Assembly (NCBI GenBank): GCA_024195585.1
Contig: SWBL01000038.1
Span: forward strand, 62,001-126,000
Length of the DNA: 64,000 nt
Reading direction: 5' to 3'
Source of the DNA: Aureobasidium sp. EXF-3400
Taxonomy: Eukaryota; Ascomycota; Dothideomycetes; Dothideales; Saccotheciaceae
Part shown: piece by piece, positions 1 to 64,000 of the stretch
How the letters are laid out: each line of letters begins with the position of its first letter
Position numbering within the stretch: position 1 is the first letter of the stretch
Notes under the pieces: model-generated
Database searches by the model: none
Told to the model about the DNA's origin: nothing
Seen by the model: only the letters and a program-made list of their open reading frames with translations
Made by a program: the position numbers and the translations under genes

Positions 1-309
1 TATCATGTCAAAGAATCCAGTAATACGTAATGCCGGAAGAAACTCACCCTTGGATCTCTTGCCACAAGCGCAGGTAGAACCGGTGGGCTTGGTGTTCTCT
101 TGCGAGGAGCGCGAGCATGTGCAGGCACCGGCAGCACGTTGGTTGCAAGAGCAACGGGCACCTTCGACTTTGTTCTCGGTGGCGGCTTTCTCGCAGGTGC
201 AGTGCAGAGCGGGTTGCTTGCCGCATGAGCAGGTTGCTTCTTTGGCGCAGACGCATCCTCCTTCGCGACCACAGCAGGTAACGGGGACAGCAGCGACGGG
301 AGCAGACAT
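1..309 (-). CDS. Metallothionein-like Cys-rich small protein, 3' end cut by window edge
   Basis: The minus strand opens with ATG at 309 and encodes about 87 residues full of CxC, CxCxxxxxC and CCG motifs (MSAPVAAVPVTCCGREGG..., then repeated CACGK/CTCEK-type units). A good donor GTGAGT follows codon 87 at 47-42, so exon 1 is probably 48-309 and the rest lies left of the window; the frame also stays open to base 1. The Cys density, small size, absence of aromatic residues and no signal peptide indicate a cytosolic metal-binding protein (copper or zinc buffering) of the fungal metallothionein-like kind. Metal specificity cannot be read from sequence. A palindromic TATATAAATA box lies about 125 nt upstream of the start. 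Confidence 0.75.
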   Translation of the reverse strand, partial: MSAPVAAVPVTCCGREGGCVCAKEATCSCGKQPALHCTCEKAATENKVEGARCSCNQRAAGACTCSRSSQENTKPTGSTCACGKRSKGEFLPALRITGFFDMI

Positions 310-434
310 TGTGATGGTTTGGTTTGGTGTTGAAAGGTTGGGAAAGAGGTGTTTGAGAAGTCGAGGTAGCTTTGGATGAAATGTGTGTGAATGGGGCAGT
401 AGTGAATGGTATGTATGGGTAGGTGGTTGGTGAG

Positions 435-446
435 TATTTATATAAA
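435..446 (-). promoter_or_regulatory. TATA box of the metallothionein-like gene
   Basis: TTTATATAAATA on the minus strand, about 125 nt before the ATG at 309. Strong TATA boxes are usual for highly inducible small stress genes. The remainder of 310-989 holds no convincing coding sequence. Confidence 0.5.
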
Positions 447-989
447 CTGTCGAGAAAGTGAGCTGTTTACTATGACATCGTCGTCACCCAATCATGCGAG
501 CTGTATTGTTCAGCTTCATGCGACTGGCCAATAGCATCAGAGGCGATTACCAGCACCAGCCTTTCAACATACGGAGCCTTCTCCGTTGAGCCAATCAGAG
601 AAGGTACGATTACCCGCTCACGCGACAGCGACTTCCAGAATTGTAGAGTCTGCTCTTGGCAGACGCTGAAAACACTCCATTCTTGCAGCACTTCGGTCCT
701 TCTGTAAATATGCTGACCTTTTAGCTTTGTGATTGGCTCTTGGAATACACGTGAGGGATACTCTCAGAAGGCTGATGGACTCATTTGGGACTGGAGAGAA
801 GAATCCGATCTTTGTGATGACTGAACTTGCATTATGTTGCTACGAGCAAATGGGTTCTCAAAAGCATCGATCACCAAATGCAGACTTCCACCAGAAGATA
901 CAGTAGAGACAGTAAGGAGCGTATATCGTTATGCCTTATATTTCCCTTCGCTTCTTCCCAGCTCAAAAACTAAACACATAACTTTGCTC

Positions 990-1487
990 TCAACCGGACA
1001 AAGTGCCGTTGGAGGTGACAGCATCTCTGAAGCAGCCAGCCGACTGAGCGGAACAACCAGCTTGATTGGCACCAGGAGCACTACGACACTGATTCTCTTG
1101 CGTCTCACAAGCTCTGCAACCAGCAAGCTGAGCGGCACAGAAAGCATGGTTGGTATCTGGAGCATAGGTACAAGTGCTATATGCAGCATCGCAATCGTAT
1201 GCGCCATAAACTGAAGCAGGGTTCTCGGCGGAGTGGAAGCAGAGTTGGGCGTCTACAGTGCATTGGATGCCTTTGGCATAGTCGGCTGTGACTCTGCAGG
1301 ATTGCTCGGTTTGCCAGCAGGCTTCGCAGGTGTTGCGTGTGTCGCTGCAGTAACTCTCCTCCAGATGGGGGTTTGCGATGCACCCGACGTAAGCGACGTT
1401 GCAATCGAAGAGATCGCGTTTGACCATGACAGGGGTCGTGAGGGCTGATGCAGCCATGGCCAAGACAAAGACGGAATAATAGAGCAT
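990..1487 (-). CDS. Secreted protein of two tandem eight-cysteine modules
   Basis: Single exon, 165 aa. Residues 1-18 are a signal peptide (MLYYSVFVLAMAASALTT), followed by a KR Kex2-type site at 23-24. The mature part holds 16 cysteines at 29, 36, 47, 54, 57, 64, 76, 83 and 99, 106, 117, 124, 127, 134, 145, 152. The two halves therefore repeat the same spacing: C-x6-C-x10-C-x6-C-x2-C-x6-C-x10/11-C-x6-C, with a 70-residue period. Sequence identity between modules is lower than the spacing identity (ACWQTEQSCR versus ACETQENQCR is the best-matching stretch). A TATAAA lies about 100 nt upstream. I do not recognise the family; a disulphide-rich surface or effector-like protein is the natural reading, but no function is claimed. 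Confidence 0.8.
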   Translation of the reverse strand: MLYYSVFVLAMAASALTTPVMVKRDLFDCNVAYVGCIANPHLEESYCSDTRNTCEACWQTEQSCRVTADYAKGIQCTVDAQLCFHSAENPASVYGAYDCDAAYSTCTYAPDTNHAFCAAQLAGCRACETQENQCRSAPGANQAGCSAQSAGCFRDAVTSNGTLSG

Positions 1488-2591
1488 GTTGATGAGGAAA
1501 TGCTTGGGTGTTGATGGATAGTGATTTGGTAGTTTGTGGATATTCTGGTTGGAATGACGGGGGATTTAGCGTGCAACGACTTGCCTTTATACACAAAAGG
1601 CTTTCGGTGTAGCACTGATGTTGCTTGACTCTGTTGGTATGCTGACTGGCAAAGCCACCTCCTCTATCGTACTCTCGTGTAGCATTCTGGTGTAAGGTCA
1701 GACGTGCTCACTGCATTACAACATTGTTCAGCTCAAGGAGATGGACCATGAGCTGGATACAACCATGTATCATAGACTTGAAGCAGCCATAGATGCGTAT
1801 CGTCGTTGTAAGAGACCAGAATTGAAGAATGGTGCATGGCTGAGCATCGAAGGCGTCCCGCATATACGAGACAAGCTCACATAACTCTGAAGCTGACACC
1901 AACTTCAGCTGGCTATTGCCCCTGTCATGGCCACTCGACGAAGCTGGAGGCGTCGACAAGTTCATGCATGCGATACTCGTGTTAGCTTCTCATGTCAGCA
2001 TGTTGTTACCATACGTGTTGTATCGTATCAGGTGGGACATTGCCAGCGGCATGGTTTCAGCCGAATCGAGTGCTGGTCTTTAGTAGAACATGAGCTATTG
2101 TCTTCGGCCAACAGCAGAAACCGATGACCATGACAAGTCAGAGAAAGAAGTGAAGAGGAGGTCCACCGAGAAACAAGCCGTGTCGGCTAATGGTGACCGA
2201 TCTCGCCAAGTGTTCTTCTCCACAATCCAATCCTTCATGCACTCCGCTCGCGGGGGTGCACGAGGAAGTCTCGAAGCCGTCGGCGAAGCACTGGGGAAGC
2301 TACCTTTCTACCTCTACATTTCTTTCCATGTGTTTTTGATCGCATCGGGACCCGTTTTGACGACATGAGACGCGTGACATCAGAAAGCTAATCCAGCCGT
2401 CAATACTGCACTTGCTCTGCGATCTTTTTCCTTGCGACATGTCAAAGCGATCTTGGTCCGTGGCGAACGCCGCTCAAGGCTTACTCGACATGAACTCGGT
2501 AATTCAAATCTTGACACAGAAACATGGTGCTACGAATAAGGCTCATCGAAGACGTGTATAGGGTTCCCGAAGTGCCACTAACGCTACTTCA
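1488..2591. other. Gene-free divergent spacer
   Basis: Shared upstream region of the secreted Cys-rich gene (minus) and the Zn2Cys6 regulator (plus). Short open frames exist but none has a recognisable domain, signal peptide or splice structure. Confidence 0.5.
1586..1591 (-). promoter_or_regulatory. TATA box of the eight-cysteine-module gene
   Basis: TATAAA on the minus strand about 100 nt before the ATG at 1487, a standard distance for fungal promoters. Confidence 0.5.
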
Positions 2592-4647
2592 ATGTCTCCA
2601 CCACAAGGTCCTCCACAGGATTCTCCCAACGGACCCCAGATATCACGAAAGGTCAAAGCATGTGCTGCTTGTCGCAAACAGAAGGTAACCCTGACTGAGC
2701 ATTGCTGACGTGATAAACTGGATCGCTCATGTCTGACCAGATCAAATGCCTTATGGACAACAATGGAGAGCCACCATGTCGGCGCTGTATAGAACGAGGC
2801 CTCTCGTGTGTTCTGAACAAAAGTCTGCAAACCTTGATTAATGAACGATCGCAATGGAAGGACGATGTGCATCGTGATATCTCGAACATGCATGTAGCCG
2901 TTCAAGATATCCTGAAAAGGCTATCCATGCCCGCACTGCAACCACTCAAAGCAACCTCGACAGCAGAAGATCAACAGGAAACTTCACCCTACGACGATAC
3001 TGTGGTCGAGAAGGTCGAAGACGTCGGCCCTTCTTGCGACAATTCTCCCAAGCTACCACCACAGACCGAGTCTTTGCAAAATGTCCCGATCGAGTCGCTT
3101 TATCAAATCACGCGATTGCGCTCACTACGAGCTGAAAATTCTGGAGACGAAAGCAAAGCAGACGAAGGCTCGGACGTGGTATCCAAAGGCATCGTATCTC
3201 TCGAAGAAGCCGAGAGATTGACAAAGTTATACCTTGGGCGACTGGACCACTATGCCTACAGCATCGCAAATAAGTTCACCGATCTGCAATCCATACGACG
3301 GCGTTCGGTGGCCTTGACTAATGCCATTCTGACTGTTGCTGCATTGCATGATCCGAACAGCAACCAACTCTTCGGACCATGTTGCCGAGAGCTGAAAAGA
3401 GTGCTTTCGGAATCCATGTTCGTCCGTCGCATCGATCGTGAATATCTGCGAGCAATGTGCATAGGATCCTACTGGTTGAGCGATATCTCGTATACGCTGT
3501 CCGGGCATGCAATCAGGCGCGCCATGGGAATTAATCTGAGTTCAAACTATTACAGAGTGTTGAAAGATGGTTCAGAAGATGCTGCAGACTGTCTTCGTCT
3601 ATGGTATATGCTCTACATTTGTGATCAACACTTGAGCATTCTCTATGGTCGACCAACAACAATACGAATCGATGATCCTAGTCTACAAGGCTGGGAGCGA
3701 TACCTGGAAGTACGCGTGGCGGTGGAGCAGGATCGACGAACTGCTAGTCAAGTCGCGTTGATGGTGATCATGGGCGCGATCAGAGAGTTCTTTGAACGAC
3801 ACAGCAGAGATACACAAACACTACCACAAAGCCTGACTGAGCACATTGCTTCCTTCGACCGCCAGATTGATCGCTGGGTCGAGACCTGGTATCAACATCT
3901 AAGTAAGCCACATTCAAGTCTCACCTCTGAACACCGCAACTAATCTAGCAATAAACAGAACAACGCGATGACATTGGAGACTGGCCTTCAAAAGGCGTCC
4001 TCCTCCACTCCAACCTCGCCCGCCTACACCTCCACTCGCACATCTTCAGAGGTCTAGCAACCGCCCCCGTACCCCACTACTTCCGGCACTCGGCCGCCAA
4101 AGCCGTCGACGCCGCACGAACAATCGTCGAAGTGCTTTTATCAGACCCAGACATGCGTGCAGGTCTAGTAGGCATGCCACACTACCTGCACACCATGATC
4201 GCCTTTGCCTGCGGCTTCCTCCTCCAAATGACCACAAAATACGACAACGACTTGGTGCAACGCACACACGTGCACGACCTAATAAACAGACTAGTGTCCC
4301 AACTGCGCCTCATGCCAACTGGAAAATACCACTTGGTAAGGTTTATGGCCGAGGGCTTGGAAAAAATGGTCGAGGCGTCTATGAGAACACCCACACAAGC
4401 TTCTGCACAACTCTTCAATGGCGGTTTCCAATACATGAATGACAATCAATATGGCAGCGCAACAGCAACACATCAGATGGATATGTTGGCTACTGGCGGA
4501 CCTTCTCAAAACGACTTTGGAAATATGGGCGGTGCCGGTGGTGGCAGGGGGGATGATTCATTCATGATGCCTGACTTTGGGCTTGCGAATTCATTTTTGC
4601 CTTTTGAGGATCCTGTGTTTAGGACTTCGGATTTTGGTTATCTGTAA
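2592..4647 (+). CDS. Zn2Cys6 transcription factor with fungal-specific TF domain
   Basis: Three exons: 2592-2684, 2741-3902, 3959-4647 (introns 56 nt each, GTAACC..CCAG and GTAAGC..ACAG; phases close), 647 aa. The binuclear zinc cluster straddles intron 1: CAACRKQK then IKC, followed by PPCRRC and LSC, giving CX2CX6C...CX2CX6C. The middle holds the fungal_trans (PF04082-type) region, seen as YWLSDISYTLSGHAIRRAMG and LRLWYMLYICDQHLSILYGRP. The C-terminal 100 residues are Gly/Asn/Met-rich, as in activation domains. Nuclear DNA-binding regulator; targets unknown. Its neighbours do not form an obvious cluster with it. Confidence 0.9.
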
Positions 4648-5170
4648 AACGTTCTCCTTCTGCTAGTTGGTCGTCTAGATTAAGGAAGGCACGACCACCA
4701 CCTTTATATGCAGCCGAATCACGCACGTTGCACAAGTGTTCTTGTTTCAATGTTGCACCCCAAAAACACCGAAGTGGTAGAAGCGGGACTCGGTATATGT
4801 AATCTTCTTCTTGAGTGTCAAGATGAGTTGTGTACTCTTACACGCTCTGTTGCTTAAAAAATGATACTAAAAGATTCTCGAAAACATTGTACATGATATT
4901 TGGTACCCCCTGTTCTATCCTTGTGAAAATGCTACGAAGAAACAAAACTCCTATGCCCCTGCTTTTTCTATGCTATATCGAATGTACAAGAAAATGAAAA
5001 CGGTCAGCAATGCTCTAACCTAGGGGGAAAAAAAAACAAGGAACGTATGCAAAAAGAAAAAAAAGAAAAGGCTAGAAAAACAAAAGCAAATGTCCTCCAA
5101 ACCATGCTGAAATCAAAAAAGTCGACCAGCAACTCGAAGGGTTTCCGTTTCCTCATGTGATCATGTGAAC
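4648..5170. other. Convergent 3' spacer, A-rich
   Basis: Lies between the stops of the convergent TF and MscS genes. It contains an A-rich tract around 5025-5095 and nothing else I can support. Confidence 0.4.
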
Positions 5171-7998
5171 TTAGTCACTGTCATAAGGATTCGAGGCCTG
5201 CTGGCGATAAGGGTTGCTGGGACTTCTGCCCATCTGGCTCATCTCGACATTCTGACCAGATTGTTGGCGTCCAGATGTCGTTCTGGTTGCGTCCACATAG
5301 TTTGAACCTTGCACATACGCTGATGGGCTAGTAGGTAGTGCAGGTCCAGAACTGGGGATGTTGAGATTCAAGCCTTGAGCACCTTGTGCTTGTGTGCGGT
5401 ACTGCTCATAGTCGTCGACATCAAGACTTGCTTCGGCTGTTTGGCCGTAACCAGTGTATGCTACAGGAGGCATGGGCTCATGAATCGTTGGCACGTTAGG
5501 CTGAGACGCAGGGTGATTCGATGGACGGCGCTTTCCCTTAGTGGTTTCTCTTCGCAGCATGCCTCTGACCTCTTCAAGGTCTTGGGCACGGTCAGAATTT
5601 GAGCGTTCGTCTAATGTGCTGCTGCCGTTCTCCATCCAAGGTTCGTCGCGTGTGGTATCTAGGCCAGGTGCTTGAGAGTGTAAGTTTTCCACGATTGCTG
5701 TTTCCTTTGCCGAAAGACCAAGGGGACCGGTGCCTGAATGCTTTGAACGTGTCTGAGTAGGGCTCAACGCTTCCTCAACCTTTTGTGTAGGCACAAGTCG
5801 GGCTTTGTCCTTGGCATCAGAAGAAGCCTCACGAGCTTCAACAGCCCATCCATCCGAGACAGAGACAGAGTATGATGGGTTGGCGGGACCACCAAGAGCA
5901 TCGCCGCCACCACCGGGGCCGTTGATAGGCACTTTGCGAAGAGATTGGACTAGTGCGCACATGAACTTGGAGCGTCTAGCTGCACGTTGAGTCTCGTTGG
6001 CAAAGTTGCCCTTATGCCTGACTTCAACTCTCAATTGCAACTTGGACATGTCAGAAGTTCCTAGAACTTCAACGTCAATGTCAGGAAGGAAATCGCGGCT
6101 GTTGTCCTTGTCGGTTACGAAGCTGAGAAGCTCCATCTTGAGGAGTTGAATGTCCTCAAAGGTTGTATCGAAGCTGACATCGAGGGTAAGCTGCTCCTTC
6201 ATAAGTTTACTGCGGCTAACGTTTTCAATCCAGAGACCGTTAAGCACGTTGTTGGGGATTTGAACGCTTTTGCCAACCTCCAATCCGCTGATACGTTGGA
6301 AGACAGTGAACAACAAAGAGATGTGGTCAACAGCGAAATGGTCAGTACCAATGTCGACACGATCTCCTATGTCGTAAGGGTGCTTGACGAACAAGAAAAT
6401 GCAAGATCCCAAGACTTCTTGAGCAGTGACGGAGAAGACGAATGACAAGGAGAGGAGAGTTGTTCCGGCAGTAGCCAAGGTGGTGGTGAAGCTTTTGTTG
6501 AGGAAGGCAATGAAGGTGAATATGATGATAATGGAGACGATAACCATAAGCAGTCTGTCCAGAACGTTGATGGCCTGGTCGACATCGTGCATGCTGGTTC
6601 CAAGAGCCTTGCGGTCACGGCTGATCTGGATGATCTGCTGAACAGCCTCATCGAGAGAAATATCACCATTGCAATCCTTGTCGAGCATGATGAAGGCCTC
6701 CTCTGCCTCTTCCTTATGGTTTGCACCAAGAACTTCGACGATGTCTTCCTCGTACAGGGCTTCCCTACCCTCGATGACGAAGGACATCCACAAGCGTCTG
6801 GCCAGAGCTTCAGAGGTTCTTCTCCTCTCGAGGGCGCCGACAACGATGGAATGAGCACTGTTAGGGTTGAAGACCTGTTTCCCGGTGATTTCTTGAGCGA
6901 CATTTCCGAATGCTGAAGTGACCTGGTCACCGAATCTTCCAACATTCTGCAACAAGCGGAACGGAGTAGTGGAGCCGCCGCGTTTGTGATTTCCCCTCCT
7001 CTTTCCGCCCAACATGGATAGATTGAGCTGATCTGCAATCATGTAGTCCTCTTCGGCAAAGATTTCATAGGCAGGGAAGAGGGTTCTGGAAGCGTCGTAG
7101 AGCAGACCCAACAGATAGACATTGCGCTTGGACTCCTTGATGCGGGCGTTGAACTGCTTGCGGTGGTAGTTGATGCTGATGAGTTGGATGAAGAACTTTT
7201 CAATCAGCAGCACGAGGGTACCAACCAAGGCGGCGGCCAAGATTTTGTTCACAATGTTCATCCAGTGTGTTTCAGGCTGGTTGACGGCGCGCCCGTAGGG
7301 ATTGCGAGTCATGAGAGGCACGAAAGTGGCCAGAGAGGTGATGGCCCAGCCTGCCAGAGACAGAGGAATCTCGAGGGCCTTAAGGATAAGAGCATATTTG
7401 CGAGTGCCCGAGCTGACGACACCAGCGACGAATTGGAAGATGAATGGAAGGAAGTGAGAGACGATTTTGGATACCCACAAACTCAACCACACTAAACGAA
7501 AGTCAGTCGAGGCGCAAGCATAGAGCGGCACGAGTACTCACCAATCTCAATCCAAGTAAAGAACCAGACGATTGGGACGTCGCCGATCTTTGCATTGGGA
7601 GCAGCTGTAGCTCCGACAATGATGGGCACAGCGATACAGAGGGCCAATGGTGTAACGTAGACAAAGTAGCGAGTGACGATGCTGAAGTTGAGGATCTTGT
7701 TGTAGATTCTGCCCATGCGATTGAGAGTGTCTTCCTCTCCGTCGTAGCCGACCGAAGAATCACCCGTCCTCCTGGCTCGTCGTCCAGCGATGTTGCGAGG
7801 TGGTTGGCGTGAGGAGGTCTTTGTGAGGCCGAGACCGTTGGCGGCTAGAGGAGTGTTGCTGTCATTTCTTTGAGCAGTCGAGTGGACTTCCTGCAAGGGA
7901 ATGTCGATGGTGGCGTCACCGTTGTTCATGTTGTAGTTTGGGATTGGCGAGAAGCCCTGGCGAGACAGACGGTGAGAGTTGGTACGCCTCAAGGACAT
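5171..7998 (-). CDS. MscS-family mechanosensitive ion channel with EF-hand (Msy1/Msy2 type)
   Basis: Two exons, 7542-7998 and 5171-7491, with a 50-nt intron (GTGAGT..TTTAG), 925 aa. Order: disordered N-terminus, several membrane spans from about residue 125 to 260, a canonical EF-hand loop DKDCNGDISLDE at about 423-434, then the MscS pore region at about 464-640 (IVSIIIIFTFIAFLNKS, LSLSFVFSVTAQEVLGS, FVKHPYDIGDRVDIG), and a long polar tail with SPTQ/SNPY segments. This order is that of the fungal channels Msy1 and Msy2, which in fission yeast sit in the ER and limit calcium rise during hypo-osmotic shock. Start chosen at MSLRRTNSHRL; an in-frame ATG-like start at 8070 would add 24 residues. 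Confidence 0.9.
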
Positions 7999-9334
7999 GT
8001 CAAAGCGAGCAAGCCTCGGGCGGTGTGCGAGAAGTGTAGGTTTTATGTCGACCAACGGGGATGGTACCAAGCTCTTTGTGAAACGATGACTGCCGGTCAG
8101 GAACGAGTCGTGTGCCTTGGCGATCTGTCGGATCTACGAAGGTGAAATGAATGTGGGACCTGGGGCTGCGAAGGCGGATACCAGAGAGATTCGAGGTGGA
8201 ACGGCGCGAATGGAAGATGCAGAGAGCTGGAAAGAGTCGCAGGGGCTCGAGGATAGGAATACGTGGCAAGACACGAAAGTTGAAACAATGCCGAGCAGCG
8301 AAAAGATGGCGGCGCAATGATTCAACGAGTGCCAGAAAGAAAAAAAGGTGACGACTGCACGCGTACCAAACCGTCGGCCAACGAGACCCTGCCTTTTGCA
8401 AGACGCTCGGTCCATGCATCTGCAGGAACCACTTCGCGTTTCACAAAAGGCTCCGACACGGATTTCTTCAAGCCACAACTCTTCTGCTGTGTCGATCTTG
8501 ATACATGCTACCTACTTCGCCAGCCGCTCTACGCTTCCACACATATCAAAACTGCCATCCTCTCGCGCCTCTCTGCTCCTGTTGCTTGACTTCACCATCG
8601 TGTTCCCCCGTATTCTCGCCGTTTTCGGATCCAAAAATATCCGCGTGTAGTGCCAACTGTGACATCATGTTTGCTCACCCCGCACCCGACTGCCCTTCTT
8701 GTGTCGAGAAAATCCTCCGCCTGATCCGAAAAGCTGCCATGCCATTGACCATCGCGTGTCCTGAGGTGACCCAAAAGCATTATTACGCTATGCAGATCAG
8801 TCAATCATCCGTATTGCTCTGACAGATGACAACCCATCCTCATGTCCACCGCCCTGTCAAGATTCTGACCAACCCTCCAAGCGATCCACATGGTGTCAAG
8901 AGCCACTGCATGAATTCAGGGTACAAATTGATTTCTTGAGACGATCCCCTGAGACCATCCACGTCACCTTATCTTCAGGTAGGGGCGCAAACGTGGTCGA
9001 GCATGGCGAGAATGTCCCGCATCACACAGTTATCAATCTTGTAAGCGTGTGCAACATCTGTAATCACAACGACCATTGGTCCACAATCAATCCAAATCTG
9101 CAAAATATGCTACATGATATTTTTTGTATACCGGGAGGGCAACAGCGAGTCCAGCCACGTGCTCCTAGAGCCGACGTAGTCTCTCGATAACATCAACCGA
9201 GGAAGGCACGACCAGCGCCAGTCAATGTACAAAACTCGGCATCTGATATTCTCCACCACTGCTGCCGTTAACAACATCAACCTTGATCTTCATCAATATC
9301 CTATCCCTTTCCTTCGCCTAGTAGACCTATTTGC
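7999..9334. other. Gene-free divergent spacer
   Basis: Promoter region between the MscS channel (minus) and the homeodomain-like regulator (plus). Short overlapping frames only; I see no supported gene, repeat or RNA. Confidence 0.4.
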
Positions 9335-10860
9335 ATGGCTCGTAACCGTACCTCCATTCAGAAGCCCTGCAACTTTGAAGACACTCGACGTCAGACTCGC
9401 AGAGAGAAACTGCACCAACTTTGTCTAGATGCCGCAAATGCTTCTAACTCCAACCATAATTGGATGATGGATCCTCCTCTGACTGTTGCTTCGGATTGGC
9501 ATCCAACCAGTATGCCAAGTCTGCTGTGCTCAAGATGATATACTCACATCACTAAGGGAACCAATTCGAACCCCTGGCTCATCTTGAGGATCGCAAGTCT
9601 CGCTGGTTCGCCAACCGCCATTCCCGACGCAGAAGAGCAAGGGAGCACAAGAGAAAGGAACTCATTGAATTCCAGCTTGCTACGCTAAATGTCGACCTGT
9701 CAACTCGCTTCGATCATGTCATCAGGACCAACGAGCACAACTCCAATGTTCGGCTACCGGACCTCGACCTCTCACCGATGCAGATGATCAAGTGGCAACC
9801 TCCAGCATATTCTCCTGTCGTTACACCTGCACCTCTTCTCCAACACATATCCGACACAGACTGGTCATCGCTTGAGATCAAGTTCTCTCCACCAGTCAAG
9901 AGAGTCTCGGCTGCTCCATGTCCATCCCCACCAACGTCTCTTATGACTGCGGCCGAACTCGGTCTTCTCACGCCATTGACACCTAAAGTGTGCTTACCAG
10001 AACTCAACAATGGTTTGCAAGATGCTGTCACTGTTTCAGTCGATGCCTCGATTGTGAAGTCATGGATGTCTTCCCCTCCCGCTGCTACATCCATCAGTCA
10101 GGATTCATATCTTTGTTCAAGCACACCAGAAGATGGAAATGTCGTCTCATCGTTTGTGGCAGCAAAGTTGCCACATTTCCGTGACATTGATCCATTCGAT
10201 TTGACCATGCCCTCAACCCCCGACGTCAATTTAAGCAAGTATGACTACTCCAAGTCACCACCACAGGCGACAAGATGTACCCTGTATCATGAAAAGGACG
10301 ATCACGACACTGAGGGAACTTCTCTGGATTTCTCTCAGTCTCTACGTAGTTGTGAAGAAGGCAGAATGCCAGGTCTCATACACAACGAGTCAACCAACCC
10401 TCAGACCTTCGCTCTCGATATCAAGTGGCCTGATGAGCCCGTCGTGGACTGGCCTTACGATGTTGTTGGTGACTGGAATGATGAACCTTTTCTTGACTGG
10501 AACGGTGAGCCTGTTGCTGATTGGGTTGACGAATCTATTGATGATTGTTTCGATGATCTTGTCATGATCGAACATGATGCCGAAACCTTCGACTGGACCC
10601 TCTTGTCTAGAGACAGAGCTCTAAGCGATTGCGCCTCGACTCTTAGCTCTGCCTCCTCGAGTATGGAAGTTCTTCCGCTGCCATTGAGAGACTCTTTCAT
10701 GGAAGAGCGTTCTGCATATGAAGAACCCATTCGCGAGCTAGCTGGATCTGCACATGAAGAGCCTGTTCGCGAGCTGGCTGAGGAGGAATTGAACATGCGC
10801 AGAGTTTCGAAGTCGGCCTGGGAATCTGAGACTGATTTTTGTATTCCTGCTTTCTTCTAG
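9335..10860 (+). CDS. Acidic nuclear protein with homeodomain-like recognition helix
   Basis: Two exons proposed: 9335-9509 and 9557-10860, with a 47-nt intron (GTATGC..TAAG), 492 aa. Residues 75-85 read WFANRHSRRRR and match the third helix of a homeodomain (invariant W48, F49, N51 and the basic run). The preceding TRNQFEPLAHLED could be helix 2 and REKLHQLCLDAAN helix 1, with a lengthened loop. The second half is acidic and carries near-repeats of D-W-x-x-EP (residues encoded around 10430-10530) plus two copies of EEPxREL near the C-terminus, as in activation domains. Calling it a transcription factor is inference; the splice site is the weak point because the intron is short and its branch site is unclear. 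Confidence 0.6.
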
Positions 10861-11173
10861 GAGGGAGGGAAGAGTTTGAGTGAGGAGGTTTTCGAAAGTG
10901 CTGTTTTTTCACTGTACCCATCCTCTTGTGGAGGCGACAAGAGCTGGAACTGGTGATTGAGGATGTGTATGATTGTCAAGTGCCAGCTATCGTTGACACT
11001 CCATCATCTCTCTAAGTATGAGTGAAACCAAATTGAATTTACCCTATGGCTCCCTCTCCTCCGTTGACTTCCTGATCGCTTGCACATCGTGTCCCTGCTC
11101 ATTTGTTTCTTGCTTTTTCGTCTTCTCGGAGTGAAGTACGTTGGGTGTGTTCAATGGCGTCTCGCACCTGATA

Positions 11174-11391
11174 TCCTCCCCACATGCAAAAGACAGTCAC
11201 AGTGTAGCTATATAAATGCATAATACTCTCAAGAAGAATGTGGTTTCCACAGGGAGAACCCCATGACAGGCTATTTCAATGGCCAGCCTCACATTCTGAT
11301 TGCAACTGTGCATCTCGATAGCTCATGATAATCCTTGTACCTCGGGGTGGAGAAGAGGTAAAGTTGTGACTGTCTTAGCACACGGGGAGGA
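11174..11391. mobile_element. Foldback MITE, copy A
   Basis: 218-bp non-coding element flanked by TA on both sides (11172-11173 and 11392-11393). The ends are inverted repeats: TCCTCCCC at the left and GGGGAGGA at the right, then GACAGTCACA (left) against TGTGACTGTC (right). A second inverted pair lies inside (AGCTATATAAATGCA versus TGCATCTCGATAGCT), so most of the element can fold on itself. It aligns over its length with the copy at 17305-17518 and shares its ends with the copies at 22543 and 41359. TA flanks suggest mobilisation by a Tc1/mariner-type transposase. The rest of 10861-11511 is a plain convergent spacer. Confidence 0.75.
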
Positions 11392-11511
11392 TAGACTTGA
11401 GAACTCGAATTAACATTATTTACGGGCTGGGGCCATACAGAAAAGTAAGAGGTATCTTCTAACCAGAAAGAAAATCAAAAGGGTCGTTAAAAGGCATGCA
11501 TGGATATCTCA

Positions 11512-12692
11512 TCAAATAGCCACCTCCTTGGCAGCAGCAGCATCAGCAACAACATCTCCAGATGATTGCTTCTCGTACAAAGGCGTCACACCCACAGCCT
11601 CCAACTCAGGACCCTGACCACCATACTGCCTACTCACATCATTCCCCAGATACTTGTGCAACTCCTCGCCATAACTCATCCACTGCATTTTGGCAATGGT
11701 CTCTTTGGCTATAAACACCTGCATGGCGCCAAACATCCACTGCATAACCAACGGCACGTTTACAAAATATTTTTTGGAGAGCGTTTCTGGGTAATGAGCG
11801 CTGAACAGCTGGATTGCTTTCTGGGAGGCGGCTTTTACTTCGGCGGGTTGGCGCAGGAAGGACACGCGTAGGTAGTCGTGGATTTGGAGGGCTTGGTGTG
11901 GGTCGGACCCTTTGTTGTAGTCGGGGATTGGAGTGGTGGTTGTGGGGAGGGAGAGGGATTCGAGGGTTAATTCCATGAGGGCGACACGCCAGCGGATGAA
12001 TCTGAGGTAGATATGGATCAGCTCGTGTTCTCCTAGCCCTTGGTGAGTGTCTGTGCTTACTCGTCGAGATCTCCAAAAGTTTTTTTCGTATCCTTGACCG
12101 CGCCGTAGATATTAAACGTAGCAATGTCGACATGGTTGGGACTTTCGGGTACATTCTTGAGTTTGGTGATGTAGCCCAAGCCTTGGAATTTGGTCTTGTC
12201 AAAGACTTGTTTCTTGACTTCCAGGGGCTTAAACTCTTTACGCCATTTCAGTGCTCCTAGCAGTTGTTCGCAGGCTTTGTTGACTTGGCCTTGGTTTGCG
12301 CGAAGGAACTTTTGGAGGATGAGTAGTGTGCTGAAGGGTGCGGGTTTGCCTCTGTGGTTGATCTAGTCAGTCCTTTGCTCTGTCTTGTTCGATCGTGGAT
12401 CCTGGGGCCAAACAAACATACTCCTCGGTAGGCGCAGCAAGCTCAACTCCATACATCTCGGCATATCCAGCTTCCTGGATGAGGTCGCCTAGTTTAGCAG
12501 ACATCTTGAGCAACGCATGACCCTCGGGCAGGTCATTCCAGTCCGAGCCGACCTTCTTGACTGCAGCTTCTACTTTGGCATTGAGGTCGGCTGCAGTGAC
12601 TTCTGTTGATGAGTGAGCTTGCTGTCCGTCGCCATGTTCTGTGCAAGAGAAGACGCACTGTTGGCGCTTGGGCTTAGCGAAGAAATGTCCAT
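11512..12692 (-). CDS. sfh5: SFH5-type phosphatidylinositol transfer protein (CRAL-TRIO)
   Basis: Four exons: 12659-12692, 12422-12602, 12061-12351, 11512-12001; introns of 56, 70 and 59 nt with all phases closing, 331 aa. The protein has the Sec14-homologue layout: N-terminal helical region (GKPAPFSTLLILQKFLRA, then ALKWRKEF), followed by the lipid-binding CRAL-TRIO domain (RWRVALMELTLESLSL, QIHDYLRVSFLRQP, HYPETLSKKYFVNVPLVMQW). SFH5 proteins carry phosphatidylinositol between membranes at the ER and plasma membrane and some bind haem. The 34-nt first exon (MDISSLSPSAN) is my inference: no ATG precedes the conserved frame otherwise, and a GTGCGT donor with CTCAC branch and CAACAG acceptor fits well. 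Confidence 0.88.
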
Positions 12693-12852
12693 GGGTTTTG
12701 TTTATTTTGGGTCGTTTGAGTTCTGTAGCTGACGTGATTGATAAGATGTGGCGCTTGTGAAGCGGCTCGGGAGTCGGAGTGCTCGCGTGGTGTGCACGTG
12801 TCGTTGATTACATGCAACATATTCTAAATTATACGATATCTCTCCAACAGTA

Positions 12853-12950
12853 TCCGATATGGTCTAGTGGCTAGGATTTCTCGCTCTCAAACCGTTCTGA
12901 AGAGAACAACTAGGTCCGAGGAGGCCGGGGTTCAATTCCACGTGTCGGAA
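12853..12950 (+). tRNA. tRNA-Glu (anticodon CTC) with 26-nt intron
   Basis: Acceptor stem TCCGATA pairs with TGTCGGA plus discriminator A. Anticodon arm TCTCG / loop CTCTCA.. / CGAGG gives anticodon CTC (glutamate). A 26-nt intron lies after the base 3' to the anticodon, the canonical position; the mature length is 72 nt. The B box reads GGTTCAATTCC. One T-stem pair is broken: CGGGG faces CCACG, where CCCCG would be expected. A T5 pol III terminator follows. It may still be functional, but the mismatch should be checked. Confidence 0.88.
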
Positions 12951-12955
12951 TGATC

Positions 12956-12960
12956 TTTTT
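12956..12960 (+). terminator. RNA polymerase III terminator of tRNA-Glu
   Basis: TTTTT five bases after the discriminator base of the tRNA. Confidence 0.7.
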
Positions 12961-13514
12961 GCACTTGGTCTTCCACTTTCCACACTATCGCTGGACCTAA
13001 GAAAGAGTCTGAGTGATGTTTTTCTTTTCTTGTCATGGATCAAGTATCTGGCAAGATGCCCTGAGCCCCTCAGACTTGATTCTTCCTCCAGACCGCCTTA
13101 AGAGCAAGCGATTCGGACAGCATCTTGCAGATACTGATTGCTTCACCTCCAACAGCGAGATGATCGCCAACAGATAGAGCGATAGAAATGCACAACATGT
13201 TTGCGCCTTTGCGAGGTATCCACGGAAATGTTCAACTGGTCAAGTGTTGTGCTCTGCAATTCTTCACAATGCTCATATGGTATTGTCACGGATATGGTCA
13301 TTGCATTCGAGCCTCGAGCTTAAAAAATTCTGATACTTGCAACAATTACGATGACATGATCTGAATTTGACTTGATCACTACCCCTGATACAGAAATATA
13401 CACATCTTCTTGCCTGAGAACATCGTTGCCCACTGGGATATACCGTGTCTGCGAAAGAAGGGCACCAGATATCAACCTCATCATGCTGGTCACGAGTGCA
13501 ACCCTGCCCTCCTT
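12961..13514. other. Gene-free spacer
   Basis: Between the tRNA terminator and the stop of the small repeat protein. Around 13160-13300 there is faint similarity to the MITE family (AGAAATGCACA and GGTATCCAC in the same order), too weak to annotate as a copy. Confidence 0.3.
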
Positions 13515-13844
13515 CTAAACCCAGTCAGAATTCTGCTGAGCATCATCGGGTGTCGAGGTGTCTTGTGTCGTCTCAGCCTTCCATGTTCTTTTCGATGCGT
13601 CACGTTCCCTCTTTTGTCGCATGCTCTTTAGGGCTCGTTCCTTGATCTCTTGCAGAGAGAGCTGACGAGGACCCTCTTGGACAGGTGGTTGATTGTTGAC
13701 ATTACGATCCCTCTGTCGCATGGCCTCTAGAGCCCGTTCCTTGATCTCTTGTAACAAGACTGGATCCCCAAATCCACGAGAAAATCGCTTAGGAGGTTCC
13801 CTGCGGGGCGATTGGCTTTGGCCATCCCGTTTGCGTGGTGGCAT
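13515..13844 (-). CDS. Small basic protein with duplicated EIKERAL motif
   Basis: Single exon, 109 aa, very charged. Two near-identical segments, LLQEIKERALEAMRQR (about 30-45) and SLQEIKERALKSMRQK (about 63-78), are separated by a Gln/Pro-rich linker. Each is predicted helical and amphipathic. The N-terminus MPPRKRDGQSQSPRR resembles a nuclear localisation or RNA-binding tail. No signal peptide or membrane segment. I do not recognise the family. The internal duplication argues that this is a real gene rather than a chance frame; function unknown. Confidence 0.6.
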   Translation of the reverse strand: MPPRKRDGQSQSPRREPPKRFSRGFGDPVLLQEIKERALEAMRQRDRNVNNQPPVQEGPRQLSLQEIKERALKSMRQKRERDASKRTWKAETTQDTSTPDDAQQNSDWV

Positions 13845-14162
13845 GCTGTGATCTTGTGAAGAAGCACCAGCAAGTGAATGCCAGTGCGAGATAGAGCCAT
13901 ACCATCAAACCAAATCAAGAGGTCCTTGTTATAAATCAAGAGCAGAGTGAACAGAATTATACACGAACTTGGTTAGAAAGAGTATAGCGTTCCACCGGAA
14001 AAGGCATCGCACCAAAGAACATGAGAGCTCCCTCGCTATGCTAGCGTCTTCAGTCTGCTCCTCTACCTACCTACCCACCCTAGTCTATTGCTACCCCTCA
14101 AAAACCCAGAGTTTCCACTCTCCCACTCATGTGTTGATTTAAAAGGACGGAAACCAACAAAA
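13845..14162. other. Short spacer
   Basis: Upstream of the small repeat protein and downstream of the AAA ATPase gene, both on the minus strand. I see nothing in it. Confidence 0.3.
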
Positions 14163-16757
14163 TCAGCTGAAAATACTGCTACGAGCATCTTCAGTAACCT
14201 TGTTTGCGTTATGCAGATGCTGAGTAGCATCAAGAACGGTCTTAATATGCTTGTGAGCAAGAGGCTCGGCTTTGCGGTTCGCCAACAACTGAGCAGTCTT
14301 GAGCATATTCTTGATTTGACGACCGTTGATCTTGAGCAGCGAGAGCTGGTGAATTTCGTGTTTGGTGATGGCATGAGGTTGAGTCAAGGCCTCGTGCTTA
14401 GCCTTTGTGGCCTCATCGTTCTGTTCTTCAATAGCCTCGGATGCTGATCTGATCGATGAGGTAGGATTCTTGGGCTGTGTGAGACGGGCAGCGGCTTGGG
14501 CATCGTTGTGGCGACTGAGGAAGTTCTCCCAGATCTTGCGACGGCTGTCCGGTGACAATTCGGGATAGTCGATGCTGATGTGGATGCGTGATTGAAAGGC
14601 TGGATCAAAGGTCGAGACGCGGTTGGTGGTCAAGAACATGATGCCCTCATGGTATTCAAGCACGCGCAGGAAGATGCTAACAAGCTTGTTGCGCTCGACT
14701 TCATGACGACTGCGCTCCTCCAAGAAGATATCGGCCTCGTCCAAGAGCAAGATGGCATTCCAGCGTGTGCACATACCAAGGACGGAGAGCAGACGCGCCT
14801 CGATGTGCTTGGAGTCCATACCCAAATCTCCGGCAGACATCACAAAGAGCGGAACCTGCATATGCTCGGCCACACTTTCAGCAGTAAGAGTCTTGCCAAC
14901 ACCAGGAGGGCCGCATAGTAGCAGTATGATACCACGACCCTTCCCTTGAATAACGTCGTCGTAAGCCATTCGGGTTGCTTGTTGGGTGCAGGTAAAGCCA
15001 AGAATGAGTTCCTTTGTGTCTTCAGGCAAGACTAGCGAGTCGAAGGCTTCCTTGTTGAAGGAGACATCTTGCACAGATCCAACAAAGAGGTTGAGCCACA
15101 TCTTCTCCTTCAAGGCGTAACCTCGAATCAGATGAGTACACAATATCTTTTGCTCGTCGGTCAGTGGTGCAAGCTTCTTGAGATCATCTCCCTCTTCAAA
15201 GTGACCATCGAGAGGCATGCCCCCACCAACGCCTTCCTCGAGTGACTCTCCATATGTCGGGAGGAACAAGGCACGGGAGTTGTGAGTTGTCCTGTCTGTG
15301 CCTTTACTGCCCAGGGCTGAGGTGTAAACGGCTTGGTTAGGCATGTAGCGATTCCAGCCGACGGTGTCGACAATGATTCTGCCTTTGACGCTATGGCGCT
15401 CCTTCTGGCCGTACATGTCAAGTTTGTGACCGATTCCATCGTAAGCACGGTAATGTGTGCCAACAAGCGACTCAACAACAGAGCCTCTGTTGATGAGCGT
15501 CTTGAGCAGAGTGGCCTCGTCAGTATGGTACTCGACAGGATATGCAGCAAGCGAGGCAATAGGACAAGTGCCCTGAAACTCGGGAATGCTAATCCTGGCT
15601 ACTGTCCAGCCGAATTTAGTGCCGTCGAAATCAATGAAGCGAATCTTGAGCCAAAAGACCGGCTTTTCATCCTTGTCGAAGCCATATTTGCCCGATAGCA
15701 TGTTGAAGACACGGTCTTGACCTTCTTCGCGGGCGTAAACGAGAGTGCCTGGCTCAAAGATTGTCCAGAGAGCCTCGTATGTCATGACTCCTTGTGCTTT
15801 CATGTCGCGTGAAGACTCGATCAAGACCTGGAATTCGTCGTACAAGAGATTGCGCAGAATTTGGGTGTGCTTCAAGCTCAATTCCGTTTCGCTGGCCTGC
15901 ACCGCAGAAGTAGTGTCATCTCCGGACTTCTCGCTGTTGGTCTTTGCAGATGCCGTAGAGGCTTGATTCAGCTCCTCCTTGGTGGTTGTTGCATCGACTT
16001 CGATAGGAGTCTTGCCATTGACTAACACATGGTCAGACTTTTGGTCTTGTTCTAGGGCCCCGTTGATGGTAGAGGGCTTGCTGGGATTGCTAGTCGACGG
16101 GTCCAGGTGCTCAGTGTCCTTTTCATGCTTAAGCGATTCTTGGAGCTTCTCAATTGCCGAGTCAAGCTCAGGAAAGCGATGGATCAGGCACTCAAACTTT
16201 CCACTAAATTCGAGTCTTTGAAGGCCCACGGTGACGTTCGGGTAGTCTGCCAGGACATCCTGAAGTACTTTCTTGAGAAGTGGTGACTGAATCACAACTG
16301 AGTGCAATGCCAGCGTACGACGAGGATCGCCGTAGACCTTGATGTATCTGGCGATGAATGCCCATTTCTGGGTCTCGGCGTTCTCGGCGGGCGGTACAAG
16401 ATCCTCTGGTATCGTCTCCTGCCACTGGAATCGACCTCTGCGATCTTCCTTGCCAGCATAGAGATTCTTGATACCAACAGACATGCCTACTAGCTTCGGG
16501 TCGAGCTTTTCTTCCTTTGGTTTGGCTGACTTCGTGGCGTCCTGGTCTGATGATTCCAAAGGCATCGGGACGCGGTATGGGAGAGAATCGAGTTCTGAGC
16601 GTTCAGAGTTGTAGGCGTCCTCATCTTCTTCACTGTCTACATGTGGTGGCAACGCGCCACGTTCTGCGGCTGCCATTCTTGCGTAGAGAGCTGATTTCGC
16701 CTTGCTAATGGCAATTATGTCGGCCAGTTTGCGATCGGGCTCTCCAAGCGGGTCCAT
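14163..16757 (-). CDS. DUF7025 / AAA+ family ATPase
   Basis: Single exon, 864 aa. The N-terminal half is polar and acidic. A DUF7025-like region follows at about 345-450 (GTLVYAREEGQDRVFN, GWTVARISIPEFQGT). The AAA core is complete: Walker A GPPGVGKT at 616-623, Walker B LLLDEAD at about 669-675, sensor 1 LTTNR with Asn 712, and arginine finger in FQSRIH near 724; a helical lid follows, including INGRQIKNMLKTAQ. All catalytic residues are present, so an active ATPase is expected. This DUF7025-AAA architecture is common in filamentous fungi and mostly uncharacterised; the AAA core resembles Bcs1/26S-type ATPases. No targeting signal is visible. Confidence 0.9.
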   Translation of the reverse strand: MDPLGEPDRKLADIIAISKAKSALYARMAAAERGALPPHVDSEEDEDAYNSERSELDSLPYRVPMPLESSDQDATKSAKPKEEKLDPKLVGMSVGIKNLYAGKEDRRGRFQWQETIPEDLVPPAENAETQKWAFIARYIKVYGDPRRTLALHSVVIQSPLLKKVLQDVLADYPNVTVGLQRLEFSGKFECLIHRFPELDSAIEKLQESLKHEKDTEHLDPSTSNPSKPSTINGALEQDQKSDHVLVNGKTPIEVDATTTKEELNQASTASAKTNSEKSGDDTTSAVQASETELSLKHTQILRNLLYDEFQVLIESSRDMKAQGVMTYEALWTIFEPGTLVYAREEGQDRVFNMLSGKYGFDKDEKPVFWLKIRFIDFDGTKFGWTVARISIPEFQGTCPIASLAAYPVEYHTDEATLLKTLINRGSVVESLVGTHYRAYDGIGHKLDMYGQKERHSVKGRIIVDTVGWNRYMPNQAVYTSALGSKGTDRTTHNSRALFLPTYGESLEEGVGGGMPLDGHFEEGDDLKKLAPLTDEQKILCTHLIRGYALKEKMWLNLFVGSVQDVSFNKEAFDSLVLPEDTKELILGFTCTQQATRMAYDDVIQGKGRGIILLLCGPPGVGKTLTAESVAEHMQVPLFVMSAGDLGMDSKHIEARLLSVLGMCTRWNAILLLDEADIFLEERSRHEVERNKLVSIFLRVLEYHEGIMFLTTNRVSTFDPAFQSRIHISIDYPELSPDSRRKIWENFLSRHNDAQAAARLTQPKNPTSSIRSASEAIEEQNDEATKAKHEALTQPHAITKHEIHQLSLLKINGRQIKNMLKTAQLLANRKAEPLAHKHIKTVLDATQHLHNANKVTEDARSSIFS

Positions 16758-17795
16758 GTTGACCAGAAAGCGTGGGTAAGAAGGGTCGAGACGAAGACTT
16801 GCGTCTTCCGAGAGACAAGAGAATTATGCTGGGTGGTAGAAGCGATGCTGTGGGATGGTGAGTTAATCGGATGGTTGATACAAAACGATGAGGTCGAGTG
16901 AATTATGACTGTCAGAACGCAGGCACTTGTAAAGAACAACAACTCAGATCCTGATAGAGTGCGAGTGAGAGTGATTGTGAACTTTGAATGATAACAGACG
17001 CTTAGAGATATTAGCCCCGCATATATTTGATGGCACAGCTGTGTGAAGTTGTCGAGTTGGGTGTGAAAGTGGTTCACCGGAATTTTGACGATGATGAGTG
17101 AAGATGTGAAAAGTGAAGGTGTAGAAAGTGAAGGTGCAAGAAGGAAGGAACATCTCACATGCACCTGACTTAGCTTGACATGCGGCTTCATGCAGGCGAC
17201 AGCGCATGAGCGCTTGCTCTTGCCGCAAAGCTGACCTCTCACATGCAGCTTTGGGCGCCTATTGACTCACTTACGGAGCTGCTGTCTCCAGTGAACCAAT
17301 GCCATCCCCTCGTATGCTAGACACATAGTACATAGCTGAAGAAATGCACAGTACTGTTGCAAAGAATGTGGTTACCACAGAGAGGCCTCCATTGAACGCC
17401 ATCTCCGAGGCCAGGCGCATATTTAAAACGCGACTGTGCATTTTGATAGCTTATAATACTCTTGTAACTCGGGATGGGAAAGCCAATCGCGAGACTGTGA
17501 CAGTTATAAGCACGCGGGTATGCGTGAATTTACACTGATTGTTTGCTGACAGTGGTAATGCAATGCACAGCTGCGAGTTTAATTTTCCTATTGATCGCTC
17601 TGCTGCCTGCGACAAAGCCCTGCCTTCTTCAATGTAGCGAAACCCGGTTTTGCAGAAGATTGCAGATCAATATTGCAGCCTGGACGTTCCAAGAACACCA
17701 AAAGCGCAGGCATCAACCAGGATAGTGTGACCAAGATAGTCCCAACAGCTCGTGTCAAATGAAGCGACAGCCACTAGACCAACCGAGTGTCTGCA
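16758..17795. other. Spacer containing MITE copy B
   Basis: Upstream of the AAA ATPase. Apart from the MITE at about 17305-17518, no coding or RNA signal was found. Confidence 0.4.
17305..17518. mobile_element. Foldback MITE, copy B
   Basis: Aligns along its length with copy A at 11174-11391: shared blocks include AGAATGTGGTTNCCACAG, GGCCAG, GACTGTGCAT...GATAGCT and TTGTANCTCGGG. The inner inverted repeat is clear (AGCTGAAGAAATGCACAGT versus ACTGTGCATTTTGATAGCT), with a palindromic TGTGGTTACCACA between. The outer termini are eroded (left CCCCTCGTATGCTAG, right TATAAGCACGCGGG), so the exact borders are approximate. Confidence 0.65.
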
Positions 17796-18785
17796 TCACC
17801 CAAACTGACTCAATTCTATCTCTTCACTGGCCAGACACTCAAGATCAGCCAGGCTGATGCCGTGGGTTGCAGGTGACACATTTGTTTGTGCAGAGGTGTC
17901 GGGATTCTTCATAGGTAAAAGACGTTTGGTGGCTAGCTTGGGAGGCGGCATTAACTTGCGGTCATTGTCGTGCTCTGTCTCTCCTTTTTGATTCTGCCCA
18001 TCCGACCAGGATCTCATGTCTTCGTTCTTGATGGTTTGTGGCGCAGTAACGTTTTTCTGAGAGGGCAAATTATCGACCGACCAGTCCAACTCTTCGAGAT
18101 CATCGGCAGAGAGATCAAAGTCGACAGACGTGAAAGATGGTATACGGTCGAATGAAGGCGTCGTGGGTGGAGTGGGCTTCTGAGGTGTGGAAAGGTCGCG
18201 TGCTAACTGGGAGCTACCTTCGAGGAGGTCTCTCCAGCTGCCGAATTCATCGGTCGATGAAGGGGATACGAGTTGGTGGTTCACGTCGCCATGGGTCTTA
18301 CTAGGCGTTTGCTGAGATGGTGCCTGAGGGGGTGGTGCTTTGAGTGTTGTGATGGGTGACTCTCCAGCCAAGTCAAGCAGGGTATCGTCGTCTACACCGT
18401 CGTCCTCCCAAGGCTCTGTCGGTGGATCTTCTTGCGAGACCGGCAAGGGCGCAGAAGCGACAGCAGGAACAGCGGCCTTAGGCTTCAAGAAGGCGCCCAA
18501 GTGGAATTGACTCCTCTGGTAGCCGAACTTGTCATTGACACGTTGAGTGCCCAGGAGGCAGGCCTTTGTTGCCTTTGTGTCTTGGAGAACTTTCTTCTTC
18601 AGCACTTCCTTCCGTCGTGTCTCGGCTTCTTTGATGCGCTCAGCGCGTTGCAACAGGACGGCGCCACGCTCGAGTTGACGCTTCTCTGTGTCGGTGACAA
18701 AGGTCGATCCACGCGCCTTGAAAGCTGCTTTTGCCTGCTTCAGCGTCTGCTTCCCGTCATGCGCCTCCTTCTTCTTCCGACCCAT
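17796..18785 (-). CDS. Conserved-looking nuclear protein of unknown function
   Basis: Single exon, 329 aa from MGRKKKEAHDGKQ. The N-terminal 80 residues are strongly basic and helical (KQAKAAFKARGS, then EKRQLERGAVLLQRAERIKEAE, then KKKVLQD), followed by FGYQRSQFHLGAFLKPK at about 88-104. The rest is acidic and Ser/Pro-rich (PWEDDGVDDDTLLDL; FDLSADDLEELDWSVDNL), and ends in ISLADLECLASEEIELSQFG. QFHLGAFL resembles a degenerate PCNA-interacting (PIP) box. The basic start plus acidic short motifs suggests a nuclear adaptor. I do not recognise the family. Confidence 0.65.
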   Translation of the reverse strand: MGRKKKEAHDGKQTLKQAKAAFKARGSTFVTDTEKRQLERGAVLLQRAERIKEAETRRKEVLKKKVLQDTKATKACLLGTQRVNDKFGYQRSQFHLGAFLKPKAAVPAVASAPLPVSQEDPPTEPWEDDGVDDDTLLDLAGESPITTLKAPPPQAPSQQTPSKTHGDVNHQLVSPSSTDEFGSWRDLLEGSSQLARDLSTPQKPTPPTTPSFDRIPSFTSVDFDLSADDLEELDWSVDNLPSQKNVTAPQTIKNEDMRSWSDGQNQKGETEHDNDRKLMPPPKLATKRLLPMKNPDTSAQTNVSPATHGISLADLECLASEEIELSQFG

Positions 18786-20563
18786 CACAGGTCATGGTCT
18801 GATACTGTTGAAATGCTAGGCACAATCTGTTGGCAGGACATGCATAATTTGTTGGCAATGGCTGCCTCATGTCGGCTTTTCGGTCCAAGATCGCGTGCAT
18901 GCAGCGAGCCAATCACGTGTGCCCAGCTTTTCGCCCGCCCAAGTTTTCTCTGTTCGAGAATGCCTCTGATGCCATCGGGTTGCTTCCATCGCTCCGCATG
19001 CAAGCCACACCGATGTCGCATACTTGTGATCGCCTGTACAGTATACTACTGCCTTCCTGTACCATGACTCTCGCATTGTAGCTGCTGAAAGCCACGATAC
19101 TTTCCATACCAGAGGAATGGCCATGGAAACTCTCTGCGTTGAAGTTCTCTCCTTGGACGCTGCCCCCTCCTAGAAAGTATCATGTATTTCCATTGCTCGG
19201 CATCCCATGTCACCATGGGATGGGGGAGAAAAGCAACATACTCTTTGTTATGTGACCCGTGTAAAGATCGCCCAAACACACCGTTGTCATGCTCCCCTTG
19301 TGACCTATACCGAGGCCGATCCTTTGCTTGGAAGCGGAGCAGTATCCTAACTCGGTATTCGAGCAGTTGAAGCTCTCACCTTGACGATACTACACACCAT
19401 CATTTTTCGTCCTCCGGAGATACTCGCTATATCACGTTCGCCATTCACGTCAGTGGTAAGAGTACATTTCTCTCGTACTGCCGAGTACTCCTTCGGCAAT
19501 GCAGTCATCAAAGGTCGCCGTTCGTCTTACTAACTCAATGTTCTTTTCTCCTACAGGATCCCCTGGCGGGACTTGGTATGCTTGGACGTAGCACTGCAGT
19601 CTTAGCATCCGAACTACGTGGGTACATATGACTGGTAAACACGAGAATTGTCATCTTGGGGTGTTGGTCGCCGAGTCGCCGTTGGCGGCCCTCTTTTTCT
19701 TCTCGTCGCGCCGAAACACCATCCTCGAGCTCATGCGTCGCCTCTGATTCATGATTTAGGCCTCCTCGTCAAGGTCACACGGCACGTGAAGCTCGTTACA
19801 ACAAGCAACCGAGGCGGTGCGAAGGCTGGCCCACTATGGCTAAAGTCTAAGCGCGTTTGAATCGTGGAGAAAGCTGTGGAGAAAAGCTTGATCTGTGACG
19901 TATCGCAAACGCTATTTGCTCATAACCAAGTCAGAAGCACAGTTTTCTGCGACAATCCCTTTCCTTATGGGACTTGGGCATCCTGTCTTCGATGCGGTCA
20001 GATTCGTGCCGAGAGGCCTTGTGACACTGGCGCCGTGCCTCCGGCCCGCACGCCTTCTCGTGCTTTGTTCAAGCCACTTCCGCATGAGCTTCTTGAGCTC
20101 TTCTTAGGGTTTCCAACCTGACCATTCACGATGCGTGCCTTGTACTCCACATCATCATCCCTGCTCAAGCTGTGGACCCTGGGGTTGCGGGGTGGACCAA
20201 TCGCTGTTGATATACAACTTTTTGGTCTTGCTAAACATCAGGCTGCTGAGAAAAAAAGTGTACAGTGGAGTTGATCACTCTCGTCATCTTGACTGTTGGC
20301 CGAACATTGACCGCCCACTTTGCTGCAACACTGGTCTCGTGGCCTAAATGTAACACTTATGGAGTCATGGCTTCTTGGTGATCTTCGCTGAGCTGATTTA
20401 CGTTAATTGTAAACGGTCAGAGCAGTAGCAAAGTAAGACATACAAAAGGTGAGCAATTGCCCATCATTGAACTCGTATTTCCCTTTTGCAAATCAAGAAC
20501 ATCTATATCTTCTTCCCGATTACCTGGAAGATCACCTCTTCTACCCCATACACATCCTACAAC
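18786..20563. other. Long gene-free divergent spacer
   Basis: About 1.8 kb between the minus-strand nuclear protein and the plus-strand GH5 gene. Several short open frames (60-90 codons) occur on both strands, but none has a signal peptide, domain or credible splice structure. Confidence 0.4.
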
Positions 20564-22218
<1,655 letters not shown>

Positions 22219-23730
22219 AGCCCGAACACGTCGAGTCCGATACGAAGTCATGACTCTCGTTTGACAAACACACGAACACACCTATGCTATGTGCATATGA
22301 TGAATCTGCCAGGCGAAACAGGAACCACCTGTTCTCAAACCTGGCTACACTCCTTACGAGCTTACGATGAAACGCTGCCATTTTTTACGGCCATGTACGT
22401 ATACAATCGCTAGAAGCAACGAAACGTCATGTATATATCACGATCTCATGCGAATGTATCGCATGTTCTTCTTGCTAGCACCTACCTTGACTCTGCCTGG
22501 AGCTGGGTCTAAGTAGAGCGCGAATGAAAATTATTATGGTCAACCCTCATAGTCTACTAAAGTCTGTAACTTCCACCGTACTCCGCCTGCGGCGACGAGC
22601 ACAAGATGTACTATAATAAGGCACGACTGTTCTTGGAGTTAGAGGCATGTCCATCGAGAGCCGATAAGCTGTCGCTTCTCCGTAGACATCGTCCTAGTTC
22701 CTTATAGTATTGTGCATTTTCATAGCTGCACGCGCTACAACCTTTAGTACACGGAGAGGAATGATATTTCGATCAGCGAGCGGTTTTGAAAATTCCCCAT
22801 GTTCCCACACAAAGACGTTGGAAGGATTGAAGGAGGACTTCCCATGTAATTATACATGTCTTCTTGATCTACCAATTTTAGTATACAGTGCAATCTCCGT
22901 GATGTTTGTGTTGCTGCAGATGTGGTTTGAGAGAGCAATCTCGTGTGCATGGCGCAGAACTGTCAGTGTTTCAGTGTGTTGTGTCATTTGCATCGCGGGC
23001 TGCAAAGTTGGTCATATATCTGCTCGCTTGCAAGTGTGCGAATCCTTCGCGTGCAGCAATCCAGGCTCTTGTCCTCAACAAGAAGGCGCGTAAAGTGCAA
23101 AAGAGTGAGACAGAGAGTGCTTGTCAAAAATGGAGGCGGCAGCGAGTCGAGGGTTCTCGGCTTCGACGGCTGGAGATTGCGCCGAGCCCTGACTTTGCCA
23201 AAAGGGAGCGACCGAGGGGCACGCCTTCCCCTTTGCTGTCTAGCACTCATCGACAACCTCATCTCGGGCGCATATCAACACCCGCCGATTGGACCTGAAC
23301 CACGGAATCGACGTTATTCGAGGTTAGAAAGAGGGTCTGCTATGGTCGCAACGATACCTGAGCAGCTGGGGATGCGACGTTCGGCTTGATTGTCACGCTG
23401 GGCATTAAACTCTAGGCTTCCTTCGTGGCGTTTATACCTGTCGCTGCCTTCGTCTAAGTCAGTAGTGTTGCAACATCATCAAAGGTTTGAATCCCGTTGT
23501 CACTCTTTTCATCCGTTTCTACAACTTCCCATCGTTGCGACATCAACTCCTCCCACGCTCGTTTCATCCAACTGGGCTATCACCGCCTATCAGTCAATCG
23601 TTTCACCAAAAACCAGTCGTTCCTTTTCAGTAGACCTGTCGCTCTCTGTCCCTCTTCTTGTTTTATAAACCCCAAGGCCACCAAGCATCACATCCAAACC
23701 TCAGGAAGAGACGAATTTGAATTCACGATA
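22219..23730. other. Spacer with MITE copy C and promoter of KNH gene
   Basis: Apart from the MITE at 22543-22760 I see no supported gene. Pyrimidine-rich stretches before 23731 look like a fungal promoter and 5' leader. Confidence 0.4.
22543..22760 (+). mobile_element. Foldback MITE, copy C
   Basis: Aligns in reverse orientation with copy D at 41359-41577 over about 218 bp: shared blocks include AAAGTCTGTAACTT, AAGGCAC and TAGAGGCATGTCCAT, then the GCATTT..ATAGCT arm and TACACGG.GAGG. The two ends are inverted repeats (TACTAAAGTCTGTAAC at the left against GCTACAACCTTTAGTA at the right). Confidence 0.7.
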
Positions 23731-24677
23731 ATGTCTTTCCGCGCCCTCTTCACCGCTGGCCTCGCTGCCTTTGCTCCCCTGGCCTCTGCCTACACAACTC
23801 CTAAGGGTGACCCTACTGGCAACGCCATTTATGAGCCTGGTCTTAACAGCATCGTCCCTGTCGGCAAGCCTTTCACAATTACCTGGGAACCCGACACTAA
23901 GGGCACGGTTTCTCTTGTCCTTCTCCACGGTCCCTCGACCAACTGTGTACCTATCCATACCATCGTCGAGGGCATCAACAACACTGGCAGCTATGACTGG
24001 ACTCCTGACACCAGTCTTGCTCCCAACAAGACATACTACGGCATTGAGTTGGTTGTCGACGGCACTGGACAGTACCAATGTACGCATAAACATCACAAAA
24101 ACTATGCAATGCAATTTTGACATGTTTTCAAACAGACTCGACTCAATTCGGTATCTCAAACGACGAGTACAAGGGATCCAGCTCCAGCGCTGGCGCATCT
24201 ACCGCACCTGCCACCACGACCCCCATTGTGAACATCAAGACCCCTGTGTCTGCCCAAGCAGTCAGCGCCTCAGACGCCGTTTCCTCCGCCGCATCCTCAG
24301 TCTCCTCCGTTGTCGCCAGCGCTTCCAGCTCTGTCGCATCTCAAATCTCGTCTGCCTCTTCCAGCGTTGCCTCTGGCATGTCCTCTGCTTCCGTAAGCCA
24401 CGAACCTATCTTCGCATACACTTCGAGCACATTCACTAATGCAACTCTTTCTCAGTCTGCTGTTTCTAGCCACCACAGCTCTGCCTCTGGTTCTGTCTCT
24501 AGCGCCATGAGCTCCATGAGCACAGCCACAAAATCTGCCAGCAGCTCCGCTTCTTCAGCTTCCAAGAGCGCTTCCAGCTCTGCTAGCCCCACTGCTTCGA
24601 CTGGCGGTGCTGCTGCCATCAATGCCGGATTCGGCGGTCTTGCCTTTGCCGCTGGTGTTGTTGCTATGGTTCTGTAA
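23731..24677 (+). CDS. Kre9/KNH-type Ser-rich GPI-anchored wall protein
   Basis: Three exons: 23731-24079, 24136-24392, 24456-24677, 275 aa. Signal peptide MSFRALFTAGLAAFAPLASA; a Kre9/KNH-type beta domain follows at about 30-125 (VPVGKPFTITWEPDTKGTV, GSYDWTPDTSLAPNKTYY). Then comes a roughly 130-residue Ser/Ala/Val stalk and a C-terminal hydrophobic tail (GGLAFAAGVVAMVL) preceded by small residues, the GPI-anchor pattern. Expected at the plasma membrane or cell wall. The second intron (24393-24455, GTAAGC..CTAAT..CTCAG) is 63 nt, in frame and free of stops, so retention would give a 296-aa isoform. Confidence 0.88.
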
Positions 24678-25842
24678 AGTAACACGATTGTGTGTATTGT
24701 TCATGTTTTGGGCCTGGGATATATCTGCTCCAAACAACAAAAACGGCGTGGCGAGTATAATGTCTTGCTGCGCTTTGTATGGGGTTTAACGCGTAGGACA
24801 TCTTCTTCTTTTTGTTTTACCATTTCAAGGAAGGGCTTGATGTCTACTTTGGATGGGCGCTTTGTATAATTCGAATGCACGCTTCACGGCCTATGATTTA
24901 TTGTCCATTTCTTTCTTTTTTTTTTTTCTCGGTTCACGACTCTCTTCCCACTACACCGAGACCAACACCACTCACCCTCTTCCACACTTGATTCGGCCTT
25001 TCCGTGACTTCTCTTGCGTCTACCACGTCCTTTGTCCACAGATATAGTGCTCTTAGAACGTGCTCTACGGGAATACCTCAAGAGGGGTAATAGAGACACG
25101 CCTGACACGCCTGCCGGTCATAACGGTGGAGGGGGCTTTTATTCCCTGTGGCTTGCAGCACAGTGCAACACGTAAACGGTTCTTTGGTCACAAGAGCTTC
25201 TTTCTTCCAACGGCTGGTCAGGGAGCTGCATGACGCGTTTGTGCAGCTAGACTTGACCAGCAGTTTCTCTTCCCTTGTATATGTGGAATAATTGGGGGTT
25301 TTGGGGGGATTTTTTCCCACTACGTCCAACATGGGCGATGTGGAGATGTGAGGAGTAGTAATTCTGGATTTTCCAAATTCATATTTTTCTATATTGTTGC
25401 AAGAGAGTCACATATGAACTGTTGGCAAAATTGGCGCGAGGGAAGGTCTTGCGTTTCTGTGATAGTTTTGGTATTTCTTTTCCATGCCATTGCTTGAGCC
25501 AGAAGAAGAGACGCTGTCTGGCTTCTCGACTCGAGGCTAATGCTGTGTGTTCTACATACTTGTGTTCTTGGTATAATCTATATACAAAAATGCCATGTCT
25601 TTCATGTTACTGCCTTGCAGTTTTGCTTCCGTCCCATGATCCGATAAAAAAAAAAAAAGGGTATTGTGACTAAAAGATGTCTCGAGGGTGGTCCTTTCCC
25701 CCAAAATCCATCTTTCAACCCTTTGAACAGAAAACGCCAACGCTAGGAGAAATCAAATAGGCACTTCGCAGACCAAACCTTGGTTCCCAACATAAGGTCT
25801 GGCTGCATAGACAGGAGCAGACGTATACTGGTACTCTTCGCT
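24678..25842. other. Convergent 3' spacer
   Basis: Between the stops of the KNH gene and the AA11 LPMO. Holds homopolymer runs (T12 near 24907, A12 near 25647) and no supported gene. Confidence 0.4.
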
Positions 25843-27465
25843 CTACGAAGTAGCAACCAACACGTTGTTCTCACACTGCACACCAGCAGCGGTACCGCCC
25901 ATGCCAAACCACACGAGATCATTGCACATGTTGAAGCCACCGGTGCCCGAACACTGCAAGTCTCCGTTCTCAGGGCATGCGCCTTGGCCAGAGGGATATG
26001 CGATGCGGTCGTCGCGGTAGAAACCAGCGGGCGAGTCGGCTTGCTGGGCATATTGCTTTGTGGATGAGGAGTAAGGCGAGAAAGAGGGCACGCAGGTGGC
26101 GCCGTTGGAGAGGGTGCGGGCGTCGCGGTATACCCATGAGGTTTGGCCGTTGGAGTACATGGTGCTGTCGCAGGTCACCCAGTTTGTGGCTGAGGTGCAG
26201 ATGAAGGTGCCGGGCACACAGGGGAGGTAGGTGGAGAGGTCTGCGGTGGCGTACTCGGTACTGGGGTCGACGGGTGCTGAGGAGGCTGCTGCCGAGGAAG
26301 CTGCTGCGGAAGCTGAGGCAGAGGCAGAGGCAGAGGCAGAGGCAGAAGCAGAAATGACAGTGGTCTTAGCTGTAGAGCCGGCGGTGGTGTAAACAGTGAG
26401 GGTCACGTCTGAAGGGCAGTCGTCCGAATCAGAGCCAGAGGAGGAAGATGAGGGCAGAGGTGTGGAAACTGCTGAAGTCTTGCCGGCGTTGTGAACGGAG
26501 GACAAGGTAACCGAGGTCGATGCGGTGTTCTTGCTGCTGACACTGCTCTGGGCAGGAACAGCAGACGAGGTAGATTGCTTGACGCTGGTTGCAGAAGTCT
26601 TGGCCGTGGTCTTCAAAGTGGTAGGAACTTGAGTCGACGAAGAGGAAGAAGCAGCAGCGGTCTGAGCGGTCGAAGGTGAGGATCCAGAGTTTCCACCCAC
26701 AGTAGCAGTCTGGGGCTCAGAAGTGTCGCTGAGGTACTTGTAGGTCTGTCCGAAAGGCATGGGAGCGTCGCAGACGCCGGGGTTTGAGCTTGCAGGACTC
26801 GAACTAGTAATCTTGCCACCGTATTGGACCTCTGGACCAGGCTCAGGGTACACAGTATCGTCGCCTTCAACGGTTACACAGTCGTTGATACCAGCAAGGT
26901 TGGCCTTCCAGATGAAAGGCAGAGCCTCGAAAGTGTCAGTGTCGCGCTTTGACGCCGAAGAGCCTTGAATGGAGACGGTTGCGCAGTTCATGTAGAACTC
27001 GCGGTTTCCAATCTCGTTCTGCCAGCTCCAGGCAAATAGAGCATCTCCATCAGGCGCATAAGAAGGAATGGTAAAGTCATAAGTCGACGTCAGAGGACAT
27101 CCTCCCATCATAGACTTGATGACTCTGAAAGTTGCGCCGTTGTCGTAAGAAAGCGAAAGCTGACATGAACCACCGCCATGGGTGGCAGAGCCGGTGAGAG
27201 TCATGTTGTAAGTCGAACCAGCAGAGTAGGTAATGACAGGAACGAAAGGTCGATCATTCTGATAGCCTTTGCAAGGGAAGTTTGAGCCATCGGCTAGAAG
27301 TGGTGAAGTCATACTGTAGTCAATGATGTTGTAGCTATTCTCAGGGTTATATTTGCTGTGAAGGGGATAAGGCCAGCTCATCTCCATGTGTCCCAGCGCC
27401 TGAGATGCCAGCGAAAGAAGCGCACCCGTCACCAGGACGGAGCGCGTTGACTTTGGAACAGGCAT
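25843..27465 (-). CDS. AA11 lytic polysaccharide monooxygenase with X278-like C-terminal module
   Basis: Single exon, 540 aa. Signal peptide 1-25 (ends SQALG), so the mature protein starts with His26 ([12 protein letters not shown]), the first ligand of the copper histidine brace. The second is His96 in [10 protein letters not shown], and the axial Tyr is in NREFYMNCA. The AA11 domain spans about 26-220. A Ser/Thr/Ala linker of roughly 190 residues follows. The C-terminal module at about 415-540 ([22 protein letters not shown]-type Cys pattern, [13 protein letters not shown]) resembles the X278 module of other AA11 enzymes. AA11 enzymes oxidatively cleave chitin. Whether this one acts on self wall or on prey/host chitin cannot be told. 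Confidence 0.93.
26317..26352 (-). repeat. Hexanucleotide microsatellite in AA11 linker
   Basis: Five perfect GGCAGA units and one imperfect unit, encoding Ser-Ala dipeptides in the linker. In-frame length change is expected between strains. Confidence 0.85.
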
Positions 27466-29750
27466 GTTTAATGCGGTTGTTGTTTATGTGTGTCTGTTTT
27501 TGCGTGTTGTGCCAAAGAGAAGAAGTGAGTGAGTGAATGTGTTGTCAACCAGGAAAACAAGCGAGCGTGTAGCAGGGTGTGACTGAGTGACCAGAAACAA
27601 GAAGAGAGTGGATGGACGACCAAACAAAAGGGCCAAGAAATGCGATGGCTGAATGCTTTACTTATACCATTATATCGAACTCCTTATTGAATCCAGCCAT
27701 TTTTTCCTCTTCCCTTCGCACGTTCGCTCAAGCAAGGTACGTTAAAGGGTCATGGGAAAACGGCTTTCCCAATACGCTACCGATGGTTGTCACAGGGAGA
27801 CAGATAGAAGCCGTGACCAACGAAGCCGTTGTTCGCGGCTCTTGCAGTGACCTCGAATCATCTACCAGCCTTATCTCCTTCGCAGAACAATTCCTGATCA
27901 TTTTCGCATGCATGGCCTTCACATGATGTATTGTTGTTGACTTGTCTGCCTGTGATTTGTGAGACAGCAGACAAAAGAGGCGTGTTTCAAAGGGGGTGGG
28001 TGTGGTTCTCAGGAGCAAGACCCGGACAAAAGTTTCAACGGTCGACCCTATGCTGTGCAACCGTTGCGCGATACTGCTGCAAGGAGTGAATTTTTGTGCT
28101 CTCTGACGCGTATAGGGAGTCAAAGTAAAACGTGAATAGAAAGCATGAACAAAAAAAGATCAAGCGGACAATCGCGATGCGCTCGATAGTCAAGCAAGCC
28201 TCGCGACGCGACCAGACTTATCATGCGACTTACGTGCAAACTCTCGCCAGTACTTACGATGGTCATCAAGCATTGAGCATCTCGGTGAAGAGATGCGGGA
28301 TATGCTTTTCTACATACCGCCCATTGTCACTCCTGACCTGGATGACTCTAGACCCAGTGCCTCGGCTTCGTCGTAGTACCCCATTCCATGGTTGCTCACT
28401 CCCTTGCTCTTCAAACAAGATTCGACCCATCTTGTGCTCTTTGTCCAAAGCGTCCATTGTTCCCCTCGTTTCCATCCGGCACATTGTTTCTCGCAAAGGG
28501 CGCATCGATAGGCTTCGACTCCGGATTTTGTTTGAGCGCTCGACAAAAACGGCTTTACAACAACGAGAATGACGAGGATTCTAGACGACGGTGACGACAA
28601 CAGACGATAGCGACTCGGTGTATCACAGGCGACAGCGAAGGGCCGATGGTTCGATAGACGGGATTTGCGTCGTTGTCCAGCCACGCAGCGCAACCGGGAT
28701 AGGCATCTTCATTACCAACGTCTATCGTCGAAGCCAAACGGCTTGCCTATTTCGAGTCGCAATGGAGCATTTCGTTCTTCTGTCGTCGCGGAGATGCGAA
28801 CGTATGTTCGTCTAAATTGTCAGTGGGTAAAGGCGACACGAGGAGATGGTATGGGTTGGAGAGGTGATGGAGGAACTCTTTGGTGAGACATTGGTCCGTG
28901 CTGTCCGGCATTGGTTTAACCTCCATCGCTCCTTCTCGAGTCTTCTACCTCACATATTATCTTCTCGGTGTGCGAAAATCCATCGCAACCTGAAACTTGA
29001 TCTGTTCATCATAGTGGATAGCCGATGCCCGAGATGCAAGGATGCACAAACGTCTCCAAGCAAGACTCCTGAGCCATCTCTGGTACCTCGAGCAACATCG
29101 CCACAACTAACTTCTTGAATTGAGTGCTCTTATGCATCTCGGATTACCAGAGGGTAACCAGATCTACGAGAGTTTATGGATGCTCGGTGCAGCAAAAGAC
29201 GTAGGAACAAAGTACTGGGAATCAGGCTTGACTCTGGACAAGAAAAACGGGACTGGTGTTGAATGCTTGAAGGTCATCTTCCCAGGTTTGACTTCCATCC
29301 GAGTGGTTAGTACATCTGCGGCATCACAGTCCTGGTTTCTGCTCGCCTTTTTACAATGGGTACCGTATCCCGTGAAGTATAAGTAATGCCAAGGTTTGTG
29401 GTATAGGACATCCCCACCGCCAAGGTCTGCAACCCCTCGTGCACAGCATTGGCGTACATGATGATACCGCGCTTGACCTGCTAAGCCACGGTATATGGGT
29501 TAACAATCGTCTGATGTGGGGACATTTGAGGTTCGGTATGGAGATATATGGAGAAGATGGCTGGAGAATCTTTGCACTTGCAAGGTTTCTATGCCTTGGC
29601 TCCCCCAGCAGCTGACCATGATCTGTCGATGTTGAGATGGAACGGCAAATAATACGGCACCGACGCTTCTTGCTCGAGATGAATTGTATAACTAAGTTAG
29701 TTCCTCCGTCATAAACTACCACACAGCTGCCAGTTATCACGATCATAAGA
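27466..29750. other. Long spacer without supported genes
   Basis: About 2.3 kb between the start of the AA11 gene and the GH3 pseudogene. Frames of up to about 145 codons occur (for example 28132-28572 plus), but composition and absence of motifs speak against them. Part of it may be old decayed coding sequence. Confidence 0.35.
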
Positions 29751-31658
29751 ATGCATACACCATCTCTATCATGGAGCCGTTTGCTCTTCCCTGTTCTCTG
29801 CCTATCGCCTTGGGTTTCAGCAATTTGATGCTCCTCATGTAACACCACTCCATCCACACCTCAAGATTCGACAATTCTTCCCTACTTGGACCCTTCTCTC
29901 TGCATTAAAGATCGCCTCGATGACCTGCTCTCTCGCATGACTCTTGAAGAAAAGGCAGGTCAACTCTTCATCAAACAGATCTCCGCTGGCATTAACGGCA
30001 CAATCGACAACACAACTACCGTCCTCGACGGCACCAGAAACCTTACCACCGCACTCCTGATAACGGAAAAACTGCTTTCGCATTTCAACGTCAACAACGC
30101 GAGATCTGCAAAGCAAATGGCAGAATGACATAATGAAATTCAGGAGCTTGCTTTACAGACACGACTCGAGATCCCTGTAACCATCGCTAGCGACCTCAGA
30201 CATGCGTTTGCCGATACGGTGGGCAGCTCCATCGCTAGTGGCCAATTCTCCTAGTTTCCCGAAAGTTTGGGGATTGCGGCGTTGAGGGATCCAGTGCTTG
30301 CGGAACTTTACGCTACCATTGTGAGGGAGGAGTATTTGGCTGTGGGTATCAGATCTGCCCTTCAACCTCAGATTGACGTCGTGACCGAGCCACGCATGGC
30401 AAGGAGCGGACGAACCTTTGGCGAAGACGCGAACTTGACTGCATCTATGGTGGTCGCACTGATCAAGGGCTTCCAAGGCCCTGAGTTGGGCCTGACCTCG
30501 GTCACAACAGTCACGAAACACTTCCCTGGCGCTGGACCAGCTAGAAATGGCAATGACTCGCATTTCGCTACTGGAAAGGACAACACTTTGGCGATTTCCT
30601 CGATTACCATTTGATACCATTCAAGGCAGTGATTGCGGCTGGTGGGCGCCAGATCATGCCATCCTATGCCCGTCCAATTGGTACCAAATATCCGGAAGTC
30701 GCCTTTGGATTCAACAAACCCGTCATCACTGGTTTGCTTCGCGAAGAGCTGGGCCTTAACGGCATTGTAGTCAGTGACTGGGGCCTGATCACCGACGCAG
30801 AAATCATGGGAGTAATAGAACCAGCACGCGCCTGCGGTGTCGAAAACACCACCGAGCTCGAACGCGCAAAAATGGTTCTCGATGCTGCGTCGACCAATTC
30901 GGTGGCGAGATACGCACAGAGTTGCTCGTTCGACTTGTCAACGAAGGTCAGATCCCCGAGTCGCGACTTGATGTCTCTGTTCGCAAACTGCTGGAGGAGA
31001 AATTCATGCTCGGTCTTTTCGACAAGCGATTTGTGGATCCAGAGGCTGCGGAGAGAGTAGTTGGAAACCCTTGCTTTGCGCGCATTGACAATGAGACTCA
31101 GAGACGTGCATACACGCTCTTGACGAATAATGCGAATATCCTTCCCCTACGTCCTAAGGATGGCGCGAAGTTTTTCGCTCAAGGTTTCAATGCCTCGTAC
31201 CTTGAAGCCCGCAACCTGACTGTCGCAGACTCACCCTCGGAAGCAGATTTCCGTTTCTTGCGTCTCAGAACTCCCTGGGAAGTCAGAGGCTCTCCCTTCC
31301 GCCAGCGATACCTGAGGGACGCCTCGATTTCAACGAGACCGAGAAAGCTGCTCACTCTGCTTTCTTCAAGGCCTGTCCCACCATCGTGGACATGCTTCTC
31401 GATCGGCCAGCTGTGATACCAGAGATTGCTGAAGAGGCTGCTGCACTGTTTGGACATTATGGCGCTAGTGTTGACGCTTGTTTGGATGTCGTGTTCAAGA
31501 AGGATGGATGGAAGCCTGAAGGTAAACTGCCGTTTGACATGCTGAGAAGCATGAAGGCTGTGGAAGCACAGGTCGCTGAAGTGCCTTTCGATACCGAGGA
31601 CCCTATGTTTGAGTTTGGGCATGGGCTTAGCTATAACAGGACTGCTTTGTGTGGATAA
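29751..31658 (+). pseudogene. Broken secreted GH3 glycoside hydrolase
   Basis: A complete GH3 layout is readable across three frames. It starts with a signal peptide (ATG at 29751, MHTPSLSWSRLLFPVLCL), then LSRMTLEEKAGQLF, IPVTIASDLRHAF, the VTKHFPGAGP motif, the nucleophile region NGIVVSDWGLITD, the second domain with AVIPEIAEEAAALFG, and the usual end FEFGHGLSYN. Lesions are TGA at 29826, TGA at 30126 (where Trp is expected before HNEIQELA), TAG at 30252, and frameshifts near 30588, 30890 and 31310. Each shift moves the frame the same way, as single-base deletions would. No splice pattern repairs them. Substrate was probably a beta-glucoside or related sugar. Confidence 0.88.
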
Positions 31659-32067
31659 AAGGACGGAGTAAAGACAGCGAAGGATAAATCTCAATCATGC
31701 TTGGGCCCAGGAAAAGCTTTGAACAGTAACTAAAGCATCTTTCAGGATGTCAAGGGGCAATGACAATCGAAACTCAAGTTCGCGGTATCATTGTCGGTTC
31801 AGATGGCTTGTACAAGCTGCGACTCTGTCTCCAAAGTATTTGACTACCAGACCAGATTTTGCTTCTAGTCTGGCGCACTGGTGCATCGCAACATTGAACA
31901 TGATTGAGAAGCATATAACGTAGTTGAGGATTGTTTCAGTCTGGTGAAGGGAAGTCGTCACTTCTCTTTGGAGATGATGTTTTGAACAAGTCACTCAAAA
32001 GTTCTATGGGATGCACAAAAAATGGGATATGTCAGGGTGTTATGGACAATACCTGGCCAACGATCGA
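31659..32067. other. Convergent spacer
   Basis: Between the end of the GH3 pseudogene and the stop of the aminotransferase. Nothing recognised. Confidence 0.3.
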
Positions 32068-33435
32068 TTAGAGCGGGACAGCAGGTTGCTCGTGGTCACC
32101 ACCCAATTTACTGTGAGACTTCAACACCTCGCCAAATGCGGCATCGAGAATCTGCAGACCCTCCTCGATCTCCTCGGCAGATACAGTTACAGGCGGTGCT
32201 AATCTGAAGACACCACCCATCCCAGGAAGGTTTACAATGTTGCATGAGAGACCGAGAGCCATGGCCTTGTCAGAGACTACTTGCCCGATGTCAAGACCGG
32301 GCGCTTTGGTCTCAGGATCTGAGATGATTTCGATGCCTTGGAAGAGACCACGTCCTCGGAGATCTCCGATGCACCAGTATTTCTTCTGAAGTTTTTCAAG
32401 GCCTGCTCGGAGTTGAGCGCCGCGTTCGCTGGCGCGTTCGCAGATGTTGTCGCGCACCACGATCTCGAGAACTTTGTCTCCAACTGCTGCTGTGAGAGGG
32501 TCGTTCAGATGAGTGGTGAGCCACAAGAAGCGCGCCTCGCGACATCCTCTTTCAATCTCAGCTGTTGTGGTCACAGATGCCAAGGGCAAGCCGCAGCCTA
32601 GGGTCTTGGAGAGAGCAAGGATGTCTGGCACAATACCGTCTCTCTGAAAGGCGAACATCTGTCCAGTACGTCCGACACCGGTCTGCGCTTCATCCAGAAT
32701 GAGGAGCATATCCCTCTTCTTGCATTCTTCAGCCATGCGCTTGAGGTACCCAACAGGAGGGTCAAGGATACCACCGGTAGAGAGGATTGGCTCCATGATG
32801 AACGCAGCCAACGAGCCCACGCTTTGACGATCAATCATTGCCCAGCCATACTCCAATTCGGTCTCCCAATCATAAGAACCATCGGCTTTCTTGAAGGGTG
32901 AGCGATAAGGGTATGGCGCGGGAAACGCTAGTTGACCAGGCATTGCCGGACCGCCAAATTTACGTCCTGCCGAATATGTGGCCGATCCAGAGCCTGAAGT
33001 AAGTCCATGGTAGCTAGCGGTGAAGGCGACGATTTCGAACTTTCCAGTGTAGCATTTTGCCATCTTGATGGCAGCCTCGGTCGACTCAGAGCCTGTGTTG
33101 AGGAAGAAAGATTTCTCCAGAGGTGCAGGAAGCAGACTGGCCAAGCGCACCGCTAGATTGACAACTGGCTGAGTGATCATATTGCTGAGCAAATGATCGA
33201 GTTCGCCAACGTGTTTCCGAACGACCTCGACAATTTCGGGATGAGAGTGTCCAAGAAGAGAGCTCATCTGACCAGAGGTGAAGTCTAGAATTGATCTACC
33301 GTCCGCATCGTAAAGTCTTGTACCTTGAGCCTTCGTAATAATGACTGGTGAAAATGGAACACCAGTATGCATGAGATGCTTGTCAGCATTGTCCCAAAAG
33401 GTGCTTTCCGCAGTTGGTTCGGTCTTGGAGATCAT
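32068..33435 (-). CDS. Class III aminotransferase, 2,2-dialkylglycine decarboxylase type
   Basis: Single exon, 455 aa from MISKTEPTAES; an earlier in-frame ATG at 33486 would add an unlikely hydrophobic leader. PLP residues are present: Asp249 in LILDEAQTGVGRTG and the Schiff-base Lys277 in ALSKTLGCGLPLA. The dialkylglycine decarboxylase signature LDFTSGQMSSLLGH holds Gln56, the position of the glutamine that promotes decarboxylation in the bacterial enzyme; DRQSVGSLAAFIMEPILS and the Arg in GVFRLAPP also fit. The active-site Trp next to the HG motif is Tyr here (SYHG). Expected reaction: decarboxylation-dependent transamination of dialkylglycines such as 2-aminoisobutyrate (Aib) to a ketone, with pyruvate as acceptor. 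First gene of the 32-40 kb block. Confidence 0.88.
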   Translation of the reverse strand: MISKTEPTAESTFWDNADKHLMHTGVPFSPVIITKAQGTRLYDADGRSILDFTSGQMSSLLGHSHPEIVEVVRKHVGELDHLLSNMITQPVVNLAVRLASLLPAPLEKSFFLNTGSESTEAAIKMAKCYTGKFEIVAFTASYHGLTSGSGSATYSAGRKFGGPAMPGQLAFPAPYPYRSPFKKADGSYDWETELEYGWAMIDRQSVGSLAAFIMEPILSTGGILDPPVGYLKRMAEECKKRDMLLILDEAQTGVGRTGQMFAFQRDGIVPDILALSKTLGCGLPLASVTTTAEIERGCREARFLWLTTHLNDPLTAAVGDKVLEIVVRDNICERASERGAQLRAGLEKLQKKYWCIGDLRGRGLFQGIEIISDPETKAPGLDIGQVVSDKAMALGLSCNIVNLPGMGGVFRLAPPVTVSAEEIEEGLQILDAAFGEVLKSHSKLGGDHEQPAVPL

Positions 33436-33558
33436 TTTGTGAGAGAGAAGTAGATGGATAATGAACGAGAACAGTATCCTACACAAGATTTGAGCTGTGT
33501 TATAGAAGAGATGGCGAGCTCACAAGACTCAAGCCATGGATGCGGGAAGGTGCCATTG

Positions 33559-33582
33559 CCGCGGGGGCATAGTTTCCCGCGG
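33559..33582. promoter_or_regulatory. Paired CCGCGG sites in aminotransferase / regulator promoter
   Basis: Two CCGCGG palindromes at 33559-33564 and 33577-33582, 18 bp apart, 124-147 bp before the aminotransferase start in the divergent spacer 33436-33991. Abutting CGG half-sites are a plausible target of a Zn2Cys6 dimer. The same hexamer recurs at 38244 in the other divergent promoter of the block. Confidence 0.4.
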
Positions 33583-33991
33583 AAAATTTTGGGCGCGGAG
33601 AAGACGACTGCTTACCCTATCGGCCAGTGCAGAATCTCGGGAACGCAAGATGAGCTGCAACTCCTCGACACAGAGGCGGCTAGGTAGGATCTTGTACATG
33701 TTCGATGACACTTGTGGTCGGAACGAACGCTCAGGTGGAACACGTCCGTTGCTTGTAAAGGAGGATACAATACTCGGCGGCAACCAAGTGTGGGGGTTTT
33801 GGCAGAGCCCGATGTCATCCCGGACAGGGAGTTGTTATCTCTGCTGGGAGCTGTAAACACCTCCAACTAATTGCTGCTGGACTGCGACGTTGTCTTTCGA
33901 CAATGGGAGTCGCGAATGACCTCACGGAAAATCCTTGACTGTCGGCGGCCCTCTCTGTCTCCAGCAACGAGCTTTTCATATCCAAGCAGTC

Positions 33992-36094
33992 ATGCAAACC
34001 TCAAATCAGGGTCGGCCCTATCGCTCACATCTCCGACCTGCCTGCGATGCCTGTCGTCGTCGCAAGTCTCGATGCACTACAACAGAATCTTCCGACGCGT
34101 GTCTGATGTGCCAAGTTCATGGTTCGCAATGTGTTTTTGTGGACGGTAATCAGTCGCGTCGCCGAAAAGTGCCTACGTCGCGAAGCCGTGCCACAAGCCA
34201 TGCAGATAACTCTGAGGACAATATCAACTCCGAGGATAACTCCTTATCTATGGCATATCCTCAGGATTTTCAAGTCACAGATGTCGTTCAGTCTGATAGT
34301 CAAATATACAACAACGATCAAGTATCATCAACGAATTCAGCTGCTCCGCGTGCTCCGGCCATTGAGAGATCGCTCGAAGAGGTTAGAATGAGTGCCATGC
34401 TCGCCGAGTCGGGAGACTCTACCACGCAAATCATCAGTCCTGCAATAGTCGACGATAATGATGAGCTCGACAGCTACCTATCCAGTAATCCGGCGGTCGG
34501 TCTACGAAGGATCACCCGTACTTCGTCGACTGGTACAAATATGGACCCTCCTTCAAGACGTGTCCTGTTCAACACAGTCCTCAGAAAACCGCTCGGCACC
34601 AATGCGAGTCAGTCCATCGCTGCCGGAAAGCTCGAAATCATCGAGAAACTACTCGAGCCCCACGTCACGGACATGATCGATCTGTATGTCACTCATGCTT
34701 TGCGAGAAACGTACAACATGCTGACCAGCCTCCAGTTTCTTTGAGAATGTCAATGTTTGTTTTCCGATCCTGGACGAGATTTCTTTCCGACGAACGTACA
34801 CCGAGCATAAGGACCGTCTCTCTTGTGCTCTTCTGGCCAACTTGTATGCCAATGCAATGACATACTGGAAGAATTCGCCACGACTACGCTCTTGCCATCG
34901 CCCAGATCAACGCTACATATGGGTCCAGGCCAACGAGGCTCTTCACTCCGAGCTCTTCCTCTCGCCTGGAATTTCGACTGTCATATCTATCGTCTTGAAT
35001 GTGTACGGAAGACCAAGCACCTCGATGTTCGGCAATGGAGGGATGGTGGGCACGGCTGTGGCTCTTTCTAATTCGTTGGGACTCAATCGTGACTGCTCAG
35101 CATGGAACATCAGTCCCGAAGAGAAAGCATTTAGATTTCGTATCTGGTCAATTGTCGTGCTGATGGACCGGTGGTAAGTCGTTCTCATTTCCTTGTGTTT
35201 ATCGCAACCAACCGATGGTACTAACTTAGGCACAGGACAAGTCTCGCATATGGTACGCCACTGCTGATTCATCGTGCTCAATATGATGTTGCTGTACCAA
35301 GCAAAGATCTACTGGCACAATCTAGACTGTCCACTGCGCAGCATGCCGGCTTGTCCATTTTTCTAGCCATGTTAACTCTGACGGATGTTCTGTCGCGGTA
35401 CCTCGAGCACGTCTACCATATATCACGGACTGCTACCACCGATCAACCACTAGTCTCACCGTTCCATCTCGAAATGTTCTTGACGGATTGGGAAGACACT
35501 TCAGAGGATGACATACGTCGACTTGTCCTTCGGGGAAATGATCTTGATCGAGCCGGAGCAGCTAATCTCAGACTTTCTTATCTTGCGGTCAAGCTCCTAC
35601 TTCGCCGGATCCTGTGCGACACTGCCAGCTTCTCGTCAGAGCCTGAGAAGGCAGCTCAAGCTCGATTGCAGACCCAAAGAGTAGCTGAAGAGATAGTACT
35701 GCTTGTACAAGAGCTGAAACATCCTCACCTTAGCGGGTTTTGGATGCCAATGAACGGCTTCACACTTACCTCTGCGACCCTGTTCTTGCTAAGAGATGCA
35801 CTGAAGGCTACCAACAGAACCCGCAATACATCGCTCAAACTGGCCAAAGATATGATTGCATGCCTTCAAATACATCGAAACAACGAAGCTTGGGATCTGG
35901 CAGACGATTGCTTGGCAAACTGTACAGAAATGACTGACAGAATCGAGGCTGGGAGGAACTCTGAACCTTCCGACGCGGCCGAACCTCAACATCTTGTTGA
36001 CAACGATTCACTCATGTTCAACGATGCGGTCTTAGGCTTCGCAAGTGCGTTTGACTTTGACATTCAGAACTTTCAATGGAACGACAATGCATGA
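33992..36094 (+). CDS. Zn2Cys6 transcription factor, likely pathway regulator
   Basis: Three exons: 33992-34683, 34736-35173, 35236-36094 (introns GTATGT..CCAG and GTAAGT..ACAG), 662 aa. Starts MQTSNQGRPYRSHLRPACDACRRRK. The zinc cluster follows the CX2CX6C..CX2CX6C pattern (ACDACRRRKSRC, then CLMCQVHGSQC) within residues 17-46. The middle region (TDMIDLFFENVNVCFPILDE, ALLANLYANAMTYW) is typical of fungal regulators of sugar and amino-acid catabolism. It sits between the aminotransferase and the transporter and is divergent from the former, so local control of the block is a natural inference. Confidence 0.9.
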
Positions 36095-36202
36095 AAATGA
36101 ACCTAACAAGATATAGCACCAGTAGAGCGTAGCCACCAACGGACAACTTCCCCCAGACCAAGACCACGAAAGCGCTTGTATGTCTTCCAAAATCCTTTCG
36201 CG

Positions 36203-37933
36203 TCAATACACATACTTCAAACAGAGCGTGGTCAGCGAATATCTTCTCCGAACACCTGCCTAAGAGACCCACCTTAAAGTTCTGGTTCTCGAGATCTGTC
36301 TCGTTGTGGAGCCCTCGTAACTGTCCTTCAGCTATGTGGTCCGCCGACAGTGCATTCTTAGCAGCCCGCTTACGATTCCGGGAGAGAAACAGCAGATATA
36401 AGCCTAGGATACTCAGAAACTGGATGCCAAGGCAGGTCAGCATCATGCCCACTCCTAGCTCATATCGCGGCGCTTGAGCTTTGCGAAAGAAAAATGGTCC
36501 TATGAAATTTCCAAGACAGTAGCCGATGAGAAGCATCGCAGCACTTGTTGACTTCTTGGTGTGTCCAGCTGTGTTCGCTGTCACAACGGACATAGAAAGT
36601 GTCCATGTGGCAGTGTAGGTAAATGTAATCCACAAGCACACCATGCGGCCCCATGGCACGCTTGATGGCAGTGTCCACATTCCAATGACACCAGCTAATG
36701 TCGACAGCAGACAAACAAACATAGTGAGCAGTCTTGCGTTCTCGAAGGAAGAAGCTACAAAAGTTGCGAACGTACAAACCACAAACTGGATGGCACCTGA
36801 AGGCATCTGGATCAGTGTGGTCTGTAGTTTCGAAAATCCAAGGCCACGAATAATGAGACCTTGGAACGTGGTGAGCCCACCGTTAGGTGCGTTACTGGAT
36901 ACTGCGAAGACGAAGAGCAACCAAGTCTTTGTGTCTGTCAGCGTCTCCAACATTTGAGCTTTTTTGAAAGTTTTCTCTTCGAGTCCGGTCCCGTTAGCCC
37001 TGACGCGCTCGGTGACGCCTATCTTCTCTACCTCCGAGAGGAACTTAGCCGTGGCAGGGTTGTCGGGCAGAAAAACAAGTACCACGACGCCCCAAGCGAT
37101 AGTGACGCATCCCCAGATGAGGAAAGTATATCGCCAGCTGGACAAGGCGCCATGAATATGTCCGATACCGAAGCTCGTGATGCCGGCGACAACGTAACCA
37201 AGCCCGGCACAACCGATCCAGACACCCAGGCGCAGAGGTTGCTCCATGCGCGTGTACCAGATACTGAACATGACCATTGTCACTGGTTGTATGCAAGCCT
37301 CAAATACGCCGAGGAAGAATCTTGCAGTTGCCAGTCCAGCAAAGTTGTGGCCCGCTGCATGGCAGGCCAATGTAACGCCCCAGAGAATCACCTGACTGCT
37401 GTAAGTGTCTTTCTAAATCGACTCCATGCACCTGGTAATAACTGACCGATACGCCCAGAAACTTTGCAAGCGGAAATCTTTGGAGCAAGTATGATGTTGG
37501 CCATTCCCAAAACATGTAGCCAAGGTAGAAGATAGCCCCAAGCCATGAGTATTCAGACCCGGAAAGGTGGGTTTCGTCGGCCTGAGGTGCACTGTGTGAG
37601 CTGCGTCTACTGGGTAGGAAAGACACTCGTCAGACTCACGAGCCCGAAGACGGCCGCATACGACAAGGTCGTCTTGTCAATCGACTGCAGCGCGTAAGTT
37701 ATGCATCTGGGTGGTGTCAGTAACATCTTCAGCGAAGAAAGATCTGAAGAATGGACTTGCAGTATTGGCATCAATCGACAGTCGATCTTGAACAAAAGCT
37801 TCTTGTCATCGACGGCAGACAGGACTTCGCCTGTCTGAGTTGTGTCATACGTGGTTGTCTCGTATGGGAGAGTCTTTAGAGCCAGGTCTACAGCCGCTTC
37901 TTTTGTGGTGCGTTGTGATAGTCGAGACTCCAT
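36203..37933 (-). CDS. MFS anion:cation symporter, Dal5/allantoate permease type
   Basis: Five exons: 37761-37933, 37640-37706, 37453-37581, 36273-37391, 36203-36214; 499 aa, phases close. Intron 1 (37707-37760) uses a GC-AG donor (GCAAGT). The last exon is 12 nt and encodes YVY-stop, restoring the family ending NFKYVY. Family features: KIDCRLMPILCITYALQSID before TM1, then SEYSWLGAIFYLGYMFWEWP, ARFFLGVFEACIQP and RKAQAPRYELG. Twelve membrane spans expected at the plasma membrane. Relatives import allantoate, ureidosuccinate, dipeptides, nicotinate or other carboxylates. The neighbouring dipeptidase, with which it shares a promoter region, suggests a small peptide or amino acid. Confidence 0.92.
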
Positions 37934-38243
37934 GTTACGCGGAGATTGTAGAGCCTAGTATCAAGTTGATTGCATGCCTTACGGGGCCCACGCTCTTATA
38001 TCCCGTCTGGGGATACTCGACCAACCGATAACCAGGAAACTGCAGATACAATTTCCCACGGACAACTCGTTCACTTCCCCGCCGTAAGACGAACCCTAGG
38101 TATTGGCACAAACCACTATGACGGCTGTGATTAGATTGTCAAATGATTCAGCCCCGCACATCGGCTATATCAAGATAGGCCAGGCAGATAAGAATGCGGC
38201 GGAAGCGGGGAGTGCTTTCCTATCTAGCTTATTACTGAGTTTG

Positions 38244-38249
38244 CCGCGG
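38244..38249. promoter_or_regulatory. CCGCGG site in transporter / dipeptidase promoter
   Basis: Lies 108 bp before the dipeptidase ATG and 311 bp before the transporter ATG, in the divergent spacer 37934-38356. Same hexamer as at 33559 and 33577. I noticed only one other CCGCGG in the window, at 56171. Confidence 0.35.
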
Positions 38250-38356
38250 ACCCGACACAGAATCCGTTACATCATGAATACAATTCATCGTTCTTCGCCT
38301 AAACAACATTTACAATCGGAACTTCAGTGCTCGTAAGGACTACATACGCCAAAGCA

Positions 38357-39791
38357 ATGTCGGACAACAACCAAGTTCACCCATACCAGCTTCTGGACAT
38401 TGATGAAAGAGTCAAACGAGTTCTGCGCAACACGCCGCTTGCAGATGGACATAACGACCTCCCTCAGCAACCACGATGCTGCTTTAAAGGCAAGATACAT
38501 AACAATCCTAAGTTCGATCTCGAAAAGGGTTTCCAGCGCGGCATGACCGACTTGCCACGCCTAAAGCAGGGTGCTGTTGGACTGCAATTCTGGTCAATTT
38601 GTGTACCTCATCTTCGTGGCTCTGAGGACTTTGCTTTACCTCAATATAACGATATGTGTTGTGATGCTATTGAGCAAATCGATCTTTCTATTCGCATGGT
38701 CAAGCAGTATCCCAAGGATTTTGAACTTATCTTTGGACCGGAGAATGTCAGGAACATATATCAACAAGGGAAGATTGCTTGTTCACTGGGTCTAGAAGGG
38801 TTGCATCAGGCCGGAAACTCGATTAGCGTGATTAGGGCTTACCACCAATTGGGCATAAGATATGTGAGCAGAATGTTTCTAATCCCCGCTATGGTGTGCG
38901 CGTGACTAACAAGGCAGTGCACAATGACGCATGTTGAAAACAATGCTTTCGCGGATTCTTCTACGTCCAAGGTAGGACCAGTTCACGGAGGACTGTCAAG
39001 CTTGGGGAAGGCAGCGGTCAAAGAGATGAATCGTCTAGGTAGGTGGCCACCCCATACATTCAGAACCTTGCACAGTCAAACAAGTAACAAGGACTGACAC
39101 AGTTCTAGGCATGATGGTTGACCTTTCTCACGTCTCACCGGAAGCAGCAGAACAAGCCCTCAAATGTACAGTCGCCCCTGTCGTCTTTTCTCACAGCAAC
39201 GCACGCGGTGTTTTCGACTGCCCTCGTAACGTGCCAGACTCTGTCCTCGATCTTGTGCCCGCCAATGATGGGATAGTCATGGTCACTTTCGTGCCCGAGC
39301 ACCTCGCAGCCAGGAGGTCTGAAGCCACGGTAGACATGCTTCTCGATCATTTGTTCTACATGGCGAATAGGATCGGATGGGAGCACGTTGGTCTTGGCTC
39401 GGACTTCGATGGTAAGCAAAAATGTTTGCGTCTGCTTCTCAAGTATGGCCTTGTTGACACTATGACTGTAGGGATTGCGTCTGTCATCCCTGGTCTTGAG
39501 GATTGCTCTCGCTTCCCTGCTTTGCTGCAAGCCATCTTGGACCGTGGTGCTACAGAGGAGCAACTCGCACTAGTCGCTGGAGAGAACATACTTCGGGTAT
39601 GGACAGAGGTTGCTCAGGTTGCTGAACGTATGCAGGAGGATGGAGTGACACCTGTAGAGGACGTGTGGGAGGGGAGAGAGTTCTGGAGGTATGATGGGTA
39701 TTATCAGATGTCTGATCCTGATCCTGAGGATAACCTTGGTCTTGATTGGTATGGAGTTAAACCTCCCGAGGAGGGCTTGTATCATGATTGA
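38357..39791 (+). CDS. Membrane-dipeptidase family (M19) metallopeptidase
   Basis: Four exons: 38357-38863, 38918-39038, 39109-39411, 39472-39791, 416 aa. The zinc ligands of the renal-dipeptidase family are visible: the HxD pair in LADGHNDLP, the bridging Glu in [10 protein letters not shown], the histidines in DLSHVSP and FSHSNARG, and the Asp in GLGSDFDG. No signal peptide or GPI tail is seen, so it should be cytosolic, as are most fungal M19 enzymes. The family hydrolyses a wide range of dipeptides, including dehydro- and D-residue types. Placed next to a Dal5-type importer and a dialkylglycine decarboxylase-like enzyme, it could release the amino acid the latter degrades. Intron 3 is 60 nt, in frame and stop-free. 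Confidence 0.92.
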
Positions 39792-40154
39792 TGTCAAGTA
39801 AGAGGTCAGTGTAGCTTCGTCAACGAAAAGAGCAAACCTGGCCATGTCAGCAGGGTGACCACAACACAGTCCTACTACAATAACCACGATACCCCGTGCT
39901 TGCGACCGTCTCATCAATCAAACTTTGAACAGCAGTACGAATACTGCTTTCCAGCAACTTCACTGCTTGCTGCTTGTTCAAGTGGGGAAAGAACTTTCTA
40001 TTGATTTCCGTCGTCGCCTTGTTGCGTCGACGACATCACGGTCACTCACTGCGAGCCAAGCTCTGTTCGTCTCCTTTTCACGCTTTCTAACACCAAATAC
40101 TACGTGCATCCTCACATCAACACTTTGCCGTGCGCGACCCAAACTCTGCTCAAC
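39792..40154. other. Short spacer
   Basis: Between the dipeptidase stop and the first F-box-like gene; pyrimidine-rich before the ATG at 40155. Nothing else seen. Confidence 0.3.
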
Positions 40155-40901
40155 ATGGACGACATTCAACTCGACAACCTGAGTATCGGTGGTGTGGCTC
40201 GCACTCGTCCATTGCAGTTCTTGGATCTACCCAAAGAGATCCGCATGATGATCTACCGCTATGCTTTGCACAGAAGACTCATCAAGAACTCATTTCCTGC
40301 TCTTCTGTCTGTCAACCGTCTGATCAGAAAGGAAGCCAGCACCACCCTCTACCGCCAGAACCACTTCCTCTTGAACCTGCAGCCACAACCTCACACAACC
40401 ACCACCGTGCTTGGTCTCGACGGCAAGACTCGCGAATGGCTTGCTCTCATCGGCCCTAAGCACATCAACAACCTCCGTCACGTCGTCTTCTCTTTCCCCG
40501 GCACCAAAGTCTATCACTTCGATTACAACGAATACTTCATCGATCTGTCGTGCCGTGACGCTGGCGGCTGGGATTTCTCAATCACCACCGGCCCCTGCAG
40601 ACTGTTCAGAACGCTGCAGGGTGACCTTGATGAGGCCCAGAGCGACACTCACTACACTGAGATCGCCGACTTCCTCAGATCAACCGGTTTCCCAATCTCC
40701 GACGCCGTCGTCGCCGACTTCAAGAGAAAAGGCATCATCAGATACACAGCCGCCCTTCGTTGCGCACAGGAAGTGATGGATCAGTTCAGTGATCAGTGCG
40801 GTGAGGGCAAGTTGGTCAAGCCTACCATCGCTGCCCTCGAGATGATTAGTCGTGTTTTCATGGCCGTCGAGCAGGCTCGTTTCGGTCATGATGATTATTG
40901 A
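40155..40901 (+). CDS. F-box-like protein, tandem copy 1
   Basis: Single exon, 248 aa from MDDIQLDNLSIGG. RPLQFLDLPKEIRMMIYRYAL at about 17-37 is an F-box-like helix followed by LLSVNRLIRKEASTTLYRQN, the usual layout of a large class of fungal F-box-like proteins. It shares distinctive blocks with the next gene: KTREWLALIGPKHINNLRHV, IDLSCRDAGGW and GEGKLVKPTIAALEMI. F-box proteins recruit substrates to SCF ubiquitin ligases; the target is unknown. Confidence 0.75.
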   Translation: MDDIQLDNLSIGGVARTRPLQFLDLPKEIRMMIYRYALHRRLIKNSFPALLSVNRLIRKEASTTLYRQNHFLLNLQPQPHTTTTVLGLDGKTREWLALIGPKHINNLRHVVFSFPGTKVYHFDYNEYFIDLSCRDAGGWDFSITTGPCRLFRTLQGDLDEAQSDTHYTEIADFLRSTGFPISDAVVADFKRKGIIRYTAALRCAQEVMDQFSDQCGEGKLVKPTIAALEMISRVFMAVEQARFGHDDY

Positions 40902-41358
40902 TTTGCTGAGCACATGTCCATTGGACTGAGGCTCTGAAGTTGTGAACGTCGATGGCTAGGGAAGTTTCAAGGATGCTGTCGCTACCACAATACGACCTAC
41001 AGCTTGGTGGTTGAGGATTTCACGCAAAACACGAAGCACACAAAGCAAGATGAGGGAGAATCGGAGGGTTGCAGTCAATTTTGTATAACAGAACATTGAG
41101 CTAGAGAATGCTTAATCACGAGAACTGGTCACTACATCCATCTCAAGACGCACGATTGTCTGACTACACGTTTTTTATGCCAGTTATGGTGAAGCTATAC
41201 AGTCGTGATAGTTCTCCAAGCAGACTCATGACGAAGGCAAGCAGCAATAGTGAATCTGTTATCCCTCGCTATTGAGTACTTGAGTGTTTACGTTTGAGGC
41301 TAAGCAAACGAGTAAGGAACACCGCTGATGTGAATGTTGGGTCCGGAATATTGTTACT

Positions 41359-41577
41359 TCCTCCCCGTGTAGTAAAGTATATGTAACGCGTATAGCTATA
41401 GAAATGCATGATAGTAATAGGAAACAAGATGGTATCCACTGAGGACTAACAAGTTGTCGACTCTCTATGGACATGCCTCTACTTCCCCAAAGACTTGTGC
41501 CTTTTTATGGTCTACGTTTTGCCACTAGCTGTAGTCGGAGTGAGGTGAAAGTTACAGACTTTGGTACCCGGGGAGGT
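41359..41577 (-). mobile_element. Foldback MITE, copy D
   Basis: Ends are inverted repeats: CCTCCCCGTGTAGTAAAGTA at the left, and on the opposite strand from the right CCTCCCCGGGTACCAAAGTC, both continuing into TGTAAC. Aligns in reverse with copy C at 22543-22760. Inner arm AGCTATAGAAATGCAT is shared with copies A and B. A second GGGGAGG just outside at 41580-41586 makes the right border uncertain by about 10 bp. Confidence 0.75.
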
Positions 41578-41685
41578 TAGGGGAGGTGACGAGACGTTTT
41601 CCTTCACCCCGTTTCCGTCACCTCAGAATATCTCGTCCATCGTCCTGTCTCCAATCAAGCATCCGATTGCTGGACCACCTCTACG

Positions 41686-41740
41686 GTAAGACGGGAGCAA
41701 ACCTCTACACCGCCGCGAGGGCCGAGCTAACTTCTCACAG
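41686..41740 (+). other. 5'-UTR intron ending at the ATG of F-box-like copy 2
   Basis: GTAAGA donor, GCTAAC branch site, CACAG acceptor, 55 nt. The acceptor is immediately followed by ATGCTG. No ATG lies upstream in the joined frame, so the intron is in the leader. Confidence 0.6.
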
Positions 41741-42778
41741 ATGCTGCTCGCAATGGATCGTGTTGGACAGACTCGCGCACGACGACTCCGCCAATTTGAG
41801 CTCTTGCTCAAGGAGTGCGAGGAACGTGATACGGTCTGCTACTGTCAGCTGCGTGTCAACTTGACAGCAAACAGATCCTCAATGCGTCCAAACAGCCGCA
41901 ATCGTGCTTACCTCAAGCGGCTCTTGCGTAAGGACGATGACTGGCACAACCCTTACGCTAATCTCAGCAAAGAGGACGCTCAGATTGAGATAGCTGCACG
42001 TGGTATTCGCTTGGACAAGGACGCCAACGATTCTCGCTATGCACTGCGTTGTGCACTGCAAGCTGCAGACGATCAGCGTCAGATCCCTTTCTTGCGCCTG
42101 CCCAAAGAAGTCCGCCTGCTTGCGTACGAGCACGTTGTGCGCGATGACCCAGTCGCACTGGCCCGTCCACCTCTACTCTCAACCAACAAGCAAATCAGAG
42201 AAGAAGCCAGTCCTATCTTCTTCCGCCTCACGAGCCCCCGCCTGGACGTGTACCAAGGTGCCTACCTCGCCAGCGAACCTAAATTCGACCCGAAGACCCG
42301 CAAATGGCTTGAGATTATCGGTCCGGATGGCATCAAAGAGCTGCGCAACATTTCGCTCGCAAACGGAAACGAAGAATACAACATCGACTTGTCTTGCCCC
42401 GATGCTGGCCAGTGGAGCACCACACTCCGCCCTCAAGGCTACACACCCAAACCTCATCACTCTCGCCAAAAATGTTCTGCCAGAAGAGTAAAGATATTGG
42501 CAGCACACCTCGCCGATGCCAGGAGAGCTGTCGAAGGAGACGTGGAAGATATGGCTCAATCAGGCGAAGACCCGATCACCTTGGAGAAGCTCCTCGAGCA
42601 CAAGGAGTCTGCTCATGAGTGTGTTCAGGATGGAATGGATATGTTCGCTGCTCTTTGCGGCCAAGGCAAAAGCGTTGAACCCACCATCAATGGACTTGAG
42701 ATCCTCGTTGATGCCATCACCGCCAAAGATCAGAAGATGCGAGACTTCGTCAACGCTATCTTGCGTGGAGAAGTCTGA
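41741..42778 (+). CDS. F-box-like protein with N-terminal SAP-like segment, tandem copy 2
   Basis: Single coding exon, 345 aa; start at 41741, directly after a leader intron (an alternative ATG is at 41753). FLRLPKEVRLLAYEHVV at about 117-133 is the F-box-like helix, followed by LLSTNKQIREEASPIFF. Paralogue of the 40155 gene: KTRKWLEIIGPDGIKELRNI, IDLSCPDAGQW and GQGKSVEPTINGLEIL align. It carries an extra N-terminus of about 100 residues in which LSKEDAQIEIAARGIRLDK resembles a SAP nucleic-acid-binding motif. Function unknown. Confidence 0.75.
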   Translation: MLLAMDRVGQTRARRLRQFELLLKECEERDTVCYCQLRVNLTANRSSMRPNSRNRAYLKRLLRKDDDWHNPYANLSKEDAQIEIAARGIRLDKDANDSRYALRCALQAADDQRQIPFLRLPKEVRLLAYEHVVRDDPVALARPPLLSTNKQIREEASPIFFRLTSPRLDVYQGAYLASEPKFDPKTRKWLEIIGPDGIKELRNISLANGNEEYNIDLSCPDAGQWSTTLRPQGYTPKPHHSRQKCSARRVKILAAHLADARRAVEGDVEDMAQSGEDPITLEKLLEHKESAHECVQDGMDMFAALCGQGKSVEPTINGLEILVDAITAKDQKMRDFVNAILRGEV

Positions 42779-43544
42779 ATGTCGTGTGCTAGGGACGGTT
42801 ACAAGCTCTCTGTGGATAGGCTTCTGATCGCGAAGACAGTTGTGCCTTTTTGCAGTGTACGTTTTCGTCTTCTCTACACTTGGAGTACTACGAAATTCAT
42901 AAAGCCAGAAGACAGGGAGGTGGGACAGGGGTGAAAAAGGGTCAGTTGCTAGATCACTCCAGTATACTCCAGAAAACAATCTTAGACTGTCGTTGAGACT
43001 GAGGCAAAGCAAGCAGAGATCCTTGTATGGTATGTTAGTGCCTGAGATGGTAGGAAATTCACAAAGTGTGGTTAACATGTCGGACGAGTCCGAATTCGTA
43101 CTCTAACCCCGCTCTTTCCTCCAGCCATCGCGCCAACCTTGTCATGACCACAACCCTTCCCCGCGCATTTTCGCCAATGCTCGCCCAGACATACCTAACA
43201 TGCCCTGCACGTTTCCAACTAGGAGCCAAAAACCGGATACCCCCAATCGGTATAGCCGTCTCGGCGGCACGAATCGCACCAACGGGCGGATGCCTTCGAA
43301 CAGTAATCCACACGACCATCCCATATCCCAGACGTTCGTTCATCATGAGCAGATGCGATGAGACTGGAGAAAACCTGGAGAACAAACTGGAGACCCCAGG
43401 ATGTCCCCGCATGAAGTATCCTGGTTCCAAACGTGTAGGCCGTCTCGAGTCGAGCATATAAGATGGTCGATCATTCCAGTCGACTCTCGCTCATCATCAA
43501 GCTCCTTGGCTCCTGACACAATTTGCAAAATCTCCGTATTCAAC
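42779..43544. other. Spacer with half MITE; promoter of sugar transporter
   Basis: Overlapping open frames on both strands at about 43060-43460 have no recognisable domain; the DNA has low stop density. Otherwise only the MITE fragment at 42805-42922. Confidence 0.35.
42805..42922 (-). mobile_element. MITE fragment, half copy E
   Basis: Matches the right half of copy D in the same orientation: CTCTNTGGAnA, GTTGTGCCTTTTT.nnGTNTACGTTTT, and a GGGAGG end. The other half is absent, consistent with an internal break or partial deletion. Confidence 0.5.
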
Positions 43545-45181
43545 ATGGCCATTGAACTTCGAGGCAATGCCCTCATCTCCATCATCCTCCTTGCCTCAGG
43601 TCTGGACTTCCTTCTCTTTGGTTTCGACCAAGGACTTTTTGGAGGTGTTTTGGCCGGCGATGGCTTCAAGCACATGCTCGGCAACCCGTCAGCAACGCGC
43701 ACCGGTCTTGTCACTGCCATCTACGACATCGGATGTGCTCTTGGTGCTGTCATGGCGTTTCTCGTAGGCGACAAGGTCGGTCGCAAGAAGAGTATCGTCT
43801 ATGCCAACATCATTGTCATAATTGGAGCCGCCATCCAGACTGCTAGTTTCTCGTATGCGCAGATGTGTGTTGCCAGAATCATAGCCGGTGTTGGAGTTGG
43901 CTTTTCTACTGTCGCAGTACCCATCTTGCAGAGTGAGACGCTTCCGAGCCGCAACCGCGGTGCTGTAAGTATTATCCTTTGTCAGTGGCGTGGGTCGAGA
44001 ATGCTGACAAGGCTACCAGCTTCTCGTCGTTCAGTCAGCTCTCATCATCATCGGCGTCGCTATCGCTTCATGGCTCTGCTTTGCCACTCTTTACTCCACT
44101 ACAAGCTTCCAATGGCGCTTCCCAATTGCTTGTCAGATGTTGTTCTCTGGACTTGTTCTTTGTCTCACACCATTTCTGCCTGAGACCCCTCGCTGGCTTG
44201 CTGGAAACGGCCGCACTGAAGAAGCTCGTCAGATCATTGCTCGTCTCGAAGACAAGCCAGTTGATCACTTGGACGTCGACAGCCAGCTCAACGAGATCTG
44301 CGAAGTCATTGCTATCGAGCAAGAAGCTGGCGACGCATCATGGGGTGAGGTCTTTACCAACTCTACAAAGTCGAGAAACTTGCACCGTGTCATACTTGGC
44401 ATGGGTCCTTATATGATGAACCAGTGGTCTGGAATCAGTAAGCGTATCACGAAATCGTCGAGAAATAGGATAGCGCTGACTGACCATGACAGACGCCCTC
44501 TGCTACTACCTCGCATACATCCTCGAGAACTACCTCGGCTATAGCCCAAGTATGGCCTTGATCCTCGCTTCCGTCGCTTTCACTCAGTACGCCATATTCT
44601 CCTGGCCCCCATATTTCTACATCGATCGTCTCGGCCGTCGTTGGACCGTCATTTTCTCAGCTATCGGCTGTGCAGCTTGCATGGCAGTCATCGCTGGTGC
44701 ACTAGTCAACCCAACCCACACCAACTCGATCGTCGCAGTAGCGTTCATGTTTCTCTTCATGGACTGCTTCACCCTCGGTATCCTCCCCGTCAGCTGGTCC
44801 TACTCTGCTGAGATCCAACCTCTCCGCGTTCGCAACAAAGCCACCGCTGTCGGCGTCTTCGGCCACTGGATGAGCAATTTTGTTGTTGTCATGGTCACAC
44901 CTATCGGACTTTCCAATATCGGCGGCAACTACTTCTGGGTGTGGGCCATCGTGAACGCTTCGTTCGTGCCTTTGACGTGGTTCTTTGGTGTCGAGACTTC
45001 CGGCAGAAGTTTAGAGAAGATCGATCATATGTTCTTCGATGAGCCGCGAGTATGCATGGGTTTGAACAAGAATCACATAAGGGTCATCAATAAGGAGATG
45101 TATGATGAGGAGAGGAGATTGAGCATGGCAAGGGACGAGAAGAAGATGGATGTTGAGCAGATCTTGGTCGTGAGCAAATAA
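43545..45181 (+). CDS. MFS sugar porter
   Basis: Three exons: 43545-43964, 44020-44437, 44493-45181, 508 aa. Sugar-porter motifs: GFDQGLFGGVLAGDGF in TM1, GDKVGRKKS after TM2, RIIAGVGVGFSTV, PETPRWLAGNGR before the central loop, DRLGRRW in the second half and VETSGRSLEKID at the end of TM12. Plasma-membrane proton-coupled uptake of a hexose or related compound is expected; substrate not predictable. Starts the 43-50 kb block with the lipocalin-like, SDR and Zn2Cys6 genes. A decayed copy of its 3' end lies at 58555-58660. Confidence 0.92.
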
Positions 45182-45589
45182 AGAGGTCGAGCTTGCTACA
45201 ATGGGCTCGTTCGTACAGCTGCCATGACCGTAGCACTTACGTGCGTTCGCCAAGAGCCTTTTTTGTGCTGGAGGTGTGTACTAGCCGCAAGGATTAGATG
45301 TTTATGACCTATATACAGGTTCCCATGATACAAATTGAGCTTCCAGGTGACATATGCTACTTGCCCGAATCGCTGTAAATTTCGCTTTCCAGCGCTAGAA
45401 TATCAACAAGAATACGCATAGTAACTACCTCTGTGGTCGTACAAAAGAGTAGCGATGGCCATCCCTACTCCTCCTAGACCGTGAATGTCGAAGCAAATCG
45501 CGTGTTCCAATCCAGTACCTCGAGTCGCATATAAGGAGCTGTGTGCTCCGTATCTCCATCGACACCAATGTGCTTGCTCATCTGTCAAT
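45182..45589. other. Convergent spacer
   Basis: Between the stops of the sugar transporter and the lipocalin-like gene; nothing recognised. Confidence 0.3.
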
Positions 45590-46143
45590 TCATGACGTGG
45601 AAGACATTTTCTTCCATATCAATACTGGCTTTGCCATCACGCCCTGTGGTAAACATGTTACTTTAGCAAACTTCCTTTGTTTCATTCTGGAACCTCTCCA
45701 CCACTCGTGACAAAGTTGGAGAAACTTACATTAGTAAGCATAGGCGGCGTAGACAACTGCAGCACATCCCCCTCAAGCGAACACAATCTCTCCTGCGTAT
45801 CCCCAAGCCAACCAGGGAACAAACTAACACTCATCGAATGACACAATTTCGGTTTTCCATTCTCCATTTCCACGTGGAAGGGCCCAGAGTAAGCGACATA
45901 GTGGGACATGGCATCGGCTTTTTCTTCTTGCGTGCCGCCGATTAAGTCATTGACGTGCCATTTTTGCGCGCCGGGTTGCATGATTTGGGCGGACATGGAG
46001 CCGTCTGGAGTGTACATGATTATTCCTTGGACATTTTCGCCGAAGGGATAGGATTTTTTGCCGGATTCTTCTTCGATGGTCCAGGAGACGAGTTTCCAGG
46101 CGCCGATGAGTTGCTTTTTGAGGGTTTCGGAGGAGTCGGCCAT
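45590..46143 (-). CDS. Lipocalin-like domain protein
   Basis: Two exons, 45730-46143 and 45590-45643, with an 86-nt intron (GTAAGT..CACAG), 155 aa. KKQLIGAWKLVSWTIEEESG at the start and GIIMYTPDGSMSAQIMQPG are hallmarks of the small lipocalin-like family (PF13924 type). Without splicing the protein would end in an atypical tail; with it the end is NGVMAKPVLIWKK, matching the last beta strand of the family. No signal peptide. Such proteins often accompany redox enzymes in fungal metabolic clusters and may bind or isomerise small hydrophobic molecules. Divergent from the SDR, with a shared promoter that includes TATATAA near 46231. Confidence 0.85.
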
Positions 46144-46682
46144 TGTAGTTGATGTTGGTTGTTGCTGTTATTTTTGTGGTGGTGGAGATGTAGACGAAGC
46201 AGACTGTTGTCGTGAACTGTTGATGTTTGTATATAAGATGTTGGCTTCGTACTCATCCCGGGGAGATGATAATAATAATAGTTTCGAGAATGACATTGAT
46301 GGTGGTGATGACGTTGTGCCGCTTTCGGCCGAGCATCGCACGTTACCGTTTCAATTGACATCTCGCCTACGAGGTTGAACAAAATAACGCATATGCGGAT
46401 GCAAGCCGCCGACGGACCACCTGCGGCCGAATCTTGTACGAGACTTCGCAAAGTACTGTGTCCCCAGTTTCGATTAAGGATGACCCTGGGGACCGAATGC
46501 GAAGTGAGGTAGCAATTCGGGGGTCTCGTCCGGGCACACGTCAGGCAAAGTAACGGTAGAGCCGGGTCGTCCGCTACAATATACTATATCTACCACATGT
46601 CTGGATCAAACTTCCTCACGCACCTAATCAGTATTCAACTTCCACAATACCCGTACCGCATCTATTTCTCTAAACATTTAAA
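46144..46682. promoter_or_regulatory. Divergent promoter of lipocalin-like gene and SDR
   Basis: 539 bp between the two starts. TATATAA near 46231 serves the minus gene; a short AAT repeat (46270s) and GGTGATG stretches follow. No operator could be assigned. Confidence 0.4.
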
Positions 46683-47584
46683 ATGCATCCAATCAAAGGT
46701 CTCAGCGCTGTGGTGACCGGTGGTGCCTCTGGTCTCGGAGCCGAAATTTCACAACAGCTCGCTGCAGAAGGCGTGAACCTGGTCATCAACGGACTCGCAC
46801 ATGACAAAGAGGGAGCGGACAAGTTGGCAAAAGAGTTGACCGAAAAGTACAATGTCAAGGTTGCATTCTTCGTAGCCGACATGTCGCAAGAAGCCGACTG
46901 CACTGCTCTCATCAATTACACTCTGGAAACACTCGGCGGAGTCGACATTATCATTTCTAATGCTGGTTGGACTCGCCACGCCAAGTGGGCGGACCTGGAT
47001 GCCTTCCCTGCTAGCGACTGGCACAAGAGTTATGCCATCAATGTTTTGGTGAGATTCAACCCTCCAAGGATGCTGTCTGGTGACTCTTACTGACAAACTC
47101 TTAGGCAGTCATGTGGCTATACAAGGCAGCGCAATCATACATGGAGGAGACATATGCCAAGACGAATCGTGCTGGTATTGTCATCTCAACCAACTCGATT
47201 GCCAGCGTTCGTCCCACAGGATCATCTATGCCATACAGTGTGAACAAGCTTGCGCAAATTCGACTTATCGAGTCGCTAGCCCTTCACCACGGCCCTCATG
47301 CCAGATTCAACGCAGTATCGCCTGGCCTCATCATCACTCCTTTCAGCGTAGCCTACGGTGAAGAGGTCATCTCAGGCATGAAGAACAGAGCGCCTCTCAA
47401 GCGTGAATCAGGACTAGATGTAAGTACCAGTGCCTTGGTTGACGTTCTCACCAAGTATCGAGCTCGAAGCTAATGCAATCCGAAACTGTAGGACTGTGCA
47501 GCTGCCTTCTTGATGATGGTTAAGAGTGATAGCATCACTGGGCAGCGAATCGTCGTTGACGCTGGTTTGGCTTCTGTGTCTTAG
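46683..47584 (+). CDS. Short-chain dehydrogenase/reductase
   Basis: Three exons: 46683-47048, 47105-47419, 47492-47584, 257 aa, all phase 0. Classical SDR: cofactor motif TGGASGLG at 12-19, DIIISNAGW with the NAG motif, catalytic Ser in ISTNSIASV, and the YSVNK catalytic Tyr/Lys. C-terminus GQRIVVDAGLASVS is the family's usual end. NAD(P)-dependent alcohol/ketone oxidoreductase; substrate unknown. Divergent from the lipocalin-like gene and convergent with the Zn2Cys6 gene only 60 bp away, suggesting a shared pathway. Confidence 0.93.
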
Positions 47585-47643
47585 AACGCTCCATAATTGG
47601 CGTATTTTGCTTGCAGATAGCGTCCAGTGCAATTGCATTAGGG

Positions 47644-49879
47644 TCATGCAAAACTGATTCCCGAATAGACATCAGCTTGAGTGGAGTAGAGATGTATCAG
47701 AGAGTTCAAAATCCTTCCATGCAGACATGAGTTATGACGCACACCACTGCCGTCGACCCATACAGAATCCCGCTCGTCTTTTTCGAGTCGTTTGACGATT
47801 TTCTTTCCCAGCTCCATTACTCTTAGAGTACCTTCGGAGACGTCTTGGAGGGAGTGATTGGCAAAAATGACAGAAGCAGCATTGTGAACAAACGACCAGG
47901 ATCTGCAAAGCTTCGGAGCTAGACGATGCATCTCAAGATACGACTCAAGGACCTGAATGCCAGCTCGATTGCAGCGAGTGAGACAATCCGCTCTTTCATC
48001 GGACGCTTGAGGCAGATAGTTGTAGAGCCTTCTCGATAGTTTGCACACGACGCTACCCATGTGAATGAACCACGTGAGACGACTGAGGTTCTGGTGTATC
48101 CCCCGGCTGAGACGTCTGTCCCTCAAGGATGGGTCCATACCTTCATGGATCTCGTTGATCTGGTTCAAGCAGCGTGTCACCAGCGTGACCTGACTTGGGG
48201 TCCCATTACCTGCTTTCCAAAGGTCATTCTCAAGCTCCGAGAGGGCCTGACACATTGCAAAGACGGAGTGATCAAGGGAACCCCCACTATCTCCTACTCC
48301 GTTCACAGGGAATGTGCTGCTTGCAAGAGAAGTGTTTTGTGGTCTGTCACATGTTATGGTCATCAAGGTATCATGTCTGATGATCGTCCACCTTGGCACG
48401 TCGTTAGCTCTACATCGTGATCTGAGTTTTGCGTGCGATGTGACCCTACCATAATGCGGCGTCCCCAGAAGTCTCGTGTCGGTTTGTTCTCGACTGTAGA
48501 CGTCCCTCGGGGTCCACAGAAGTGCTGGGTCTCCTGTGGAGGCCCAGAGACTGAGCGAATCGAATGATTATGCCTGATCAAGGCGATTAGCTGCTATAAT
48601 TTGTGCATTAGGAAAGACGCACCCATATAAATCCAGGAAGCATTGACATTCATATCGTTACGCATGCACATGGCTATCAAGACCATGGCGCGGATTTGAG
48701 ATGCATCCGCAGACACGAAGCAGTTGGCGGCACGCAAGCACTGAAAAGAGGCACGCACTGTCCATTGGTGTCAGCCAAGTGATGATTAGTCGAAGTGATG
48801 CGGGATCTGGTACCGAAAATTTTGGAAGTCAGATGCCATTCAGAGTTGTTGTCAGAATATTGAGCGCCTGCGGCAAGGACAGCGAGCACAAGAGACAACC
48901 AGGACCACGTCGGCAAGGATGTGCTATGCTGCTCGAGATGATCTTGATATTGAGATCTGGTGTTTAGGTATTCGCATAGCTCGGTCTCAAAATCGTCGGG
49001 AGAATGTACCACGGGGTTGAAAGGATGAACAAACTCATTATAGAGCCGCCATAGTCTTAGCACATCAGCATCACAGGGGATGATTCCGAGCAGCTGAGCC
49101 ATAGTGGGTTCAGCGACAAATATGTTCGAGAAAGGATATGTGGTCTGAACTGAATCTCGGTCATCGTCGATTAGACTTGGTGGAACATTGAATCGAGAAT
49201 CCCCGTTGCCTCCAAAAAGCATGGCAGGATCAGAATGAGGTCCGAGGAAAAGGCTCGCTCCTGTAATGTGCTCAGTGACACGAATCTCTTCGGGACTTCC
49301 GACATTGACTGAAATGCCAGAGGCTGGTGATTCATGCGTTGAGCGAACCTGAACAAAGCTAGAGACGGGTAGTGTTTGCGTGGGTTCGGAATATTGTTGA
49401 ATTGCAGGTATATCATCAGAGAGAAGGTGAGTTCTTGACTCCTGCTCGACTACTGTTCTTTGAATCTCGTCGTCAACGGTTTCAGCATGTGAGCTGGTAT
49501 TAAGCCGATTCGCGGCTATTGCTCGCTGCACGCGTGGTGGCAAGATTGCAGAGGTTGATGTGACTGGAATGAAGCAGACCTCTGGATGTTGTCGGGCAAC
49601 ACATTGCACACATGGCACACGACCATTGCACTTGACCTACATATACGAACGTCAGCTCGAGGCAAAAGTCACGGCCTTCGACATGACGTGCGAGCCCTCC
49701 ATCTCTGGTGCAGAGGGTCATGTAGGGATTTTGTGAGTTACCTTGCGTTGGCGACAGGGAAAACAAGTTGTAATTGGGCGGGTGCGGCGTCGCTGACGCA
49801 TGAGGTCGCGTACAGCTTGAGCTGCCGCGCCGGGATCTGACGGGGACTCCGTTGAAGCAGAAGATGGAGGCATAGACAT
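47644..49879 (-). CDS. Zn2Cys6 transcription factor with fungal_trans domain
   Basis: Five exons: 49742-49879, 48814-49636, 48623-48757, 48450-48573, 47644-48391; introns 105, 56, 49 and 58 nt; 655 aa. Zinc cluster split by intron 1: TTCFPCRQRK then VKCNGRVPCVQC and HPEVC. The fungal_trans region is assembled from exons 2-5: FQCLRAANCFVSAD, AMVLIAMCMRNDMN, IRFAQSLGLHRRPS, then LWWTIIRHDTLMTITCDRP, the usual order of helices. The apparent frameshifts in this part of the DNA disappear once the 49- and 58-nt introns are removed, so the gene looks intact. Likely regulator of the adjacent SDR / lipocalin-like / transporter genes. Confidence 0.88.
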
Positions 49880-51014
49880 GGTCTCACTCCAGAGGAATTG
49901 CAGCCAGTTCGGACCCGAGCGTAATTTGCAATGTCGGGGCAGGAGCGGTAATCGCAGCGGATTGGAAAGAGCAGCGCGCACAGCTTCCTGGAACGGCACA
50001 ATATCGGAATGGAAACGGAGCCAGGGCGCTTGGGCCAGAAACATCTCGGCCGAAATGTCTTGCTGCGCGTCAACAGGCTTTCTCGGCCGTCGTTTCATCG
50101 AGTGCGTTCGAGAGCTCGACAGCCTGAAAGCGTTATCAGACACATTTACGAGTCGTGTCCAGCTTCATACTCCTATTGCCCTTACTGCAATGAGGCATCC
50201 GCTGCGTGCTACACAGAGCCGCGTAAATTGTACCATGCGCTACGTGCTCTTAGAGCAGCGCAATCTGTGCCATGCGCTAGACAACACAGGCTGCATCATT
50301 TTACAAGGGCCTCGAAACAGTCACAGGTACAATCGCATCCACGTCATTCTGCATACACATCGGTCACTATTCCTAACCCCCGTGGATTTGGTCAATTGGC
50401 GACGTGGGTCGTTTCTCTAGTTAGACGTAAATTAGCGCCGAAACTTCAAAGCAACATAACAAATTAACAACCTCGAAGCGCAGCATAAAAAGGATTTGAG
50501 AGATAGGTAATGACCAGTTAGTAGATGCAGAACAATGTGCAAGTCTCAGGATCCAGATAGGCCTGTTCGTCGTTGAGATATCGCAAGACTAGGTGGTTGC
50601 AGGAGGCACCCTAACTCGCACTTGCCAATCATCCAAAGTCGCACCTAGTATGCAACTGAGCCTTCTACTCTCTGTCTCAGCGATATGGGAGACCTGGAAT
50701 CATACTCGGTGCTGCTAAGAGACTCTCGAGGATGTGGGCAGGGTCGCTCTAGCGGACACGAAATGGAAGCTTCCAAGCCACGACAACATGACGACTGTTG
50801 AGATTGCGGGGGTGACTTCTGTGACATTCTCTCGGTTTAGTTATGTTTTGTAGTGTTGTTATGTAGCTTCGAATGTACAAGCGGTAGAGGTAAGCAACTT
50901 TGATATCCCAGAAGAAGCCGGCGATGGGTGATCGCACACATAAACATGAACTACTAAAGACGAACAGTGAGGATTGAATCACAACTTGTATTGAATAGGT
51001 ATCGAACATTCTAT
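49880..51014. other. Gene-free spacer
   Basis: Upstream of the Zn2Cys6 gene and downstream of the P450. Open frames on the plus strand here (to 50467) are antisense or leader sequence without domains. Confidence 0.4.
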
Positions 51015-52586
51015 CTATTGGCTTTTCTCCGGCCATGAGGTTCTCTTCCTACATGAGACATACAGGTTCAGTGGTCTGACTAACTGGAACTCGGGATCAT
51101 ACTCGACAGCCTCGAGATCGTCTTTGATAAACTCGTAACGGTAGACCAGCTCGGCCAGCAGTACTTTGGTCTCTTGCAATGCAAAGTTGAAGCCAATGCA
51201 GCCTCGGGGTCCTGCAGCGAACGGAATGTACGAGTATCGGTGGCGGTTCTTTACTTGCTCTGTGTCCCAGCGATCGGGATCGAAACGCTGCGGATCGTGC
51301 CAGTGTTCGGGATTGCTGTGCAAAGCGTACAGAGCAGGGACGATGACCGAGTTTGGAGGCAGACGGTAGCCTCCTGGTAAAACAACTTCAGTCTTGGTTG
51401 TGCGTCCGGGTTGGAATGAAGGGTTGTGCAAGCGCTGCGTCTCCTTAATGAATTTATCGAGGAAGCGAAGTTTGTTGGGTAGATCTGGGCTCCAGTCGAT
51501 GTCGTTGTTGATTCCATTGTCGACAAGTTCTTGGAGCAAACGTTCTTGGTTACCAGGGTATGTCACCAAAGCATACAAGAGCCAGCTCAAGAGTGCCGAA
51601 GTTGTGGTGAAGCCTGCACCACTGATGATGACCATGTTGGACTGAATGAGTTCCTCAGGCAGTTTTTTGCCATCTTTGTCGGTTGCACGCACGAGATAAT
51701 CCACCACGCACGAAGCCTTCAGTGCGGCTTCTTCCATAGGAAGGTCTTTTTCTCCAGCCTTAACTGAATCAATGCAATCTTGAACGAGGCTGTAAGCTTC
51801 CGTGCGAGATGCCTTCAAGCGCGCAGGATCACCAAATGGAAGATGGCGGTACCATTCTCCTCGAGCAACAACCTTTTTGTTAAGTGAGAGCAAGTTGGCG
51901 ATACTCTTGACGAGGGGATGTAATGGTGAATCAACAGATTCAAATTGTTTCAGATCCATGTCGAGCGCGAACTTGCCAATCGTCTGGGAAGCCAGTTTGA
52001 GCATGAACTGGTAAGCGTTGAAAGCGGTTTGTGTTCGGTCGAGTTCATCGAAAACCTTGAAGCTATCGCGGACGGTATGTTGCATCAACGGAGTGTAGTG
52101 TCGTACCGCTTTGGGACTCATCGAAGGGGGGATGAACCTATGGCTGAGGCGCCAGTTCTCTGTCTCTGTGTCGCCGACGAAAAGGGCATGGTTGTCTTTC
52201 ACACCATTGAGCGGATGGTCTGCCGTGATGAGTTTGGTAAAGTAGGGTGATTCGGCGAAGGCAATGGCAGCCACGTAAGGGTCGTTGGTAAAGTATGTCG
52301 TCTTGCCCATGTTTGTCGTCTTGATCACATTTCCGTATTTGGCGAAGAGACGTGCATGGTTACCCAGGTGATCAGGGAAAATCTCGTAGAAGGATCCGAA
52401 CAGTGGAAGGCCTTGGGGTCCGACAGCATTACGAACTTCTTGTCCGTTGATGAGACATCCTATAAAACCTTGGGTATGGGCAATGCTGTCGAAGTCTTCG
52501 AGCTGTTGACCACTTGCATCGTGGAAGGTCAAAGTGGTAGGATCTGCCACATGAAAAGCTGCAGCAACTTTGGAACGGAGTGTCTT
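51015..52586 (-). CDS. Cytochrome P450 with ubiquitin-like N-terminus, no membrane anchor
   Basis: Single exon. From the first usable ATG (52586) it encodes 523 aa. P450 features: GPQGLPLFGSFYEIFP at the start of the catalytic domain, I-helix region ISGAGFTTTSALLSWL, ETQRLHNPSF (ExxR), DPQRFDPDRW, and the haem loop FAAGPRGCIGFNFA. There is no N-terminal membrane helix. Instead the frame upstream and downstream of 52586 encodes a beta-grasp-like stretch (PVFLEDCQGN, MKTLRSKVAAAFHVAD, FHDASGQQLEDFDSI). The frame continues upstream to an ATG at 52715 (MPGLLQRNDVPTDAHI) but is broken by TAA at 52665-52667; no intron removes it. The locus is therefore either N-terminally truncated in this strain or begins at 52586. 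Divergent from a b5/b5-reductase fusion. Confidence 0.8.
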   Translation of the reverse strand, partial: KTLRSKVAAAFHVADPTTLTFHDASGQQLEDFDSIAHTQGFIGCLINGQEVRNAVGPQGLPLFGSFYEIFPDHLGNHARLFAKYGNVIKTTNMGKTTYFTNDPYVAAIAFAESPYFTKLITADHPLNGVKDNHALFVGDTETENWRLSHRFIPPSMSPKAVRHYTPLMQHTVRDSFKVFDELDRTQTAFNAYQFMLKLASQTIGKFALDMDLKQFESVDSPLHPLVKSIANLLSLNKKVVARGEWYRHLPFGDPARLKASRTEAYSLVQDCIDSVKAGEKDLPMEEAALKASCVVDYLVRATDKDGKKLPEELIQSNMVIISGAGFTTTSALLSWLLYALVTYPGNQERLLQELVDNGINNDIDWSPDLPNKLRFLDKFIKETQRLHNPSFQPGRTTKTEVVLPGGYRLPPNSVIVPALYALHSNPEHWHDPQRFDPDRWDTEQVKNRHRYSYIPFAAGPRGCIGFNFALQETKVLLAELVYRYEFIKDDLEAVEYDPEFQLVRPLNLYVSCRKRTSWPEKSQ

Positions 52587-52800
52587 CATGTTTCCCTGGC
52601 AGTCTTCCAAAAAGACTGGCTTTGCTTGCGACAACTCATCTCCGAGAAGATAAAACGCACTCTGTTAGATGTGGGCGTCGGTGGGGACATCGTTGCGTTG
52701 GAGGAGGCCAGGCATGGTGAGATGAGGAGCACGGTAGGCCCTTGCAGTTGGAGATGGAGAGAAATCTGATTCTGGCGAATATCGCAGGAATCCCTGTGTT

Positions 52801-52807
52801 CTATATA
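52801..52807 (-). promoter_or_regulatory. TATA box upstream of the P450
   Basis: TATATAG on the minus strand, 86-92 nt before the ATG at 52715. This supports 52715 as the original start and makes the in-frame TAA at 52665 a lesion. Confidence 0.4.
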
Positions 52808-53004
52808 CTGACAATGAGGCGTTGGCGCTCTTCCTGGTGCCGTTTATGGCAGACCCGGCAAAGTATCCTCCGCCGCTCCGAACAGAGTCCGAAACTCCAA
52901 GTAGTAATGAACAGAGCCGCAGATCGTTCTGAGAACAACGACTTCGTGATGTTCAAGAAAGCACGCATCTAGTCTACCCCCGGTCAAAGCCATTCAGCAC
53001 TGAC

Positions 53005-53023
53005 GACGGATAGCAAATCCGTC
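53005..53023. promoter_or_regulatory. CGG-N9-CCG palindrome between P450 and b5-reductase genes
   Basis: GACGGAT-AGCAA-ATCCGTC: perfect 7-bp arms around a 5-bp spacer, inside the 656-bp divergent spacer 52716-53371. Inverted CGG triplets with a fixed gap are the usual target of Zn2Cys6 dimers. Confidence 0.45.
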
Positions 53024-53044
53024 AGGCCCAGATCGCGGATTTTT

Positions 53045-53073
53045 GACGGAGACAGTACGGAGACGATACGGAT
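53045..53073 (+). promoter_or_regulatory. Three helically phased ACGGA repeats
   Basis: GACGGAGA, TACGGAGA and TACGGATG begin at 53045, 53056 and 53067, so the repeats lie on one face of the helix, 20-40 bp from the palindrome at 53005. Confidence 0.35.
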
Positions 53074-53371
53074 GCGATAAGCAAGGGGCTGTCCAACGGC
53101 GGCCCGCCACTGCGGAATCTTCGACGCAGGACTAGCGTCATAATCAGGCCCTCATGTTTTTGTAGTGTACGTGTAGTGATTCTGCCATGATTGAACAGTG
53201 CGCTCGGCCGAGAGCAGTCGTGAACAGACTTGACCGGCCAGACCGATTGACGACTTCGGATAACTTGAGTAGTCTGTTCCGCGAGATGCGGTATTAGTCG
53301 CCTAGCAATATAATAAGGACAAACCCGAAAGCAAACAAGAAACCAAATTTCGCAGACTCGCCCCTCCCATC

Positions 53372-54964
53372 ATGGCGCAAACCTATACGCTCACACAGGT
53401 CGCAGAACACAAGGCGCAAGGCGATTCTTGGATTGTCATCCACAACAAAGGTAATATGTTCGACCGTTTTCAATCTGGTGATTTCTGGCTGACAACATTT
53501 ATTTTAGTCTACGACGTGACCTCTTACATCGCCGAAGACAATCACCCTGGTGGTGTGGAAGTCTTGAGTGAGTCGGCGGGCACCAACGCTACCGAGTCCT
53601 TCGAGGACATCGGACACTCCGAAGATGCCAGGGAACAACTTGAACCGATGTACATCGGAGAGATCGCGCAAGAGGTCAGCCAGTTACGCGCCTTGTCTGG
53701 ATGTAAATTCTGAGCTGACCACATTTGAATTCCACAGGATGCTGCAGAAGATCTAGAAACATACAAGGTCGAGTTCAAGCCTGTGCAAGCAGATACTTCA
53801 CACGTCAAGCCCAAGCCACGAAGCAAAGACAAGACACCTTCGACTCTGAAGAACATCGCCCAAAGCACAGCCTTGACTAGCCTCGGAATCTGTCTTGGAA
53901 TCAGCTACTCCAACGGAGGACTCAACCAAGCCCGCACTGTAGTTCTTCGCGGCATCGAGCGCACAATTCGCTACCTTCGCGACCGCCGCCAAATCGTTCC
54001 GCAAGGACACTCTCATAGCATGTGGACTGCCTTTGGAGCCGCATTTGCACTGAATCTGGCTTTCGTTGGTGTTGGTGTTGTTTACCTCGCTGAGAAACTG
54101 GATGTGCAGGCCTCTTTCACCAGCTATCCCGCGACCAGAAAGCGCAAGAATCATTTCAGAACGATGCGGTCTCCACCGATACAGGCAAAAGCCAAGCAAA
54201 TAAAGCCGCATCCATGCATTGATCCTCTGAAATGGACCCAATTCCCGGTATCAGAGAACAAGCAACTATCTCACAACGTTCACCGCATCACATTTTCCCT
54301 TCCCAAGGAGGATTCAATTCTTGGTCTGCCGATCGGCCAACACATTGCTATCCGTGCAGATATCAATGGAAAGAGCGTGCAACGGTCTTACACTCCCGTA
54401 ACCAATGACAGTGACCCGGGACGCATCGTTGTTGTCTTCAAAGTCTATCCGGGTGGAGCTATCACCAACTACCTCGCCGGTCTGAAGAAAGGCGACATGG
54501 TTGATATCAGAGGCCCCAAAGGTGCAATGACATACGAAAAGGGTCTGACCAAGCACATCGGCATGATCGCTGGTGGTACGGGTATCACTCCTATGTACCA
54601 GCTAATTCGCGCTATCTGCGAGGACAAGGAGGATCCCACCACTGTTGATTTACTCTTCGCCAACAACTCTGAGGAGGATATCTTGTTGCGGGATGAACTG
54701 GATGGCTGGGCAGAACAGTTCCCTTCCAAATTCACCATCAACCATGTTTTGGCGCGTCCTTCCAAGGAGTGGACTGGTTACACTGGATTCGTAACTCCTG
54801 AGCTCATTCAAAAGCACCTCCCGAAACCTCAAGGCAACGACTCCAAGATTCTTCTGTGCGGACCGCCACCAATGGTCAACATCATGAAGGAAACCCTAAC
54901 CAACCAAGGATTTGAACGTCCTAGTGCCATGTCGAAAAAGACAGACCAAATCTTTTTGTTCTAG
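53372..54964 (+). CDS. Cytochrome b5 - NADH-cytochrome b5 reductase fusion
   Basis: Three exons: 53372-53450, 53508-53674, 53738-54964, 490 aa. Residues 1-80 are a cytochrome b5 domain with both haem histidines (HPGGVEVL and DIGHSED). A linker with a membrane-type segment at about 190-210 (AFGAAFALNLAFVGVGVVYLAE) follows, then the reductase: FAD motif RSYTPV, PGGAITNYLAGLKKGD, NAD-binding GGTGITPMYQLI and CGPPPMVN. Electrons pass from NADH through FAD to the fused b5 and on to an acceptor. The divergent P450 with a shared promoter is the obvious acceptor. The C-terminus is complete (DQIFLF). Confidence 0.93.
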
Positions 54965-55658
54965 AAGTATGCAAGCAGAATCTAGAATGTATTATACCAT
55001 CAGAAAAAGCAAAAAACTATGGTTACATGAATGTGATTGAGGCAAAGAACCTTGATGTGTTTGTAACAAAAGATGGAAGGAAGAATCATGTAGCATATAG
55101 ATGATCATGTACGTCTCGGAGTCAGTCTACTCTGTAGATTGTAAATGGAAGGAAGGAGATGGGTGGAAGAATAAATACAATTGATACAAAAAAGATGGAT
55201 CTTACCTTTCCCGTCGTTCTCCATTGCCTTGTCTGCCATGTGTCTCCTCGTGGGTAATCATCGCTTTCCTTCTCCCAAGCAAAAGACCAACATACCACGC
55301 ATGGAAACATGCGATCTCTACATCCGTCCGTGTGTTATATTCCCCACTGCCGGCCCATTTGAACAAACTTTTTGAGCCGTCGCCGCCGCCGCCTCCTCTT
55401 CCTCTCGCATCCTTGTCTTGCAGACTCTTTCAAATTGACTCTGCCCGCTAAGAAAAACGAGATCTTGGATGTTTGGCGTGAGTATACATGCTATTGATCA
55501 GTATGGCCCTCTGTATTTATACGCTGTGTTCCTGCTGTCTCCTCATGGCAAGGGCTTGTTGTTTCGAATGACGGGAGCTGGACCCTGTTAGTCTCTGCTA
55601 AAATTAGAAACAGATATCGCCCCAGATTTGGAGTCTCGGGAAGCCCAGATTGACATAC
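54965..55658. other. Convergent 3' spacer
   Basis: Between the b5-reductase fusion and the DUF2231 gene. Nothing supported; contains a short GCC run near 55380. Confidence 0.35.
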
Positions 55659-56347
55659 CTAGTCACTCTTGTTGGCATTCTCTTTTATTCCCTGCTTCTT
55701 TTCATCCAAGGCATAACCCATCCTTTGTACGCCAACTCCCTTGCCATAGACCAACTCTCCGCCTAGTGCAGCACTCAATGCAACGCCAGGAAGCGTCAGC
55801 ACACTAAGGAGTATGCTAACTCTGCCCGGGGCAAAGCTTGGAACCCTTCTTCTTGTCCATACCGCGTAAGTTGAGACGCCGGCTGCGACAAAGTTCAGGG
55901 CACCATGAGTGATTCCAATCTTGATACTGCGGCTGTTGATGTCCTCGTGAGATTTAGGATTGGTGAGTTCCTTGTCCTTCTGATTGATGCCGCCTTTCTT
56001 GTAGAGTTCCCACAACTCTGCAGAGCCGCTGGTAAAGCTGGGCAGCGAAGTCACAAGACCAGCGACATGGCAGATATACCCCAGCCGCGAGATGTCGCCA
56101 AGAAAAGGAGTCAGAAAGGCTAAGGCCCTGAATCGGTTTGCAATGCCGTAGACGGTATCCAAAGTGTAGGCCGCGGAGAGGAATGTCAGAGGGAAATGAA
56201 CGGTCGCTGGATGCACGGGATGACTTGAACGGGAGTGTCAGTTACGCGACTCTTCCAAGCTGTTGCTCTCAGGGCTAACCTGTTACGAAACGGCCAATCG
56301 AAGTGGCCTAGCTCGACAGTGTCATAAAGATTGCTCAGAACACCCAT
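55659..56347 (-). CDS. DUF2231-family membrane protein
   Basis: Two exons, 56280-56347 and 55659-56223, with a 56-nt intron (GTTAGC..CAAG), 210 aa. The splice joins FDWPFRN to SHPVHPATVHFPLTFLSAAY, the hallmark start of DUF2231 proteins. Four hydrophobic segments follow (LAFLTPFLGD.., YICHVAGLVTSLPS, ITHGALNFVAAGVSTYAVW, VSILLSVLTLPGVALSAALG). The conserved histidines in HPVHPATVHFP could bind haem or metal, but function is unknown. Start at MGVLSNLYDT chosen because a TATATTTATT box lies 74-83 bp upstream; longer starts at 56434/56437 would overlap that box. Confidence 0.8.
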
Positions 56348-56882
56348 ATCGACTGGAATCTGGTGCAAGCTTTGGAGAATAGCAGGGGAAGAAATGGTTC
56401 CGTTCAAAGGGGAAGTCGACAATAAATATATCATCATGTTTGTTCGAGTTTGGACTCATGTGTCAATATGACACAAGTGGTATACAGCTTGACGTTAGAA
56501 TTACTGTCGCAGTCCGTCATCCTGACAGAATTCCCCCGACACACCGATTCTAACGGTTCCGACCATCTTTTAACATGGCACCACAACATGAACCGCAATA
56601 CTATCGCACGCGGTAATTTATATGGCAGCACAATAAGGTTTCAACCCCGAATAAGAACAAAATTCGTAGAGCGTGCGAGTACATAGATGCGGCTGAAATA
56701 CCATAATTCTACATAGTATTTGGTAGATGGGCATTCTACCAGAAAATAATAATTGTACATTACACGTCATAATTCGATAATCGGAGGATTCTCTCTGTAT
56801 AACAAAGCTTTTCAAACGCGTGCAAATCTTCGATCTCACGTTCCAGAAATCACTCACGGCTGCAACAGTGGTATCCCGTGAA
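56348..56882. promoter_or_regulatory. Divergent promoter of DUF2231 and SET genes
   Basis: 535 bp; TATATTTATT at 56421-56430 faces the DUF2231 gene. AT-rich near 56730-56790. No operator recognised. Confidence 0.4.
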
Positions 56883-58349
56883 ATGGCGACATCACAACAG
56901 TCTCATACAGGTTCGCTATACCGGACCAACGACTCTCAAACAGCTCCGCCAAGCACCGCTAAAATCAATGAGATAATGGAAGCAGTGGAAAACTGTACTG
57001 AACGCATCCAAAGAGAGCCTTATAATCCTCGTCTGTGGGCTGAGCGAAGTAGTTGTTTCCTTGCGCTCAACTACCCAGAGCTAGCAATAGGGGATGCCTG
57101 CAAAAGCCGCGTCCTATTCGACCGTGATCTCAACGGTATGGAAAAGGACAACCACAGTGCCAGATTGCGGATGTATGACACTCTCGGCCAAGCGCTTTAC
57201 GATTGCCATTGCCATTGGGAAGCAGCCAGTTTCTGGGAAGAAGTCGCGAAAGAATTTCCAGATAGTCATGCTTCTGAAAAGGCTATCGCTCTTCGAAAGC
57301 TCTTGGAAAGCAAGGAGAAGCTCGCAACTCCACTGGGCGGTACTTGGCAGGAACGGATGGACCGAATTCGGGATGGATGCGTTACCACTGTTCGTTATCC
57401 ATGGATGCAGGATCGTCATTTCCGTCGAACACAAGAGCTTGTAAACGAGGTGAATGACGAACTCAAGCAAGATACCCAACAGGCCGCAGCATGTTATTTG
57501 GGCAGTAGCACTTTAGCGACTAGAGACGACATGCTTGGGATGTTTGCAGCGCGAGACATCCAGCCAGGTGAATGCATACTCATCGATCGGACAGCGACAG
57601 GAATATGCAGCATCGTCGGACTTTCCAGTTGTTCGAACTGCTTTTCAAGGATCGAAGGTTCGCCCATCCGAGCTTCGTGTTGCTCAAAACCCTACTGCTC
57701 TAGTGCATGCCTCGAGTTGAGTATGAGTACATATCACAAAGTACTTTGTGGACAAGACTTTACCTGGCTATCTCAACCTGCACAAGGACTGCAGCACAAC
57801 GCATCGCCATTGAGACCACTCTTGATGCTGCGCTTCTTTGCAGCATGCATCCAATCTAGCCCTACACCACACCCACTCGATCACTCACTTCTTGCACGCC
57901 TCCAACCACTTACCAGGAATAACCATGTGGACGTCTTCACGATGAAAGATTCCGTCATCACGCCTATGAGGATACTTCAGCAGCTTGGCATTGACGTCTT
58001 TGCCAACCCGAACTTTGACACAATGGTTTTACATACCATATGGACTCGCCTTGCAAACAACAAAGCCGGCTCTCCGGATCCAGCACATGGCTTCATCGAC
58101 GAGATCACACCATTCCTTTCTTTCTTCAATCATAGCTGTGAGCCGAATGTGGAGTTTAAAAGGAAAGCTGACAGTACAACGATTTGTTTCTTCGCAAAAA
58201 GAGGGTTGAAGAAAGGAGAAGAATTGTTCGTTAGCTATGTGGATGTACAAGACATATCGTTGGATGAGAGGACGGAGATGTTATGGCCGTGGTTTGAGGA
58301 GATGTGCTTATGTCCAAAATGTAAGAGAGAGGCTATGCAGAGACTGTGA
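56883..58349 (+). CDS. SMYD-like SET-domain protein with TPR-like N-terminus
   Basis: Single exon, 488 aa from MATSQQSHTGS. Residues 25-150 form TPR-like helices (YNPRLWAERSSCFLALNYPELAIGDACKS; YDTLGQALYDCHCHWEAASF). The SET domain is split: MFAARDIQPGECILIDR, then a zinc-finger insert with eight cysteines (CSNCFSRI, CCSKPYCSSAC, HKVLC), then the catalytic end FLSFFNHSCEPNVEF and KGEELFVSYVD, with a post-SET CLCPKCKR. This is the SMYD / protein-lysine methyltransferase order. SAM-binding NHSCEPN is intact, so activity is plausible; substrate unknown. Confidence 0.88.
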   Translation: MATSQQSHTGSLYRTNDSQTAPPSTAKINEIMEAVENCTERIQREPYNPRLWAERSSCFLALNYPELAIGDACKSRVLFDRDLNGMEKDNHSARLRMYDTLGQALYDCHCHWEAASFWEEVAKEFPDSHASEKAIALRKLLESKEKLATPLGGTWQERMDRIRDGCVTTVRYPWMQDRHFRRTQELVNEVNDELKQDTQQAAACYLGSSTLATRDDMLGMFAARDIQPGECILIDRTATGICSIVGLSSCSNCFSRIEGSPIRASCCSKPYCSSACLELSMSTYHKVLCGQDFTWLSQPAQGLQHNASPLRPLLMLRFFAACIQSSPTPHPLDHSLLARLQPLTRNNHVDVFTMKDSVITPMRILQQLGIDVFANPNFDTMVLHTIWTRLANNKAGSPDPAHGFIDEITPFLSFFNHSCEPNVEFKRKADSTTICFFAKRGLKKGEELFVSYVDVQDISLDERTEMLWPWFEEMCLCPKCKREAMQRL

Positions 58350-59777
58350 GGGATTAGATAGGGTTCCGTTTTTCGTCCGACAGTTGAGAAATCATGAGAT
58401 ATCATCTCTGAGAGTACAAGTGGTAGATATAACGGGCCAAAGATCATGTAAGGCTCCAGCCCAGCCTCTTCTGTAGCCTTCTGCATGATACATTGAGTGT
58501 CGTAGGTCATACTTTTCGCAGCCAAAAGTCACCCCACCATTCACGGAGCATTGTGAAAGATGAAAAAGATGATGAATGTTGAGCAGATCTCGGCGGTGAG
58601 CAAGTGAAGAGATCGGATCTGAAGGGCGGGCTCATGAGCACAGCTGTCATTATGCTGGTAGTTCTGGACACATATACTATGAACTTTGTCCCAATCACCA
58701 TTCTCCGCTCTTGATGTAAAGTTACGAGTCAGCAAGCCAGCCAGCTGGAAGCTATTTTTACCGACGCTAGGAAACGGTCATGGACGCTAGCCAACTCTAA
58801 TATATGCATGAGCTAGCCAACTTTAATAAGCTGGACTCTCCATAAAGGATGAGTTGTTACTTGACAACTTACAATCATGAGTTTTGATCCGCAGCTGATA
58901 AGCATTGTGGCAGTACCCGGCGTCTGTGAGGAAACCTTCAAGTCTTTCTTCCAAGCTGATGGCTGGCTGAGATGGGTCCTACAGAGGTTCTAGTATCAGC
59001 GAGATGGTTCCTTATTCGGCTCGCACGCGAATCTAGACCTGGTTGACAGATACCCGGGAGGACAAACTGTCTATCGAGATCATGGGATTTAATCACAGGT
59101 GATCGAATCGAAAGCGACGTTGCTGATTCAGAATTCAAAGAGGAGCCCAAGTTCAGCCGCAAGCCTCAATTCTCAGCTGTGGGGAAGCCGGAAAAGAGGT
59201 GCATGTCAACAGTTTTGGGATTTTGGGGGGTAGACGAATTTCTTCGGAGTGCAGATCTCAATGATCTCGTCGTGTATAAGTGATCAAAGTTACAAGAAGC
59301 AGGGATTGTTATTGCCGTCGTCGTTGTTGTCGTTGGACAGATATTCCTACTTGATGATGCCAAAAGTGTATCACCTTGCTACCACTCTCCAACGGCATGC
59401 TCCCATAGAATGAGAGTTTCAGCCTCCAAAGGTATCATGGCACGGCATCGCCGAATGACCAAGAAGCAGGAGATGCCGGATTCTGAGCCTGTTCAGCCAG
59501 TCAGCCATTTGACAAACGGACCTACATAATGCAAAGGCGTTACCCACTCTCGACACAGCCAGACTTCATCGAACCCCCTTACCGCTGGCCGAACAGATTT
59601 TTCAACAGAAATTCCAATCTTTGCAGCTTCACACAAAACACACGTTGCTGTATTTACTCATCAACTACCACTTCTTGGTTGCGACCGCTAGCTTCCTCTT
59701 TCTGTAACATCTGCCCATTTAAGTCTCTTAAACATCTCAGATCTTATCGTAAACGTGTATGCGATACACCTTAAGCC
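58350..59777. other. Gene-free spacer with one gene remnant
   Basis: 1.4 kb with a decayed sugar-transporter end at about 58555-58660 and otherwise no supported gene. Confidence 0.4.
58555..58660 (+). pseudogene. Remnant of a sugar-transporter 3' end
   Basis: Closely resembles 45137-45240, the end of the sugar porter: both encode NVEQI or DVEQI, then SK and a stop, and the likeness continues into the 3' untranslated part (AAGAG.TCG, GGGCTC, CAGCTG). No transporter sequence is recognisable upstream, so only the tail of a duplicated gene survives. Confidence 0.6.
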
Positions 59778-61232
59778 ATGGAGGCACCACGATTGGAAGT
59801 GGACAACATGGTAACCTCTATTGTCATCACGGCTCGATAATGTCCAGACTTCTGACCGTGACCTTTGCCACAGCATGTGTGTTTTGTGCGCCTCATCCTC
59901 GTTCTGATCGCCTTATCGATGATCTACCATCGACATTCAAGATTCTCTATTCCACTCTACGCGGTTCATATGAGGCCTGTGTTGATTCTGCACATCTCAG
60001 TCGGTCTTATTGAACTCATGGGGTTATATCTGCAACCTCTATTTCTACGCCGCGAGAGGATACCCAATTCACTGGATCTAATTCTGTGTGTCGCACAAAG
60101 CGGCACTAACATGGCTTTAGTGAAGCGCATGGCAAGAGGTCAATGGAGTATGACCCGTCCTTCGTACCAAGCTGGTGCGATCATGAGGCCTGTCCTGACT
60201 ATATCTGCCATGGTTTTCCGAATACCCGCTTTGCACACCTCCAGTCTACAGATCATTCACGCTTTCATCTATACTCGGTGCCTGATCTATATCTGGTCGA
60301 AAGCAAGACTGCTAGACGGACATTCGGATACCTATATGGTAGCTGTGTTTTCTGCTGCTATTCTTGCAATGGCTGATACACCTTGTCCTGCGATCCTGAG
60401 CAAGGCTTACGTCTTATGCGTTGCAGGGATATCTTTAGTCAATCATTGGGCGTCAGAACAGATTGCACAATCTCCTACACGGCAATCCACGTTAAAGGCA
60501 TATCTTCTTGGACTGCTTCTACGCCTTGGACTTGTTGACCTGCCGAGCTTAAACGGAAAAGAACTTCCCGTCACGATAAACGACGACTATTGCAAGAACC
60601 TGGGACTAGAAGGCAAACCGTCGACTGCAGCTCAATCGATGGTCGATCAAGTTTCGCAGACACTCGATGATGATAAACCTGGGATTGAAAACCAGATGAT
60701 AATTGAAATGCCGGCTACAAAACCATCGACACCTGATGAGTCGGGTCTTGCGTTGTGGAAGAACTCTGAGGTTCCAGTCTCAGAGAGTCATGAACTTTCC
60801 ACGCACTCACGAAACAGTACTATACATTCACCTATGACTATGGAGGACCACATCTCAACAAATACAATTTTGGATGTTGAAATTCCTGTGGCAGACATGG
60901 AGGACGTGCCATCCTCTATGAACAATTTCGCGCGGGTCAATAACCTATCCCAAACGAAGCGATGGCGGTCGGCTCTCTCCCTTCGCGGAACGTCCACTTC
61001 GATAGCTCCTCGAGCTACAGAGGATGCATCGAAGACCTTCAAGCTCGGACCTCGGGTACTAGTCAACGAGATCAAGGCGTCTGGAGATGAGTTCACAAGT
61101 CACGAGGTCGCTCATCAACAGAAACAGAACAAGTCAAAGAGAGTGATGATGTATAGAGTGTTGGAGAAATTCAAGAAAGAGAAGCAGCAGGAAAAGCAGG
61201 ACACTAAAAGCATGAGAAGAAACAATCACTAA
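59778..61232 (+). CDS. Multi-pass membrane protein with long basic cytosolic tail
   Basis: Two exons proposed: 59778-59810 (MEAPRLEVDNM) and 59874-61232, with a 63-nt intron (GTAACC..CCACAG), 463 aa. About six hydrophobic segments occupy residues 12-200 (CFVRLILVLIALSMIY, VLILHISVGLIELMGLYL, YMVAVFSAAILAMAD, AYVLCVAGISLVNHW). The following 250 residues are hydrophilic, Ser/Thr-rich, and end in a Lys/Gln/Glu-rich tail (KFKKEKQQEKQD). Family not recognised. The first exon is inferred because the long frame lacks an ATG at its start. Confidence 0.6.
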
Positions 61233-61887
61233 GCAAGATTTGAGAGCTGGTAGGTACAAAAGAATACCGGTTCATGTTCCCTCGACTCAGCTAGGGCCCT
61301 AGGATCACTGAACGACATCCCAGCTGGAGAATTAGCCATCAAAGCCGCTTACTATTCTTTGGTGCCACGACCTTATCACAAAATTCGCCAGACATGACCA
61401 ACAAGTCAAACTTTGAGCGCAGAGGAGATGGATTGACCAGGAATCGGGACGGATGGCTCGATGCTTCTGTCGAGCCTACTTGCTGGCACCATGGTCGCGG
61501 GAAGAAACTACTACTGGATAGTTGCTATTTCCAACTGCATCCTGTGGTCAAACGGTTTGTGGCAGGTTGCTACAGGTGTCGATTCCACCTGCATGTCATT
61601 CTCTTTGTTTTCCGATTCGCCGTAGCGGCGTAGCCTCTCGAGACATACAATCAGACTCAGAACGCATTATAAACAGATATCACGGCCAGGTCAAGCGGGA
61701 AGGGAAGACAATAGCACAACTGTCTCACAGAACTGACTTCTGGAAATGCTGAGCTCTATCAATGGTTACAACGTCACTGACTCTCTTTGTCTTCTGCTGA
61801 GGTCGAAAACGCTATCACGCTCTACTATACTACGGGACTGGATCCATAGCTCACACTTTCAATGACACCCATGATAGATACATCATC
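61233..61887. other. Gene-free spacer
   Basis: Short frames at 61394-61633 and 61522-61752 have no recognisable content. Nothing else seen. Confidence 0.3.
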
Positions 61888-62214
61888 ATGCAAGGATTTT
61901 CCAACCAGACTGCGGCTGCAAAGCGCGACATGTTCTCTTTCCACCGCATAGAAAGCATGAAGCTTTCTTATGTCGAGCCATGTGCCAACAATGACTTATA
62001 CTTCGATTCTGTGGAGGGTCAGGACTTTTACAAGACGCTCTGGGACATGGCAAACTGGTTGTATGCGACCGAAAAGGCAGACAAGTATGCATTCGAAATG
62101 TATAATCCGGCGAACCAAAATGCCAATTACCTCTACGAAACCCTGATCGTGGAAAGCAGTGGATTCGGAGATGGATTCGAGGGTTTCAATTATGATCTTG
62201 CAACAGGATGTTAA
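61888..62214 (+). CDS. Hypothetical small protein
   Basis: 108 aa, ATG to TAA. Balanced, protein-like composition with many aromatic and acidic residues (YVEPCANNDLYFDSVEGQDF; LWDMANWLYATEKADKYAFE). No signal peptide, domain or visible intron. It could be a genuine small gene or the tail of a decayed one; I do not recognise it. Confidence 0.35.
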   Translation: MQGFSNQTAAAKRDMFSFHRIESMKLSYVEPCANNDLYFDSVEGQDFYKTLWDMANWLYATEKADKYAFEMYNPANQNANYLYETLIVESSGFGDGFEGFNYDLATGC

Positions 62215-62392
62215 AGTTCAGGGTCTCAGGTTGAGCACGATGGAGAATCCTATTTCCAGTTGAACAGTTAGTGCAAGTAGCAAATGAACGATTATGCATG
62301 TCTCGGACTCAGTTTCTTCTGCCGAGTTCGGCATGATGTGTTGAGGATTGTAACTCAGACCTACGCAGCCGAAGTACCTCACGACTGCTACT

Positions 62393-62665
62393 TCACTTTC
62401 GCGAGTGGTTTCGAGAACAGCAGCAACTCGATGAAAAGTTCTGGTTCCCACAGCAGGAGCGCTTGTTCGCTTCACACGCTCGTGAACAATTAATTTCGAT
62501 TGAGAGGCCGTGACAACACGAACGTTTGCGGTTACGAAACTCCAGTTCTTGCTGCCTCCGTTCTTCAGGGGTAGTGTTTGCAACGATGCCAATGATCATG
62601 AAGGAACTGAGTGCTAATGCGACCGCACCGCAATAGAGACCGATGCGATTGACTTCTTCTGCCAT
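62393..62665 (-). CDS. Hypothetical small single-pass membrane protein
   Basis: 90 aa. Residues 8-28 (IGLYCGAVALALSSFMIIGIV) form one membrane span, followed by a charged NTTPEERRQQELEFRNRK stretch, the layout of small fungal organellar membrane proteins. The second half is Cys/Ser-rich and looks non-native, so the true 3' end may involve an intron. Weak call. Confidence 0.35.
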   Translation of the reverse strand: MAEEVNRIGLYCGAVALALSSFMIIGIVANTTPEERRQQELEFRNRKRSCCHGLSIEINCSRACEANKRSCCGNQNFSSSCCCSRNHSRK

Positions 62666-62908
62666 CGTATGATGTTGAGATGAGAAGGGTGCTGGTGTAG
62701 CTTTTGTGTGGAGGACCAGAAGTATAGAGGGTCAAGTTGCGTCTGCGAAGTTGTGGATCTGCTCAAAGACCAACATGCCACCGTTTTCATGGTTCGCTTA
62801 AACTCGTATCGCCCCACATAGTGAATCTTAGTAAAATGAAGGAAGAGGCTTGATTGATACTAGTTAGGTGGAGGGGCCCCTTATGTACGCAGAGCTAGGG
62901 TCACCATT

Positions 62909-63330
62909 TTAGCAATATTGGTAGGGCAGTCCGAGTTTGTAGTTCGGACGTGTTTGTCCTCGAGACTGGTGTGGACCAAGTATGCCTCTGACAAGAAACG
63001 AGAGCGTAGCGATAACCACAGGAAGCAGGCCAAGGACAACGCGAACAGCCATAGTACCAATCACCGGGTTCAACGAATTTTCTTGTGTGGTAAAAGCAAC
63101 CAGAGTGTAGATGACAGGAACTTCAATCCATAGCAAGGCAAAGACCGTGGAGAATGGTAGAGTATGGCAGTATATAGAAACAGTCAAGGAGAAAACTGCT
63201 TGAATGAGTATCAATACTCAGGAAGATGTCAACAGAGCCAATCGAGTCTTGATAAATGTCATATCGCTGCCAGAAAAACCAGCATTTGATATTCCAGAGA
63301 TGCTAACCGTTGTAAGAGCGATACCAGCAC
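62909..63330 (-). pseudogene. Degenerate multi-pass membrane protein gene
   Basis: On the minus strand, hydrophobic segments WLLVLVIHTIGGAGIALTTV and, after an in-frame TGA at about 63218-63220, AVFSLTVSIYCHTLPFSTVF, IEVPVIYTLVAF, NPVIGTMAVRVVLGLLPVVI lie in the same frame. The pattern resembles fungal integral membrane proteins of the DUF7702 kind. The stop and the lack of a clear 5' end suggest decay, though a missed intron cannot be excluded. Confidence 0.3.
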
Positions 63331-63781
63331 CACCGATTGTATGGATGACTAGAACAAGAAGCCATTCTCACTTGACAACCTATCAAGTAGGCGCTGCACC
63401 ATGCCATGACAAAGAAGTGAGCACCTGGTATGAAGCATAGTACAATTTAAAATTTCAAGTCCCATACAAGTCTTAGTAATTAGCCCGATGACAAGGCTAG
63501 GTAGATGAAGATTCTTGCTGCGTACTCAAGAATCACCAACTCTTAGTCTAGTCCGAGGAGTGTTTGGATTTAGGCGCTCATACGGTTTGTGAATTTATGC
63601 TTGCAAACAACAACACTGGACCGTAGTTTTGATGTAGCTCAAGAGGTGTGGAGGGGTCGTTGTATGCAAGCTGACTCAGCCAGCGTAAGCGCCTGCTTCT
63701 CTTGAGCCCAACCGCAGCTACATCCTGACACCATCCCCAAATCCCTCAACTAAGTGCAGTTCATACCTTCTAGACACCTAA
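63331..63781. other. Spacer before the right-edge gene
   Basis: No coding signal. Pyrimidine-rich and CACC-containing leader just before the ATG at 63782. Confidence 0.3.
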
Positions 63782-64000
63782 ATGAGCACGTCTTATCCTC
63801 AGGAAGCGGAGCAATCGCTTTCTTCTGCTCCAGACGATGGCATATATCAACTCGCTGAGCTCTCAGCCTCCCTGCCCACAAAGCTCTACAGAGTCCAGTA
63901 TGACAGCTGTCAGACCAACCACGATGAAAACGGCCTTTACGCAAATGATCATTCTCGTCTTCCTTCGACGCTGCCCGACTTCGCCAGAAGCATAGAAAAC
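63782..64000 (+). CDS. DUF7587-like protein, 3' end cut by window edge
   Basis: ATG at 63782 opens a frame of 73 codons with no stop to the window end. The stretch LPTKLYRVQYDSCQT followed by GLYAND resembles the start of DUF7587-type fungal proteins (LPxRLYRVQYPxSQT..GxxAxD), a family expanded in Dothideomycetes and linked to no known function. Only the N-terminus is visible, so the call is provisional. Confidence 0.55.
   Translation, partial: MSTSYPQEAEQSLSSAPDDGIYQLAELSASLPTKLYRVQYDSCQTNHDENGLYANDHSRLPSTLPDFARSIEN

Follow-up and report, generated by a model that had tools for sequence, protein, structure and literature searches.

Organisation of the locus

The stretch of DNA analysed here (64,000 nucleotides from Aureobasidium sp. 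EXF-3400, hereafter the window) harbours four intact genes at positions 32068 to 39791, arranged as two divergent pairs, for which reading frames, start codons and stop codons were checked. Gene models were built from splice signals together with homology. The first pair consists of an aminotransferase of the dialkylglycine decarboxylase (DGD) type (32068–33435, minus strand; a single exon encoding 455 aa; PF00202) and a Zn2Cys6 transcription factor (33992–36094, plus strand; 662 aa, two introns; PF00172 (Zn_clus) and PF04082 (Fungal_trans)), which diverge from promoter A (33436–33991). The second pair comprises an MFS importer of the allantoate-permease/Dal5-like kind (36203–37933, minus strand; 499 aa; PF07690), the first of whose four introns has a GC-AG border, and an M19 dipeptidase (38357–39791, plus strand; 416 aa, three introns; PF01244), with promoter B (37934–38356) between them. 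The initial annotation had named these four products and placed them in two divergent pairs at this position; the gene models bear out the arrangement, and Pfam domains, PDB matches and the names of relatives uphold the identities. By eye, the N-terminus of the M19 protein has no obvious signal peptide.

Conservation and linkage of the four genes

Synteny, which the initial annotation had proposed as a check, was found in two places: the block is kept on a second contig of the same genome (C50) and DGD, MFS and M19 bear near-consecutive tags in Elasticomyces elasticus. Gene order and orientation on contig C50 match those in the window for all four genes, and the flanking DNA is partly rearranged. 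Protein identity between the two copies is 77–96%, with dS of 1.2–1.5 and dN/dS of 0.02–0.12 (DGD 0.021, M19 0.030, MFS 0.062 and regulator 0.115); at the level of substitution rates, purifying selection is shown to act on all four genes.

In other fungi, synteny was judged by locus tags and by contig matching across the DGD, M19 and MFS match lists (120, 104 and 119 rows, respectively), leaving out 16 distant M19 rows (42–49% identity) and one MFS row without a contig. The left-out M19 rows with contigs gave no further match against 119 of the 120 DGD rows, and their comparison with the other lists was made by eye. A single contig of E. elasticus carries DGD (tag 004968), MFS (004970) and M19 (004971); the same three genes lie together on one 132,670-base contig of A. 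spectabilis, and an 8,015-base contig (equal in size in both match lists) carries DGD and M19. Since the block is kept on C50 at dS above 1 and the E. elasticus tags are near-consecutive, the association exceeds chance. Among the matches listed, one of the 42 DGD contigs of at least 5 kb from outside the named genomes has an M19 or MFS match, which is an undercount because only the longest contig per cluster is listed and introns split metagenome genes.

A rather unlikely reading of the locus is that it unites two independent nitrogen-scavenging pairs, namely DGD and its regulator for free 2-aminoisobutyric acid (Aib), as in yeast, and a general dipeptide importer with a dipeptidase. This reading draws on the separate contigs of DGD and M19 in four of nine comparable species (P. 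hispanicum, A. steynii, Coleophoma cylindrospora and Neonectria ditissima), a comparison from which Fusarium oxysporum was left out because its rows come from different strains. Furthermore, M19 and MFS constitute a widespread pair, with at least 24 shared contigs (two of these with DGD) and neighbouring tags in five named genomes, among the matches listed. As judged from these contigs, M19 and MFS occur together more widely than they do with DGD; with at least 24 such contigs against two with DGD, the primary role of the pair may be general. Against independence stands the retention of the four-gene block across dS above 1, along with the promoter site described below.

A site shared by both divergent promoters

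Both promoters contain the site AGTTTSCCGCGG, which was found post hoc. Site A (AGTTTCCCGCGG; 33571–33582, plus strand) lies 136 bp upstream of the DGD start codon and site B (AGTTTGCCGCGG; 38238–38249, plus strand) lies 108 bp upstream of the M19 start codon, and both are kept in the C50 copy. A second CCGCGG (33559–33564) precedes the CCGCGG of site A by 12 bp, with the same order and spacing in C50. The four promoters (1.9 kb) contain six occurrences of CCGCGG, as compared to 11 in 143.7 kb elsewhere.

Eight exact AGTTTSCCGCGG sites occur in the 53.4 Mb genome, four of which are accounted for by both divergent promoters in both copies; as the copies are homologous, the occurrences in the window and C50 are not independent. 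With 15 occurrences against eight across the genome, a reversed control pattern is the more frequent of the two, and AGTTTSCCGCGG is therefore notable by its location and not by its number. Within the window alone, two sites with at most one mismatch were reached in 10 of 100 shuffles and are thus not rare. A motif-free search provided a further comparison: 24 12-mers are conserved between the copies in promoter A and six in promoter B, and the only conserved 12-mer common to both promoters is the AGTTTSCCGCGG site. Of 664 further 424-bp segments, which overlap one another, 20 matched any of the conserved promoter-A 12-mers.

The remaining four sites were considered as marks of additional regulon genes and rejected, since all of them fall within stop-to-stop ORFs (265–897 aa) that share no mutual homology by blastn. 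Two of these ORFs have Pfam domains above cut-off, one has a match below it and one has none.

On this distribution, AGTTTSCCGCGG is nearly exclusive to both promoters and connects the importer and dipeptidase genes with those of DGD and the regulator, with the Zn2Cys6 protein as its putative binder. As far as promoter sequence can indicate, the shared site constitutes new evidence for co-regulation of the four genes. The two-pair reading could invoke common nitrogen control, with which HGATAR sites in each of the four promoters would be consistent (these sites are too common to count), but near-exclusivity of AGTTTSCCGCGG is not expected from general nitrogen control. The rare shared site, in tandem with retention of the block in C50 and, by gene numbering, in E. 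elasticus, suggests that the four genes probably make up a single pathway by which small peptides containing Aib are eaten or detoxified.

The decarboxylase and its substrate pocket

The window DGD matches Aminotran_3 in Pfam (E 9.9e-89) and its top PDB match is the Burkholderia DGD (E 4.7e-159), at 533 bits versus 227 bits for the next enzyme kind; by bit scores it is a Class III aminotransferase nearest to DGD, with about 56–58% protein identity to bacterial DGDs. At cut-off, no NCBIfam family was obtained among the matches listed (25 of 69 families). One scan of genome contigs with the DGD protein yielded only two distant aminotransferases, and one scan of viral contigs yielded no match.

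The glutamine of the GQMS motif, which the initial annotation had singled out as diagnostic, does align to Q52 of the Burkholderia enzyme. The window DGD, its C50 copy and 120/120 homologues among the matches listed all retain equivalents of Q52, K272 and R406, while the Q52 position is I in one paralogue of the same genome (a second paralogue is misaligned there and gives no reading). The substrate pocket differs: W138Y, M141L and S215T are common to both copies and to all 120 homologues among the matches listed, as against W, M and S in six of six bacterial DGDs. In the available part of Tapia et al. 2023 (PMC10169451), Saccharomyces DGD1 is likewise reported to keep W138, M141 and S215. We take this pocket as a mark of subtype and not of the DGD family; therefore, the window DGD with its Y/L/T pocket is not filed under the Burkholderia/yeast subtype. 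The block thus flags a filamentous-fungal DGD type with a pocket unlike that of the bacterial enzyme, and a literature search found no paper joining dialkylglycine decarboxylase with Trp138.

Because the pocket is unlike that of known Aib enzymes, the cluster might instead serve another 2,2-disubstituted amino acid or conjugate (for example, isovaline or a plant ACC conjugate), which we regard as improbable. The pocket changes are conservative at the level of sequence, Q52, K272 and R406 are retained, and the ACC conjugate idea is speculation. DGD genes or activity have reportedly been found in filamentous fungi by Adachi 2003 and Esaki 1994. Adachi is also cited in the available part of a further paper (PMC6514085). 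Aib-using yeasts use isovaline too, according to the available part of PMC10169451; both the fungal DGD reports and this isovaline use weigh against a separate substrate.

The importer and the dipeptidase

The window importer matches MFS_1 in Pfam (E 1.5e-38), and several of its relatives are labelled 'allantoate permease', the labels being those of annotators. The top PDB match of the M19 protein is the A. fumigatus dipeptidase GliJ (E 1.8e-83), with which the motifs DGHND, EG, DLSH, SHS and GSDFDG align; we take the metal-binding residues to lie in these family motifs. Among the papers listed for dipeptidase in combination with aminoisobutyric acid, for the degradation of peptaibols and for GliJ, none concerned Aib cleavage as judged by its title or the opening of its abstract.

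That the locus is part of a secondary-metabolite cluster, with M19 acting like GliJ in gliotoxin-type biosynthesis, is highly implausible: GliJ is the best solved relative and a cytochrome P450 ORF lies 11 kb from the four-gene block (51015–52664), but the nearest flanking genes with Pfam matches encode GH3 and a sugar transporter, no NRPS domain occurs among 10 + 10 Pfam-scanned protein segments (some repeats) from a small part of the window, and the genome has two further M19 loci (C287 and C288, 42% identical).

Proposed pathway

Mycoparasites such as Trichoderma use peptaibols as a weapon, and Aib makes these peptides hard to digest. The explanation that we favour, at a rough probability of 0.55, is a regulon dedicated to the catabolism of short peptides containing a 2,2-dialkyl amino acid, most likely Aib from peptaibol breakdown. 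The Dal5-like MFS protein would take up di- and tripeptides, which a cytosolic M19 dipeptidase would split. The DGD would then decarboxylate Aib and pass its amino group to pyruvate, yielding CO2, acetone and alanine. Intracellular substrate would be sensed by the Zn2Cys6 protein, which would switch on both divergent promoters via AGTTTSCCGCGG. The Aib logic of the cluster is plausible on the predicted gene functions, from which we infer both the substrates of the importer and dipeptidase and Aib as the amino acid.

More tentatively, the block may represent a complete Aib-peptide regulon of filamentous fungi, with an importer, a dipeptidase cutting Aib bonds, a DGD of changed pocket, one substrate-specific activator and one cis site. 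If true, such a regulon would enable the fungus to use fragments of peptaibols as food or to withstand them. The yeast work, in the part available, concerns the use of free Aib, while the block offers a candidate importer, peptidase and regulator for peptide-bound Aib; as it names these together with an exact promoter site, the question of peptide-bound Aib becomes testable.

Comparison with known systems

The window M19 protein resembles GliJ and renal dipeptidase (M19) in fold family and aligned motifs; as a difference from GliJ, it adjoins an importer, and no gliotoxin-type genes were seen in the scanned part of the window. The importer is likened to the Dal5p/Seo1p family, dipeptide-moving MFS proteins of the allantoate-permease kind (available parts of PMC1342634 and PMC7617739), through its family and the labels of its relatives, its substrate being putative. 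Dal5p is described as transporting dipeptides, best with small N-terminal residues, in the available part of PMC1342634.

The Burkholderia cepacia DGD (dgdA) is the nearest solved structure. Six bacterial plasmid loci, one of them without annotation in the stretch, were compared, drawn from 1961 matching plasmid records. As in the window, dgdA diverges from a regulator gene in five of the five annotated loci; the bacterial regulator is annotated as LysR-type in four and as GltR in one, whereas that of the window is Zn2Cys6. The window has both M19 and MFS genes, while tblastn gave an M19 or MFS match in none of the six dgdA loci; bacterial support for an M19-DGD link was accordingly rejected.

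In the Dothideomycetes, DGD1 of Mycosphaerella graminicola (Adachi et al. 2003, as far as available) provides a comparable DGD gene, the deletion of which is reported to be without effect on morphology or virulence (available part of PMC6514085). The closest parallel in gene content comes from yeasts, for which the available part of Tapia et al. 2023 (PMC10169451) describes DGD1, the Zn-cluster activator DGD2 and an adjoining putative amino acid permease (AAP). Growth on Aib as nitrogen source, acetone release and induction by Aib are shown there, the adjacent permease gene is dispensable for growth on Aib, and a role in peptaibol detoxification is proposed. The regulator that marks the yeast cluster is a Cha4 paralogue. 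The likeness lies in a DGD gene adjoining a Zn2Cys6 gene and a putative transporter gene; the third gene differs, being a putative amino acid permease in yeast and, in the window, an MFS_1 protein with relatives named allantoate permease. The initial annotation had held that no such fungal gene set was described, which, given the 2023 publication of DGD1 and DGD2, is wrong for the enzyme and its regulator. The available part of that paper describes neither a dipeptidase nor a Dal5-like importer in the yeast cluster, and a literature search found no paper joining dialkylglycine decarboxylase with dipeptidase. The enzyme and regulator half of the block is thus already known from yeasts, and the importer and dipeptidase half looks new.

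Organisation and duplication of the block

The rebuilt gene models (based on splice signals and homology, with starts and stops checked) and Pfam, which agrees for every gene, confirm the initial annotation of four genes in two divergent pairs with nothing unrelated between them. The first pair comprises a 2,2-dialkylglycine decarboxylase-type aminotransferase (DGD; 32068-33435, minus strand, 455 aa, no intron) and a Zn2Cys6 regulator (33992-36094, plus strand, 662 aa, 2 introns), with start codons ~0.56 kb apart. The second, with a spacing of ~0.42 kb, comprises a Dal5/allantoate-permease-like importer (MFS; 36203-37933, minus strand, 499 aa, 4 introns) and an M19 dipeptidase (38357-39791, plus strand, 416 aa, 3 introns). 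No further gene was seen among the four (32068-39791), and the convergent MFS and regulator ends are separated by only ~108 bp (36095-36202). The first MFS intron (37707-37760) has a GC-AG border (GCAAGT donor), which is required for an open reading frame. Among the matches listed, the closest named relatives of the M19 and MFS proteins are from Aureobasidium melanogenum (95% identity for M19, 93% for MFS).

The observation of the block is further borne out by a second copy on C50, another contig of the same assembly, where all four genes occur in the same order and orientation (170939-178676). Protein identity between the copies is 95.6% for DGD (455/455 codons aligned), 76.9% for the regulator (653/662), 92.1% for M19 (416/416) and 86.9% for MFS (496/499). 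With dN/dS values of 0.021, 0.115, 0.030 and 0.062, respectively, the sequences point clearly to purifying selection on all four genes, despite a near-saturated dS (1.21-1.51). The flanks are partly rearranged: a sugar-transporter segment (43079-45179) retains both its orientation and its position on the M19 side, and is nearer on C50, while the segment 14163-28949, on the DGD side in the window, is inverted on C50 and lies on the M19 side beyond the sugar transporter. The GH3 region (28950-32057) gave no match of at least 100 bp within the 40 kb of C50 compared. The block was therefore kept while its DGD-side border shifted. Between M19 and the sugar transporter (40005-42778) lie two ORFs (298 aa and 362 aa), which look related by eye (L-LPKE-R stretch) and are seemingly absent from C50, since the gap there is only ~1.6 kb.

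Many stretches of 14163-45179 have C50 counterparts at ~73-81% DNA identity, and DGD and M19 paralogues likewise occur on look-alike contig pairs; on these grounds, the assembly (53.4 Mb, 717 contigs) looks like a hybrid or duplicated genome, or two mixed species.

A shared promoter site

The divergent regions DGD/regulator (promoter A) and MFS/M19 (promoter B) were each compared between the window and C50, taking a 12-mer as conserved with at most one mismatch. Conserved 12-mers numbered 24/545 in promoter A and 6/413 in promoter B, and a single one, AGTTTSCCGCGG, was common to both sets; as a control, 20/664 other, overlapping 424-bp segments matched some member of the promoter A set. Its distance is 136 bp to the DGD start codon and 108 bp to that of M19. 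Exact AGTTTSCCGCGG occurs eight times in the 53.4 Mb genome (15 times for a reversed control pattern), and four of these sites lie in promoters A and B of the two copies. The other four fall inside stop-to-stop ORFs, among which no homology was found; two carry above-cut-off Pfam domains (peroxidase, Yip1). Both copies have another CCGCGG 12 bp upstream of the site in promoter A; this hexamer is found 6 times across the four promoters, versus 11 times in 143.7 kb elsewhere. Against the motif, when only the window is considered, a count of two sites at up to one mismatch was attained in 10/100 shuffles; no p-value is quoted, since the motif was found post hoc and the two copies share ancestry. 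As Zn2Cys6 proteins bind CGG triplets, the block's own regulator is a natural candidate for binding AGTTTSCCGCGG. All four promoters also contain HGATAR (GATA-factor-like) motifs, of which a few occupy corresponding positions in the two copies; these would fit nitrogen control.

Linkage in other fungi

Linkage was read from locus tags and equal contig sizes across the DGD, M19 and MFS protein match lists. At least 3 contigs are common to DGD and M19, at least 5 to DGD and MFS, and at least 24 to M19 and MFS. The neighbourhood conservation that was to be checked holds in part. In Elasticomyces elasticus, LTS10_004968, 004970 and 004971 are DGD, MFS and M19, so that 004969 is presumably the regulator, and in A. 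spectabilis the three genes share one 132,670-base contig; in P. hispanicum, A. steynii, Coleophoma cylindrospora and Neonectria ditissima, by contrast, DGD and M19 are on separate contigs. DGD and MFS share a contig in A. californicus, A. granulosus and Xylariales sp. PMI_506 (a 2.4 Mb contig, weak linkage at that size). Thus, among the matches listed, a shared contig is found in five of the nine named species for which matches of both kinds are listed, plus an 8,015-base contig bearing DGD and M19 (judged from equal size in both lists), the only one to match out of 42 DGD contigs of at least 5 kb that have no species name. Neighbouring M19 and MFS tags occur in five named genomes (E. elasticus, Zasmidium cellare, Neocucurbitaria cava, Neocucurbitaria sp. 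VM-36 and Capronia coronata). This co-location and these tags make the importer-dipeptidase pair the wider unit, with a DGD link observed only in certain lineages. Contigs carrying M19 and the Dal5-like MFS in other fungi mostly have no DGD among the matches listed.

The DGD substrate pocket

The best solved match of the DGD is the Burkholderia enzyme (E 4.7e-159, 533 bits; next enzyme kind 227 bits), whose six active-site residues are Q52, W138, M141, S215, K272 and R406 (Tapia et al., PMC10169451). In the alignment (32071-33432), Q52, K272 and R406 are retained, while W138, M141 and S215 are replaced by Y, L and T. The same replacements occur in the C50 copy and in 120/120 homologues among the matches listed, all fungal where a species is named (68/120 have no species name). 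Bacterial DGDs carry W, M and S in 6/6 cases; Q52 was readable in 5/6, the Agrobacterium position falling on an alignment gap. All six residues are reported as conserved in Saccharomyces DGD1 (Tapia et al., PMC10169451). Filamentous fungi therefore seem, by sequence, to have a DGD subtype whose side-chain pocket differs slightly.

Proposed pathway and comparison with known systems

Renal-type M19 dipeptidases accept C-terminal D residues, and the M19 enzyme would therefore be expected to accept 2-aminoisobutyric acid (Aib) in that position, the extra methyl being tolerated. It would act in the cytosol after import, in keeping with an N-terminus showing no obvious signal peptide by eye. The MFS may import dipeptides by analogy with yeast Dal5p, which prefers small N-terminal residues (PMC1342634); Seo1p, a member of that family, takes up gamma-Glu-Met (PMC7617739). 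The DGD would then convert Aib and pyruvate to acetone, CO2 and alanine, a reaction described, and in part demonstrated, for yeast DGD1, and the regulator may act like yeast Dgd2p, which mediates AIB-dependent activation of DGD1 (PMC10169451). The reading of the block as a locus for Aib-type peptides is plausible, strengthened as to co-regulation and not proven as to substrate.

It is less novel than the initial annotation held in stating that no such fungal gene set had been described. Already known are DGD itself, the control exerted on it in yeast by a neighbouring Zn-cluster gene, and the proposed connection with peptaibols (PMC10169451), as is DGD from filamentous fungi (Adachi 2003; Esaki 1994, as cited in PMC10169451). 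The importer and dipeptidase are the half that looks new: no paper combining dialkylglycine decarboxylase and dipeptidase was retrieved, which is weak evidence of absence, as subscription papers were mostly outside the search. As far as the literature seen shows, the apparently new elements are the importer and dipeptidase within the same set as DGD, the promoter site nearly exclusive to the set, the conservation of the block and the filamentous pocket signature.
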